DNA of 45,391 bases, from NCBI GenBank assembly GCA_049969715.1, contig JBMFOH010000012.1:1-45391 (forward strand), written 5' to 3'. The position numbers were made by a program, and so were the translations under genes. The notes under the pieces are model-generated. The model ran no database searches and had not been told where the DNA came from. It saw only the letters and a program-made list of their open reading frames with translations. This stretch comes from JBMFOH01 sp049969715 [NCBI: bacterium]. Lineage in GTDB: Bacteria; DUMJ01. Below are positions 1 through 45,391 of the stretch, one piece after another (position 1 is the first letter of the stretch; each line of letters opens with the position of its first letter).

Positions 1-338
1 TCTATATTAGATAGATGTCCCAACAGATTACTGGTAGATATTCTTATTATCCTTGGACCTATATCTACTCCTATTACATATCCGGATGATGGATTTATAG
101 CAAGGGGGATAGCCTTTCTACCGGAACCAGTCCTTTCTTCAAAACTTGGAAGTTCCATTATAAAGCCATCTTCTAATAATTCTCCTGTTATATTGGTTAC
201 TGTGGCAGGTGTTAAACCAATCGTCTTTGAAATCTCTTGCCTACTTATGGAACCTCTCTCGCATATAAGTTTAAGGATTAAGTTCCTATTCTGTATCTTT
301 ACTAGCTGATGGTTTACCCCTCTAAGATTCAACCACAC
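1..338 (-). CDS. ROK-family transcriptional regulator, N-terminal part (runs off the left edge)
   Basis: The reverse strand reads an open frame of about 112 residues beginning VWLNLRGVNHQLVKIQNRN and continuing through a winged-helix segment (ISRQEISKTIGLTPATVT, about residues 35-52) into the start of a ROK/sugar-kinase-like domain (GYVIGVDIG near residue 95). This order is typical of XylR/NagC-type repressors. It starts at GTG 338 or TTG 332. The frame is closed by TGA just upstream, and the start lies inside the 3' end of the preceding glycosidase-like gene (stop 322-324), so the two are translationally coupled. The ligand domain is cut by the window edge, so the effector sugar cannot be inferred. 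The likely target is its own operon promoter at 1358-1385. Confidence 0.8.
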   Translation of the reverse strand, partial: MWLNLRGVNHQLVKIQNRNLILKLICERGSISRQEISKTIGLTPATVTNITGELLEDGFIMELPSFEERTGSGRKAIPLAINPSSGYVIGVDIGPRIIRISTSNLLGHLSNI

Positions 339-1314
339 TCACCCTTAACTCATGAGACCCGTCTGAAACAGCCATCTCATAGTAGTAATAGAGTCTACTA
401 AGTACTGGAACTACACTCACATATCGCACACTTCCGGAGGAATAAGGGGAAAGTAATATAGGACCATTTACACTTACTATTTCAAAATCTTTTAGATTTA
501 AGCTTACCGCCAATCCTAACTTCTCTTCATAGTTCTCCGAGACGTCCCTACTACCGTCATAGAAGGCATAAAAGATTGGAGAAGAATAGACAATACTTGT
601 AATCCTTGTTGCATAAGCATCCCAACTATTCTCTCTTGGAGATAGGAGATCTCCGAGCCATTTAAAATTGATCCCATCTGCACTTACTGCTAATCCTGTA
701 CAAGACTTACTAATGCCAGTATTATAGACATCTGCTGTCTCATGCATCTTAGATCTTAAAATTGGGTCTATGCCCTTTGGAGAAGGAGCATAACTTACAA
801 ACATATAGTAAAGTCCACCTAGGATGATAACCTCAGGGTCTTTTATCCCTTCTATCCCAAGGTCAGAGGGCGTAAAAATCTTGGTCTTTTTTGTTGGATC
901 TAGATTTTCTATTTTATCAGCCTCTAACATATCTATCCGCCATCTATTATCTTCTGGATCTACATAACTTATATAGAGCCTATAATTTCCCTCTAAAGTC
1001 TTAATCAATGATGCCTTCTCTAGAGATATCCCTCCAAAATATGACTTATCAGTCCTCCAAATAGTTCTAAAATTAATACCGTCTTCACTCTCTGCTATCC
1101 TACACTCATAACCTCTCCCAATCTCTTTTCCATTCTCTATAAGTCTAGGTCTCCTTAATCTGTAATAGAGATAAAACTTCTTGTCCTCTTCGTCGTATAA
1201 TATACTACTTGCCCCAGCCCAAAAACCTATACCTCTGTCTGGAGGGTTAGCAACAGTAATACCATTATTAGGATCGAATAGTCTTAAACACTTTTGACTC
1301 TTTAAATTTATCAA
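322..1314 (-). CDS. Beta-propeller glycoside hydrolase-like protein (GH43/GH32/GH130-type fold)
   Basis: This is a 330-residue protein without signal peptide, so probably cytoplasmic. Repeated blade-like units are visible (SSILYDEEDKKFYLYYR, ASLIKTLEGNYRLYISY, DPEVIILGGLYYMFVSYA, SIVYSSPIFYAFYDG), and a conserved KDPEV segment near residue 157 occurs in five-bladed propeller glycosidases. The start is TTG at 1314, chosen because GGAGGTG (1324-1330) lies 9 bases upstream and no ATG fits. It is the first gene of an operon with the ROK regulator. I cannot assign the catalytic residues or the substrate, and a non-catalytic propeller is possible. Neighbouring sugar genes make a role in oligosaccharide or glycoside breakdown likely. 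Confidence 0.6.
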   Translation of the reverse strand: MINLKSQKCLRLFDPNNGITVANPPDRGIGFWAGASSILYDEEDKKFYLYYRLRRPRLIENGKEIGRGYECRIAESEDGINFRTIWRTDKSYFGGISLEKASLIKTLEGNYRLYISYVDPEDNRWRIDMLEADKIENLDPTKKTKIFTPSDLGIEGIKDPEVIILGGLYYMFVSYAPSPKGIDPILRSKMHETADVYNTGISKSCTGLAVSADGINFKWLGDLLSPRENSWDAYATRITSIVYSSPIFYAFYDGSRDVSENYEEKLGLAVSLNLKDFEIVSVNGPILLSPYSSGSVRYVSVVPVLSRLYYYYEMAVSDGSHELRVSVVES

Positions 1315-1346
1315 ATCTACTTACACCTCCATATTTAATTAATTTA

Positions 1347-1366
1347 CTGTATTAATCATTATACAG
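1347..1366. promoter_or_regulatory. Palindromic operator candidate overlapping the -10 box
   Basis: CTGTATTAATCATTATACAG has 6-bp inverted arms CTGTAT/ATACAG around an AT-rich centre. The right arm contains the TATAAT -10 box of the minus-strand promoter at 1358-1385. Its position suits a repressor, most simply the ROK regulator encoded in the same operon. This is inference from position and symmetry. Confidence 0.45.
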
Positions 1367-1385
1367 CAACTAAATAGAAAATCAA
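1358..1385 (-). promoter_or_regulatory. Sigma-A-type promoter of the glycosidase-like/ROK operon
   Basis: On the minus strand, TTGATT (1385-1380), 16 bases, then TATAAT (1363-1358). Transcription would start about 35 bases upstream of the TTG start at 1314 and include the GGAGGTG ribosome site. Confidence 0.65.
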
Positions 1386-1530
1386 GCAAAAGGAAAACTT
1401 AGTACTCTAAAGAATTCTCCTTTATTAGTTCTATTTTAGGAGACTATTAATTCTAGAAACTATATAATCTACAAAGATTTAATACACCATTAGACCTTAG
1501 ATATATCAGAAATTTTTGGATTCTGACCCT

Positions 1531-2676
1531 CTAGTTATGCTTTATAAAGGACTTTATTAACCTACCTATCTGATAAGATATCCATTCTAGCTCTTCGGAT
1601 GTGTTCTTCATAGACTCCTCTAGAGAGATAGGTCCACTTACTATAGAAAAGAGCGCATCCACTAGGTTCTCTTCTTGAAGTATATCAGCATTTTTTTCTA
1701 CTGTTCCACCCAGAAAGACTACTGGTATACCTCTTTCTTTTGCCTTCTTTGCAATGCCAGCAGGGGCTTTGCCAAAAAAGGTTTGACTGTCTATCTTTCC
1801 TTCTCCACTTATGACTAAGTCTACACCTTCCAAGGAACTTTCTACTTTTAATATCTCCATTACTACTTCTATTCCTGGCTTAAGCTTTGCATCTAAAAAC
1901 GCTATAAGTCCACCACCTAACCCTCCAGCTGCACCTGAGCCTGGAATGTCTAATATATCCTTCCCTAGGTCCCTTTTTACCACACAAGAGAAATTATACA
2001 AGGCTTTATCTAGCTTTTCTATAAGGTCTCTATCTCCGCCTTTTTGAGGTCCATATATATATGATGCTCCTTCTGGACCACAGAGAGGGTTCTTCACATC
2101 AGCCATAACGACAACTTCACAATCCCCTGCTAATGGAAGGAATCCACTCATATCAATATGGTGAAGGCTTAAAAGGGCAAGTCCTCCAAATGGGATGTCT
2201 CTATCATTTTTATCTAGGAGTCTTGCACCTAATGCTTGTGCCATTCCAGCCCCGCCATCATTGGTAGCGCTTCCTCCAATTCCGATAAGTATCTTTTTAG
2301 CTCCTTCTTCTAATGCTCTCCTTATGAGTTCCCCAACTCCATATGTAGTAGTAATAGCAGGATTTCTCTTCTCTTTAGGAACCAATGCTAACCCAGATGC
2401 CCTAGCCATCTCTATAACCGCTGTCTTTCCATCTCCGAGGATTCCAAACTCTGCCAGCCTTTTCTCTCCGAGAGGTCCAGTTACTTCCGTCTGGATGATT
2501 CTTCCATTAGTTGCTTCTACCAGTACCTCTATCGTTCCATCCCCTCCGTCTGCTATAGGAAGGGTGATAATATTACTTTCAGGGAGGGCTCTTATGAGTC
2601 CTCCCTTTATCGCCTCAGCAGCCTCTTTTGCTGATAATGCCTCTTTAAATGCGTTTGGAGCCACCAAAATCTTCAT
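1531..2676 (-). CDS. glxK: Glycerate kinase (GlxK/GarK family)
   Basis: 381 residues, the usual family length. It phosphorylates D-glycerate with ATP; this family generally yields 2-phosphoglycerate. Family signatures are APNAFKEALSAKEAA (residues 6-20), IADGGDGT near residue 43, and a glycine-rich IGIGGSATNDGGAGMA near residue 132. The start ATG overlaps the stop of the upstream reductase (ATGA), so the two genes are coupled. It is the last gene of the lacI-iolB operon. Together with the reductase it would turn glyoxylate-derived or hydroxypyruvate-derived glycerate into a glycolytic intermediate. No clear terminator follows; only a weak interrupted hairpin lies near 1411-1453. Confidence 0.9.
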   Translation of the reverse strand: MKILVAPNAFKEALSAKEAAEAIKGGLIRALPESNIITLPIADGGDGTIEVLVEATNGRIIQTEVTGPLGEKRLAEFGILGDGKTAVIEMARASGLALVPKEKRNPAITTTYGVGELIRRALEEGAKKILIGIGGSATNDGGAGMAQALGARLLDKNDRDIPFGGLALLSLHHIDMSGFLPLAGDCEVVVMADVKNPLCGPEGASYIYGPQKGGDRDLIEKLDKALYNFSCVVKRDLGKDILDIPGSGAAGGLGGGLIAFLDAKLKPGIEVVMEILKVESSLEGVDLVISGEGKIDSQTFFGKAPAGIAKKAKERGIPVVFLGGTVEKNADILQEENLVDALFSIVSGPISLEESMKNTSEELEWISYQIGRLIKSFIKHN

Positions 2677-3647
2677 GGCTCTATAGCTTCAGGATTTACT
2701 GGATTTGGTGGCCTTTTGTTTGCCAGTACAGCTAAAAGATTTTCTGCCGCCATTGTTGCCATTTTAGTTCTTGTCTCTACACTGGCACTTGCTATATGTG
2801 GAAGAAGTACAGTATTTTCACATTCTACTAATCCAGGGGTTAGCCTTGGTTCAAATTCATAAACATCTAAACCTGCCCCTGCAATCCACCCCTCCTTCAA
2901 AGCCTTTACTAGACTGATCTCATCTACTACTGGCCCCCTTGAAGTATTTATAAGATAGGCCGTCTTCTTCATCTTCTTTAATCTTTCTTCATTTATTAGA
3001 TGATATGTCTCAGGGGAAAGGAATGTATGGAGAGAGACGAAATCACTATTTTCTAAAAGTTCATCTAACAAAACGAAGGTGGCATTTAACTCTCTTTCTA
3101 TCTCTTCAGGAAGTCTTCTTACATCGTTATATAGAATCTTCATATTGAAGCCCTTGGCTCTCCTTGCTACCGCCTGTCCAATTCGTCCCATCCCTACAAT
3201 TCCTAAGGTTTTTCCAAAGATATCCTGCCCAAGAAATAACATAGGGGCCCATCCTTCATATCTACCAGCCCTGGTAAACTTATCTGCCTCTACAATCCTT
3301 CTCGCTACAGACATTATAAGCGTCCATGCCAAATCAGCTGTTGTCTCTGTAAGCACCCCCGGGGTATTTGTAACTATTATACGCCGTCTAGTAGCTTCAT
3401 TTACATCTATATTATCATAACCTACTGCATAGTTACTCACCACTTTTAATTGAGGACCTGCTGCATCAAATACCTCTGCATCAATCTTATCAGTAAGAAG
3501 GGTTAGAATACCATCCCTTCCTTTTACAGCTTTAAGCAACTCGTCTCTTGTAAGTACCCTATCATATGGATTTATCTCTACCTCATGTTCTTTGGCTATC
3601 ATATCTATCCCTGGCTGAGGGATTCGTCTAGTAATATAAACCTTCAT
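2673..3647 (-). CDS. gyaR: Glyoxylate/hydroxypyruvate reductase (D-2-hydroxyacid dehydrogenase, GyaR-like)
   Basis: 324 residues, a standard D-isomer-specific 2-hydroxyacid dehydrogenase. The NAD(P)-binding GMGRIG is at 152-157. The catalytic set is Arg237 (NTSRGP), Glu266 (DVYEFEP) and His284 (PHIASAS). The family reduces glyoxylate to glycolate and hydroxypyruvate to D-glycerate. Overlap with glycerate kinase makes hydroxypyruvate (or glyoxylate) to glycerate to phosphoglycerate the likely sequence here. GGAGGT lies about 10 bases before the ATG. The cofactor preference (NADH or NADPH) was not determined. Confidence 0.88.
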   Translation of the reverse strand: MKVYITRRIPQPGIDMIAKEHEVEINPYDRVLTRDELLKAVKGRDGILTLLTDKIDAEVFDAAGPQLKVVSNYAVGYDNIDVNEATRRRIIVTNTPGVLTETTADLAWTLIMSVARRIVEADKFTRAGRYEGWAPMLFLGQDIFGKTLGIVGMGRIGQAVARRAKGFNMKILYNDVRRLPEEIERELNATFVLLDELLENSDFVSLHTFLSPETYHLINEERLKKMKKTAYLINTSRGPVVDEISLVKALKEGWIAGAGLDVYEFEPRLTPGLVECENTVLLPHIASASVETRTKMATMAAENLLAVLANKRPPNPVNPEAIEP

Positions 3648-3661
3648 GATCTCTTTACCTC

Positions 3662-5008
3662 CTAGCTTAGTAAAAATCCGGATGAAGATATTATATCACC
3701 TAAACCAACAGTAAGTTTAGGTTTTGGAATAACCTTGGTTGGAACTACTATTAGGGTATAGTCATCTATCTTTCTTATCCCTTCATAACCTAAAAGGGGG
3801 AAAGTAGGATACTGCAATCCCTGATATAGGTCTTCTTTTTTCTCATATCTTCCAAGTAGACATCTTGTAGCAGCTAATACTGCGGCAAAAAGGAGTGCAT
3901 CCCTTTCTTCGGTGTCATTTTCCCCTCTTGTCAGTACTATGTAGTGTCCTAGGGTGTGTAACTGTATCCTCTTTAAGGTTGTCATTTTCATTATCTTCAA
4001 AAGACCTGAGATAAGAGATTCTAAGGAGAAGTTTGTGTCTCTCACTGACCTTGCTAGCGATTCCCCTCCCAAGTCATTTAGTAGTGTCAAGAGTTCGATC
4101 TCATTACATCCTAGACTGTCCACTATTGGAAACATATGACTTATCACATTTTTCCTTATTGTAGGGCTTCCAATAGAAGCAAATTCATAATGAACTTTCA
4201 AAGTCATTCTTTCTTTCATCTCTTTGACGAAAGAAGCTACTGGGATAATAAAATCTTTACAGGTTTTCCCTTCAGGATATCTCTCTAACAAGATATGAAA
4301 TCCAGAGACTAAGAAATGGGAAAATTTTTCATCTAGAAGAAATATGTTTCTTTTAAATATCTCACTTATTTTTAGTCTACAGTTTATAGGATTCCAAGCA
4401 GCGATAAATCTATTTGCTCGAGGAGATTCAAATGTATTGCTATTGAGTTTTACCTTTAGCCCCTTCTCGTATTCTAATATCCAATGGATAGCAAACACCC
4501 CTTCCTCGTCCCACGCCTTCTTTGGTGGCAGTAGTACTGGTTTATTCTCTCTTTCTTTCAATACAAATATGTTGTCTCTTTCTGGAAATAGTTGAGCTAG
4601 CTCTTTAGTTAGAGGGTTAGCATATACAAGGATCTTTTTTATAGGTAATGGGGACAAAAGACTTGCCATATTTGCAGAGGTTCCTCCCAATCTCAAGTAG
4701 TCATATCCTATATTTTCAAGCACCCAATTAAAGGTTTTTTCATCTTCGATCATCCTTTGATAGGCAAGCCCATTTTTAATCGAAACAAGGAGGTCAGTTA
4801 AAAAGTCCAGAGGTTTGCCTATAGTAGAGGTAGGTTCTTCAGGTAATGTTTTAAGTTCTGGGAATTGCTTTAGAAGTTCGGCTATAAGGTTCTCATCTAC
4901 CCTTTTTAACCCATCTATAGTAGAATGAAAACCCGTTATAACTCCAGGTATATTCTGAAGTTTTTCCCAACCTTTTTCTAATGCCTGTTGATATAATTCA
5001 TCCCACAT
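3662..5008 (-). CDS. ADP-dependent sugar kinase (ADP-phosphofructokinase/glucokinase family)
   Basis: 448 residues, the size of the archaeal ADP-dependent glucokinase/phosphofructokinase family (ribokinase-like fold). Visible motifs, numbered from the chosen start: GGTSANMA (108-115), VHYEFAS (272-278), the metal-associated NXXE as NEIE (302-305), and GLGD with catalytic Asp438 followed by ISSSGF. Known members use ADP rather than ATP. The start is ATG 5008 because GAGGAGG lies 9 bases upstream; an upstream in-frame start at 5026 has no such site. It lies between a LacD-like aldolase and the GyaR/GlxK pair, where an inositol operon would carry the PfkB kinase IolC. The substrate is therefore inferred to be a keto-sugar acid such as 2-deoxy-5-keto-gluconate or fructuronate. 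A role as ADP-phosphofructokinase in glycolysis is the alternative. Confidence 0.8.
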   Translation of the reverse strand: MWDELYQQALEKGWEKLQNIPGVITGFHSTIDGLKRVDENLIAELLKQFPELKTLPEEPTSTIGKPLDFLTDLLVSIKNGLAYQRMIEDEKTFNWVLENIGYDYLRLGGTSANMASLLSPLPIKKILVYANPLTKELAQLFPERDNIFVLKERENKPVLLPPKKAWDEEGVFAIHWILEYEKGLKVKLNSNTFESPRANRFIAAWNPINCRLKISEIFKRNIFLLDEKFSHFLVSGFHILLERYPEGKTCKDFIIPVASFVKEMKERMTLKVHYEFASIGSPTIRKNVISHMFPIVDSLGCNEIELLTLLNDLGGESLARSVRDTNFSLESLISGLLKIMKMTTLKRIQLHTLGHYIVLTRGENDTEERDALLFAAVLAATRCLLGRYEKKEDLYQGLQYPTFPLLGYEGIRKIDDYTLIVVPTKVIPKPKLTVGLGDIISSSGFLLS

Positions 5009-5858
5009 TACGCTTAGCCTCCTCATAGGCAGATTCTGCAGTATAACTATTATGGAGAATTAGTTTCATAGCCATTGCCATTATCTCTGGATCTTTATTT
5101 AGAAATACATTTCTTCCTACTACAAAGCCTGAAGCTCCTGCCTTTATGCCATCCTCAAAATCTCTCAGTATATCTAAGGGATTATCTCTTCTTGGTCCAC
5201 CAAGGAGAAGAATCTTGGCATTTACACTGTCTACTATCCTTTTGAATTGAGATATCCCTTCTTCTCTATTCTCAGCTTGTACATATGGAATTTTAAGTAT
5301 AGGGATATGAAAGTCATTAGTAATGATAGAAACCCACTTTATAGACTCATAAGAACGATCCATTACTAATCTCCCCTCTATCTGATTCATATAGAGAGGT
5401 TCGACCATAAGTGGAAGAGACCATCTTTCACACTCTTGTACTATGTTATTCAGAAGCGTTAATTGCTCATTAGTAAATGGATTATCTTTGTTAAATTTTA
5501 TAAGTAACTTTACTCCATCCAGTCCCCACTTAAGGGCTGTCTCTACTGAGGTAACTAATCTATCATCCATCTCAAACCCTGTATTTGCTAATCCTGTCCT
5601 ATTTAGACTTAGTACTAATCCTTTACCTCGAAGAGAATCACTCACTATTAATTGAGCTAAGGGTTCTTTTGTAGTCATAATAGCATCTATATAGGGAGCA
5701 ATCCCCTCTATCAAGGAGATTAAACCGTTAAAATCATCTATACCATCCTGGATGCCTCTCTGTCTATGGTCTATAGCTAAGACCATTGTCTTTCCATCCT
5801 TTGCAAATATATGAGACATCCTGTTAACAATACCTATATTATAGAAGAATGATTCCAT
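4998..5858 (-). CDS. Class I aldolase, LacD/LsrF/DhnA-like TIM barrel
   Basis: 286 residues. The predicted Schiff-base lysine is Lys189 in IPILKIPYV, matching the VLKVEVPV site of tagatose-bisphosphate aldolase LacD. Lys117 (DGVKLLI), Asp30 (AIDHRQRG) and Glu153 (MVEPL) also fit. A phosphate-binding end is suggested by LLLGGPRR (217-224) and VVGRNVF (247-253). Relatives cleave phosphorylated ketoses or deoxy-sugars to DHAP plus an aldehyde; YihT (sulfoquinovose) and LacD are examples. The stop overlaps the kinase start by 11 bases, which argues for kinase then aldolase action on one metabolite. In an iol context it would replace the class II aldolase IolJ. The substrate is inferred, not shown. 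AGGGGG lies about 7 bases before the ATG. Confidence 0.78.
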   Translation of the reverse strand: MESFFYNIGIVNRMSHIFAKDGKTMVLAIDHRQRGIQDGIDDFNGLISLIEGIAPYIDAIMTTKEPLAQLIVSDSLRGKGLVLSLNRTGLANTGFEMDDRLVTSVETALKWGLDGVKLLIKFNKDNPFTNEQLTLLNNIVQECERWSLPLMVEPLYMNQIEGRLVMDRSYESIKWVSIITNDFHIPILKIPYVQAENREEGISQFKRIVDSVNAKILLLGGPRRDNPLDILRDFEDGIKAGASGFVVGRNVFLNKDPEIMAMAMKLILHNSYTAESAYEEAKRNVG

Positions 5859-5869
5859 TAAGATTCCCC

Positions 5870-6892
5870 CTAATCGTTTATTATTATTGATTTTCCAGTT
5901 CTACTGGACTCATATACTGCCAGTATAAACTGAATAGCCCTTCTTCCATCCTCTCCTGTGATGCTTGGAGTTCTATTATATAATACTGCCTCAGCCATAT
6001 CTCTTATCTGAGCAGTATGTCCTAGAATAAAGATTGCCTTTGGATCACTTGCCCCTGTAGCTCCTTGAGTGATAGACTCTTTCTTTTCTTCTCCCATTAT
6101 CATCCAATCTCTTACAAATGGACCTTCAACTATAATACTTCCATTTGTTCCGTGAAATTCTAACCTCTCTTTAAATCCAGGATAGCAGGCAGTTGAACCC
6201 TGAATCACTCCAAGAGCCCCATTCTTATATTTTATAATAGCAATGGCAACATCTTCTACTTCTATCTTATGAGCAAGAGTACCACAGTAAGCTGTTACCT
6301 CCTTAACAGGCCCAGCCAGATAGAGAAGCTGATCTACAAAATGAACAGATTGGTTCATAAGAGCTCCTCCACCATCTAATGTCCATGTTCCGCGCCAACC
6401 TGCACTATCATAGTACTCCTGGGGTCTCCACCACTTCACATAGGCATCAGCCATAACAAGCCTACCTATTCTCCCTGAGTCTATTGCCGACTTTAATTCC
6501 TTTATACCTTTATCAAACCTGTGCTGAGAGATTACGCTAAGTTTTACACCAGTCTTCTTGCATGTTTCTATAAGTGTATCTGCCTTTTCTAAGGTTATAT
6601 CTATCGGTTTTTCCACCAACACATGTTTACCTGCTTTTGCCGCTTTTACCCCTAAATCTGAATGTAATCCACTAGGAACACATATACTTACTACATCTAT
6701 ATCTTGCCTAGCTAACATTTCTTCGTAGTCAGTATACCAATCTACCCCATATTTCTCTCCTAAAGTTTTTGCCTTTTCTGGAACTATATCACATACTGCT
6801 TTTAACTCTGCTATATCAATGTTCCCTATAGCCTCCGCATGCGTAGGTCCTATCACTCCGCATCCAACTATACCAAATCTTACCTTATCCAT
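5870..6892 (-). CDS. Gfo/Idh/MocA-family NAD(P)-dependent dehydrogenase
   Basis: 340 residues. The N-terminal Rossmann motif is GIVGCGVIG (7-15), and EKPID (94-98) carries the family's conserved lysine. The C-terminal substrate half has DGGGALMNQSVHFVD (173-187) with His184. The family oxidises or reduces cyclitols and sugars (myo-inositol dehydrogenase IolG is one member). The GGGALMNQ version is common in sugar-operon oxidoreductases other than classical IolG, so I give no gene symbol. It lies between the isomerase and the aldolase with gaps of only 4 and 11 bases. Plausible substrates are an inositol, a uronate or a 3-keto-sugar. Confidence 0.8.
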   Translation of the reverse strand: MDKVRFGIVGCGVIGPTHAEAIGNIDIAELKAVCDIVPEKAKTLGEKYGVDWYTDYEEMLARQDIDVVSICVPSGLHSDLGVKAAKAGKHVLVEKPIDITLEKADTLIETCKKTGVKLSVISQHRFDKGIKELKSAIDSGRIGRLVMADAYVKWWRPQEYYDSAGWRGTWTLDGGGALMNQSVHFVDQLLYLAGPVKEVTAYCGTLAHKIEVEDVAIAIIKYKNGALGVIQGSTACYPGFKERLEFHGTNGSIIVEGPFVRDWMIMGEEKKESITQGATGASDPKAIFILGHTAQIRDMAEAVLYNRTPSITGEDGRRAIQFILAVYESSRTGKSIIIND

Positions 6893-6896
6893 AATA

Positions 6897-7718
6897 TCAC
6901 CTCTCTATCTCATTTAGTATCTTTTTTAATGCCTGAGATGCTCTTTTGAACAATTCTGGGCCAGAGAACCCTTGAAATTGTCCACTATGAGCTAGATGTG
7001 GTTCAAGACTTAGGAAAAACTCTCTGTGTTTACTCTTTAATGTCTTGAGCAGTTCTTCTATCTCTCCATCCCCTTCTCCAGCTGGGACCTCTATTCCATT
7101 AGAAAAATGTGCATCCTTTATATGGACATATTCTATGTAATTCTCTATAAGGGGATAAGCCTCCCTGAATGGTTTTACATTGCATTGAATAAAGTTAGAT
7201 GGGTCAAAAACGGCCTTTAAATTTGGGGAGCTTATACTCTTTAATATATCAAGACATCTTTCTGGGGTATCCCCATATATTCTTTTTTCATTCTCATGTA
7301 AGAGGATGACATCTTCCTTCTCTGCAATCTTAGTAAACTCTCCAATTCTATCTATTGCTACATTTCTTAATTCTTCAATACTCATATTTGCCTCTGGATA
7401 GAATGAGAATATTCTGATATAAGAGGTGCCAAAGAAATGTGTTAGCTTTATTGCATTGTTGAGTTTATCAATCTGTTCTTTCCTTTCTTCATTGGCTCTT
7501 ACTTTACCCAGTGGGGATGCAATAGCAGAGACATTTATTCCATATTTAGAGAGAAGGTTTTTTATAGTTCTTGCATCTTCTTCTGTTAGTTCTACTACAT
7601 TCTTACCTAAGGCACTACGAAGTTCAAGATATTTTATGCCCTCTTCACTTAGGGTCTTAAGCTGTTCTTCAAAATCTAGAGAGATCTCATCTCCAAAACC
7701 AGAAAGCTTATACCACAT
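6897..7718 (-). CDS. Sugar phosphate isomerase/epimerase-like TIM barrel (xylose isomerase-like superfamily)
   Basis: About 273 residues. It shows GFGDEISLDFEEQL at the N terminus, ELRSALGKNV near residue 34 and RIFSFY near residue 99, a recurring signature of one COG1082 subgroup. Candidate metal ligands are Glu in LLHENE, Asp in FDPSNF, His in VHIKDAH and Glu in LSLEPH. The start is ATG 7718, with GGAGG 8 bases upstream; an upstream TTG at 7733 has none. The superfamily includes IolE dehydratase, IolI isomerase, hydroxypyruvate isomerase and epimerases, so several reactions are possible. Its position directly after iolB suggests action on the same or the preceding intermediate. Confidence 0.7.
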   Translation of the reverse strand: MWYKLSGFGDEISLDFEEQLKTLSEEGIKYLELRSALGKNVVELTEEDARTIKNLLSKYGINVSAIASPLGKVRANEERKEQIDKLNNAIKLTHFFGTSYIRIFSFYPEANMSIEELRNVAIDRIGEFTKIAEKEDVILLHENEKRIYGDTPERCLDILKSISSPNLKAVFDPSNFIQCNVKPFREAYPLIENYIEYVHIKDAHFSNGIEVPAGEGDGEIEELLKTLKSKHREFFLSLEPHLAHSGQFQGFSGPELFKRASQALKKILNEIER

Positions 7719-7734
7719 AATCTCATCCTCCAAT

Positions 7735-8541
7735 TTAGAGTTCTTTAACCACAGGTTCTATCCTCTTAACCCAACTATGTTTAGGGTCATCTCTTGGTAT
7801 ATTAACAGGTTCTTTTCCTCCGAGTACCCAAAGGTAGTAGAGAGAATAACCTGGGGCTGCTACTACTGGATGATATCCCTTTATAATAGGCATCGCTGTA
7901 TTATCAAAGACAGTAATGGTTTGATCAAAATCTCCTTCTTCTGTATAGACCTTCTGAATTCCAAATCCTTCCTGTGGATTTATTCTATACAGATAGACCT
8001 CTTCCATTTGCCATTCAAACGGTGGATTATGCTTATCATGCTTATGTGGTGGATAGCTCGACCAATTTCCCGGAGGATTTACAGTCTCTCCCATTATTAT
8101 ATGGTTACCCCCTGCGGTATTATCTATCACCTGAGTTACATATCTCTTCCAATTATGTACGCCAACTATTCTCCTCTCTATCTCTCTAGGAGATATTACT
8201 GCAACATTACCCTCTACTGGTTCTGACTTTACTTTTGCTACTATAAGTTCACTGCTAGTTAAACTAGTAAGCTTTATCTTTCTGTTTGGGGGTATATATA
8301 TACCCCAAGGCTTACTATTAAATACCTCCATCCTTGGGCCTAATACATATTTCTTTCCATCTATGTTTACCTCTATCTTCCCTAGAGTAAGGATACAACC
8401 AATCTCGCTATCTGTGTCTCCAAGGGAGAAATCTTCATTCTTATCTAATCTTAAAACAAAAAGGCTTATCCACTTTAATCCTTCCACAGGAACTTCGAGC
8501 ATCCCTTTACCATTTGGTACTTTAACTAAAAGAGTACTCAT
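7735..8541 (-). CDS. iolB: 5-deoxy-glucuronate isomerase (IolB)
   Basis: 268 residues, two cupin-like halves. The diagnostic block NPPGNWSSYPPHKHD (155-169) supplies His166 and His168. EEVYLYR (180-186) and GYHPVVAAPGY (222-232, His224) complete the metal site seen in IolB/KduI. Known IolB converts 5-deoxy-D-glucuronate to 2-deoxy-5-keto-D-gluconate in inositol breakdown. The related KduI can also isomerise plain hexuronates. The start is ATG 8541, which overlaps the upstream stop (ATGA) and has AAAGGAG at a good distance. The GTG at 8550 would sit on the ribosome site itself. This is the best identified anchor of the operon's chemistry. Confidence 0.88.
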   Translation of the reverse strand: MSTLLVKVPNGKGMLEVPVEGLKWISLFVLRLDKNEDFSLGDTDSEIGCILTLGKIEVNIDGKKYVLGPRMEVFNSKPWGIYIPPNRKIKLTSLTSSELIVAKVKSEPVEGNVAVISPREIERRIVGVHNWKRYVTQVIDNTAGGNHIIMGETVNPPGNWSSYPPHKHDKHNPPFEWQMEEVYLYRINPQEGFGIQKVYTEEGDFDQTITVFDNTAMPIIKGYHPVVAAPGYSLYYLWVLGGKEPVNIPRDDPKHSWVKRIEPVVKEL

Positions 8542-9293
8542 TCCTTCCACTCCTTTCTCAGATACTCTAAACTTTGCGATAGTTCTCTTGCTTTATCTTC
8601 CCATCTACACTCAATGGAAATAGCGTTATTATATCCTATATTCTTTAGATAAGAGAAGAAAGACTCAAAGTCATAATTTCCCCTTCCTGGGGCTATTCGT
8701 CCTCTATCAGACACATGGATGTGATAGAGTTTATTTTTTATCCTTCCTAAATTAGATAATGGCTCACCTTCTAGGTCTGCATGATAGGTATCTATCAGAA
8801 CTCCAACATAGGGGTTATCTACAGCCTCCGCAAACTCTAGTGCTTCTAGTGTAGTGTTTATTATATTACTTTCCTGTCTATTCAGCGGCTCTATTGCAAT
8901 TTTTATGTCGTATCCTTGGGCATACCTAGATACTAATCTTAGAAACGCTACTATCTGTTCACTTGCCTTTTCTTTAGAGAACCCTTCAGGGATAGACCTT
9001 GCCCTACCACTTCCAAATACTATTATCTTACCGCCAAGAAGGTTTACCCTCCTTAAGGCTTCTTTGACGTAATCTTGTAACCTTTCTATATCTACCGATG
9101 GTCCAGTTATAGACAAATCTCCTGGAAGAAACACATTGAAAGAATAGGCTCTAAGATGGCTTTCATCGAGAAGATTTTTTAATCTCTCTATATTACTATT
9201 CACAATTTCTGTTACTGCAAGTTCTATAAAGTCAGCTCCGCTTGACTTTATGATTTCTATCTCTTCTTGTATTCCACAACATCCAAAATTCAT
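8538..9293 (-). CDS. D-tagatose/psicose 3-epimerase-like TIM barrel
   Basis: 251 residues. The metal-site pattern of ketose 3-epimerases and relatives is present: IEPLNRQ near residue 138, LIDTYHADLEGEP near 166, HIHVSDRGRIAPGRGNYDF near 191 and ISIECRW near 225. The family epimerises ketoses at C3; related proteins act as IolE-type dehydratases or hydroxypyruvate isomerases. The start overlaps the lacI stop by 4 bases, and its stop overlaps iolB. As first enzyme gene of the operon it may prepare the entering keto-sugar or keto-inositol. The exact reaction is not determined. Confidence 0.75.
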   Translation of the reverse strand: MNFGCCGIQEEIEIIKSSGADFIELAVTEIVNSNIERLKNLLDESHLRAYSFNVFLPGDLSITGPSVDIERLQDYVKEALRRVNLLGGKIIVFGSGRARSIPEGFSKEKASEQIVAFLRLVSRYAQGYDIKIAIEPLNRQESNIINTTLEALEFAEAVDNPYVGVLIDTYHADLEGEPLSNLGRIKNKLYHIHVSDRGRIAPGRGNYDFESFFSYLKNIGYNNAISIECRWEDKARELSQSLEYLRKEWKE

Positions 9294-10291
9294 CTTGACC
9301 TCCTTATTGTGGTGTTTCTTATTACAAGTTCAGGTTCAAGCAATAGATTCTCTCTTTCTCCTCTCATTAGTTTAAAAAGTAACTCAACTGCCTTTTGCCC
9401 GAGCTCTTTCTTCTGTTGCCTTATAGTAGTAAGGGGAGGGTCTGTAAAACTAGAAAAGAAGATATCATCAAATCCTATTATAGAGAATTCTTCTGGAACT
9501 TTTATCCCTAACTCTCTAGCTGCATTTATCACTCCAAAAGCCATTACATCATTATATGTAAAGATAGCAGTAGGGGGATCTTTAGTATAAAACAATCTTA
9601 TGGCTTCTTTATATGCTGATTCTGCAATAGGAACATTATAAGAGACAAGCTCAGGGTTATATTTAATTTCTGCCTCTTCCAATGCCATCCTATACCCTTC
9701 TAACCTCTTTTCTGCTGCCTCTGAGTGGTGCGGTCCGTTTATAAGGGCAATCTTAGAGTGTCCTAATTTTATTAAGTGCATAGTAGCTAAATAACCACCC
9801 TTTACCATATCGGTAGCGACATAAGCGACAGAAGGATGTTCAAGTATCTTATTTATTACTACTATTGGCAGCCCTTCTTCTGCTAGCGAGATTATCTGTT
9901 CATTAGAGATCCTTGAAGCAGAGATAATGACCCCATCTACCGGCCCTCTTGAGAAGAAATCTAAATAACTTTCCTCCTTTTCTTCTGATTCAGCTGTATT
10001 CCCCAAAAGTATAGTATAACCAGCTTCATTTGATGTCTCTTCTGCCCCTCTTACTACTTCTGGAAAGAATGGGTTGGTAATATCAGTTATAAGAAGCCCA
10101 ATGGTCTTTGTGCTTCGAGTTGTTAGTACCTGCCCCCTATAGTTAGGTTTATAATTTAACCTTTTTGCCACCTCAATGATCCGAAGCCTGGTCTTCTCAC
10201 TTATCCCAGGAAATCCATTAAGGGCTCTACTTACAGTTGATGGTGACACCCCTGCTAATTTTGCTACCTCTTGAATATTTACTCTTCTCAT
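9290..10291 (-). CDS. LacI-family transcriptional repressor
   Basis: 333 residues. The DNA-binding helices are NIQEVAKLAGVSPSTVSRALNG (4-25) with hinge KRLNYKPNYRGQVLTT, followed by a periplasmic-binding-protein-like effector domain (TIGLLITDITNPFF to FSIIGFDDIFFSSFTDPPLTT). It is first in the catabolic operon and therefore probably autoregulated. A LacI-type site covers its ribosome-binding region (10297-10314), and a second lies in the divergent promoter (10485-10498). The start ATG 10291 is preceded by GGTGG. The effector is presumably an operon intermediate. Confidence 0.9.
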   Translation of the reverse strand: MRRVNIQEVAKLAGVSPSTVSRALNGFPGISEKTRLRIIEVAKRLNYKPNYRGQVLTTRSTKTIGLLITDITNPFFPEVVRGAEETSNEAGYTILLGNTAESEEKEESYLDFFSRGPVDGVIISASRISNEQIISLAEEGLPIVVINKILEHPSVAYVATDMVKGGYLATMHLIKLGHSKIALINGPHHSEAAEKRLEGYRMALEEAEIKYNPELVSYNVPIAESAYKEAIRLFYTKDPPTAIFTYNDVMAFGVINAARELGIKVPEEFSIIGFDDIFFSSFTDPPLTTIRQQKKELGQKAVELLFKLMRGERENLLLEPELVIRNTTIRRSR

Positions 10292-10296
10292 TTTTG

Positions 10297-10314
10297 TTTA
10301 CCACCGATTGCAAA
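10297..10314. promoter_or_regulatory. LacI-type operator candidate in the lacI leader
   Basis: On the minus strand TTTGCAATCGGTGGTAAA is a partial palindrome centred on CG. Its left half, TGCAANCG, fits the general LacI/GalR consensus TGNAANCGNTTNCA. It lies between the transcription start and the ATG of lacI, covering the GGTGG ribosome site, so binding would block the operon. Confidence 0.5.
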
Positions 10315-10324
10315 GTTTATTTGA

Positions 10325-10353
10325 ATTGTACAATGAAATTCCCTAAAAGTCAA
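10325..10353 (-). promoter_or_regulatory. Promoter of the lacI-iolB-kinase operon
   Basis: On the minus strand, TTGACT (10353-10348), a 17-base spacer and TACAAT (10330-10325). It is close to the sigma-A consensus and gives a leader of roughly 25-30 bases containing the operator candidate. Confidence 0.75.
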
Positions 10354-10449
10354 GGAGTATGGTTGTTACTTGGGTAGAAGCTAAATTTTTTTCATTTTTT
10401 AGTTCCTTACGATCTAAAATGAGTAATTTCTGGAAGGGAATATAGCCCC

Positions 10450-10477
10450 TTTACTTAAAAATTTTTTATGATATAGT
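10450..10477 (+). promoter_or_regulatory. Promoter of the URO-D-like/solute-binding-protein operon
   Basis: TTTACT (10450-10455), a 16-base spacer and TATAGT (10472-10477). Transcription would begin near 10484, right at the operator candidate 10485-10498. Confidence 0.55.
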
Positions 10478-10484
10478 AAACTTA

Positions 10485-10498
10485 TGCAAGCGATTTTA
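10485..10498. promoter_or_regulatory. LacI-type operator candidate at the divergent promoter
   Basis: TGCAAGCGATTTTA agrees with the LacI-family consensus TGNAANCGNTTNCA at all but one fixed position. It shares TGCAANCG with the site in the lacI leader. Its location at the predicted transcription start suggests that the neighbouring LacI protein also represses the plus-strand operon. Confidence 0.5.
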
Positions 10499-10510
10499 TA
10501 TAGATAGAAG

Positions 10511-11569
10511 GTGAGAGTAAAAATAGAAGGATTAATAAAAGAGAATATGACTAGTAGGGAGATTGTTGTTAAAAGTTTAAAGTTTGAAGGACCTGAGAGA
10601 ATACCTATGACTTTACCTCCACCTTACCCTAATGATATTGTTGGGGTGGGGTTAGGACCAAATCCTTATATCAGTGAAGAATGGGTCTATAAGGGTAATA
10701 ATAGATGGGAAAGAATAGATGAATGGGGAAATACCTGGGCAAGGCTAGAGGCATATTCTAAAGGGGAAGTGGTAAAAGGATCCATAGAAGATTGGAATCA
10801 GTTAGATTCTTATGAATTTCCACCTCTTGATTTGGATGTTAGATATGAGCCAGCAAGAAGGTCCTTCAAAGAAACCCCAGACAAATTCCATGTAGGTTTT
10901 CTACCTGGGTTCCCCTTTAGTGTAGCAAGATATTTACGGAGAATGGATAATTTCCTCCTAGATGTTGCAGCAGAAAAAGAAAATGTGGCAAAGCTACTCA
11001 AAGATATAGCTGACTTATTAGAGATAGTTATAGAAAGGTTTGCTAAGGTAGGAGCAGATGCTGTTATGTTTGCTGAGGATTGGGGTACACAGGACAGGCT
11101 TCTCGTCAGTCCAAAGTCATGGAGGGAGCTATTTAAACCAGGATTTATTCAGCTATGTAATACAGCCCATAAACTAGGGGTATATGTCTTTATGCATTCC
11201 TGTGGTCACATATACGAGATAATACCAGATCTAATAAAGGTTGGTATAGATGTTTTGCAGTTTGATCAGCCAGCGCTACATGGGGTAGATAATCTAGCTA
11301 GAGATTTCGGGGGTAAGGTTAATTTCTGGTGTCCCGTAGATATCCAGCAGGTCCTTCCCAAAAGGGACGAAACCTTGATAGAAGACTTTGCTAAGGAGAT
11401 GATAGAAAAACTAGGTTCATTTAATGGAGGATTTATAGCAGGGTATTATCCATCTAATGAAGCCCTTGGACTTGATCCTTACTGGCAGGATGTAGCATGT
11501 AAGGCTTTTGTCAAGTATGGAATGAGAGAATATAAATTAATTAAAAATATGGAGGTTGATAGAAAGTGA
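10511..11569 (+). CDS. Uroporphyrinogen decarboxylase/MtaA-like family protein of unknown substrate
   Basis: 352 residues from GTG 10511. An ATG at 10547, giving MTSREIVVKSLKFEGPERIPM, is the more typical family start, but neither has an ideal ribosome site. The fold family (URO-D, CmuA/MtaA methyltransferases) is recognised from the N-terminal ERIPM motif, FAEDWGTQDRLLVSPKSWRELFKP (188-211) and MHSCGHIYEIIPDLIKVGIDVLQFDQP (228-254). HSCG keeps the His and Cys that bind zinc in MtaA-type methyltransferases, which true HemE lacks. No haem genes are nearby. Members often occur in sugar operons with no established role. It overlaps the next gene by 4 bases and is likely under LacI control. Confidence 0.7.
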   Translation: MRVKIEGLIKENMTSREIVVKSLKFEGPERIPMTLPPPYPNDIVGVGLGPNPYISEEWVYKGNNRWERIDEWGNTWARLEAYSKGEVVKGSIEDWNQLDSYEFPPLDLDVRYEPARRSFKETPDKFHVGFLPGFPFSVARYLRRMDNFLLDVAAEKENVAKLLKDIADLLEIVIERFAKVGADAVMFAEDWGTQDRLLVSPKSWRELFKPGFIQLCNTAHKLGVYVFMHSCGHIYEIIPDLIKVGIDVLQFDQPALHGVDNLARDFGGKVNFWCPVDIQQVLPKRDETLIEDFAKEMIEKLGSFNGGFIAGYYPSNEALGLDPYWQDVACKAFVKYGMREYKLIKNMEVDRK

Positions 11570-13539
11570 ATGGTTTAAAAGGATTTACCATTTTGGTGTT
11601 AGTGTTCAGTTTGATATTAGCCACTGTAAAGGTCTCATTCTCACAAGGGACCATAGTCCCCGGAGAGTACTATAATATGTCTGATTATGAAAAGCTTTCT
11701 GGGAAAAAGATTACTAAGTTCAGCGAGGCACCACAATTATTAGACTTAGTAAAACAGGGTAAACTTCCCTCGGTAGACCAGAGACTCCCAAGGAATCCAT
11801 TAATAGTAACTCCGGTAGAAGAGATCGGGCAGTACGGGGGAAATTGGCATAGGGTATGGTTAGGACTTTCTGATCAGTGGGGTCCAAATAAAATCTGTAC
11901 TGAACATCTTGTAATGTTTGATAAGAGTGGAACAAAGGTATTACCTAATGTAGCAGAAAGTTGGAAGGTTTCAAAAGATGCCAAGACCTACACATTCAAG
12001 CTTAGAGAAGGAATTAAGTGGTCAGATGGAATACCATTAACTACTGATGATGTAATGTTCTGGTACGAGGATGTGTTGTTAAATAAAGACCTTACTCCTA
12101 ATATACCAACATGGCTCGCATCCGGAGGAAAGCCATGTAAAATAGAAAAGGTTGACAACTATACATTTACAGTAACATTTGAGCAGCCTAATCCTCTCTT
12201 TTTGATAAATATATGCAAGCAGGGAGGTAATTCCTTCTTTCTCCCTAAACACTATGGGAAACAATTCCATCCAAAGTATACATCAAAGGAAGAACTAGAT
12301 AAAAAGATTAAGGATGCTGGATTTCAATTCTGGTATCAACTATTTGATGCAAAGGTAAGTAACTCTAACGCCTGGCTCCAAAATCCAGAGCTTCCTGTAT
12401 TGTATCCCTGGAGGAATACATCTTCTCCTACTGCTACTACAATGGTATTTGAGAGAAACCCATACTATTGGAAGATAGACCCTGCTGGGAACCAGCTTCC
12501 TTATATAGACAAGATCTCTAATGCCCTTGTAGAGAATAGAGAAATGGTTGTAATGAAAGCTATAGCTGGAGAGATAGATATGCAGGAGAGACATCTTACC
12601 CTATCAGACTATACATTACTGATGGAGAATAGATCTAAAGGGAATTATAGGGTTCTTCAATGGAAACAAGGAGTAGGTTCTGATGTTATGTTATGCTTAA
12701 ATCAAAATGTAAAAGACCCCGTTTTACGTAAGATATTTGAAGATAGAAGATTCAGAGAGGCTCTATCTATAGCTATAAATAGAGATGAGGTATGGAAGCT
12801 CATCTATCTTGGTATGGGTAAACCTAGACAGTGTTCTCTCATAAGTGGAGTTGCCTTTTATGATCCAGAATGGGAGAAGACTTGGGTTGAGTATGATCCA
12901 AAGAAAGCAAATGAAGTTTTAGATAGAATTGGTCTTAACAAGAGAGATAAGGATGGTTTTAGAATGAGGCCTGATGGAAAGACCTTAGCTCTGACTATAA
13001 CATTCCCTAGCGGTATATTTGGTGCCTGGTCAGATGTTCTTGAGATGGTGAAGAAATACTGGGAGGCTGTTGGTGTAAAGGTGGCAATCCAACCGGTTGA
13101 AAGGTCTCTGTATGTTACCAGAGCCACTGCAGGAGACCTAGAGATTGGGGTTTGGAACTTTGATAGAAACACAGCAATAATGTCTGACCCTGGAAGATTA
13201 TTAGGGACAACAACTGATGGACCTTGGGCACCCCTCTATGCTCAGTGGTACAATACTGGAGGTAAAGGTGGAGAGGAACCTAAAGGAGATATAAGAAAGA
13301 TCTATGAGCTTTGGGACAAGGTTACAATCACACCTGATGAAACTCAAAGGAATAGACTCTTTAAAGAGATAATTAACCTCCATAAGAGAAATATCTGGAT
13401 GATAGGTATTGTAGGAGAATTGCCTCAACCTGTAGTAGTAAAGAATAACTGTAGAAATGTTCCAGATGGCATTATCTGGGATGATACCCTTAGATCTCCT
13501 AAAAATGCTCGTCCAGAACAATTTTCCTTTAAACAGTAA
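11566..13539 (+). CDS. ABC transporter solute-binding protein, family 5 (Opp/Dpp type), orphan
   Basis: 657 residues. An export signal occupies the first 27 residues or so (FTILVLVFSLILATVKVSFS, then QG). The mature part has family-5 features: LPNVAESWKVSKDAKTYTFKLREGIKWSDGIPLTTDDVMFWYE and an internal AINRDEVWKLIYLGMGKPRQ. In thermophiles this family takes up oligosaccharides as often as peptides. The start is GTG 11566 (GTGA overlap with the upstream stop), with GGAGGT upstream. No permease or ATPase follows. The importer must be encoded elsewhere, or the protein may share the permeases at 22791-24645. The ligand is unknown; the operon context suggests the substrate of the catabolic operon. 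Confidence 0.85.
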   Translation: MNGLKGFTILVLVFSLILATVKVSFSQGTIVPGEYYNMSDYEKLSGKKITKFSEAPQLLDLVKQGKLPSVDQRLPRNPLIVTPVEEIGQYGGNWHRVWLGLSDQWGPNKICTEHLVMFDKSGTKVLPNVAESWKVSKDAKTYTFKLREGIKWSDGIPLTTDDVMFWYEDVLLNKDLTPNIPTWLASGGKPCKIEKVDNYTFTVTFEQPNPLFLINICKQGGNSFFLPKHYGKQFHPKYTSKEELDKKIKDAGFQFWYQLFDAKVSNSNAWLQNPELPVLYPWRNTSSPTATTMVFERNPYYWKIDPAGNQLPYIDKISNALVENREMVVMKAIAGEIDMQERHLTLSDYTLLMENRSKGNYRVLQWKQGVGSDVMLCLNQNVKDPVLRKIFEDRRFREALSIAINRDEVWKLIYLGMGKPRQCSLISGVAFYDPEWEKTWVEYDPKKANEVLDRIGLNKRDKDGFRMRPDGKTLALTITFPSGIFGAWSDVLEMVKKYWEAVGVKVAIQPVERSLYVTRATAGDLEIGVWNFDRNTAIMSDPGRLLGTTTDGPWAPLYAQWYNTGGKGGEEPKGDIRKIYELWDKVTITPDETQRNRLFKEIINLHKRNIWMIGIVGELPQPVVVKNNCRNVPDGIIWDDTLRSPKNARPEQFSFKQ

Positions 13540-13560
13540 ATAGAACCCTGAGACCTATCA

Positions 13561-13604
13561 AGGAGGGGGCAAGGTCTAAACAGACCTTGCCCCCTCCTAT
13601 CTTT
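13561..13604 (+). terminator. Very strong intrinsic terminator after the solute-binding protein gene
   Basis: A perfect 17-bp stem (13561-13577 with 13582-13598) with loop AAAC, its core a run of Gs paired with Cs, followed by ATCTTTT. It separates the sugar operon from the phosphomannomutase operon. Confidence 0.9.
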
Positions 13605-13653
13605 TATATCTAATCCCAAAACCTAATGAATAGTAAAAAGAATAAAAAAAGAT

Positions 13654-13659
13654 TATAAT
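13654..13659 (+). promoter_or_regulatory. Probable -10 box of the phosphomannomutase-murJ operon
   Basis: TATAAT lies 38 bases before the ATG in the short A-rich gap after the terminator. The -35 region at the right distance (TAGTAA, 13631-13636) is poor, so only the -10 box is supported. Confidence 0.35.
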
Positions 13660-13697
13660 ATTAGAGTCGATATCAGATCAATTATAGGAGGTAGAAG

Positions 13698-15125
13698 ATG
13701 TATATAAATCAAGACATATTTAAAATGTATGATATACGCGGAGTAGTACCTAAGGATATAAATCAAAAAGTAGTGAATCTTATAGGGAAGGCATATAGTA
13801 TATACATAAGGGAAAGGATAAAGAAAGAAAGCATTACGGTAAGCGTAGGGAGAGACGTACGGCTTCATTCAGAGATGTTGTCTAAGGCTTTGATCGAAGG
13901 GTTAAGAGATTATGGTATTAATGTAATTGATATCGGTATCTGTCCTACTCCTACGTTGTATTTTTCTCTATTTAATCTACCGATTGATGGAGGGATAATG
14001 ATTACTGCAAGTCATAATCCTCCAGAGTTTAATGGAATGAAACTATGTGTAGGGAGAGAAACCTTATATGGAGAAGAGATACAACGAATATATTCTCTTA
14101 TAAAGGAGGTTGAAAATTTTACTAATACTAACTATAATAGAGGGAACCTGGAGACATTTGATATACTCCCTATATATAAGAAGTATCTTTTAGAAAGTTT
14201 TAAGAATAATATGTCGAAAGAGATTAATTCAAATCCTATAAGGATCGCTACTGATTGTGGAAATGGGTGTGCAGGATTGATTGTTCCATCTCTATTGAAA
14301 GAGTTAGGGATAGAACTGACAGAACTTTACTCTGATCCAGATGGAAGATTCCCAAATCATCATCCTGATCCTACGGTGATAGAGTCTCTAGAAAAGCTTA
14401 TAGCAATAGTAAAAGAGAAACAACTAGATTTTGGAATTGCCTATGATGGAGATGTTGATAGGATAGGAGTAATTGATAACAACGGAGAGATAGTATATGG
14501 GGATAAACTTACCTATATATTTGCCAAAGACATCTTAAAAGAGCATCCTAGAGCAAAGATTATAAGTGAAGTAAAGTCATCTAAGACGTTATTCGATGGT
14601 ATAGAAAAGCTTGGAGGAATTCCAATAATGTCTGCTGTAGGACATTCACTTATTAAAAAGAAGCTAAGGGAAGAAAATGCCCTTTTTGCCGGTGAGATGA
14701 GCGGGCATATGTTCTTTAATGACAGATATTTTGGCTATGATGATGCTATCTATGCTACACTTCGCTTGATAGAGATTGTGGCAAAAGAAAAATCAGCCAA
14801 AGATAATTTTGTATTCTCAGACCTCTTAAAAGACCTTCCAAAGGTATTTGTTTCACCAGAGATAAGAGTAGACTGTCTAGAAGAGAAGAAATTTCAGATA
14901 GTGGAACATTTCCTTGACCAATTTAAAACGAGATATCCAGACCTTGCTAAGGAGATTAAGAAGGTTATAACAATAGATGGATTGAGAATAGAGTTTTCTG
15001 ATGGATGGGGATTGTTAAGGGCAAGTAATACTCAGCCTGCTATAGTAATGAGGTTTGAATCAGAGACTGAAGATAGGTTAGAACTATTCAAGAAGAGCTT
15101 TGAGGACACTATCCTTTCTCTATGA
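13698..15125 (+). CDS. manB: Phosphomannomutase/phosphoglucomutase
   Basis: 475 residues, with the four domains of the alpha-D-phosphohexomutase family. The phosphoserine loop is TASHNPP (103-109, Ser105). The metal loop is DGDVDR (250-255), the sugar-specificity loop is GEMSGHMFF (332-340), and the C-terminal phosphate loop is RASNTQP. GEMSGH is the sequence found in PMM/PGM enzymes, which interconvert mannose- or glucose-6-phosphate and the 1-phosphates. The start ATG is preceded by ATAGGAGGT. It overlaps murJ by 4 bases. The pairing with a lipid II flippase suggests supply of sugar-1-phosphate for envelope polymers. Confidence 0.88.
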   Translation: MYINQDIFKMYDIRGVVPKDINQKVVNLIGKAYSIYIRERIKKESITVSVGRDVRLHSEMLSKALIEGLRDYGINVIDIGICPTPTLYFSLFNLPIDGGIMITASHNPPEFNGMKLCVGRETLYGEEIQRIYSLIKEVENFTNTNYNRGNLETFDILPIYKKYLLESFKNNMSKEINSNPIRIATDCGNGCAGLIVPSLLKELGIELTELYSDPDGRFPNHHPDPTVIESLEKLIAIVKEKQLDFGIAYDGDVDRIGVIDNNGEIVYGDKLTYIFAKDILKEHPRAKIISEVKSSKTLFDGIEKLGGIPIMSAVGHSLIKKKLREENALFAGEMSGHMFFNDRYFGYDDAIYATLRLIEIVAKEKSAKDNFVFSDLLKDLPKVFVSPEIRVDCLEEKKFQIVEHFLDQFKTRYPDLAKEIKKVITIDGLRIEFSDGWGLLRASNTQPAIVMRFESETEDRLELFKKSFEDTILSL

Positions 15126-16681
15126 TCAATCTTCGTAAACAGACCATAATACAAGCCACATTCTTACTTACTTTAGTATCCCTGATAGGAAAGGGCTTAG
15201 GTTTTATTAGAGAGATGAGTATTGCCAGTGTATTTGGAGCAAAGACTATTACTGATGCCTATATAGTTGCTCAGGTACTTCCAGCTACACTGGCTGGTTT
15301 AGTAGGTGGGGCATTAACTACTGTATTTATTCCTGTCTTTCTGGAACAGAAGGAAAAATACGGAGAGAAAGAAGCCTGGAGGGCTGCTAACACTGTAATA
15401 AGTGTAGGTTGTATATATCTTCTCATTGCTACCCTTCTTGCTTTAATCCTTACCTATCCATTTATTGAACTTATAGTACCAGGTTTTTCTCAAGAAAAAA
15501 GAGACCTAGCAGTACTTATAACAAGGATGATGATGCCAGGTTTGATTCTATATGGGCTCTTAGGACTATTTACAGGGTTACTTCAATCCTATAAACATTT
15601 CTTTATCCCTAGTATAGGAGGATTATTGTTTAATATCTTTATAATCGGATTTGTTCTTGTTTTTGGCAAGAGATTTCCTGCTGGCAGCCTAGTTACAGGA
15701 AATATACTAGGGGTACTATCTCAAGTAATAATTGCCCTCTGGTATCTAAAGAGAAGTATGCCATATCTTGAGTGGCATATAGATTACAGACATCCGGCAG
15801 TAAAGCAAACATTCTACCTTATGATTCCTATCCTTGTAGGAACAAGTGCAGGGTACATCAATCTGATAGTAGACAGAATCTTTGCTTCAGCACTTCCAGA
15901 AGGTTCTATCTCGGCATTAAACTTTGCTGCCCGAGTAAGAGACCTTCCTGTATCTTTATTTGCTAGTTCTATAGCTACTGCAGTATATCCTACCACATCA
16001 GAGCTAGTAGCAAATAATGATATACACAGAATTAGAGACCTCCTGATTAAGACATTAAGTTTTACCTGGCTTATTATCATTCCAGCTGAAGTTGGACTTT
16101 TTATCTTAGACAAAGAGATTATAAGGTTGCTCTTTCAGAGAGGAGCTTTCGATCTAACAGCTACATATCTAACTGCAGGAGCTTTAAGATATTATTCTAT
16201 AGGGATCTTTGCCTTGGCATCATCGCCTATTGTAGCAAGAACGTTTTATTCCTTTCAGGATACAGTAACGCCTGTAGTTATAAGCTTTATATCTATTGGA
16301 TTAAATATAGCACTAAATGCTCTCCTAGTAAGGTCTATGCTTCATGAAGGTTTGGCTCTGGCTACGTCTATCTCTGGTATTTTTGCATTCATTCTACTTG
16401 TTTTTTTATTGAGGAAAAAGATGAAAAGTATAGGAGGAAAATTCCTTTTGTTAGAATTCTCTAAAATTACTCTTGCTTCTTTAGTTATGGGGTATGTAGT
16501 TAGAAGCTTAAACCTTATTATTGCAAAACCTAATACTAACTTGATTTATGAAATCCTTTCTATTATGCTCCTAATAAGTGTAGGAGTTCTTGTATACATT
16601 CTTTCTATACTACTCCTAAAGGTAAGAAGTGGAATACAGCTTAAAGAGTTTATTGAAAGGCGTATAAAGCCCAAAAAATAA
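15122..16681 (+). CDS. murJ: Lipid II flippase MurJ (MviN family)
   Basis: 519 residues of mostly hydrophobic sequence, consistent with about 14 membrane helices. The N-terminal family signature is LIGKGLGFIREMSIASVFGAKTITDAYIVAQVLPATL (20-57). Other recognisable blocks are MMMPGLILYGLLGLFTGLLQSYKHFFIPS, VDRIFASALPEGSISALNFAARVRDLP and LLFQRGAFD. MurJ moves the peptidoglycan precursor lipid II across the inner membrane. ATGA overlap with the mutase gene indicates one transcript. Confidence 0.92.
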   Translation: MINLRKQTIIQATFLLTLVSLIGKGLGFIREMSIASVFGAKTITDAYIVAQVLPATLAGLVGGALTTVFIPVFLEQKEKYGEKEAWRAANTVISVGCIYLLIATLLALILTYPFIELIVPGFSQEKRDLAVLITRMMMPGLILYGLLGLFTGLLQSYKHFFIPSIGGLLFNIFIIGFVLVFGKRFPAGSLVTGNILGVLSQVIIALWYLKRSMPYLEWHIDYRHPAVKQTFYLMIPILVGTSAGYINLIVDRIFASALPEGSISALNFAARVRDLPVSLFASSIATAVYPTTSELVANNDIHRIRDLLIKTLSFTWLIIIPAEVGLFILDKEIIRLLFQRGAFDLTATYLTAGALRYYSIGIFALASSPIVARTFYSFQDTVTPVVISFISIGLNIALNALLVRSMLHEGLALATSISGIFAFILLVFLLRKKMKSIGGKFLLLEFSKITLASLVMGYVVRSLNLIIAKPNTNLIYEILSIMLLISVGVLVYILSILLLKVRSGIQLKEFIERRIKPKK

Positions 16682-16688
16682 AGGAAAT

Positions 16689-16718
16689 TTGACATTCATT
16701 CTATCGCTGTGATATACT
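16689..16718 (+). promoter_or_regulatory. Promoter of trpB2
   Basis: TTGACA (16689-16694), an 18-base spacer and TATACT (16713-16718), followed 36 bases later by the ATG. This consensus -35 box shows that trpB2 is transcribed independently of murJ. Confidence 0.8.
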
Positions 16719-16754
16719 TTCTAATATATTTTAGGCTGAGAAAGGAGAGAAAAG

Positions 16755-18116
16755 ATGAGTGTAGACAAAGAAAGAAAGATTCTTTTAAGTGAGAGGGAAC
16801 TGCCTCAAAGATGGTATAATATCTTAGCGGATCTACCAGAACCGCTTCCACCCCCTATGAACCCATCAACTAAAGAACCTTTAAAGCCAGAGGACTTGAG
16901 AAAGATATTTCCGATGGAACTTATAAAGCAAGAGGCAAGCCCAGAGAGATGGATAGAGATACCTGACGAGTTGATAGATGTTTATAGAATATGGAGGCCC
17001 ACCCCTTTACATCGTGCATACAGTTTAGAGAAAGCATTAGGAACTCCAGCAAGGATCTATTATAAAAATGAGAGTGTAAGTCCTCCAGGTAGTCATAAAC
17101 CAAATACAGCTGTAGCTCAAGTATACTTTAATAAGAAGGAAGGAATAAAAAGACTTACTACTGAAACTGGTGCTGGACAGTGGGGAAGTGCATTGGCTTT
17201 TGCCTGTAATCTCTTTAACTTAGAGTGCACTGTTTATATGGTAAAGATAAGTTATGAGCAGAAGCCATATCGGAAGATTATGATGCATACCTGGGGAGCT
17301 CAGGTGTATCCATCACCCTCAAACCTAACAAATTCTGGAAGATCCATATTAGAAGAGGACCCAGATTCTCCTGGAAGTTTAGGAGTAGCTATCTCTGAGG
17401 CGGTTGAAGATGCTGCCCTCCATGATGATACAAACTATTCATTAGGAAGCGTATTAAATCATGTGATCCTACATCAAACTATTATAGGTTTAGAGGTAGA
17501 AAAACAGCTAGAAATTGCTGGAGAAAAGCCTGATATTATTGTTGGTTGCGTAGGAGGAGGAAGTAACTTTGGTGGTATAAGTATGCCGTTCGTAAAGAGA
17601 CGATTAGAAGGAGAGAATATACGGTTTATAGCAGTAGAGCCATCTGCATGTCCAAGTTTAACTAAAGGGGTGTATCACTACGACTATGGGGACGTAGCAG
17701 GACTTACTCCCCTTTTAATGATGTATACCTTGGGCCATAAATTTATTCCTCCTAAGGTACATGCTGGAGGCTTACGCTACCATGGGATGGCACCCATTAT
17801 ATCTTTCCTAGCAAAGAAAGGAATTATTGAGGCAGTAAGTTATAATCAGACTGCAGTATTTGATGCTGCCTTATTATTTGCAAGAACGGAAGGAATCATA
17901 CCAGCTCCAGAGACAGCTCATGCGATAAAGGCTGTAGTGGATGAAGCTATAAGATGCAAAGAGATGGGTGAAGAAAAATGTATTGTATTTAATTTTAGCG
18001 GGCATGGTCACTTTGATCTTTCAGCTTATGAGGCTTATCTTGATGGTAAGCTCTTAGATTATGAGCTCCCTCAAGAGAAGGTATTAGAAGCTCTTGAAGC
18101 TCTGCCAAAGATTTAG
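16755..18116 (+). CDS. trpB2: Tryptophan synthase beta chain-like protein, TrpB2 type
   Basis: 453 residues, longer than ordinary TrpB (about 390-400) and with the N-terminal extension typical of TrpB2. The PLP lysine is Lys115 in PPGSHKPN. The substrate loop is [14 protein letters not shown] (137-150), and the phosphate-binding glycines are in VGGGSNFGG (266-274). It has its own promoter and a terminator directly after, and no trpA or other trp gene is present. TrpB2 condenses indole with serine (or O-phosphoserine in some archaea). Here it immediately precedes the serine-synthesis pair. A role in indole salvage or serine-linked chemistry is inferred. Confidence 0.88.
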
Positions 18117-18124
18117 GCTAACTG

Positions 18125-18149
18125 AGGGGAGAGATGCTCTCCCCTTTTT
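18125..18149 (+). terminator. Intrinsic terminator after trpB2
   Basis: AGGGGAGAG (18125-18133) pairs perfectly with CTCTCCCCT (18137-18145) around loop ATG, followed by TTTT. Confidence 0.9.
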
Positions 18150-18191
18150 GAATTATTTTTTCTATCATCTTGAATATTCTTCTTATTTTAC

Positions 18192-18220
18192 TTGACGAAT
18201 TACTTCTTGTCCTCTATCAT
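18192..18220 (+). promoter_or_regulatory. Promoter of the aminotransferase-serA operon
   Basis: TTGACG (18192-18197), a 17-base spacer and TATCAT (18215-18220). Transcription would start near 18227, ahead of the AAAGGAG at 18237-18243. The -35 box coincides with a TTG codon that opens a spurious N-terminal extension of the downstream reading frame. Confidence 0.65.
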
Positions 18221-18251
18221 TGATAAAAATTTAAGTAAAGGAGTGATGTCT

Positions 18252-19385
18252 TTGAAGAAAGAATATCTAATGATTCCCGGACCTACACCAGTACCTGATA
18301 GTGTATTAAAGAAGATGGCTTCACCAATGGTGAACCACAGAGGTAAGGAATTTGCTCAGATATTAAAGAATGTAACCGAGAAGATGAAAAAGATTTTCCT
18401 TACAGATGGAGATGTGATACTTCTAACCTCATCCGGTTCTGGAGGGATGGAAGCAGCAGTTGTTAACTTTTTATCCCCTGGAGATAAGGTACTTTTTTGT
18501 ATAACCGGAAACTTTGGAGAACGCTTTGCTAAGATTGCCCAGATATATGGAGCAGATGTAATAAGACTTACAGTTCCACCAGGAGATGGGATTACTCCAG
18601 AGATGATAGAGGATTCCTTCAAGAAGAATCTAGGCATAAAGGCCGTGTATATTACTCATAACGAAACATCTACTGCGGTGACTAATGACCTGTCTAAGGT
18701 AGGAGAGATTGCTCATCGCTATGGCGCTATAGTAGGGGTGGATGCAGTAAGTTCTCTAGGAGCAATAGAATTAAGGATGGATGAATGGCAGTTAGATGTG
18801 GTAGTAACAGCTTCTCAAAAGGCATTAATGACACCTCCAGGGATTGCTTTTGCGGCGGTAAGTGAAAAGGCATGGGAATACTATAGTAATGCCAAGATGC
18901 CAAGATTTTATTTTGATCTTGGAGAAGCTAAAAAGATGGCTAAAGATGGGGAAACCCCATTTACTCCTGCTTTATCTCAGGTTTACGCTATAGACGAGGC
19001 TTTAGATATCCTTCTAAATGAAGGATTAGAGGTTTCTTGGAAAAGGCATAAAATCTTGGGGAAAGCTACTAGAGAAGGTTTGAAGGCTATGGGATTAAAA
19101 CTCCTAGCAAGAGAAGAGTTCGCATCTAATGCAGTTACAGCAGTCTATCCTCCAGATGGGATAATGGCAGATGATCTGAGGAAAATAGCTAGAGAAGAAG
19201 GAGTAATCTTGGCTGGAGGGCAGGGTAGCCTTAAAGGGAAGATATTTAGAGTAGGACATATAGGATATATTACTTCTTCTGATATCATAGTAACTCTCTC
19301 TGTTATAGAAGGTGCATTGAGAAAATTGGGACATAATGTAGAATTAACAGATGGATTACAGAAGGCTTTGGAGGTTCTGAGTTGA
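18252..19385 (+). CDS. Class-V aminotransferase (serine-pyruvate/alanine-glyoxylate type), probably acting as phosphoserine aminotransferase
   Basis: 377 residues from TTG 18252, giving MKKEYLMIPGPTPVP, the usual family N terminus. AAAGGAG lies 8 bases upstream; an ATG at 18246 is too close to it. PLP residues are SGSGGMEA (61-68), Asp164 (VDAVSSLG) and Lys190 (SQKALMTPPG). The family interconverts serine, alanine, glyoxylate and pyruvate, and in Thermotoga and methanogens related proteins stand in for SerC. The stop overlaps the serA start (TTGA), so conversion of 3-phosphohydroxypyruvate to phosphoserine is the most likely job. Serine-glyoxylate transamination feeding hydroxypyruvate to GyaR is the alternative. 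Confidence 0.85.
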   Translation: MKKEYLMIPGPTPVPDSVLKKMASPMVNHRGKEFAQILKNVTEKMKKIFLTDGDVILLTSSGSGGMEAAVVNFLSPGDKVLFCITGNFGERFAKIAQIYGADVIRLTVPPGDGITPEMIEDSFKKNLGIKAVYITHNETSTAVTNDLSKVGEIAHRYGAIVGVDAVSSLGAIELRMDEWQLDVVVTASQKALMTPPGIAFAAVSEKAWEYYSNAKMPRFYFDLGEAKKMAKDGETPFTPALSQVYAIDEALDILLNEGLEVSWKRHKILGKATREGLKAMGLKLLAREEFASNAVTAVYPPDGIMADDLRKIAREEGVILAGGQGSLKGKIFRVGHIGYITSSDIIVTLSVIEGALRKLGHNVELTDGLQKALEVLS

Positions 19386-20959
19386 AAGTCTTAGTCTCTG
19401 ATCCGATATCTAAAGAGGGTATAGAGAAATTATCTCAATACTATGAGACAGATGTAAAAACAGGGCTAAAAAAGGATGAGCTTCTTAAGATTATTCCTTT
19501 ATACTCTGCCCTTGTTGTAAGAAGTGAGACTAAGGTAGACAGGGATATCATCTCTGCTGGGAGAAACTTAAAGGTTATTGGTAGAGCAGGAGTTGGAGTA
19601 GATAATATAGACATAGACTCAGCTACTGAAAGAGGAATTATCGTAGTAAATGCTCCAGAGGGGAATACTATCTCTGCCTGTGAGCATACATTTGCATTGA
19701 TGCTTGCTTTGGCAAGGAATATCCCTGATGCTAATGCCTCTTTAAAGAGATTAGAATGGAAAAGGAAGGAATTTACTGGAGTAGAACTCTATGGAAAAAC
19801 ATTAGGGATAATAGGACTTGGACGTATAGGATTAGCTGTAGCCCAAAGGGCATTGAGTTTTGGAATGAGTGTAATAGGGTATGATCCATTTATAACCCAA
19901 GAGAAGATAATTGAAATTGGTATCCAGCCTGTATCACTTGATGAGCTTTATAGAAGAAGCGATTTTCTGACGCTTCATATTCCACTAAATCAGGATACTA
20001 GAGATTTCATAAATAAGGACGCCTTCTTAAAGATGAAAAGAGGAATAAGAATTATAAACTGTGCTAGAGGCGGTATCATTAATGAACAAGACCTTTTATG
20101 GGCTATAGAGGAAGGAATTGTAGCAGGTGCTGCCATAGACGTCTTCCAAAATGAGCCGCCTGGAGATATACCTATACTCCATAGCAATAAGATAATAGTT
20201 ACTCCTCATCTAGGGGCTTCTACTGTAGAGGCTCAAGAGAGGGTGGCTCAGATAGTGGTTGAAGATATAATAAGGGCACTAAAGGGAGAGCCAGTTAAAA
20301 ATGGGGTAAACATATCAACTATAAAAAACCCTGAAGTCCTGCAATTTCTAAGATTAGCTGAGTTATTAGGGAGATTTGCTAGCCAACTTTTAGATACACC
20401 AATCAGTAATATAGAAGTGATTTACAGCGGGAGAATAACTAATTACGATTATAGTCCTGTAACTGCAAATGCTATAGCTGGAGTACTAAAGGAAAAACTG
20501 ACAGGACCAGTAAATATAGTAAATGCTATGTTAATTGCTAGGCAGAGAGGAATATCATTTTCTGAGAGAAAAATCTCAGATACAGAGGGGTTTGAAAACC
20601 TTATAACAGTAGGAATAAATGATGGAAAGATAAAGGTATCAGGTACATTACTAGAGAACAAAGAAGCCAGACTGATAAAGTATAACAACTATTATCTCAA
20701 TGTATCATTTAGCGACTATATGCTCTTTACTGAGCATATAGATGTACCAGGGATTATTGGAAAGATAGGAAGCATCCTTGGGGCTAACAGAATAAATATA
20801 GGATATATGCAGGTTGGTAGGTCAGATAAGGGTGCAGTAATGGTTCTCTCTGTAGACAGTCCTGTAGGTAATGAGATACTAGAGGAGATAAGAAAGATAG
20901 AGAATATAAACCTAGCAAGACGTATATTACTTACATCTAGAAATATAGAAGAAGACTAA
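19382..20959 (+). CDS. serA: D-3-phosphoglycerate dehydrogenase
   Basis: 525 residues, the long form of SerA. The N-terminal substrate domain contains VIGRAGVGVDNID (65-77). The NAD site is GLGRIG (145-150), and the catalytic Arg (NCARGGIINE), Glu (FQNEPP) and His (TPHLGAST) are present. An intervening ASB-type domain (about 320-450) is followed by a C-terminal ACT domain (HIDVPGIIGKIGSILGANRINIGYMQVGR), the usual site of serine feedback. It oxidises 3-phosphoglycerate to 3-phosphohydroxypyruvate. The start is TTG 19382, coupled to the aminotransferase. No serB is visible in the window. Confidence 0.92.
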   Translation: MKVLVSDPISKEGIEKLSQYYETDVKTGLKKDELLKIIPLYSALVVRSETKVDRDIISAGRNLKVIGRAGVGVDNIDIDSATERGIIVVNAPEGNTISACEHTFALMLALARNIPDANASLKRLEWKRKEFTGVELYGKTLGIIGLGRIGLAVAQRALSFGMSVIGYDPFITQEKIIEIGIQPVSLDELYRRSDFLTLHIPLNQDTRDFINKDAFLKMKRGIRIINCARGGIINEQDLLWAIEEGIVAGAAIDVFQNEPPGDIPILHSNKIIVTPHLGASTVEAQERVAQIVVEDIIRALKGEPVKNGVNISTIKNPEVLQFLRLAELLGRFASQLLDTPISNIEVIYSGRITNYDYSPVTANAIAGVLKEKLTGPVNIVNAMLIARQRGISFSERKISDTEGFENLITVGINDGKIKVSGTLLENKEARLIKYNNYYLNVSFSDYMLFTEHIDVPGIIGKIGSILGANRINIGYMQVGRSDKGAVMVLSVDSPVGNEILEEIRKIENINLARRILLTSRNIEED

Positions 20960-20991
20960 GAGAATGGGAGAGGAAATATCTCCCTTTCTCT
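20959..20991. terminator. Hairpin between convergent operons (serA / ABC transporter)
   Basis: A 13-bp stem with one T-T mismatch (20959-20971 with 20979-20991) and a 7-base loop fills most of the 39-base gap between the two converging genes. Neither side has a clean U-run, so termination is inferred from position. Confidence 0.5.
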
Positions 20992-20998
20992 ATAGTCT

Positions 20999-21805
20999 TT
21001 ATAATTCCCATTTTCTCGTCAATACAGGTACGTCAGAGAGAAGTTTGATTGTGTAAGGGTCTTTAGGAGAATTTATTATAGTCTCTGCATCTCCAGATTC
21101 TACTATCCTTCCATTGTTCATAATGAGCAGCTTATCACTTGTATAGTATGCCAATCCTATATCATGGGTAATAAACATTATAGACATACCATAACTCCTT
21201 CTTAGGTCTAGAAGAAGATTTAGTATCCCTGCTCTAGAAGAGGCATCTATCATAGATGTTGGTTCATCTGCTATAAGGAGGCTTGGTCTTATAACAAGAA
21301 TTCTAGCAAGCATAATTCTCTGTCGTTGGCCACCACTTAACTCATGGGGACGCTTATTCAATACATCGTCTGGGTTTAACCCAACATTTATCAGAGCTGC
21401 TCTAATCTTTTCCTCTTTTTCATCCTTAGTAATATCAGTCCTAATGAGACGGAAGACATTATTTAAAACCCTCTTTACAGAATAGAAGCTATTAAAAGAT
21501 GAAAATGGATCCTGAAAAATTGCCTGAACCTCTCTCCAATAACCTAATAAACTCTTCCTATCATTTAGATAGGTTATATCTTTACCTTTAAAAATAATCC
21601 TTCCCTCTGTAGGAGGTAGTAACTTGAGGATTATCCTAGCAGTAGTAGTTTTCCCGCTTCCACTTTCTCCTAGAAGGGAAATGATCTCTCCTCTCTCTAT
21701 AGAAAAAGAAACGCCATCTACTGCCTTTACTGCCGACTTTCCAGAGCCAAATACTTTGACTAGATCTTTTACCTCTAATAGGACCTCATTATCATTGGGC
21801 AACAT
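20999..21805 (-). CDS. Opp/Dpp-type ABC transporter ATP-binding protein (second ATPase, OppF/DppF-like)
   Basis: About 268 residues. It carries Walker A GESGSGKTT near residue 45, Q-loop QAIFQDPFSSFN, signature LSGGQRQR, Walker B LLIADEPTS and switch ITHD. The start is ATG 21805, supported by GGAGGGG just upstream; an ATG at 21817 has no ribosome site. It overlaps the partner ATPase gene by 14 bases. In this family the two ATPases form a heterodimer driving permeases DppB/DppC. It lacks the long C-terminal oligopeptide-binding extension, unlike its partner. Confidence 0.9.
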   Translation of the reverse strand: MLPNDNEVLLEVKDLVKVFGSGKSAVKAVDGVSFSIERGEIISLLGESGSGKTTTARIILKLLPPTEGRIIFKGKDITYLNDRKSLLGYWREVQAIFQDPFSSFNSFYSVKRVLNNVFRLIRTDITKDEKEEKIRAALINVGLNPDDVLNKRPHELSGGQRQRIMLARILVIRPSLLIADEPTSMIDASSRAGILNLLLDLRRSYGMSIMFITHDIGLAYYTSDKLLIMNNGRIVESGDAETIINSPKDPYTIKLLSDVPVLTRKWEL

Positions 21806-22787
21806 TTTCCCCTCCATACAAAAAACAACTAACCTTATGGTCTTGGTTTATATCTATCAATTCTGGGGACGCCTTTTCACATACTCCCTTCATATAGGAA
21901 GGACATCGAGGATGGAATCTGCATCCTGAAGGAGGGTTCTTAAGGTCAGGAGGAACACCTGGAATTGCTTCTATCTTTTTTTCTTTCATTCCAACCTCAG
22001 GTACCAGGACAGAAGACATCAAAAGCTTTGTATAGGGATGCAGAGGAGAAAAGATAACCTCCTCCATTGGACCTAATTCTACTACCTTACCCGCATACAT
22101 TATAGCTATTCTATCAGCGAAATGCCTTAAAAGTGGAAGCTCGTGGGTAATAAAGACTATACTCTTTATAATATTTCTCTTTAGCAATTCTACAAATAGT
22201 TTTATTACTATCTTTTGACTAGATACATCTAAAGCGGAAGTAGGTTCATCTGCTATAAGTATATTAGGATTTAAAAGGGTAGAGATTACAGTAACTGTTC
22301 TCTGCTTCATCCCTCCACTAAGCTGATGCGGATAGGCATCTAGGATTCTAGAGGGAAGAGATAATGCCTCAAACCTTTCTCTTGCCCGTCTTAATGCATC
22401 CTCCTTAGTCACCTCCGGAAAGTGTTCTTTTATTACATCTATTACAAAATTTTTTATCCTTGCTGTTGGGTTTAGAGAATTCATTGCCCCCTGAGGTACA
22501 ATAGAAATATATTTTCCTTTTATATCTCTTCTTAAACTCTCTTTATCGAGAAGAAAGATATTTTTACCATCTACTCTCACCTCTCCTCCAACTAGATAGA
22601 GAGGAGGTAGAATAGTAAATGACAACACCGAAGCTAATGTAGATTTTCCACAACCAGATTCCCCTGCTATGCCTAAGACCTCTCCTTCTCTTACCTCTAA
22701 AAATACATCGTCTACTGCCTTTATTTCCTCCCCCTGGACTGTTTTATAATAAGCCTTTAAGTGACTAGCAGTTAAGAGATTTCCCAT
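21792..22787 (-). CDS. Opp/Dpp-type ABC transporter ATP-binding protein (OppD/DppD-like)
   Basis: 331 residues. Walker A GESGCGKST is near residue 40, followed by Q-loop SIVPQGAMNSLNP, signature LSGGMKQR and Walker B ILIADEPTSALD. The C-terminal oligo_HPY region is CRFHPRCPSYMKGVCEKASPEL, whose cysteines bind an iron-sulfur cluster in some relatives. It lies 3 bases after the permease gene and is part of the importer 20999-26581. Confidence 0.92.
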   Translation of the reverse strand: MGNLLTASHLKAYYKTVQGEEIKAVDDVFLEVREGEVLGIAGESGCGKSTLASVLSFTILPPLYLVGGEVRVDGKNIFLLDKESLRRDIKGKYISIVPQGAMNSLNPTARIKNFVIDVIKEHFPEVTKEDALRRARERFEALSLPSRILDAYPHQLSGGMKQRTVTVISTLLNPNILIADEPTSALDVSSQKIVIKLFVELLKRNIIKSIVFITHELPLLRHFADRIAIMYAGKVVELGPMEEVIFSPLHPYTKLLMSSVLVPEVGMKEKKIEAIPGVPPDLKNPPSGCRFHPRCPSYMKGVCEKASPELIDINQDHKVSCFLYGGENVAQ

Positions 22788-22790
22788 CTT

Positions 22791-23630
22791 TTATCCCCTT
22801 CTTAACCTTGGGTTGAATATTTCATCCATACTCGCATTCATACTCATTAGAGAGAATGTTGTCATAGATAAACAGATAACAGGAGGAATAAATGCCCACC
22901 ATGCACCTGTTCTTACTGCCTCCCAGAGTAATGACCAGTGTAACATAACCCCTAAGGAGACAGTTTGATACGGTCCAAGTCCCAACATACTTAGTGTTGC
23001 CTCATTCAATATACCACCTGAAAACTGAAGAATAAATGCCATAAATATATAAGAGAACATATAAGGAAGGATCTCACCAATAATCATTTCGAAGGTACTA
23101 AAACCACTAATTCTAGCTATATCTATATGCTCTCTTGTCTTTAAACTAGCAGTCTGAGCCCTTACTGCTCTTGCTGTCCAAGGCCAGGCAGTTACACCTA
23201 TTACTAGTCCCATCACTAATGCAGATCTCGTCTTTATTGCTATAGAAAGAAGGATTAAAATGACTATAGATGGAATAGTAATAAATACATTTGTAATCCC
23301 CATTAGAATCTCCTCTGTTATACCACCTCTATAACCAGCGATAGAACCAAGGGATACCCCTATAGTAGTAGCAATAAGTCCAGCGGTAAGACCGATAAGA
23401 AGAGAGGTCCTTGTGCCATACATAAGCTGAGTAAATACATCTCTTCCCAGATTATCTGTCCCTAGTAGGAATTCGTCTGAAGGTGGGCTAAATAGACCTC
23501 CTACCATCTGAAATGGATTCTTTGGATTTAGTACAGGCCCTATAAGAGCAAACAACAAAACGCTCAGAAATAAAATGAAGCCTGCTATAAATCTTTTAGA
23601 ATGGAATAACAATATAAGTATATCCTTCAT
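22791..23630 (-). CDS. Opp/Dpp-type ABC transporter permease (DppC-like)
   Basis: 279 residues. One N-terminal helix (FIAGFILFLSVLLFALIGPVL) precedes the NPFQMVGGLFSPPSDEFLLGTDNLGRDVFTQLMYGTRTSL block diagnostic of DppC. About five more membrane segments follow, with the ATPase-contact loop near IDIARISGFSTFEMIIGEILPYM (about 165-188). One base separates it from the DppB-like gene. It is an inner-membrane subunit of the importer. Confidence 0.92.
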   Translation of the reverse strand: MKDILILLFHSKRFIAGFILFLSVLLFALIGPVLNPKNPFQMVGGLFSPPSDEFLLGTDNLGRDVFTQLMYGTRTSLLIGLTAGLIATTIGVSLGSIAGYRGGITEEILMGITNVFITIPSIVILILLSIAIKTRSALVMGLVIGVTAWPWTARAVRAQTASLKTREHIDIARISGFSTFEMIIGEILPYMFSYIFMAFILQFSGGILNEATLSMLGLGPYQTVSLGVMLHWSLLWEAVRTGAWWAFIPPVICLSMTTFSLMSMNASMDEIFNPRLRRG

Positions 23631-23631
23631 C

Positions 23632-24645
23632 TTATCTTTCTCCTAACTGAACCGCTCTGATACGAGGGTCAATAAATCCATAGGCAATTTCAACCAAGAA
23701 ATTTGCCAAAAGCACAGCTACCGTGATAACGAGGGTACAACCCTGAATAAGAGGATAATCAGTCTGTCTTATCGCTGTAAAGAGTAGACTTCCTACTCCA
23801 GGATAAGAGAATACTGACTCGGTTACCAATGCTCCACCCATCATAGTTCCAAACGATATCGCTAGACCTGTAACCTGAGGAAGCATCGCATTTCTAAATA
23901 CATATCTTATTATCCTCTCGTCTCTTATTCCTAGATTTCTAGAATAATTTACATAATCAGAAGTCAATTCATATATAGACATCTCTCTCATCCCTATAGC
24001 CTGGCCACCTAAGGCTACCAGGACCATAGAAGCATAAGGAAGAATGTAATGATATAACGCATCACTTATGAAGTGCCAGGATAGTGTTGGGCTAGAGCCA
24101 AAACTATAACCTCCACCTACTGGAAAAATAGTAAACCTGACACCTAAAAGATAGAGAAGGATTATTGCCAAACAGTAGTATGGAATATTAGAAAATACTA
24201 AAGAGGTGGTAAAAACTACACTATCAAATCTTCCCCCTTTATAGGCACTAAAGGCACCTAAGAGATTTCCTATTATCCAGCCGGTCAATATAGCTGGTAC
24301 CTGCAATGCTATAGTCCATGGCAGAGCTCTTCCTAAAAGGTCATTTACCCTTCCTGGATAGAGCATAAATGATGTTCCAAGATTCCCTCGTAAAATATTT
24401 TTCAGGTAGCTGAAATACTGAAGATAGAGAGGTTTATCTAGACCAAATTCCTTCATATATGTAGAATATAATCTTTCTAGGACATCGCTCTGCACTCCAC
24501 CAGTTGCCATCTGATTTACTATCACAGAGACTGGATTACCTGGTATAAGACGAGGAAGAATAAAATTTAAACTAACAGCAACTAAAAATGCTAGAAGATA
24601 CCACAATAATTTTTGAATTAGATATCTAACAAATGGATTCTTCAT
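23632..24645 (-). CDS. Opp/Dpp-type ABC transporter permease (DppB-like)
   Basis: 337 residues with about six membrane helices. The N terminus has the DppB pattern FILPRLIPGNPVSVIVNQM, then FGLDKPLYLQYFSYLKNILRGNLGTSF. The C-terminal half has GGALVTESVFSYPGVGSLLFTAIRQTDYPLIQG. GAGAGGAG precedes the ATG. Between it and the binding-protein gene lies the long hairpin 24665-24702, which probably sets permease expression below that of the binding protein. Confidence 0.92.
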   Translation of the reverse strand: MKNPFVRYLIQKLLWYLLAFLVAVSLNFILPRLIPGNPVSVIVNQMATGGVQSDVLERLYSTYMKEFGLDKPLYLQYFSYLKNILRGNLGTSFMLYPGRVNDLLGRALPWTIALQVPAILTGWIIGNLLGAFSAYKGGRFDSVVFTTSLVFSNIPYYCLAIILLYLLGVRFTIFPVGGGYSFGSSPTLSWHFISDALYHYILPYASMVLVALGGQAIGMREMSIYELTSDYVNYSRNLGIRDERIIRYVFRNAMLPQVTGLAISFGTMMGGALVTESVFSYPGVGSLLFTAIRQTDYPLIQGCTLVITVAVLLANFLVEIAYGFIDPRIRAVQLGER

Positions 24646-24664
24646 ATTTTCTCCTCTCTATAAG

Positions 24665-24702
24665 AGTATAGAGAGCAAAGAGACCTCTTTGCCCTCTATA
24701 CT
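24665..24702 (-). repeat. Intercistronic hairpin between binding-protein and permease genes
   Basis: An 18-bp inverted repeat (24665-24682 with 24685-24702) with one mismatch that becomes a G-U pair in the minus-strand RNA. No U-run follows; the DppB ribosome site comes directly after. It looks like an mRNA-stabilising or partial-attenuation structure rather than a full terminator. Confidence 0.75.
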
Positions 24703-24714
24703 TATTTCATCCTT

Positions 24715-26427
24715 TTACTTCTTGGGTTTAATAATATAGAATATTTTAATTCCTTGAGCTGTATGTAACGGAGAAGCTACTGGATTATCCTCGTTAGGGA
24801 ATCCTGTCCAGTAAGTTTCATTGTACTCATAGAAGTGCCAAGGACGATATTCTAGAGGGATGATCGGAATATCCTTCATAAATATCCTGTCGAGTTCTCT
24901 ATATATGGTAGCAAGCTTTGCTTCATCTGATATCTTTGCTGCACCATCTAATAGAGAGCTTACCTTCTTGTTTGAATATCTCTCAAAGTTCCAGTAAGCT
25001 ACCTGGCCAATTGGAGGTACACCTTTAATCTCCATTACTTCATAGAATCTCAGCCAAGGATGGGCAGGTGTATATCCACCCGCAGGGGTATTCATAAGAA
25101 GGTCAAAATTCCCAGTATTCCTATGATCATTCCATACAGGGGCATCAGGATACTGGGTTCTAATATCTATCCCAACCGCTCTTGCGCTCTCAGCTACTAC
25201 TTCTAGGCTTGTCATCCAGTCTGTCCAGCCGTATGGACATTCTGCTGTAAATGGTCCAAGTCTAGTTCCATCTGGCAATACATAGATACCATCTGAACCT
25301 TTCTTAGCCTTTAATTGTTTCTCTAAGATATCTACCGCCTTTTGTGGATCGTACTTCCATCCATATTTGTCTACGTCTTCTTTATTGAAATACTTCTTCT
25401 CAGGTACTCCTACAGGAATAATTAGGCTTGATTGAGCTGTTGGGGAATATCTAGACATAGCAGTCTCAGCTATCTTTGGATAGTTTATAGCATAGGCAAG
25501 GGCTCTTCTTACAAGAGGATTATCAAGTGGCTTCTTGTGAATATTTATGTATAGAGAAGGAATAGAAGCTGGTATGTGATATGGAGGGTTCTTATACCAT
25601 GTTCCAACAGGAAGCTTCTTTACCTCCCACATCTTCCAGATCTCAGGACAGAACTGCTGAGAAAAATCTACTTCTCCTCTTTCAAATGCAAGATTTCCTG
25701 CATCATTGCTCTTAAATATAGGATGCACTACATACTTAGGAGCAGGCTTACCATAGTAAGGTATGCCCCAATAATTATCATCTCTCTGTAAGACTATTTG
25801 CTCTGGAGAGTAAGACAAAAGCTTGTAAGGTCCAGACCCAACAGGTTCGGTGTTTGGATATTCTAGTAAAGCCTTTTGCCCAGTATCTATCTTACTCCAT
25901 ATATGCTGAGGAATAATAAAGATCTGTCCTAAGAAGGTTTCAACTCTTGCCTTATGTGGCTTATCTTTATTTAAAGTTATTACAACTGTGAGGTCATCCT
26001 TGGCTTTTATATCAGTAATGAAATCCCATACAGAGCTAAGGTATAGAGAATATTTCTTTCCTAACTGAAAACTATATACAACATCCTTGGCAGTAAGAGG
26101 TACCCCGTCCTGCCACTTTGCTCCCTTCCTGAGTTTTATAGTAAGGTCATAACCCTTCCAGTTATAACTTTCAGCAATAAGAGGGTCCAATTTCCCTGTG
26201 AGTAGATTGTATACAAATAAAGTCTCATAGATAAGTAGGTGCTGTCCTCTATTAGTTGGCCATGCAGGATTAGGTGCTAACGGATTAAAAGAGGTTGGCG
26301 GTCCCCACTGCATACCTGCTATATACAGAGTCTCTTCCCGTGGTAAAGTCCCTTGTGCTAAAACTACACTTCCTAGAAGGGAAAAAATTACTACTAGAAT
26401 TAATCCTCTCAATACAAATTGCTTCAT
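24715..26427 (-). CDS. ABC transporter solute-binding protein, family 5 (oligosaccharide/peptide)
   Basis: 570 residues. The signal peptide is MKQFVLRGLILVVIFSLLGS and VVLA, with cleavage before QG. The mature start, ETLYIAGMQWGPPTSFNPLAPNPAWP, resembles thermophile family-5 proteins that bind beta-glucan or other oligosaccharides. LIAESYNWKGYDLTIKLRKGAKWQDGVPLTAKDVVYSFQLGK is the general family block. It is the first gene of a complete importer (binding protein, two permeases, two ATPases), has a strong promoter and about 115 bases of leader. The ligand is uncertain; sugar is favoured over peptide by the mature N terminus. Confidence 0.88.
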   Translation of the reverse strand: MKQFVLRGLILVVIFSLLGSVVLAQGTLPREETLYIAGMQWGPPTSFNPLAPNPAWPTNRGQHLLIYETLFVYNLLTGKLDPLIAESYNWKGYDLTIKLRKGAKWQDGVPLTAKDVVYSFQLGKKYSLYLSSVWDFITDIKAKDDLTVVITLNKDKPHKARVETFLGQIFIIPQHIWSKIDTGQKALLEYPNTEPVGSGPYKLLSYSPEQIVLQRDDNYWGIPYYGKPAPKYVVHPIFKSNDAGNLAFERGEVDFSQQFCPEIWKMWEVKKLPVGTWYKNPPYHIPASIPSLYINIHKKPLDNPLVRRALAYAINYPKIAETAMSRYSPTAQSSLIIPVGVPEKKYFNKEDVDKYGWKYDPQKAVDILEKQLKAKKGSDGIYVLPDGTRLGPFTAECPYGWTDWMTSLEVVAESARAVGIDIRTQYPDAPVWNDHRNTGNFDLLMNTPAGGYTPAHPWLRFYEVMEIKGVPPIGQVAYWNFERYSNKKVSSLLDGAAKISDEAKLATIYRELDRIFMKDIPIIPLEYRPWHFYEYNETYWTGFPNEDNPVASPLHTAQGIKIFYIIKPKK

Positions 26428-26518
26428 TTTCCCACTCCTTTCTTAAAAATAAGAATTTCTATTCCAGACCTACCACTTTAGACCCTATCAAATTCCTCTT
26501 TAAAACTTAACTCTAGCC

Positions 26519-26530
26519 CATCACCTCCTT
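26519..26530 (-). other. Shine-Dalgarno followed by a two-codon open frame in the binding-protein leader
   Basis: In the leader of the 24715-26427 gene the RNA reads AAGGAGGTG and then ATG GGC TAG. The Shine-Dalgarno sequence is stronger than that of the real gene but only 2-3 bases from the ATG. It could be a minimal upstream ORF, a ribosome standby site or a chance match. Confidence 0.3.
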
Positions 26531-26551
26531 CATTCTTCAGTCTCTGCGAAA

Positions 26552-26581
26552 ATTATAACATTTTTAATAGAATAAAGTCAA
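26552..26581 (-). promoter_or_regulatory. Promoter of the Opp-type importer operon
   Basis: On the minus strand, TTGACT (26581-26576), an 18-base spacer and TATAAT (26557-26552). The leader is about 115 bases and ends with a small hairpin (26440-26455) beside the AAGGAG ribosome site. Confidence 0.8.
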
Positions 26582-26590
26582 TAAACTGTT

Positions 26591-27241
26591 TTAAACCTTC
26601 CTAGCTAAAACAAAGTATCGAGAACTCCTTAAATTATTATCCCTTATCTCCTCTAGATAGAAAAACCTTAAAAATTGAAATCCATGTAATAATCTTCTTA
26701 CTTCTTCCTCATCTACATAATAGTGAGGTATCCCTTTTTCTACCTCTGAATCCATTCTAATTATAGTATTTTCATCTATACGTTGATTCACTGGGTTATT
26801 GAAAGAGGCTCCCTTTTTAGAGTTAAAAGTTAAGAAAGCTTCTCCTCCATCCTTTAAAACCCTATATATCTCTGATATCACTTCCTTTATCCCTTCTTTA
26901 TCGGTATGATAGATTACATAAAAGGCTAAGAGGGCATCAAAATATTTCGATTCATAGGGTAAAGAATGCATATCTGCTATAGTAGTAACAATTGAAAGCC
27001 CCCTTTCTTTTATTGTCCTATTTAATCTATCAATACCGCTTTCTGATAGATCACATGCATAAACTTCGAAGCCCATCTGGGAAAGAAAGATAGAATTTCT
27101 ACCTATCCCACAGCCCAGGTCTAAAACCCTTTTTATTCCATCTTCCTTCCATCGAATAGCTACAGGGTAGAGTTCATCTGCCGGATTCATCCATCTTTTA
27201 TCATTTATTATATCCCAATTCCAAGCCTTCGAATAAACCAT
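26591..27241 (-). CDS. Class I SAM-dependent methyltransferase
   Basis: 216 residues. Motif I is VLDLGCGIGRNSIFLSQ (39-55), motif II the acidic VYACDLSESGIDRL, and motif IV LLAFYVIYHTDKEG. This is a Methyltransf_11/25-type small-molecule or protein methylase. The substrate is not recognisable. GGAGGTA lies just before the ATG. It is read from the left-facing half of the symmetric promoter at 27264-27295 and ends only 10 bases before the importer promoter's -35 box, so read-through into that operon is possible. Confidence 0.8.
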   Translation of the reverse strand: MVYSKAWNWDIINDKRWMNPADELYPVAIRWKEDGIKRVLDLGCGIGRNSIFLSQMGFEVYACDLSESGIDRLNRTIKERGLSIVTTIADMHSLPYESKYFDALLAFYVIYHTDKEGIKEVISEIYRVLKDGGEAFLTFNSKKGASFNNPVNQRIDENTIIRMDSEVEKGIPHYYVDEEEVRRLLHGFQFLRFFYLEEIRDNNLRSSRYFVLARKV

Positions 27242-27263
27242 TATCTTACCTCCTAGTTTTTTG

Positions 27264-27295
27264 TTTATTATATCCCTAATTAGAGATATAATAAA
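27264..27295. promoter_or_regulatory. Near-perfect 32-bp palindrome forming a symmetric divergent promoter
   Basis: TTTATTATATC (27264-27274) and GATATAATAAA (27285-27295) are perfect inverted arms, and the centre holds CTAATTAG, itself a palindrome. Each strand contains TTTATT, 17 bases, TATAAT. One promoter therefore faces the methyltransferase (leader about 20 bases) and one the M42 peptidase operon (leader about 80 bases). It could also bind a dimeric regulator. Confidence 0.6.
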
Positions 27296-27377
27296 TATGC
27301 CTTTGGTTATATGAATTAAAAATCCTTTGCAGATATGATAGAATTAAAAGACAAGGAAATGAATTAAGGAGGTTAAA

Positions 27378-28388
27378 GTGGAACTCATAGAGGTTTTAAA
27401 GAAACTATCTAGCTTGGATGGCCCTTCTGGATATGAAAAAGAGGTTATAGGATATATAAAGGAAGAGGCAGATAGAATTCCTAATACTAAATCTGAGATC
27501 GACAGACTAGGAAATCTTATAGTAAGAAAAGAAGGCACAGGGAAGAAGATAGCTTTATTTGCTCATTCTGACGAGATAGGATTTGTTATTACTAAAAAAG
27601 AGTATGGAAACTACTGGAGATTCTCTAGCTTTGGAGGAATCGACCCTAAGACAGTGATCTCTCAGAGAATTAGGATCTATACTAGAGACGGAGGCGTGGC
27701 TATAGGAGTAGTAGGAATGCTTGAACCTCACTTACAGACTGAAGAGACTAGAGCAAAGGTTCCATCTTTTGACTATTTATTTCTAGATATAATAGAGGGC
27801 CAAGAAAGGGTTGAGATAGGTAACATAGGAGTATTTTCTTCAGAACCGTTCTTGTTGTCAGAAAGGTATTTCACAGGAAAAGCATTGGATAATAGGGCTA
27901 GTTGTGCCACGTTGTTATATACCTTAGAACTCTTGAGTACGTTCATTCACAATATAGATCTCTACTTTGTATTTAATATAAGAGAGGAAGATGGTAGTTC
28001 TGGCGCAAGAAATATAGCTTATTCTCTAAAGCCAGACCTTGCGATAATTCTAGATGTAACACATGGAGATATAGATGTCCCTTCTCATCCTAAGATAGAA
28101 ACGGGAAAGGGACCTGCCTTAGATGTTGGTCCAGTTATAAATTATGAATACCTCGAAAGACTAAAGAAACTAGCAGAAAAAATATCGGTGAATTATCAGA
28201 TAGAACCTACAGGTGGAGTAAGTTACACTGATACGGATGCCGTACAGATTACAAGAGGAGGAATTCCAACCTTGTTAATTTCTATTCCTCTTAGATATAT
28301 GCATACCCCCTATGAGGTAGTAAATATAAAAGATATAGAAGAGACAGGTAGACTTCTTAGCTTCTTTGTTGCTAGAGGAGGTGAATAA
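27378..28388 (+). CDS. M42-family aminopeptidase (TET/FrvX type), first copy
   Basis: 336 residues. The complete M42 metal and catalytic set is visible: AHSDEIG (His63, Asp65), ALDNR (Asp171), IREED (catalytic Glu203, ligand Glu204), LDVTHGD (Asp226) and RYMHT (His309). M42 enzymes build dodecameric tetrahedral cages that trim short peptides in the cytoplasm. IREEDGSSGA departs from the usual QEEVGLRGA, hinting at altered specificity or subunit pairing. GTG 27378 follows AAGGAGG. It is the first gene of a nine-gene operon. Confidence 0.88.
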   Translation: MELIEVLKKLSSLDGPSGYEKEVIGYIKEEADRIPNTKSEIDRLGNLIVRKEGTGKKIALFAHSDEIGFVITKKEYGNYWRFSSFGGIDPKTVISQRIRIYTRDGGVAIGVVGMLEPHLQTEETRAKVPSFDYLFLDIIEGQERVEIGNIGVFSSEPFLLSERYFTGKALDNRASCATLLYTLELLSTFIHNIDLYFVFNIREEDGSSGARNIAYSLKPDLAIILDVTHGDIDVPSHPKIETGKGPALDVGPVINYEYLERLKKLAEKISVNYQIEPTGGVSYTDTDAVQITRGGIPTLLISIPLRYMHTPYEVVNIKDIEETGRLLSFFVARGGE

Positions 28389-28389
28389 T

Positions 28390-29430
28390 TTGCATCTAAA
28401 AAAACTTACAGAATTAAATGGTGTTTCTGGGTATGAAAGGAAGGTTAGAGAGTTTATAAGAGAAAGGATAAAAGACAGTGTATCTGGCTTAGAAGAGGAT
28501 GCCTTGGGAAATCTTATAGTATGGAAAAGGGGAAAGAATAAAAAACGATTGATGTTATGCGCTCATATAGATGAGGTTGGCTTTATGGTGTCAAATATAG
28601 AAGAGGATGGAAGGTTAAGTGTTATTCCAATGGGAGGTATAGACCTAAGAGCTGTTGTGGGGAAGAAAGTAGTGATAGGAGAGAAGGAGGTCCCAGGAAT
28701 TATAGGATACAAGGCTATCCACCTGCAGAAGGGAGACTGTCTTACTCCCCCATCTATTGAGAATATAAAGATAGACATAGGAGCTACTAAAAAATCGGAT
28801 GCAGAGAATAAGGTGAAGGTAGGAGACCCTGTTGCATTTTCTACTAGTTCTATAATTAATAACGAATGGATTACTGGAAAGGCATTAGATGATAGGGGTG
28901 GATGCTCCATCCTTATTGACCTAATTGAGAGTAACATAGAACCTTATTATGATACCTATTTTGTTTTTTCTGTACAGGAAGAACTGGGACTAAGAGGAGC
29001 CGGAGTGGCAGCAGAAAGAGTTGAACCAGATTTTGCCATAGTGGTCGAAACAACTACTTCTGGTGATAACCCAGAATTTCCTGTTTCTAGAAGGTCTACT
29101 GAACTTGGAAAAGGTCCTGCTATAAGTCCAGCCCATACCGGATATGTAATAGATGAAGGTTTATTTAACTGGGTACTACTTAATGCTAGGGAGATAGGTG
29201 CCCCATATCAGATTAAACGTAGAACTGTAGGGGGGACAGATGCAAGAAGAATTGCTACTACATTAAATGGAATCCCCTCAGCAGTAATATCTATACCAGC
29301 AAGATATATTCATTCTCCAGCGTCTATAATAAATCTTAAAGATTATGAAAATACCTTGAAACTTATTGCAACACTATTAACCAAGGAGGTCAAGGATGAA
29401 AGAACTTATCAGAACACTTACCCAGATTAG
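28390..29430 (+). CDS. M42-family aminopeptidase, second copy
   Basis: About 346 residues. Key sites are intact: AHIDEVG, ALDDRGG, VQEELGLRGA, VVETTTSGD (Glu in place of Asp as metal ligand, as in many FrvX-like members) and RYIHSP. The start is TTG 28390, because GGAGGTG overlapping the previous stop lies 6-7 bases upstream; upstream in-frame GTG/TTG codons would lie inside the first peptidase gene. Its stop lies inside the third copy (35-base overlap), so the three are translated together. It probably co-assembles with the other copies. Confidence 0.88.
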   Translation: MHLKKLTELNGVSGYERKVREFIRERIKDSVSGLEEDALGNLIVWKRGKNKKRLMLCAHIDEVGFMVSNIEEDGRLSVIPMGGIDLRAVVGKKVVIGEKEVPGIIGYKAIHLQKGDCLTPPSIENIKIDIGATKKSDAENKVKVGDPVAFSTSSIINNEWITGKALDDRGGCSILIDLIESNIEPYYDTYFVFSVQEELGLRGAGVAAERVEPDFAIVVETTTSGDNPEFPVSRRSTELGKGPAISPAHTGYVIDEGLFNWVLLNAREIGAPYQIKRRTVGGTDARRIATTLNGIPSAVISIPARYIHSPASIINLKDYENTLKLIATLLTKEVKDERTYQNTYPD

Positions 29431-30403
29431 CTCTCCCAGTGGAAGAGAATCAAACATAAGAGAAATGATTTTTAGAGAGGTAAAAGACTTTATTGATGGG
29501 TATGAGGTAGATAGGTTAGGCAACCTTATAGTATGGAAGAAAGGGAAGAGTAGTCAGAAGCTTCTATTAGAAGCACATATGGACGAGATAGGAGTTATAG
29601 CTACATATATTGATGAGAACGGATTTATAAGAATAGAGCCTGTAGGCGGGGTATCCCCTTATAATCTTATGGGGAGTAGAATTCTCTTTCAAAATATAGA
29701 GGGAGTAGTTGGAATAGAAGGGGAAACTACCGAGGATACGCAGAAGAATATAAAAGAGCTTAATTTTGATAAGATATTTGTAGATATAGGGGCAAAGAAT
29801 AGAGAAGAGGCTGAAAAATTAGTACCGATTGGCTCTTTTGGGGTATATTCTGCTGGTTTTACAGACCTAGGAGAAAGAGTTGTTTCAAAATCAATGGATG
29901 ACCGTATAGGATGTGTTGTCCTTATAGAAACCTTAAAGAAGGTAAATCCTTATCATAATGTTTATGGAGCGTTCTCCGTACAGGAAGAGATGGGATTAGT
30001 AGGGGCAAGTGTGGTAGCTTTTAATATAGACCCAGATGTTGCTATAGCAATAGATGTAACAGCTTGGTCGGATACCCCTAAGGGACCAAAAAGGATGTCA
30101 CTAGAATTAGGAAAAGGACCCTGTATAAAGGTTAAGGATAGCGCCTCCATAAGTGATAGAAAAGTAGTAGAGAGATTAAAGGAGGTTGCGGAAAAAGAAG
30201 GAATTCCTTATCAAATAGAGATACTTCTCCGTGGTGGAACCGACGCTGCAGCTCTTCAAAGGACAGGTTCAGGAATTGTAAGCGGGACACTATCTATACC
30301 TTGTAGATATGTCCACTCCCCCCATGAGATGATTGACATAAGAGATGCTGAAAATGCGGTAAGACTCTTACAATCCCTAGCTGAAGAGCCTAAGGCTCTA
30401 TAG
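29396..30403 (+). CDS. M42-family aminopeptidase, third copy
   Basis: 335 residues, with AHMDEIG, SMDDRIG, VQEEMGLVGA, IDVTAWSD and RYVHSP giving a full active site. AAGGAGGT precedes the ATG within the end of copy two. The three copies are clearly diverged, not recent duplicates; their specificity loops differ. A small hairpin (30385-30399) lies at the end of the gene. M42 paralogues in other hyperthermophiles differ in preference (acidic, hydrophobic or basic residues), and mixed cages are known in Pyrococcus. Confidence 0.88.
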   Translation: MKELIRTLTQISSPSGRESNIREMIFREVKDFIDGYEVDRLGNLIVWKKGKSSQKLLLEAHMDEIGVIATYIDENGFIRIEPVGGVSPYNLMGSRILFQNIEGVVGIEGETTEDTQKNIKELNFDKIFVDIGAKNREEAEKLVPIGSFGVYSAGFTDLGERVVSKSMDDRIGCVVLIETLKKVNPYHNVYGAFSVQEEMGLVGASVVAFNIDPDVAIAIDVTAWSDTPKGPKRMSLELGKGPCIKVKDSASISDRKVVERLKEVAEKEGIPYQIEILLRGGTDAAALQRTGSGIVSGTLSIPCRYVHSPHEMIDIRDAENAVRLLQSLAEEPKAL

Positions 30404-30416
30404 CATGAGGAATGCC

Positions 30417-31256
30417 ATGGTATCTAATGAGATTGTAGAACATATAGAGAAGATGGCATTGAAGATACGTCTTGATATACTTGAGATGATTGGAATAGGT
30501 AAGGTAGGACACCTTGGTGGTTCTAGTTCCTGCGCAGATATAGTAGCTACCCTATATTTTTACAAGATGAAATTTGATCCTAATAATTTAAAATGGGAAT
30601 ATAGGGATAGATTCCTTCTGAGTAAGGGCCATGCTGCACTTGCCCAGTATGCAGCACTAGCAGAATTAGGAATAATACCTAGAGAAGAGCTTAAAAAGTT
30701 GAAAACCTTAGGAGCTATGCTTCAGGGACATCCAGATATGAGGAAGACCCCGGGGATAGAAGCTAATACAGGATCTTTAGGACAGGGACTTTCGATAGCT
30801 GTAGGAATGGCTCTTGGCCTTAAGCTTGATAGAAAAGAGAGCAAGGTATATGTAATAGTAGGCGATGGAGAGCTTGCTGAAGGACAGATATGGGAGGCTG
30901 TTATGGCTGCCTCTAATTATAAATTAGATAACCTTATAGCGTTCATAGATAATAATGGATTACAGGCAACTGGTCCTATAAAGGATAGATTCAATATCTA
31001 TCCTATTGTTCCAAAGTGGGAGGCATTTGGATGGTATGTAAAAGAAATAGATGGGCATAATATAAGAGAAATAATAGAGGCGTTAGAGGATATAGATAAT
31101 ATCAGAGAAAAACCCAAAGTTATTATTGCTAAGACAGTAAAAGGGAAAGGATTTTCTTTTGCAGAAAATAATCCTGCATTCCACAATGGGGCTTTAACTG
31201 AAGAGCAATTTCTCCAGGCGAAAAAAGAGCTAAAAGCTCTTCTCATATCGAGGTGA
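30417..31256 (+). CDS. Transketolase, N-terminal (ThDP-binding) subunit
   Basis: 279 residues from ATG 30417, chosen because GAGGA lies 5 bases upstream; ATG 30405 has no ribosome site. The sequence has KVGHLGGSSS, LSKGHAALAQYA and the ThDP motif GDGELAEGQIWEAVMAASNYKLDNLIAFIDNN. It is the front half of a split transketolase, whose partner overlaps its stop. Together they transfer two-carbon units in the non-oxidative pentose phosphate pathway. Split transketolases are common in thermophilic bacteria and archaea. Confidence 0.88.
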   Translation: MVSNEIVEHIEKMALKIRLDILEMIGIGKVGHLGGSSSCADIVATLYFYKMKFDPNNLKWEYRDRFLLSKGHAALAQYAALAELGIIPREELKKLKTLGAMLQGHPDMRKTPGIEANTGSLGQGLSIAVGMALGLKLDRKESKVYVIVGDGELAEGQIWEAVMAASNYKLDNLIAFIDNNGLQATGPIKDRFNIYPIVPKWEAFGWYVKEIDGHNIREIIEALEDIDNIREKPKVIIAKTVKGKGFSFAENNPAFHNGALTEEQFLQAKKELKALLISR

Positions 31257-31261
31257 AAATA

Positions 31262-32197
31262 ATGTTAGCAAGTTTAAGAGAGGCATATGGCGAAGCATTA
31301 ATAGAACTAGGGAGAGATAACAAGGATATAGTAGTATTAGATGCAGATCTCAGTAAATCTACAAGGACCTGCCTGTTTCAGGAAGCCTATCCAGAAAGAT
31401 ACTTTGAAATGAGTATAGCAGAACAGAATATGGCATCTGTTGCAGCAGGTCTATCATTAGTTGGGAAGATACCCTTTATCAATTCCTTTGCCGTCTTTGC
31501 CACTGGAAGGATATATGACCAGATAAGGCAATCAATATGTATAGCAAAGCTCAATGTAAAGATATGTGGCTCGAGTTGTGGTCTTTCTGATTTCGGAGAT
31601 GGAGCTACTCATCAATCACTTGAGGATATAGCTATAATGAGAGCGCTACCTAATATGACGATACTAGTGCCAGTAGATGCAGTAGAGACAAAAAAGATAG
31701 TTAAGGTTGCCGTTAAGTATAATGGTCCAGTTTATATAAGAATAAATAGAAACGATCTACCTTTATATACAGAGGAGGAAGGGGAGTACGAAATAGGACG
31801 TATCTATAAGATCAGGGAAGGGAATGACATAGTGATATTCGCTAATGGGATAATGGTATGGAAGGCTGTGGATGCAGCAGATATACTAGAGAAAGAAGGC
31901 GTATCAGTAAGAGTTATGAATGTAAGCACAGTAAAGCCTTTAAAGAAAGAAGAAGTTCTAAAGTACATAGAAGGAGTAAAGGGTATTATAACTGCAGAAG
32001 AGCATAATATTATAGGGGGATTAGGAAGTGCAATAACAGAAGTGTTAAGAGGCGAAAAACATCCTCCAATAGAGTTTGTAGGGATAAAAGATGTTTTTGG
32101 AACCTCTGCACTTACATATGAAGAGTTACTAGAGTACTATGGTCTAACATCAGCATCTATAGTTAGAACTGTAATGAATCTACTAAATAGAGATTAG
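31262..32197 (+). CDS. Transketolase, C-terminal (pyrimidine-binding) subunit
   Basis: About 311 residues. SLREAYGEALIELGRDN opens the Pyr domain. SIAEQNM carries the catalytic Glu, and FGDGATHQSLEDIAIMRALPNMTILVPVDAVE is a family hallmark. The last 130 residues form the C-terminal domain. The start is ATG 31262 with GAGGTG 6 bases upstream; GTG 31253 lies within that ribosome site. A DXS or pyruvate dehydrogenase half is less likely because the partner carries the transketolase-type LSKGHAA. Confidence 0.87.
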   Translation: MLASLREAYGEALIELGRDNKDIVVLDADLSKSTRTCLFQEAYPERYFEMSIAEQNMASVAAGLSLVGKIPFINSFAVFATGRIYDQIRQSICIAKLNVKICGSSCGLSDFGDGATHQSLEDIAIMRALPNMTILVPVDAVETKKIVKVAVKYNGPVYIRINRNDLPLYTEEEGEYEIGRIYKIREGNDIVIFANGIMVWKAVDAADILEKEGVSVRVMNVSTVKPLKKEEVLKYIEGVKGIITAEEHNIIGGLGSAITEVLRGEKHPPIEFVGIKDVFGTSALTYEELLEYYGLTSASIVRTVMNLLNRD

Positions 32198-32209
32198 GAG
32201 GTAAAATCT

Positions 32210-33100
32210 ATGAAGATAGGTTTTATAGGACTTGGGATAATGGGAAAGCCTATGGCTAAGAATCTTATGAAATCTGGATATAAGCTTGTGGTATATGACA
32301 TTAATAAAGAGCCAGTAAAAGAATTAGTGAGTTTAGGGGCAGAAGAAGGTTTCTCACCTAAAGATGTGGCAGAAAGGACAGACATAATAATAACAATGCT
32401 TCCAGACTCACCGCAGGTAGAAGAGGTAATTTTAGGGGAAAATGGTGTCTTAGAAGGAGCTAAAAAGGGTTCAATAATAATAGATATGAGTTCTATCAAT
32501 CCTGCTGTCTCTAGAGAAGTGGCTATAAAAGCCGAAGAGATAGGGATAGACTTTATAGATGCTCCTGTAAGTGGTGGAGAGCCAAAAGCTATAGACGGTA
32601 CTCTATCTATAATGGCAGGAGGAAAGAAAGAAGTTCTTGATAAATGTCTTGATATCTTGAGTAAGATGGGGACTTCTATAACTCATTGTGGTGATGTTGG
32701 CTCTGGTAATATAACGAAGCTAGCAAATCAGATAATAGTAGCACTCAATATAGCTGCAATGTCAGAGGCACTAGTGTTAGGCACAAAATCAGGAGTTGAT
32801 CCAGAGATAATATACAAGGCAATAAGGGGAGGACTAGCAGGGAGCACTGTTCTCGATGCTAAAGTTCCAATAGTTCTAGATAGAAACTTTAACCCTGGCT
32901 TTAAGATAGACCTTCATATAAAGGACCTAAAGAATGCGATAGAGACTGCCCATAAGGTTGGGGTTCCTTTAGTACTTACAAGTCAAATAATGGAGATATT
33001 ACAGGCATTAAAGGTTGACGGAAAAGGGCAGATGGATCACAGTGCAATCATCCAGTTTTATGAAAAGCTTGCTCATATAGAGGTAAAAAGAAAGAGATAA
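32210..33100 (+). CDS. garR: Tartronate semialdehyde reductase / 3-hydroxyisobutyrate dehydrogenase family
   Basis: 296 residues, full length for the beta-hydroxyacid dehydrogenase family. NAD site GLGIMGKPM (7-15), substrate site DAPVSGGEPKAIDGTLSIMAGG (117-138), catalytic Lys170 in GSGNITKLANQ. The match to the GarR type is best in the SGGEPKAIDGTLS block. GarR reduces tartronate semialdehyde to D-glycerate. Glycerate made here would be a substrate for the glycerate kinase at 1531, although the genes are in different operons. Other 3-hydroxyacid substrates are possible. AGGAGGT precedes the ATG. Confidence 0.83.
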   Translation: MKIGFIGLGIMGKPMAKNLMKSGYKLVVYDINKEPVKELVSLGAEEGFSPKDVAERTDIIITMLPDSPQVEEVILGENGVLEGAKKGSIIIDMSSINPAVSREVAIKAEEIGIDFIDAPVSGGEPKAIDGTLSIMAGGKKEVLDKCLDILSKMGTSITHCGDVGSGNITKLANQIIVALNIAAMSEALVLGTKSGVDPEIIYKAIRGGLAGSTVLDAKVPIVLDRNFNPGFKIDLHIKDLKNAIETAHKVGVPLVLTSQIMEILQALKVDGKGQMDHSAIIQFYEKLAHIEVKRKR

Positions 33101-33113
33101 AAGCGGGCTAAGG

Positions 33114-33752
33114 ATGATTTACTTAGAAACTCTTATAAAGCTTCTACTTGCTATAGTGTTGGGTGGCATTATTGGATGGGAAAGGGAGAGTGTAAACAAA
33201 CCTGCCGGGTTAAGGACATATACCCTAGTATGTCTAGGCTCTACACTTATAACGATCGTATCTACTAGTCTTCATGGTTCGGACCCTGGGAGGATTGCAG
33301 CTCAGATAGTTTCTAGCTTAGGCGTTTTAGGAGCAATAGTTGTATTTAGAGAAGGGCAATACACAATTCGTGGTATCACTACAGCTATAGGAATGTGGCT
33401 TATGGGTGGGGTTGGAATTGCCATAGGAGCAGGGAAGTATTTCCCTGCAGTACTTACTACTCTCTTAGCTTATGGGGTCCTTGTATTTCTAAAATCCTTG
33501 GAGGGAAAGTTGCTCGGGCATGGGACTGGTAAGATTCTCACTATAAAAGGAATAAATAGACCCGGTCTCATTGGAGATATAGGAAAGATCTTAGGGACAT
33601 ATAATGTAGACATAGTAGACATTAAACTTCAGATTACTGAAAATGTTGCTGAGATTACATTTAGAATTACTACTCCTAAAGGATTTGACCCCTCTACCAT
33701 GTTTTCTAAGATTCAAGAGATCAGAGACATTCAAATCATAGGGTGGGCATAG
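33114..33752 (+). CDS. MgtC/SapB-family membrane protein with C-terminal ACT-like domain
   Basis: 212 residues. About four membrane helices lie in the first 130, with the MgtC signature IVLGGIIGWERESVNKPAGLRTYTLVCLGSTLITIVS (17-53). A soluble tail, ILTIKGINRPGLIGDIGKILGTYNVDIVDIKLQI, resembles an ACT domain. MgtC proteins modulate magnesium-linked membrane energetics; most paralogues have no proven role. The ribosome site is weak. It is an inner-membrane protein in an otherwise cytoplasmic operon. Confidence 0.82.
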   Translation: MIYLETLIKLLLAIVLGGIIGWERESVNKPAGLRTYTLVCLGSTLITIVSTSLHGSDPGRIAAQIVSSLGVLGAIVVFREGQYTIRGITTAIGMWLMGGVGIAIGAGKYFPAVLTTLLAYGVLVFLKSLEGKLLGHGTGKILTIKGINRPGLIGDIGKILGTYNVDIVDIKLQITENVAEITFRITTPKGFDPSTMFSKIQEIRDIQIIGWA

Positions 33753-33777
33753 AGCCAATAGAAAGGAGATAATATAG

Positions 33778-34935
33778 ATGTCTAAGGTGGGTGTGCTTGA
33801 GTGTACAAGATATGATAAGAAAGAGATTAAATCTCTTATATTAGAAGGATTTAAATTTATAGGTATCCCTGACGTAAAAGGCAAATCTGTCCTTTTGAAA
33901 CCAAATCTCTTGATGCCAGCAGGACCTGAATATGCAGTAACTACTCACCCTACCCTAGTAGAAGCAGTAGGGGAAGTATTATTAGCGTTGGGGGCAAGAG
34001 ATATCCTTATAGGGGATAGCCCAGGTAATGCTCTTTCTAATATAGAGAATCTCTATAGAAAAACAGGGATGGAAGATCTAGCTAAGAGATCAGGGTTCAA
34101 GCTCGTAAACTTCTCCCAAGAAGGAATAATCGAAATAGAAAATCCTGGAGGGGTAGTAGAGATGTTACCTATTACAAAGGTGGTCAAAAATGTTGACTAT
34201 ATGGTAAATCTTCCAAAACTTAAGACACATAACTTTACTCTTATTACCTGTGCTATAAAGAATATGTTTGGGTGTATTCCTGGTTTTAATAAGTCAAAGA
34301 TGCATGCCAGCGCTCCAACTCCAAAGGAATTTGCTAGACTTATTGTAGAGATATTTGAAAAGATAAAGCCAAATCTTACTATAGTAGATGCCATAGAAGG
34401 GATGGAAGGAGATGGACCATCAGGAGGGGTTCCCAGAAGATTTAACAAGATCTTGATGAGTTACGATGCTGTAAGTATAGATGCAATTGGGGGTTGGATG
34501 CTTGGATATAATCCTAGTGAGATATTAACTACAAAGATTGCACAAAAGAAAGGGATCGGAGTTGCTGATCTAGATAAGATAGAGATATCAGGTCTAGGTT
34601 TAGATGAGTTATTTGGAAACGATGTGAAAAAGGTAAAAACTGTATACAATATAGTAGGGAGTATTCCCTTTCCATTATTAAGTTTTTTCTCTAAGAGACT
34701 AGTTAAATTAGTTAAGGTATTTCCAGAGATAAATGAGGAAAAATGTGTACGATGTAGGATATGTCTTAATAGTTGCCCTGAAAGTGCAATTAGTGAAGTA
34801 GATGGAAGGATGAGGATCGATTATAAGAAATGTATCTCTTGTTATTGCTGTCATGAGCTTTGCTCCCAACATGCCATCAGTATAAAAAAGAACAAGATTG
34901 CCAATATACTTTGGCTTGCAAAAGATAATAGTTAA
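33778..34935 (+). CDS. DUF362 protein with C-terminal 2[4Fe-4S] ferredoxin domain
   Basis: 385 residues. The first 300 are a DUF362 domain (VLLKPNLLMPAGPEYAVTTHPTLVEAV, IGDSPG, NLPKLKTHNFTLITCAIKNMFGCIPG). The tail has two cluster motifs, CVRCRICLNSCP and CISCYCCHELC (about residues 322-363). The second motif lacks the usual final Pro after its last Cys. The family is widespread in anaerobes and its reaction is not established. The ferredoxin tail implies electron transfer. AAAGGAG precedes the ATG. Confidence 0.85.
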   Translation: MSKVGVLECTRYDKKEIKSLILEGFKFIGIPDVKGKSVLLKPNLLMPAGPEYAVTTHPTLVEAVGEVLLALGARDILIGDSPGNALSNIENLYRKTGMEDLAKRSGFKLVNFSQEGIIEIENPGGVVEMLPITKVVKNVDYMVNLPKLKTHNFTLITCAIKNMFGCIPGFNKSKMHASAPTPKEFARLIVEIFEKIKPNLTIVDAIEGMEGDGPSGGVPRRFNKILMSYDAVSIDAIGGWMLGYNPSEILTTKIAQKKGIGVADLDKIEISGLGLDELFGNDVKKVKTVYNIVGSIPFPLLSFFSKRLVKLVKVFPEINEEKCVRCRICLNSCPESAISEVDGRMRIDYKKCISCYCCHELCSQHAISIKKNKIANILWLAKDNS

Positions 34936-34944
34936 GGAGGGCTA

Positions 34945-35856
34945 ATGAATACAAATAGATTGTTAGGTTATTCTGAAAATGATAGATTACTTATTATAAA
35001 TGCAGATGACCTTGGGATGTGTCATTCTTCTAATATGGCTATATTTAAGTTATTTGAAGAGGGTTATATCTCCTCTAGTACCTTGATGACACCTTGCCCT
35101 TGGGTAAGAGAGGTGGTTAAACATTATAAGGAGCATCCAGATATAGACATAGGGGTACACCTTACTTTTACTAGTGAGTGGGAAAACTACAAGTGGGGAC
35201 CAGTGACTAGGGGTAAAGATGTAAGCTCTTTAATAACACCAGAAGGCTATTTCCCCCAAACTTCAGAGGAATTAGAAGGAGCTGCCAAACGAGATGAAAT
35301 AAGAATAGAAATAAAGAGTCAGATCGAACTTGCCTTCAAGCTAGGAATTGAGCCTTCTCATCTAGATAACCATATGGGTACCCTATATGGACTTCACTTT
35401 GGGAAAAGTTTTCTAGATATAATATTTGATTTCTGCCATGAGTACCAGCTACCATTTAGACTCCCTAAGAATGTTGAAGAGGAAGCTAAGAGACTTCCTA
35501 AGGAGGCATTAGAAAACCTAGATAGAATATTCTCTTTGGCAGAAGAAAAAGGGATAATACTAATTGACCATCTAGTTTCCTCTTCATTCAATATGGAGGA
35601 GGGAGAAGACTACAACTCTTTTAAAGAGAGTATATTTAATCTTTTTAGAAACCTAAAGCCAGGGATATCAGAGTTTTATATCCATCCAGGTTTTGCTACA
35701 GAAGAGCTTAAGGCAATAAATCCTCATTGGCAGAAACGTCAATGGGAGTTTGATCTATTTATAGAGGACGAAACTAAAAAGGTTATAGAAGAAGAGGGCA
35801 TTAAGCTTATTAGATGGAAGGACATAATGAAAGCCCAAAGGAAGTTGTCTTTCTAA
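34945..35856 (+). CDS. ChbG/YdjC-like carbohydrate deacetylase
   Basis: 303 residues. NADDLG (19-24) supplies the catalytic and metal Asp pair, VHLTFT has His72, and PSHLDNHMGTLYGLH has His139 and His143. ChbG removes an acetyl group from chitobiose or related N-acetyl sugars; other members act on different acetylated carbohydrates. There is no signal peptide, so it acts in the cytoplasm. It is the last gene of the M42-transketolase operon. Its stop codon overlaps, on the other strand, the stop codon of the ABC exporter gene, and no terminator is visible. Confidence 0.82.
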   Translation: MNTNRLLGYSENDRLLIINADDLGMCHSSNMAIFKLFEEGYISSSTLMTPCPWVREVVKHYKEHPDIDIGVHLTFTSEWENYKWGPVTRGKDVSSLITPEGYFPQTSEELEGAAKRDEIRIEIKSQIELAFKLGIEPSHLDNHMGTLYGLHFGKSFLDIIFDFCHEYQLPFRLPKNVEEEAKRLPKEALENLDRIFSLAEEKGIILIDHLVSSSFNMEEGEDYNSFKESIFNLFRNLKPGISEFYIHPGFATEELKAINPHWQKRQWEFDLFIEDETKKVIEEEGIKLIRWKDIMKAQRKLSF

Positions 35857-37715
35857 ACAGCTTCAGCTGCTTCTAAGTTGAATTGACTCATATAGAGATT
35901 ATAGTAGAACCCTTTCTTCTCTAGAAGTTGTTCGTGCTTACCACGCTCAATAATCTCTCCATCATTTATTACCAGAATAATGTCAGCCTTTCGGATAGTA
36001 CTGAGCCTATGAGCAATAACAAAACTAGTACGACCTTTCATAAGGTTTAACATAGCTTCTTGTATATGCTTCTCTGTTCTAGTATCTACATTGCTTGTAG
36101 CTTCGTCTAATATAAGAATTGCAGGATTTGCAAGGATTGCCCTAGCTATAGCTAATAGTTGACGTTGTCCTTGACTTAAGTCTCCTCCATCTTCAGAGAG
36201 TATGGTATCATAACCATTTGGAAGTCTCAGGATAAACTGTTCTGCATTGGCAAGTCTTGCAGCAGCTTCTATTTCTTTATCTGTAGCGTCTAAACGTCCA
36301 TACCTTATGTTTTCTTTCACTGATGCCGAGAAAAGGTAAGTATCTTGTAGGACTATACCTAAGAGGGATCGGAGGTTAGACCTCTTTATCTTTCTTATAT
36401 CAATTCCATCTATCAGTATAGAACCATTCTGTATGTCATAAAATCTTGTTAAAAGATTTACTATAGTGGTTTTTCCTGCCCCTGTAGGACCAACCAATGC
36501 AATAGTTTGACCAGGTTTTGCATGAAAACTCACATTTTTGAGGATTGGTACTCCTTCTTCATAGGAGAAGGAAACATTACGAAATTCAACTTCTCCTTTC
36601 ACATCCTTTAGCTCTATAGCGTCAGGAGGATCAACTGGTTCAGGTTCCTCATCTATCACCTCAAATACCCTTTCTGCACTGGCAATGGCAGACTGGATCA
36701 TATTGAATTGATTGGCTAAATCGTTAAGTGGACGGATGAACTGTCTCGAGTAGTTTATAAAGCTAGCGATCGTCCCAACAGTAATTATATGCTGCACTGC
36801 AAACCAACCTCCAAATCCGGCCACTATAGCAAAATCTATATTGTTTAATACATTCATAAGAGGAGGTATTATTCCAGCATATATCTGAGCCTTGGTACCG
36901 ACTCTTTTTAACTCTCTATTAACCTCTTCAAAACGTTCTATTTCTTTTTCTTCTCTACAAAATACCTTTACTACTTTCTGTCCAGAGATATTTTCTTCTA
37001 TAAATCCATCTAGGTCTCCTAAAACGGTCTGATTATTTAAAAAGTAGGTCCTTGTACGAGATGATATGACTTCTGTAAGTGCCAACATTACTGGTATCAC
37101 TGTTAGAGTGATCAGTGTAAGTTTGGGACTTAAGAATAACATCATAACCACGGTTCCAATCAACGTAATAACACCGGAGAAGATCTGAGTAATACTAGCA
37201 GTTAAAGTATTACTTACATTGTCTAGGTCATTTGTCAGCCTACTCATCAAATCACCATGTGGCCTAGTATCGAAAAACTTTAAAGGCAAAACCTGAAGCT
37301 TGTTAAACAGGTCTTTTCTCATCTCTAAGACACTTCTTTGAGCTATATTTATCATAAAGTAATTTTGAATCCAAGTGAAAATAGAACTTAACAGATATAT
37401 ACTAATCATAACTAGTATAATAGAGAACAACCCTTTAAAATCCTTTGGGATTATAAAGTCATCTATAGCCTTTCCTATTAGATATGGTCCCATTAACATC
37501 AATACAGAGGTTACAGCAGTTAAAGTAAAAACTAAAATAAGTCTGAATTTATGAGCGTCTAGATATCTCCACAGTCTCTTTAATGTCCCTATTGGGTCCT
37601 TAGGTTTTACTACCGCACCCATATAGTGATGACCTGGACCACCAAAACCTCCAGGCCCTCTTCTGACATTTAAGGTTGGCATATTTATCTTTTCCTCTTC
37701 ACTTTTCTTAGGCAT
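35853..37715 (-). CDS. Heterodimeric ABC exporter subunit (TM288/BmrD type), catalytic Walker B
   Basis: 620 residues. A glycine-rich N-terminal tail is followed by six membrane helices (about 55-345) and a nucleotide-binding domain: Walker A GPTGAGKTT (409-417), signature LSQGQ (513-517), Walker B ILILDEATS with catalytic Glu538, and H-loop His569. The atypical LSQGQ belongs to the degenerate site of the dimer, while its own Walker B and H-loop serve the active site. It overlaps its partner gene by 8 bases. Such exporters expel hydrophobic drugs, lipids or peptides. Confidence 0.9.
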   Translation of the reverse strand: MPKKSEEEKINMPTLNVRRGPGGFGGPGHHYMGAVVKPKDPIGTLKRLWRYLDAHKFRLILVFTLTAVTSVLMLMGPYLIGKAIDDFIIPKDFKGLFSIILVMISIYLLSSIFTWIQNYFMINIAQRSVLEMRKDLFNKLQVLPLKFFDTRPHGDLMSRLTNDLDNVSNTLTASITQIFSGVITLIGTVVMMLFLSPKLTLITLTVIPVMLALTEVISSRTRTYFLNNQTVLGDLDGFIEENISGQKVVKVFCREEKEIERFEEVNRELKRVGTKAQIYAGIIPPLMNVLNNIDFAIVAGFGGWFAVQHIITVGTIASFINYSRQFIRPLNDLANQFNMIQSAIASAERVFEVIDEEPEPVDPPDAIELKDVKGEVEFRNVSFSYEEGVPILKNVSFHAKPGQTIALVGPTGAGKTTIVNLLTRFYDIQNGSILIDGIDIRKIKRSNLRSLLGIVLQDTYLFSASVKENIRYGRLDATDKEIEAAARLANAEQFILRLPNGYDTILSEDGGDLSQGQRQLLAIARAILANPAILILDEATSNVDTRTEKHIQEAMLNLMKGRTSFVIAHRLSTIRKADIILVINDGEIIERGKHEQLLEKKGFYYNLYMSQFNLEAAEAV

Positions 37716-39444
37716 CTACAGTTACCTCCTCTCCTAATTGTGACCTGTATATATCTTGATATATAGGGCTTTCTTCTAATAATTCTGTATGTGTTCCTTG
37801 AGCTACAATTCTCCCATTATCGAGTATCAGTATCTTGTCAGCATTCATAACCGTACTTATACGTTGAGCTATGATAAAGGTAGTACATTGTCTCATCATT
37901 TCTTTTAAGCCCTTCAAAATACGTTGTTCAGTAGCTAAGTCTACAGCGCTTGTACTATCATCAAGGATCAGAATAACCGGCTTCTTTATGATGGCTCTTG
38001 CTATCGCCAATCTCTGTTTTTGCCCTCCAGAGAGATTAACTCCCCGTTGTCCTATTATGGTATCAAACCCATCAGGGAAGCTCATTATGAAGTCATACGC
38101 CTGAGCTATCTTTGTTGCCTCAATAATCTCTTCCTCTGTGGCATTTTCATTTCCCCAACAGATATTTTCTCTTATGGTTCCTGAGAAGAGTATCGATTCC
38201 TGCAATACTATCCCTATAGCAGACCTTAATACCTTGAGGTCTACATTACGGACATCTTTTCCATTTATTAGAATTCTACCTTTAGTAGGGTCATAAAGAC
38301 GTGGAATAAGGCTGACAAGGGTAGACTTACCAGCCCCAGTAGTTCCTAATATTGCTACTGTCTCTCCCGAGGAGGCAACAAAAGAAATATCCTTAAGTAC
38401 TGGTTCCCCATCCTGTCTATTATAACTAAAATATACGTTTTCAAATACTACCTCTCCATTAGTAATTGGAGTAGTATCTGCATTCTTAGGATTTTCTATA
38501 TCCAATTTAGTTTCAAGGACCTCATTTATACGTTCAGCAGAGGCACTGGCACGGGTAACAAATATGAGGATATTTCCTATCATCATTAGTGAAAAGAGTA
38601 TCTGTGTCATATAGTTTATAAGTGCCATTATCTCCCCTACCTGTAGTCCTCCCTTATGGACTTGGATTCCTCCAAACCACAGAACAGCCACAACACTTAG
38701 ATTCATTATTAACATCATTACTGGCATAATAGAGATTACAAGCATAAAAGCACTAATAGCAGTATTCATAAGTTCTTCATTAGCAGAAGCAAATCTATAT
38801 TTTTCTAGTTCAGACCTCACAAATGCCTTTACCACTCGAACGCCGGATAAATTTTCCCTTATTACTGAGTTAACCTTATCTATCTTCTGTTGTAAGAGGG
38901 TGAAAAGAGGAAAGCTATGTCTTGTAATATAGACAAAACCTATCAATAAAAGTGGGATAGAGAAGAGAAGAATCATTGCAAGTTTAGGGCTGATCAATAT
39001 CGTCATAATGACTCCCCCTACAAATAGCAAGGGTGCCCTTACTACGATTCTTAATGACATTAATACAACTGTCTGAAGTTGAACGATATCGTTAGTGAGA
39101 CGGGTTATAAGGGAACCAGTCTTAAACCTATCTAGGTTAGAAAAAGAGAATGATTGGACCTTTTTAAATACATCTGAGCGTAAGTCAGTCCCAAAGCTTT
39201 GACTAGCTATGCTTGATGCTATAGTACATCCCACGCCACCTATCATTCCTATCCCTGCTATTCCAATCATTAAGAGACCAGTTCTCAGTATAAAGGTCAG
39301 ATCTCCCTTCATAACCCCATTATCAATAATCCTTGCTAATAGACTTGGCTGACTAAGATCACAAATGACCTCTATAATCATAAGTAATGGGGCTAAAAGG
39401 ACTGCTTTCCAATAGGGTTTTAGGTAGGGAAGTAGTTTTTTCAC
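37708..39444 (-). CDS. Heterodimeric ABC exporter subunit (TM287/BmrC type), degenerate site
   Basis: 578 residues, six membrane helices then a nucleotide-binding domain. Walker A is GTTGAGKST (367-375) and the signature is canonical LSGGQ (471-475). Walker B is ILILDDSTS with Asp496 instead of Glu, and the H-loop position is Gln527 instead of His (IIAQRIS). These two changes, complementary to the partner's LSQGQ, are the hallmark of asymmetric exporters with one inactive ATP site. The start is GTG 39444 after AGGAGGT. Expression is probably controlled by the upstream MarR regulator. Confidence 0.9.
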   Translation of the reverse strand: MKKLLPYLKPYWKAVLLAPLLMIIEVICDLSQPSLLARIIDNGVMKGDLTFILRTGLLMIGIAGIGMIGGVGCTIASSIASQSFGTDLRSDVFKKVQSFSFSNLDRFKTGSLITRLTNDIVQLQTVVLMSLRIVVRAPLLFVGGVIMTILISPKLAMILLFSIPLLLIGFVYITRHSFPLFTLLQQKIDKVNSVIRENLSGVRVVKAFVRSELEKYRFASANEELMNTAISAFMLVISIMPVMMLIMNLSVVAVLWFGGIQVHKGGLQVGEIMALINYMTQILFSLMMIGNILIFVTRASASAERINEVLETKLDIENPKNADTTPITNGEVVFENVYFSYNRQDGEPVLKDISFVASSGETVAILGTTGAGKSTLVSLIPRLYDPTKGRILINGKDVRNVDLKVLRSAIGIVLQESILFSGTIRENICWGNENATEEEIIEATKIAQAYDFIMSFPDGFDTIIGQRGVNLSGGQKQRLAIARAIIKKPVILILDDSTSAVDLATEQRILKGLKEMMRQCTTFIIAQRISTVMNADKILILDNGRIVAQGTHTELLEESPIYQDIYRSQLGEEVTVDA

Positions 39445-39494
39445 AGTATTACCTCCTGGATATTATTTTGACGACTAAATATAAAGAGCTATTA

Positions 39495-39959
39495 TTATAG
39501 GCATCTCTTTTCATAAGCATTTTCTTTCCTATTAACCTTCTGAAGGTTCTCTAAGATCTGAAGGAAGAAACGGCGTAATAGTATCTTTTCTTCAAATGTA
39601 AACCCAGAAAAACAATCATTCTCTAAGGTTAGATTTATGTCTTCAACATCTTTTTTTATGCTCTTTCCCTTTTCAGTAAGATATACGCGGGAAACCCTCA
39701 TATCTTGAAGGTCTGTCTCTCGTCTCAAGAATCCAGCCTTTTCCATTCTTCTCAACATTACAGTTACGGTAGAGGGCTTAAGCTTCAATTCTTCTGCGAT
39801 CTCTTTCTGAGTCAATCCATCTCTCTCCCACAGCATGAATAAAATGGGAGGCTGCCCCTTATGAAGACCTATCTTACCTAAAAGATAATGTACCCTTATA
39901 AAATGCTCACGTATTATCTGACTTAATAAAAAATCTAAGCTTTCGCTCATGGATTCCAA
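39495..39959 (-). CDS. MarR-family transcriptional regulator
   Basis: 154 residues. The winged helix is GLTQKEIAEELKLKPSTVTVMLRRMEKAGFLRRETDLQDMRVSRVYLTEKG (about 49-99). The start is TTG 39959, preceded by AAGGAGG at 7 bases; ATG 39950 is too far away. It is first in an operon with the two exporter genes, the usual arrangement for ligand-relieved repression of an efflux pump. A SlyA-like site lies at its transcription start. Confidence 0.88.
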   Translation of the reverse strand: MESMSESLDFLLSQIIREHFIRVHYLLGKIGLHKGQPPILFMLWERDGLTQKEIAEELKLKPSTVTVMLRRMEKAGFLRRETDLQDMRVSRVYLTEKGKSIKKDVEDINLTLENDCFSGFTFEEKILLRRFFLQILENLQKVNRKENAYEKRCL

Positions 39960-39981
39960 ACAACTTCCTCCTTAAATTTAT

Positions 39982-39993
39982 TTAGACAACTAA
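39982..39993. promoter_or_regulatory. MarR/SlyA-type operator candidate
   Basis: TTAGACAACTAA has inverted arms TTAG/CTAA and differs from the SlyA consensus TTAGCAAGCTAA at three central positions (arms intact). It covers the predicted transcription start of the marR-exporter operon. Confidence 0.45.
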
Positions 39994-40001
39994 CTATATA
40001 A

Positions 40002-40030
40002 AGTATATACTGCAAATTGAAATATGTCAA
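40002..40030 (-). promoter_or_regulatory. Promoter of the marR-exporter operon
   Basis: On the minus strand, TTGACA (40030-40025), a 17-base spacer and TATACT (40007-40002): nearly consensus. The start would be near 39995, within the operator candidate. Confidence 0.8.
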
Positions 40031-40072
40031 CTACAAAAAATTAAAGAGGTAAGATAGTTTATCTTACCTCTT
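40031..40072 (-). terminator. Intrinsic terminator after xylB
   Basis: A perfect 13-bp stem (40044-40056 with 40060-40072) and 3-base loop. The minus-strand RNA continues TTAATTTTTTG. It ends the nadA-metallopeptidase-xylB operon directly before the marR promoter. Confidence 0.88.
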
Positions 40073-40095
40073 CCTGGGCTAGAAATAATATCTCT

Positions 40096-41595
40096 TCACC
40101 GTCTAAAGTCTTCTTTCAGATCTTTATATAACCTTCTATATATGGGATAGATCTCTCTATACACATTTACCCACTCATCTTCAGGGTCTACTGTGCTTGT
40201 AATCTTTACTATACTTTCCGTACACTCTTTTACACTATTAAACATACCCGTTCCTACTGCACTCAAAAGAGCTGAACCAAAGGCAGCCCCTTCAGTAACG
40301 TTTATAGTATCTACTGGAAGTTGGAAGATACTAGCAAGGATCTTTCTCCACAATAAACTTCTAGCCCCTCCACCAGAGACCTTTATTGACTTAGGTCTTA
40401 TACCAAGTTCTTTTAAGATCTCTAATGAATCGTTAAGACCAAAAGAAATACCTTCAATTATAGCCCTTACAAAATGTGCCCTTGTATGATTTAATCCTAT
40501 ACCAAAAAATACCCCTCTTGCAAATGGATCTGGATAAGGGCATCTCTCCCCTGTAAGATAGGGAAGAAAGATAAGTCTTTCTGCCCCTGGTTGAACATTT
40601 TCTGCCTCTTCAGTGAGGAGCTCATATGGGTCTTTCTTTAATATCCTAGAGATACTAACCTCCATCTCCCCAAATGTATCTCTGTACCATCTTAATGAAC
40701 CACCAGCTGAGAGCATTACCCCCATTATATGCCACATACCGGGTACTGCATGACAGAAGCTGTGTGTCCTAAGTTTAGGGTCTACAAGAATCTCGTCAGT
40801 AGCAGAGAAAACTACCCCTGAAGTCCCTAAAGTAACAGAGGTATCATACGAATTAACTATCCCCATTCCTACCGCTTGAGCAGCCTGATCCCCTCCTCCT
40901 CCAACAACGGGCGTCTTCTCCTTTAACCCAGTCTCATTAGCTACATCTTTTGTTATATAACCTGTGATTTGAGGACTCTCATAAGCCTTGGGAAAGATAT
41001 CGAAAGAAAGGTCCATGGCTTCTATCATTTCTTTTGACCATCTTCTTGCCTTCACATCAAATACTGCAGTTCCAGAAGCATCGGACACTTCTGTGGCGTA
41101 CTCTCCGGTCAGTTTAAATCTAATAAAATCTTTCGGAAGTAATACCTGTCTTAACTTCTTAAAGTTTTCTGGCTCATTATTCCTAAGCCAAATGATCTTA
41201 GGGAGAGTAAAACCAGTAAGGACAGGATTTGATATCCACTCTACTACTCTATCTTTAAATCTCTCCATAATTGTATCTACTTCTCTATAAGTACGCTGAT
41301 CATTCCAAAGAATACAGGGTCTTATAACATTTCCTCTCTCGTCTAGAAATACAGAACCATGCATCTGACCAGTAAGCCCAATCCCTTTTATCTTGTTAGT
41401 ATCTATCTTCTCTGTCGCTTTTCTTATACTTAACTTTGTTGCATTCCACCATTCTTGTGGATTCTGTTCAGTCCACCCTGGCTGAGGAGTATACAAGGGG
41501 TACTCCTCTTCTCCTTTACTTATTACATTGCCATTACTGTCTATAATTAAGACCTTTACTCCACTCGTTCCCAAATCGATACCCATAAAATACAT
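40096..41595 (-). CDS. xylB: Xylulokinase
   Basis: 499 residues, a FGGY-family kinase. The ATP loop is IDLGTSGVK (6-14). GLTGQMHG (73-80) and WNDQRT (97-102) are typical of D-xylulose kinases. Catalytic Asp236 is in GGGGDQAAQAVG. It phosphorylates D-xylulose to xylulose-5-phosphate, which would feed the transketolase encoded at 30417-32197. Its ribosome site lies within the last codons of the upstream metallopeptidase gene, so translation is coupled. There is no xylose isomerase (XylA) nearby, and the gene's placement after a surface peptidase is unexpected. Confidence 0.88.
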   Translation of the reverse strand: MYFMGIDLGTSGVKVLIIDSNGNVISKGEEEYPLYTPQPGWTEQNPQEWWNATKLSIRKATEKIDTNKIKGIGLTGQMHGSVFLDERGNVIRPCILWNDQRTYREVDTIMERFKDRVVEWISNPVLTGFTLPKIIWLRNNEPENFKKLRQVLLPKDFIRFKLTGEYATEVSDASGTAVFDVKARRWSKEMIEAMDLSFDIFPKAYESPQITGYITKDVANETGLKEKTPVVGGGGDQAAQAVGMGIVNSYDTSVTLGTSGVVFSATDEILVDPKLRTHSFCHAVPGMWHIMGVMLSAGGSLRWYRDTFGEMEVSISRILKKDPYELLTEEAENVQPGAERLIFLPYLTGERCPYPDPFARGVFFGIGLNHTRAHFVRAIIEGISFGLNDSLEILKELGIRPKSIKVSGGGARSLLWRKILASIFQLPVDTINVTEGAAFGSALLSAVGTGMFNSVKECTESIVKITSTVDPEDEWVNVYREIYPIYRRLYKDLKEDFRR

Positions 41596-41599
41596 ATTC

Positions 41600-44257
41600 T
41601 TATAGCCCTCCTTCCAAGGTTAAATATATCCTTACTGAAGAACCAGCTTCTAATGGTTGAGCTACTCCTAATCCTACTGTAACTGGCAAATCTCCATAGA
41701 TGAGAGAAGTAGAGAGATTAACCTCTCCCCCTATACTTCCCTTTACATTCTCATTCTGTATATTATCTCCAGCTATTCCTGTTTCTAGATATAGCTTACC
41801 AGTAATAGTTTTAAAGAATATAGGATTCAAGCCAATTCCTCTATATATCTCTATGATGGGATTCTCGATCCAGACACTACCTGATAAGATTGTAGCTCCA
41901 GATTTTACCCCAACATCATATCCGTGGATAGAAAATATTCCTGTATCTCCTCCTAGGTGAAAATAGTTAGAAATATTACTTACTCCGGCAGCCATTTGAA
42001 ACCCAAGAGATGGCTGATCCTTTCCTGTCTTATTCCATAGTTCTTGCCAGAGCCCAATGGTAGATATCGGAGACCAGTTTGCTGAGGTTCCTATCTCTCC
42101 ATAAAGGGAGAGTTCTCTAGTAATTACCAGATTATCATCACCGATAATATCTCCATAATCCCATTGGCCAAATAGTCCATAATAATTATACGTTCCTCCA
42201 ATATGTTTAATTCCTAGATCTAGGTTCTGAATATTAAAAATAGATGTAAAAAGAGGAAGAGAAAGATATATATTTTCTCTGTCTTGAGCTCCGTCATAAT
42301 TAATATTTAGGACTAACTGTGGGGTCATAAAGCTTCCTACATAATTTAGAGAGAAAAATGGTATTCCCGTAAGAGCATCATAAGCAGCAATAATACTATA
42401 ACTATGCAGGCCTAGATAGTCTTGAGCTGAGGTTGTAAATCCAAACGGAAGAGGAACCCAATACTTAGGTAAGAGATAATCTATTGCTCTATAATCCTTT
42501 ACAGGATAATTTGTCTTTACCTCTTCTTTTATCTTTGGGAACTGAAACTTTTCTATCTTCTCCTCCTTCCAATCTTCTAGTTTGTAGTCCATAAGATATA
42601 CATCATATCCATTGATATCATAACCTATAAAAGCTATCTTATTTTCAGAGACACTTGGTTCGAACGCTCCACCTATAAGATTTGTAATCTTGAAAAATCC
42701 TCCTTTTGTTATATCGTATGCGTATAAATTGAATATACCTGACCTATCAGAAGAGAATATCAAAAATCTTCCATCTGGAGAAAAAACAGGATCGCTATCT
42801 GTAGCTACATCTGATGTAATCTGTATTTGCTGTTTATTATCTATATCTATAAGATATATGTCCTGGAATCCTTCCTTCCATATAGAGGCAGCAAGGAATT
42901 TCTTGTCTGGAGAGATACTTATTCTCTTAACCTGGATCTCTTGGGGGAAAGAAATAAATGTTTCTATATCCTTTGTTATTAGGTTCATTCTAGCTATATC
43001 AATAGTTTCAGTCCCCCTTTTTAGGAAAAGTATCTCATTATTAGAGAGAAATACAGGGTCAAATGCTCTAACTCCTCTTGTAAGCTGTTCCTCCTCATTA
43101 TTAACGAGATTATATCTATATAGATCCGTACAAAGCATAAAGGGGTCTGAATAGTCACCCTTCGCATAGATTATGCTCTTTCCGTCAGGAGAAAAAGAAG
43201 GGGCTCCAAAAGTAACCCCTTTATTGAGGAAAATATCCTTCTTGTTATAGAGGTCTAATATCCTTAATCCAGGAAGATAATATGGGTTAGAAAAAGTATA
43301 AACTATCTTTCCCCCGTCAGGAGAGAATACACACCCACTTGTATTGTATCCCCATTTTGTGAGTCTTTCTGAAGGAGTAACACCTTCTTTTGTTATTTCA
43401 GCTATTTCTTTATCATATTTATCCTTTAGATAGACTTTCCAGTCATTCCAGAGTTTTCTATAGTCGATACCAAGGACTTCTTTTATAGCCAGGTCTGGCC
43501 CCATAAGAATAGGTAGGTATGAACTAGTAAGATCACTTATCTTTGCTAGCTTATCTTCTCCGTATTTTTGTGCAATATAATCAAATACACTTGCCCCATA
43601 GAGATAAACAGCAGTACCTTCCGGCCAATCCTTGACGGTGTCATATCCTCCCACCTGGTCAGGTTCAAGGACCTTGTTGTTTCTAAACATCTCCCTTAAA
43701 TACATATCAAAAATTGTATCATTTCCTCTACCTCCACCTGCATAATGTGTCTCCGCATAAACTGCATACCCCTCAATCATCCAATATGGAAGGATAGAAT
43801 TGGGAATAACTATACGACCAAAGAGATTTCTAAATATCTCTGAAACCCCTGTTACCTGATCCATGTGAAGGATATGCATATACTCGTGAGTGATGACAAG
43901 CCTTAACCAGGATTCGAACTTACTTCCCATATCTCTATCCTGAGGATTTGCTAGCCAGATATTTATAGACTTATCAAGAGGGTCTGTAAATCCATTAGTA
44001 AAGTCACTATTATCAAGTAAAACAATAGCAGTCTTTTCTGAAGAAGAAGGTTTTATAAATTTGGAGAGTTTTGTATACACATCTTCTGCTATATTGGCTG
44101 ATTCTTCTCCTATATTTTCATTTCCCTTTGAGAAGATTATAAGAAAGTGGGGAGTCTCTAACACCTGCCAGTTTAGATATGGATTTACTCTCTGAGAAAA
44201 GACTGGGGTTACTATAAGGAATGATATCAATACACCTAACATAAGGCCTATCTTCAT
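41600..44257 (-). CDS. Secreted/outer-membrane metallopeptidase with TolB-like propeller and probable C-terminal beta-barrel
   Basis: 885 residues. A signal peptide (KIGLMLGVLISFLIVTPVFS) leads to a peptidase-MA-like domain with HEYMH (124-128) and Glu162 in EGYAVYAE, a gluzincin zinc site. Residues about 300-585 hold repeated PD40/TolB blades (CVFSPDGGKIVYTFS, PSFSPDGKSIIYAKG, PVFSPDGRFLIFSSDR). The last 270 residues are alternating beta strands rich in Tyr and Gly, resembling an outer-membrane barrel. It would be anchored in the outer membrane with protease and propeller in the periplasm or outside. Substrate unknown. ATAGGAGG precedes the ATG. Confidence 0.75.
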   Translation of the reverse strand: MKIGLMLGVLISFLIVTPVFSQRVNPYLNWQVLETPHFLIIFSKGNENIGEESANIAEDVYTKLSKFIKPSSSEKTAIVLLDNSDFTNGFTDPLDKSINIWLANPQDRDMGSKFESWLRLVITHEYMHILHMDQVTGVSEIFRNLFGRIVIPNSILPYWMIEGYAVYAETHYAGGGRGNDTIFDMYLREMFRNNKVLEPDQVGGYDTVKDWPEGTAVYLYGASVFDYIAQKYGEDKLAKISDLTSSYLPILMGPDLAIKEVLGIDYRKLWNDWKVYLKDKYDKEIAEITKEGVTPSERLTKWGYNTSGCVFSPDGGKIVYTFSNPYYLPGLRILDLYNKKDIFLNKGVTFGAPSFSPDGKSIIYAKGDYSDPFMLCTDLYRYNLVNNEEEQLTRGVRAFDPVFLSNNEILFLKRGTETIDIARMNLITKDIETFISFPQEIQVKRISISPDKKFLAASIWKEGFQDIYLIDIDNKQQIQITSDVATDSDPVFSPDGRFLIFSSDRSGIFNLYAYDITKGGFFKITNLIGGAFEPSVSENKIAFIGYDINGYDVYLMDYKLEDWKEEKIEKFQFPKIKEEVKTNYPVKDYRAIDYLLPKYWVPLPFGFTTSAQDYLGLHSYSIIAAYDALTGIPFFSLNYVGSFMTPQLVLNINYDGAQDRENIYLSLPLFTSIFNIQNLDLGIKHIGGTYNYYGLFGQWDYGDIIGDDNLVITRELSLYGEIGTSANWSPISTIGLWQELWNKTGKDQPSLGFQMAAGVSNISNYFHLGGDTGIFSIHGYDVGVKSGATILSGSVWIENPIIEIYRGIGLNPIFFKTITGKLYLETGIAGDNIQNENVKGSIGGEVNLSTSLIYGDLPVTVGLGVAQPLEAGSSVRIYLTLEGGL

Positions 44258-44266
44258 AGATTCCTC

Positions 44267-45157
44267 CTATCTTATCATTAACTCTATAGCTTTTAAGGCT
44301 CTAACTCTTATATTTTCAGACACTTTAACTTTCGGTTCATTCTTTTCTAAGGTCATTAATATTTTCTCTAAGGTTATCTTCTTCATATTTATGCAGATAG
44401 AATTTTCTTTTACTGGATAGAATTTCTTATTAGGGTTCTCCTTCTTCATCCTGTGAATGATACCAACCTCTGTTCCTATGATAAATTCTTCTGCTTCTGA
44501 CTCCTTTACAAACCTAAGCATTCCAGAAGTACTCTTTACAGCATCAGCTAAGTCTATTATTCCTGGTGGACATTCAGGATGAACAACTACTTTAGCTTCT
44601 GGATGTTCGCTCTTTACCCTTAAAACATCTTCAGGTTTCATATTGGCATGAATAGGGCAATAACCTTCCCATAATATAAGAGGCTTACCTGTTACTCTAG
44701 AAACATAACTTCCAAGGTATTTATCAGGTATAAATATAACCTCCTCTTCTTTAAACCTACTTACTATGTCTACTGCATTGGCAGATGTGCAACATATATC
44801 TGATTCTGCCTTTACCTCTGCACTACTATTTACATAACAGACTACTTTTGCTTTAGGGTGTTCTGACTTGAGCCTTATTAGTTGCTCTCTATTTATCATA
44901 TCTGCCATAGGGCATCCGGCAAAAAAATCAGGAAGAAGCACTGTTCTATCAGGAGAAAGAATATAGGCAGTTTCAGCCATAAAATGGACACCACAGAACA
45001 CGATAGTCTTAGCATTAAGCCTCGAGGCTATCCGGCTCAGTTCTAGTGAGTCTCCTACAAAGTCAGCAATATCTTGAACCTCTGGTCTTGTATAATTATG
45101 TGCCAAAATAATGGCATCTCTTTCCCTTTTTAATCTTTCTATCTCTTCTATTATCAT
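44267..45157 (-). CDS. nadA: Quinolinate synthase
   Basis: 296 residues from ATG 45157, which has GGAGG 5 bases upstream. An in-frame ATG at 45184 would lie at the predicted transcription start. The oxygen-sensitive [4Fe-4S] cluster ligands are Cys82 (FAGCPMADM), Cys167 (WEGYCPIHA) and Cys255 (NSICINMKK), matching the spacing in Thermotoga NadA (as I recall 81, 168, 254). It condenses iminoaspartate with DHAP to quinolinate in NAD synthesis. nadB and nadC are not in the window. It is first in the operon with the metallopeptidase and xylB. Confidence 0.92.
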   Translation of the reverse strand: MIIEEIERLKRERDAIILAHNYTRPEVQDIADFVGDSLELSRIASRLNAKTIVFCGVHFMAETAYILSPDRTVLLPDFFAGCPMADMINREQLIRLKSEHPKAKVVCYVNSSAEVKAESDICCTSANAVDIVSRFKEEEVIFIPDKYLGSYVSRVTGKPLILWEGYCPIHANMKPEDVLRVKSEHPEAKVVVHPECPPGIIDLADAVKSTSGMLRFVKESEAEEFIIGTEVGIIHRMKKENPNKKFYPVKENSICINMKKITLEKILMTLEKNEPKVKVSENIRVRALKAIELMIR

Positions 45158-45189
45158 AAATGCCTCCAAAATCTCTAATTTCATTTCTA

Positions 45190-45199
45190 ATTATAGCAT
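45190..45199 (-). promoter_or_regulatory. Extended -10 promoter of nadA
   Basis: On the minus strand, TGC immediately precedes TATAAT (45195-45190), an extended -10 element; the -35 region (ATACAT) is poor. The start is predicted near 45183. Confidence 0.55.
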
Positions 45200-45228
45200 T
45201 CCTGTATATAAGATGTATTAGTTCATTG

Positions 45229-45246
45229 TATGTGATACTATGTGAT
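45229..45246 (+). repeat. Direct repeat TATGTGAT x2, 10-bp period
   Basis: TATGTGAT occurs at 45229-45236 and again at 45239-45246. It lies about 35-50 bases upstream of the nadA -10 box, a position suited to a regulator that binds one face of the helix. Confidence 0.4.
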
Positions 45247-45257
45247 GCACCTCCTCT

Positions 45258-45296
45258 TTAACAATTTCTTAATTATTTTTTAACGAATCCTTAACA
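45258..45296 (+). promoter_or_regulatory. Four tandem TTAA hexamers with 11-bp period (PhoB/OmpR-type box)
   Basis: TTAACA (45258), TTAATT (45269), TTAACG (45280) and TTAACA (45291) begin exactly 11 bases apart, separated by 5-base spacers. This matches the architecture of Pho boxes bound by PhoP/PhoB-family response regulators (TTAACA-like repeats in Bacillus, 11-bp repeats in cyanobacteria). The controlled gene is probably beyond the right edge on the plus strand; nadA is the other candidate. The remaining 45297-45391 shows no recognisable gene. Confidence 0.5.
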
Positions 45297-45391
45297 CTTT
45301 TCTGGACTCTTCAACCTTTTGCGTGGAGGAAACTTAAAAATATCTTCTTGCCAATTCCTCTAAATAACATTTTTATATCAGTTAGACGTTA

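What the first reader, a model, noticed from the sequence alone, without database searches (positions are those of the whole stretch)
1531..10353. Inositol/uronate-type operon in which an ADP-dependent kinase and a LacD-like aldolase replace IolC and IolJ
Seen: a nine-gene operon with an unmistakable IolB, two TIM-barrel isomerases and a Gfo/Idh dehydrogenase. Where IolC (PfkB kinase) and IolJ (class II aldolase) are expected, it has a kinase with the GGTSANMA, NXXE and GLGD motifs of the ADP-dependent glucokinase/phosphofructokinase family and a class I aldolase with Schiff-base Lys189. Known: that kinase family is mainly archaeal and acts on glucose or fructose-6-phosphate. Inferred: this member phosphorylates a keto-sugar acid, an undescribed activity for the family, saving ATP by using ADP.
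Basis: partly seen in the sequence, partly recalled or inferred. Interest (0 to 1): 0.85.

Follow-up and report, generated by a model that had tools for sequence, protein, structure and literature searches.

The report
ADP-dependent kinase for uronic acids
A compact bacterial operon appears to break down uronic acids in the way glycolysis breaks down sugar, using a kinase from a mainly archaeal ADP-using family whose sugar-binding pocket has been rebuilt for a new substrate.

Summary
The nine-gene operon is real and recurs complete, in order, in three uncultured genomes, the only ones held for their phylum. The kinase belongs to the ADP-dependent PFK/glucokinase family by sequence and predicted fold. 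It lies in a bacterial clade (support 100/99) that kept the catalytic residues; in the window kinase all six contacts to the phosphate of fructose-6-phosphate are replaced, and nearly all are across the clade. So it is probably neither a fructose-6-phosphate kinase nor a glucokinase.

The inositol frame is weaker. IolC, IolD and IolE do not reach their cut-offs in the three relatives, and the operon ends in a 2-hydroxyacid reductase and glycerate kinase. In Thermotogota the same kinase and aldolase sit in clusters that begin with a BH0493-type uronate isomerase, with TRAP or sugar transporters and in two genomes a beta-glucuronidase-like gene. The window also encodes tartronate semialdehyde reductase.

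Best reading: an Embden-Meyerhof-like hexuronate pathway (ketouronate, ketouronate-1-phosphate, then DHAP plus tartronate semialdehyde, glycerate, phosphoglycerate) in which IolB replaces uronate isomerase. No enzyme is assayed; 'saving ATP' is not supported.

The parts
10325..10353 (-). Promoter-like site TTGACT-17-TACAAT upstream of the operon
   Evidence: Located; a similar site in the aligned upstream regions of L005, L006 and L007
10308..10324 (-). Operator-like imperfect palindrome, possible LacI site
   Evidence: Similar sequence in 4 of 4 upstream regions; coordinates; binding is inferred
9290..10291 (-). LacI-family regulator, first gene of the operon
   Evidence: PF00356, PF13377; 75-77% identity in L005-L007
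8538..9293 (-). TIM1: xylose-isomerase-like TIM barrel related to ketouronate epimerase IolO; proposed ketouronate epimerase, alternatively hydroxypyruvate isomerase
   Evidence: NF041099 IolO 134 bits, below its cut-off of 300; hydroxypyruvate isomerase 69 bits; best solved relative TM_0416, 105 bits
7735..8550 (-). IolB/KduI-family cupin isomerase; proposed aldo-keto isomerase of the uronate
   Evidence: PF04962 236 bits, TIGR04378 203.1 bits against 205, 2qjv match with the HKHD, E and GYHP positions kept
6897..7733 (-). TIM2: second xylose-isomerase-like TIM barrel, role unclear
   Evidence: PF01261 97 bits; only weak solved relatives; 78-81% identity in L005-L007
5870..6892 (-). Gfo/Idh/MocA oxidoreductase, IolG-like but closer to the 3q2i dehydrogenase; role unclear
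   Evidence: a 45.7% identical relative follows the kinase in L142 and one read as two ORFs follows it in L143
4998..5858 (-). Class I (Schiff-base) aldolase, Cgl0159/DhnA type; proposed ketouronate-1-phosphate aldolase
   Evidence: PF22649 and PF01791; Lys189; co-occurs with the kinase
3662..5008 (-). ADP-dependent kinase of the bacterial ADP_PFK_GK clade; proposed ADP:ketouronate 1-kinase
   Evidence: start chosen from AGGAGG
2673..3647 (-). D-2-hydroxyacid dehydrogenase, glyoxylate/hydroxypyruvate reductase type; proposed to make D-glycerate
   Evidence: NF009714 glyoxylate reductase 427 bits against 455; glyoxylate reductase 2dbq 368 bits
1531..2676 (-). Glycerate kinase, last gene of the conserved block
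   Evidence: PF02595 484 bits, TIGR00045 490 bits against 168
32210..33100 (+). Tartronate semialdehyde (2-hydroxy-3-oxopropionate) reductase elsewhere in the window; would process the second aldolase product
   Evidence: NF008592 501.7 bits against 397; TIGR01505 420 bits against 340.75; not part of the operon and not looked for in G001-G003

Best explanation
The operon encodes a glycolysis-like route for hexuronates. (1) A hexuronate is isomerised to a ketouronate (fructuronate or tagaturonate type), here by the IolB/KduI-family protein, in one group of Thermotogota by a BH0493-type uronate isomerase. (2) The IolO-like TIM barrel may adjust its stereochemistry. (3) The 3662-5008 kinase phosphorylates the hydroxymethyl group next to the ketone with ADP, giving ketouronate-1-phosphate; this is the chemistry of ADP-PFK with a carboxylate in place of the C6 phosphate. 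(4) The class I aldolase splits it into DHAP and tartronate semialdehyde. (5) Tartronate semialdehyde becomes D-glycerate, through the reductase at 32210-33100 or through hydroxypyruvate and the reductase at 2673-3647. (6) Glycerate kinase gives a phosphoglycerate. Shown: the operon, its conservation, the kinase family, its altered acceptor site, and co-location of kinase and aldolase with uronate isomerase in Thermotogota. Inferred: every substrate and product, ADP as donor, and the roles of TIM2 and the Gfo/Idh enzyme.
For: Acceptor site: in the AncMsPFK structure the phosphate of F6P contacts N32, N34, E90, K179, N181 and Q244 (PMC7948494, abstract and passages). In the 23 bacterial kinases (window included; rows with a gap left out) these are H 22/22, V or T 22/22, Q 21/22 (R once), A 22/23 (T once), H 23/23, H 22/23 (Q kept once), while D36, G114, G115, R206 and the GXGD Asp are unchanged. 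Of 13 clade-diagnostic columns 8 are among the 22 acceptor-site residues named in the passages; P about 2e-8 over 397 usable columns, ignoring kinship. The kept D36 was critical for F6P and hinders glucose (same abstract), which fits a ketose substrate. GXGD has Leu in 22 of 22, the ADP type (PMC5931981, passages). Uronate context: in 8 of 8 Thermotogota genomes where the BH0493-type uronate isomerase was found it lies about 2 kb upstream of the aldolase domain of the TIM-Cgl0159 fusion on the same strand; its profile matches PDB entries labelled BH0493/uronate isomerase at 612 bits. In the four clusters read, a transporter and the kinase follow: TRAP in L142 and L143, sugar ABC with a beta-glucuronidase-like gene in Athalassotoga and G010. 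Strong mannonate dehydratase occurs in 1 of the 20 genomes searched. Co-occurrence: strong kinase in 10 of 103 Thermotogota genomes, all 10 among the 12 with strong PF22649; PF22649 in 11 of 13 kinase genomes given to the search, 1 of 14 controls over the cut-off. In the operon's own lineage UxaC and BH0493-type isomerases are not found (0 of 3 each) and IolB is the only PF04962 protein. KduI was proposed to isomerise glucuronate and galacturonate in E. coli (PMC3578941, passages). The end products have their enzymes: glycerate kinase and tartronate semialdehyde reductase. In L011 the kinase is next to IolB and two genes from a class II aldolase.
Against: I found no activity reported for any member of this kinase clade. 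11 of the 22 bacterial loci show no Cgl0159-type or class II aldolase near the kinase in the stretches read; two of these, L023 and L025, are contigs of genomes with the aldolase on another contig; other aldolase types were not looked for systematically. In L014 and L017 the kinase follows lpxK, so the clade may have other substrates. The uronate isomerase clusters are all Thermotogota; G004 has the isomerase on another contig, and Thermotogota G008, G011, G013 and G098 have kinase and aldolase but no such isomerase. The Thermotogota clusters read show no match to the window's reductase or glycerate kinase and have a transketolase-like gene instead. The IolB protein scores close to the inositol-pathway model (203.1 against 205), and the Gfo/Idh enzyme's best equivalog model is inositol dehydrogenase, though far below cut-off (182 against 355). 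IolO itself belongs to an inositol pathway. Related genomes in the 2x2 test are not independent. Completeness of the MAGs is not told.
Confidence: 0.62

Rival explanations
1. Inositol catabolism with swapped parts: the kinase phosphorylates 2-deoxy-5-keto-D-gluconate and the aldolase gives DHAP and malonate semialdehyde.
For: IolB near the cut-off of its equivalog model, Gfo/Idh nearest to IolG among NCBIfam models. G004 has an IolB protein, IolD (in two contig-end pieces of 693 and 275 bits, neither alone over the cut-off of 715) and IolE (420 bits, over the cut-off) with no IolC over the cut-off anywhere, plus this kinase and a Cgl0159 aldolase elsewhere in the genome.
Against: IolD and IolE, needed to make the IolB substrate, are not found in the 3 genomes with the operon (IolD at most 241 bits against 715, IolE at most 53 against 290). 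Glycerate kinase and hydroxyacid reductase have no use in that route. Thermotogota clusters with uronate isomerase carry the same kinase and aldolase families.
Confidence: 0.13
2. Inositol or another cyclitol enters through a Thermotoga-like route (dehydrogenase, ring opening to 5-keto-L-gluconate, IolO-type epimerase), and the kinase and aldolase then act on that ketouronate. The lower half is as in the best explanation; the feed differs.
For: TIM1 is closest to IolO/TM_0416; a Gfo/Idh enzyme is in the operon; [quoted passage not shown] maritima inositol pathway (PMC5931981 passage; IolO as 4-epimerase, PMC12632266 passage).
Against: The T. maritima control has no PF04962 match, so its ring-opening enzyme is not of the IolB family. 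The Gfo/Idh enzyme is closer to 3q2i (218 bits) than to 3ezy (131 bits) among solved structures (that 3ezy is T. maritima IolG is recalled).
Confidence: 0.12
3. The module acts on another ketose or ketose-like acid (for example a sulfo-sugar, a deoxyketose or a ketopentonate), with DHAP and a different aldehyde as products.
For: Several bacterial loci show no uronate context; a transketolase-like gene is conserved in Thermotogota clusters.
Against: Uronate isomerase, beta-glucuronidase-like genes and a tartronate semialdehyde reductase point to hexuronates.
Confidence: 0.1
4. An ordinary ADP-dependent phosphofructokinase or glucokinase borrowed for glycolysis.
For: Family and fold.
Against: In the window kinase all six F6P-phosphate contacts and the glucose-site residues E90 and Q116 are replaced; the gene sits inside a sugar-acid operon.
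Confidence: 0.03

Closest known systems
Archaeal ADP-dependent phosphofructokinase/glucokinase (PF04587; 6c8z/6xio AncMsPFK, 1gc5 TlGK)
   Same: Fold (Z 46.6, 2.5 angstrom, 441 residues aligned to 1gc5), catalytic Asp, Arg206, D36 equivalent, NXXE, GXGD with Leu
   Different: Separate bacterial clade with the F6P-phosphate and glucose contacts replaced
Bacterial isomerase pathway of hexuronates (UxaC, UxaB/UxuB, UxaA/UxuA, KdgK, KdgA)
   Same: Starts from hexuronate and ketouronate
   Different: No reduction and dehydration to KDG; ketouronate would be phosphorylated and cleaved to DHAP and tartronate semialdehyde. UxaC was found in 1 of 13 and strong UxuA in 1 of 20 genomes searched. Pathway as described in PMC6353982 (passages)
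myo-Inositol catabolism IolG-E-D-B-C-J
   Same: IolB-family isomerase, keto-acid kinase, DHAP-forming aldolase, Gfo/Idh dehydrogenase; formally the same isomerase-kinase-aldolase logic
   Different: No IolC, IolD or IolE over the cut-off in the relatives; different kinase family; glycerate-forming end
IolC-DUF2090 fusions, alternative DKGP aldolase (PMC9007349, passages)
   Same: A class I aldolase paired with the kinase in place of IolJ
   Different: Other aldolase family (Cgl0159/DhnA) and other kinase family
Thermotoga maritima inositol pathway (IolO/TM0416; TM0415 PPi-kinase)
   Same: Ketouronate intermediates and an IolO-type epimerase; unusual phosphate donor
   Different: [quoted passage not shown] no PF04962 match in T. 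maritima
Lactobacillus suebicus galacturonate route joined to the phosphoketolase pathway (PMC6978723)
   Same: A hexuronate pathway that leaves the classical isomerase route
   Different: Seen only as a listing with the start of the abstract; steps not compared

Membership tests
ADP_PFK_GK kinases (PF04587) | Profile match above the gathering score over the whole length | tested here: met
   248.9 bits against 27, residues 28-452
ADP_PFK_GK kinases (PF04587) | Ribokinase-type fold of ADP-dependent members | tested here: met
   Model pLDDT 92; the first 22 Foldseek rows and the first 17 VIA-align rows are ADP-dependent kinases
ADP_PFK_GK kinases (PF04587) | Catalytic Asp of GXGD, catalytic Arg206, NXXE, Ile or Leu in GXGD | tested here: met
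ADP-PFK (F6P-specific) | F6P-phosphate contacts N32, N34, E90, K179, N181, Q244 | tested here: not met
   H, T, Q, A, H, H in the window kinase
ADP-glucokinase | Glucose contacts E90 and Q116 | tested here: not met
   Q and T
ADP_PFK_GK kinases (PF04587) | Uses ADP as donor | not testable with these tools
   Only inferred from GLGD and family
Canonical iol pathway | IolD and IolE encoded | tested here: inconclusive
   Not over the cut-off in the 3 relatives with the operon; window's own genome not held
Canonical iol pathway | PfkB-type IolC | tested here: inconclusive
   None over the cut-off in the 3 relatives (187-191 bits against 300), though they have 7, 8 and 7 PfkB matches; own genome not held
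5-deoxyglucuronate isomerase IolB | TIGR04378 equivalog score | tested here: inconclusive
   203.1 bits against a cut-off of 205
5-keto-L-gluconate epimerase IolO (TIM1) | NF041099 equivalog score | tested here: not met
   134.2 bits against 300
Inositol 2-dehydrogenase IolG | TIGR04380 equivalog score | tested here: not met
   182.5 bits against 355
Cgl0159-like class I aldolases (PF22649) | Profile match and conserved Lys | tested here: met
   92.3 bits against 27; Lys189 kept in 11 of 11 aligned, window included
Glycerate kinase (TIGR00045) | Subfamily score | tested here: met
   490 bits against 168
Tartronate semialdehyde reductase (TIGR01505) | Equivalog score of 32210-33100 | tested here: met
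   420 bits against 340.75; NF008592 501.7 against 397
Hexuronate pathway with UxaC or BH0493 isomerase | A uronate isomerase of either known type in operon-bearing genomes | tested here: not met
   0 of 3 for both; BH0493 type found in 8 Thermotogota and G004 of 20 searched

The most novel reading that the evidence does not exclude
A further substrate class of ADP-dependent sugar kinases exists in bacteria of several phyla: ADP:ketouronate 1-kinases. They define an unreported hexuronate pathway in which the ketouronate is phosphorylated and cleaved like fructose-1,6-bisphosphate, yielding DHAP and tartronate semialdehyde with no KDG, and in this lineage an IolB-family protein serves as the uronate isomerase.
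Probability: 0.58. Interest if true: 0.82.

Novelty: new variant of a known kind. Interest (0 to 1): 0.72.

Why it matters
If right, it adds a new acceptor to a kinase family described as having glucose, fructose-6-phosphate or both as substrates (PMC7948494, abstract), and another logic for bacterial hexuronate use beside the isomerase and oxidative routes described in PMC6353982 (passages). It would keep all six carbons in glycolytic intermediates and is directly testable in the named strain Athalassotoga saccharophila NAS-01 (L022, NZ_AP019551.1). It also warns that 'ADP-dependent phosphofructokinase/glucokinase' would be a wrong label for this bacterial clade.

Tried and rejected
The kinase sequence alone found nothing in genome contigs; the alignment A1 did. 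Plasmids held only 4 haloarchaeal kinases at about 25% identity; the two regions read have no neighbourhood like this one. The idea that the IolB protein is the T. maritima ring-opening enzyme was dropped because the T. maritima control has no PF04962 match. An early note said the glucose-determining Glu became Arg; the full alignment shows Gln (corrected in the notebook).

Counts and what they leave out. Of the 22 bacterial loci 8 have the Cgl0159-type aldolase next to the kinase (L005-L007, L012, L016, L018, L021, L024), L020 and L022 have it in the same cluster about 10 kb away, L011 has a class II aldolase, and 11 show neither; neighbours were scanned by Pfam for some loci only. Loci L009, L013-L015, L017, L019, L023, L025 and L026 were not given to the 13-genome searches (13 of 22 given), so '11 of 13' is not a random sample. 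In the Thermotogota count, weak kinase hits in G058 and G062 and a fragment in G027 were not counted as strong, and PF22649 hits under 200 bits were left out (the raw tallies are 13 and 26 of 103). The two aldolase-only genomes G024 and G025 have contigs ending 360 and 473 bases from the aldolase, so the missing kinase there says little. UxuA: 3 of 20 genomes pass the cut-off; two of them (G001, G003) barely, with 24.0 and 25.9 bits against 23.7 over part of the profile, and I took these as background. L026 (fragment) and L077 were dropped before the tree; L019 is read in two frames and only its first part was used. A first hypergeometric used rounded numbers; one search repeats it with the counted 397 columns. 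Altronate dehydratase was not tested. Promoter/terminator scanning and Rfam were not used.

Literature. No paper in the library held 'tagaturonate kinase', 'fructuronate kinase', 'tagaturonate 6-phosphate', 'tagaturonate 1-phosphate', '5-ketogluconate kinase' or 'ketouronate'; no paper held all of ADP-dependent, inositol, kinase, aldolase and iolB; listings showed no such pathway by title or start of abstract. The library is open access only.

Full report
1. The observation. The operon is as described: nine genes on the minus strand from 10291 down to 1531, overlapping or separated by at most 14 bases. Pfam and NCBIfam give LacI, two xylose-isomerase-like TIM barrels, an IolB/KduI protein, a Gfo/Idh oxidoreductase, a Cgl0159/DhnA-type class I aldolase, an ADP_PFK_GK kinase, a glyoxylate/hydroxypyruvate-type reductase and a glycerate kinase. 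The kinase start at 5008 has an AGGAGG site, and the relatives in L005-L007 have 448 residues, as it then has. A promoter-like site ends at 10353 and has similar counterparts upstream of the other three operons.

2. Conservation. A scan of the genome collection with a five-sequence kinase alignment confirmed 207 relatives, of which the best 80 were kept; by record title the first 22 (L005-L026) come from bacteria and the others kept from archaea. L005, L006 and L007 carry the entire nine-gene block in the same order. Only three genomes are held for their phylum, and all three have the kinase. Compared with 38 window proteins, genes of L005-L007 outside the block show only two distant matches (24% and 39% identity, to general families), so conservation stops at LacI and glycerate kinase.

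3. The kinase. The predicted model (mean pLDDT 92) matches ADP-dependent glucokinases and phosphofructokinases over its whole length (Z 46.6, 2.5 angstrom, 441 residues for 1gc5). The 22 bacterial rows of the tree, window included, form one side of a branch with support 100/99. The F6P-bound AncMsPFK paper names the residues that hold the phosphate of F6P (PMC7948494, abstract and passages). I mapped them onto the alignment: N32, N34, E90, K179, N181 and Q244 are all changed in the window kinase (H, T, Q, A, H, H) and, with a single exception at Q244, in the other bacterial rows, while D36, G114, G115, R206 and the GXGD Asp are unchanged. Eight of the 13 columns that separate the clade are acceptor-site residues (P about 2e-8 over 397 columns, ignoring kinship). 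R212 and S211, also near F6P, are N and W in 23 of 23. The clade therefore probably has a common, different acceptor. D36 was critical for F6P and its loss makes a glucokinase in AncMsPFK; its retention fits a ketose-type substrate (inference). The Leu in GXGD fits ADP use (PMC5931981, passages). Donor and acceptor remain untested.

4. The partner aldolase. Cgl0159-family aldolase (PF22649) is found in 11 of 13 kinase-bearing genomes given to the search, against 1 of 14 control genomes over the cut-off. The two without it are G005 and G006; in G006 the kinase lies with IolB and a class II aldolase. In 103 Thermotogota genomes the kinase is strong in 10, and all 10 are among the 12 with a strong PF22649 hit (Fisher p 2.8e-12, ignoring kinship). 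In the Thermotogota fusions read and in G004 the aldolase is fused to a TIM barrel; in Halanaerobiales L012 a related TIM barrel and aldolase are separate genes next to the kinase. The Lys aligned with Lys189 is conserved in all 11 aldolases aligned.

5. The substrate. In four Thermotogota clusters that I read (L123 with L022, L147 with L020, L142, L143) the first gene encodes a protein of about 415-425 residues with no significant Pfam match (one of the four scanned), whose profile matches the PDB entries of BH0493, labelled uronate isomerase, with 612 bits. It occurs in 9 of 20 genomes searched, eight of them Thermotogota, and in all eight it lies about 2 kb upstream of the aldolase domain on the same strand. 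Two clusters then have a TRAP transporter (DctP, DctQ and DctM by Pfam in L142; 66-82% identical genes in L143); two have a sugar ABC transporter and a gene that in Athalassotoga scores best as beta-glucuronidase (488.6 bits against 544) and in G010 is 88% identical to it. In G013 an IolB protein 41.6% identical to the window's lies two genes from another beta-glucuronidase-like gene (495 bits). A relative of the window's Gfo/Idh enzyme (45.7%) follows the kinase in L142. Strong mannonate dehydratase is present in 1 of 20 of these genomes, so ketouronate may need another outlet; altronate dehydratase was not tested.

6. Putting the window together. In the three relatives with the window's operon neither UxaC nor the BH0493-type isomerase was found, but each has one IolB/KduI protein, in the operon. 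KduI has been proposed to isomerise glucuronate and galacturonate in E. coli on physiological evidence (PMC3578941, passages). I infer that this IolB protein does so here. Phosphorylation next to the ketone and aldol cleavage would give DHAP and tartronate semialdehyde. The window has a tartronate semialdehyde reductase above its curated cut-off at 32210-33100, a hydroxypyruvate-type reductase and a glycerate kinase. I could not tell which of the two reductases acts, nor assign TIM2 or the Gfo/Idh enzyme. In Thermotogota the transketolase-like gene could use hydroxypyruvate instead (speculation).

7. Inositol. IolD, IolE and IolC do not reach their curated cut-offs in G001-G003; completeness of these genomes is not told.

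8. Verdict. It is best filed as a new variant: a known kinase family with a new acceptor class in a sugar-acid pathway that my searches of the open-access library did not find.

Noticed in passing
27378-30403: Three tandem aminopeptidase-family genes that match the same four NCBIfam models, none reaching its cut-off.
   Followed up: no
30405-33100: Two adjacent genes that look by eye like a split transketolase, followed by tartronate semialdehyde reductase on the same strand; possibly a second part of the same metabolism.
   Followed up: partly
322-1314: Protein with only a weak match to a beta-1,2-mannobiose phosphorylase model (21 bits), downstream of the operon, without a counterpart in L005-L007.
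   Followed up: no
10511-13539: A gene that looks by eye like a uroporphyrinogen-decarboxylase homologue (no NCBIfam match at 1e-20) and a solute-binding-protein-like gene, divergent from the operon.
   Followed up: no
L014 and L017: The same kinase clade follows lpxK, with no Cgl0159-type aldolase in the stretch; the acceptor-site motifs are alike.
   Followed up: partly
L022:12226-14448, L142:1454-3685: A diverged transketolase-like protein of about 740 residues is conserved near the kinase in Thermotogota.
   Followed up: partly
L069, L084: Asgard and nanohaloarchaeal kinases branch next to the bacterial clade; L069 is intermediate in the acceptor site (H at 181, D at 212).
   Followed up: no
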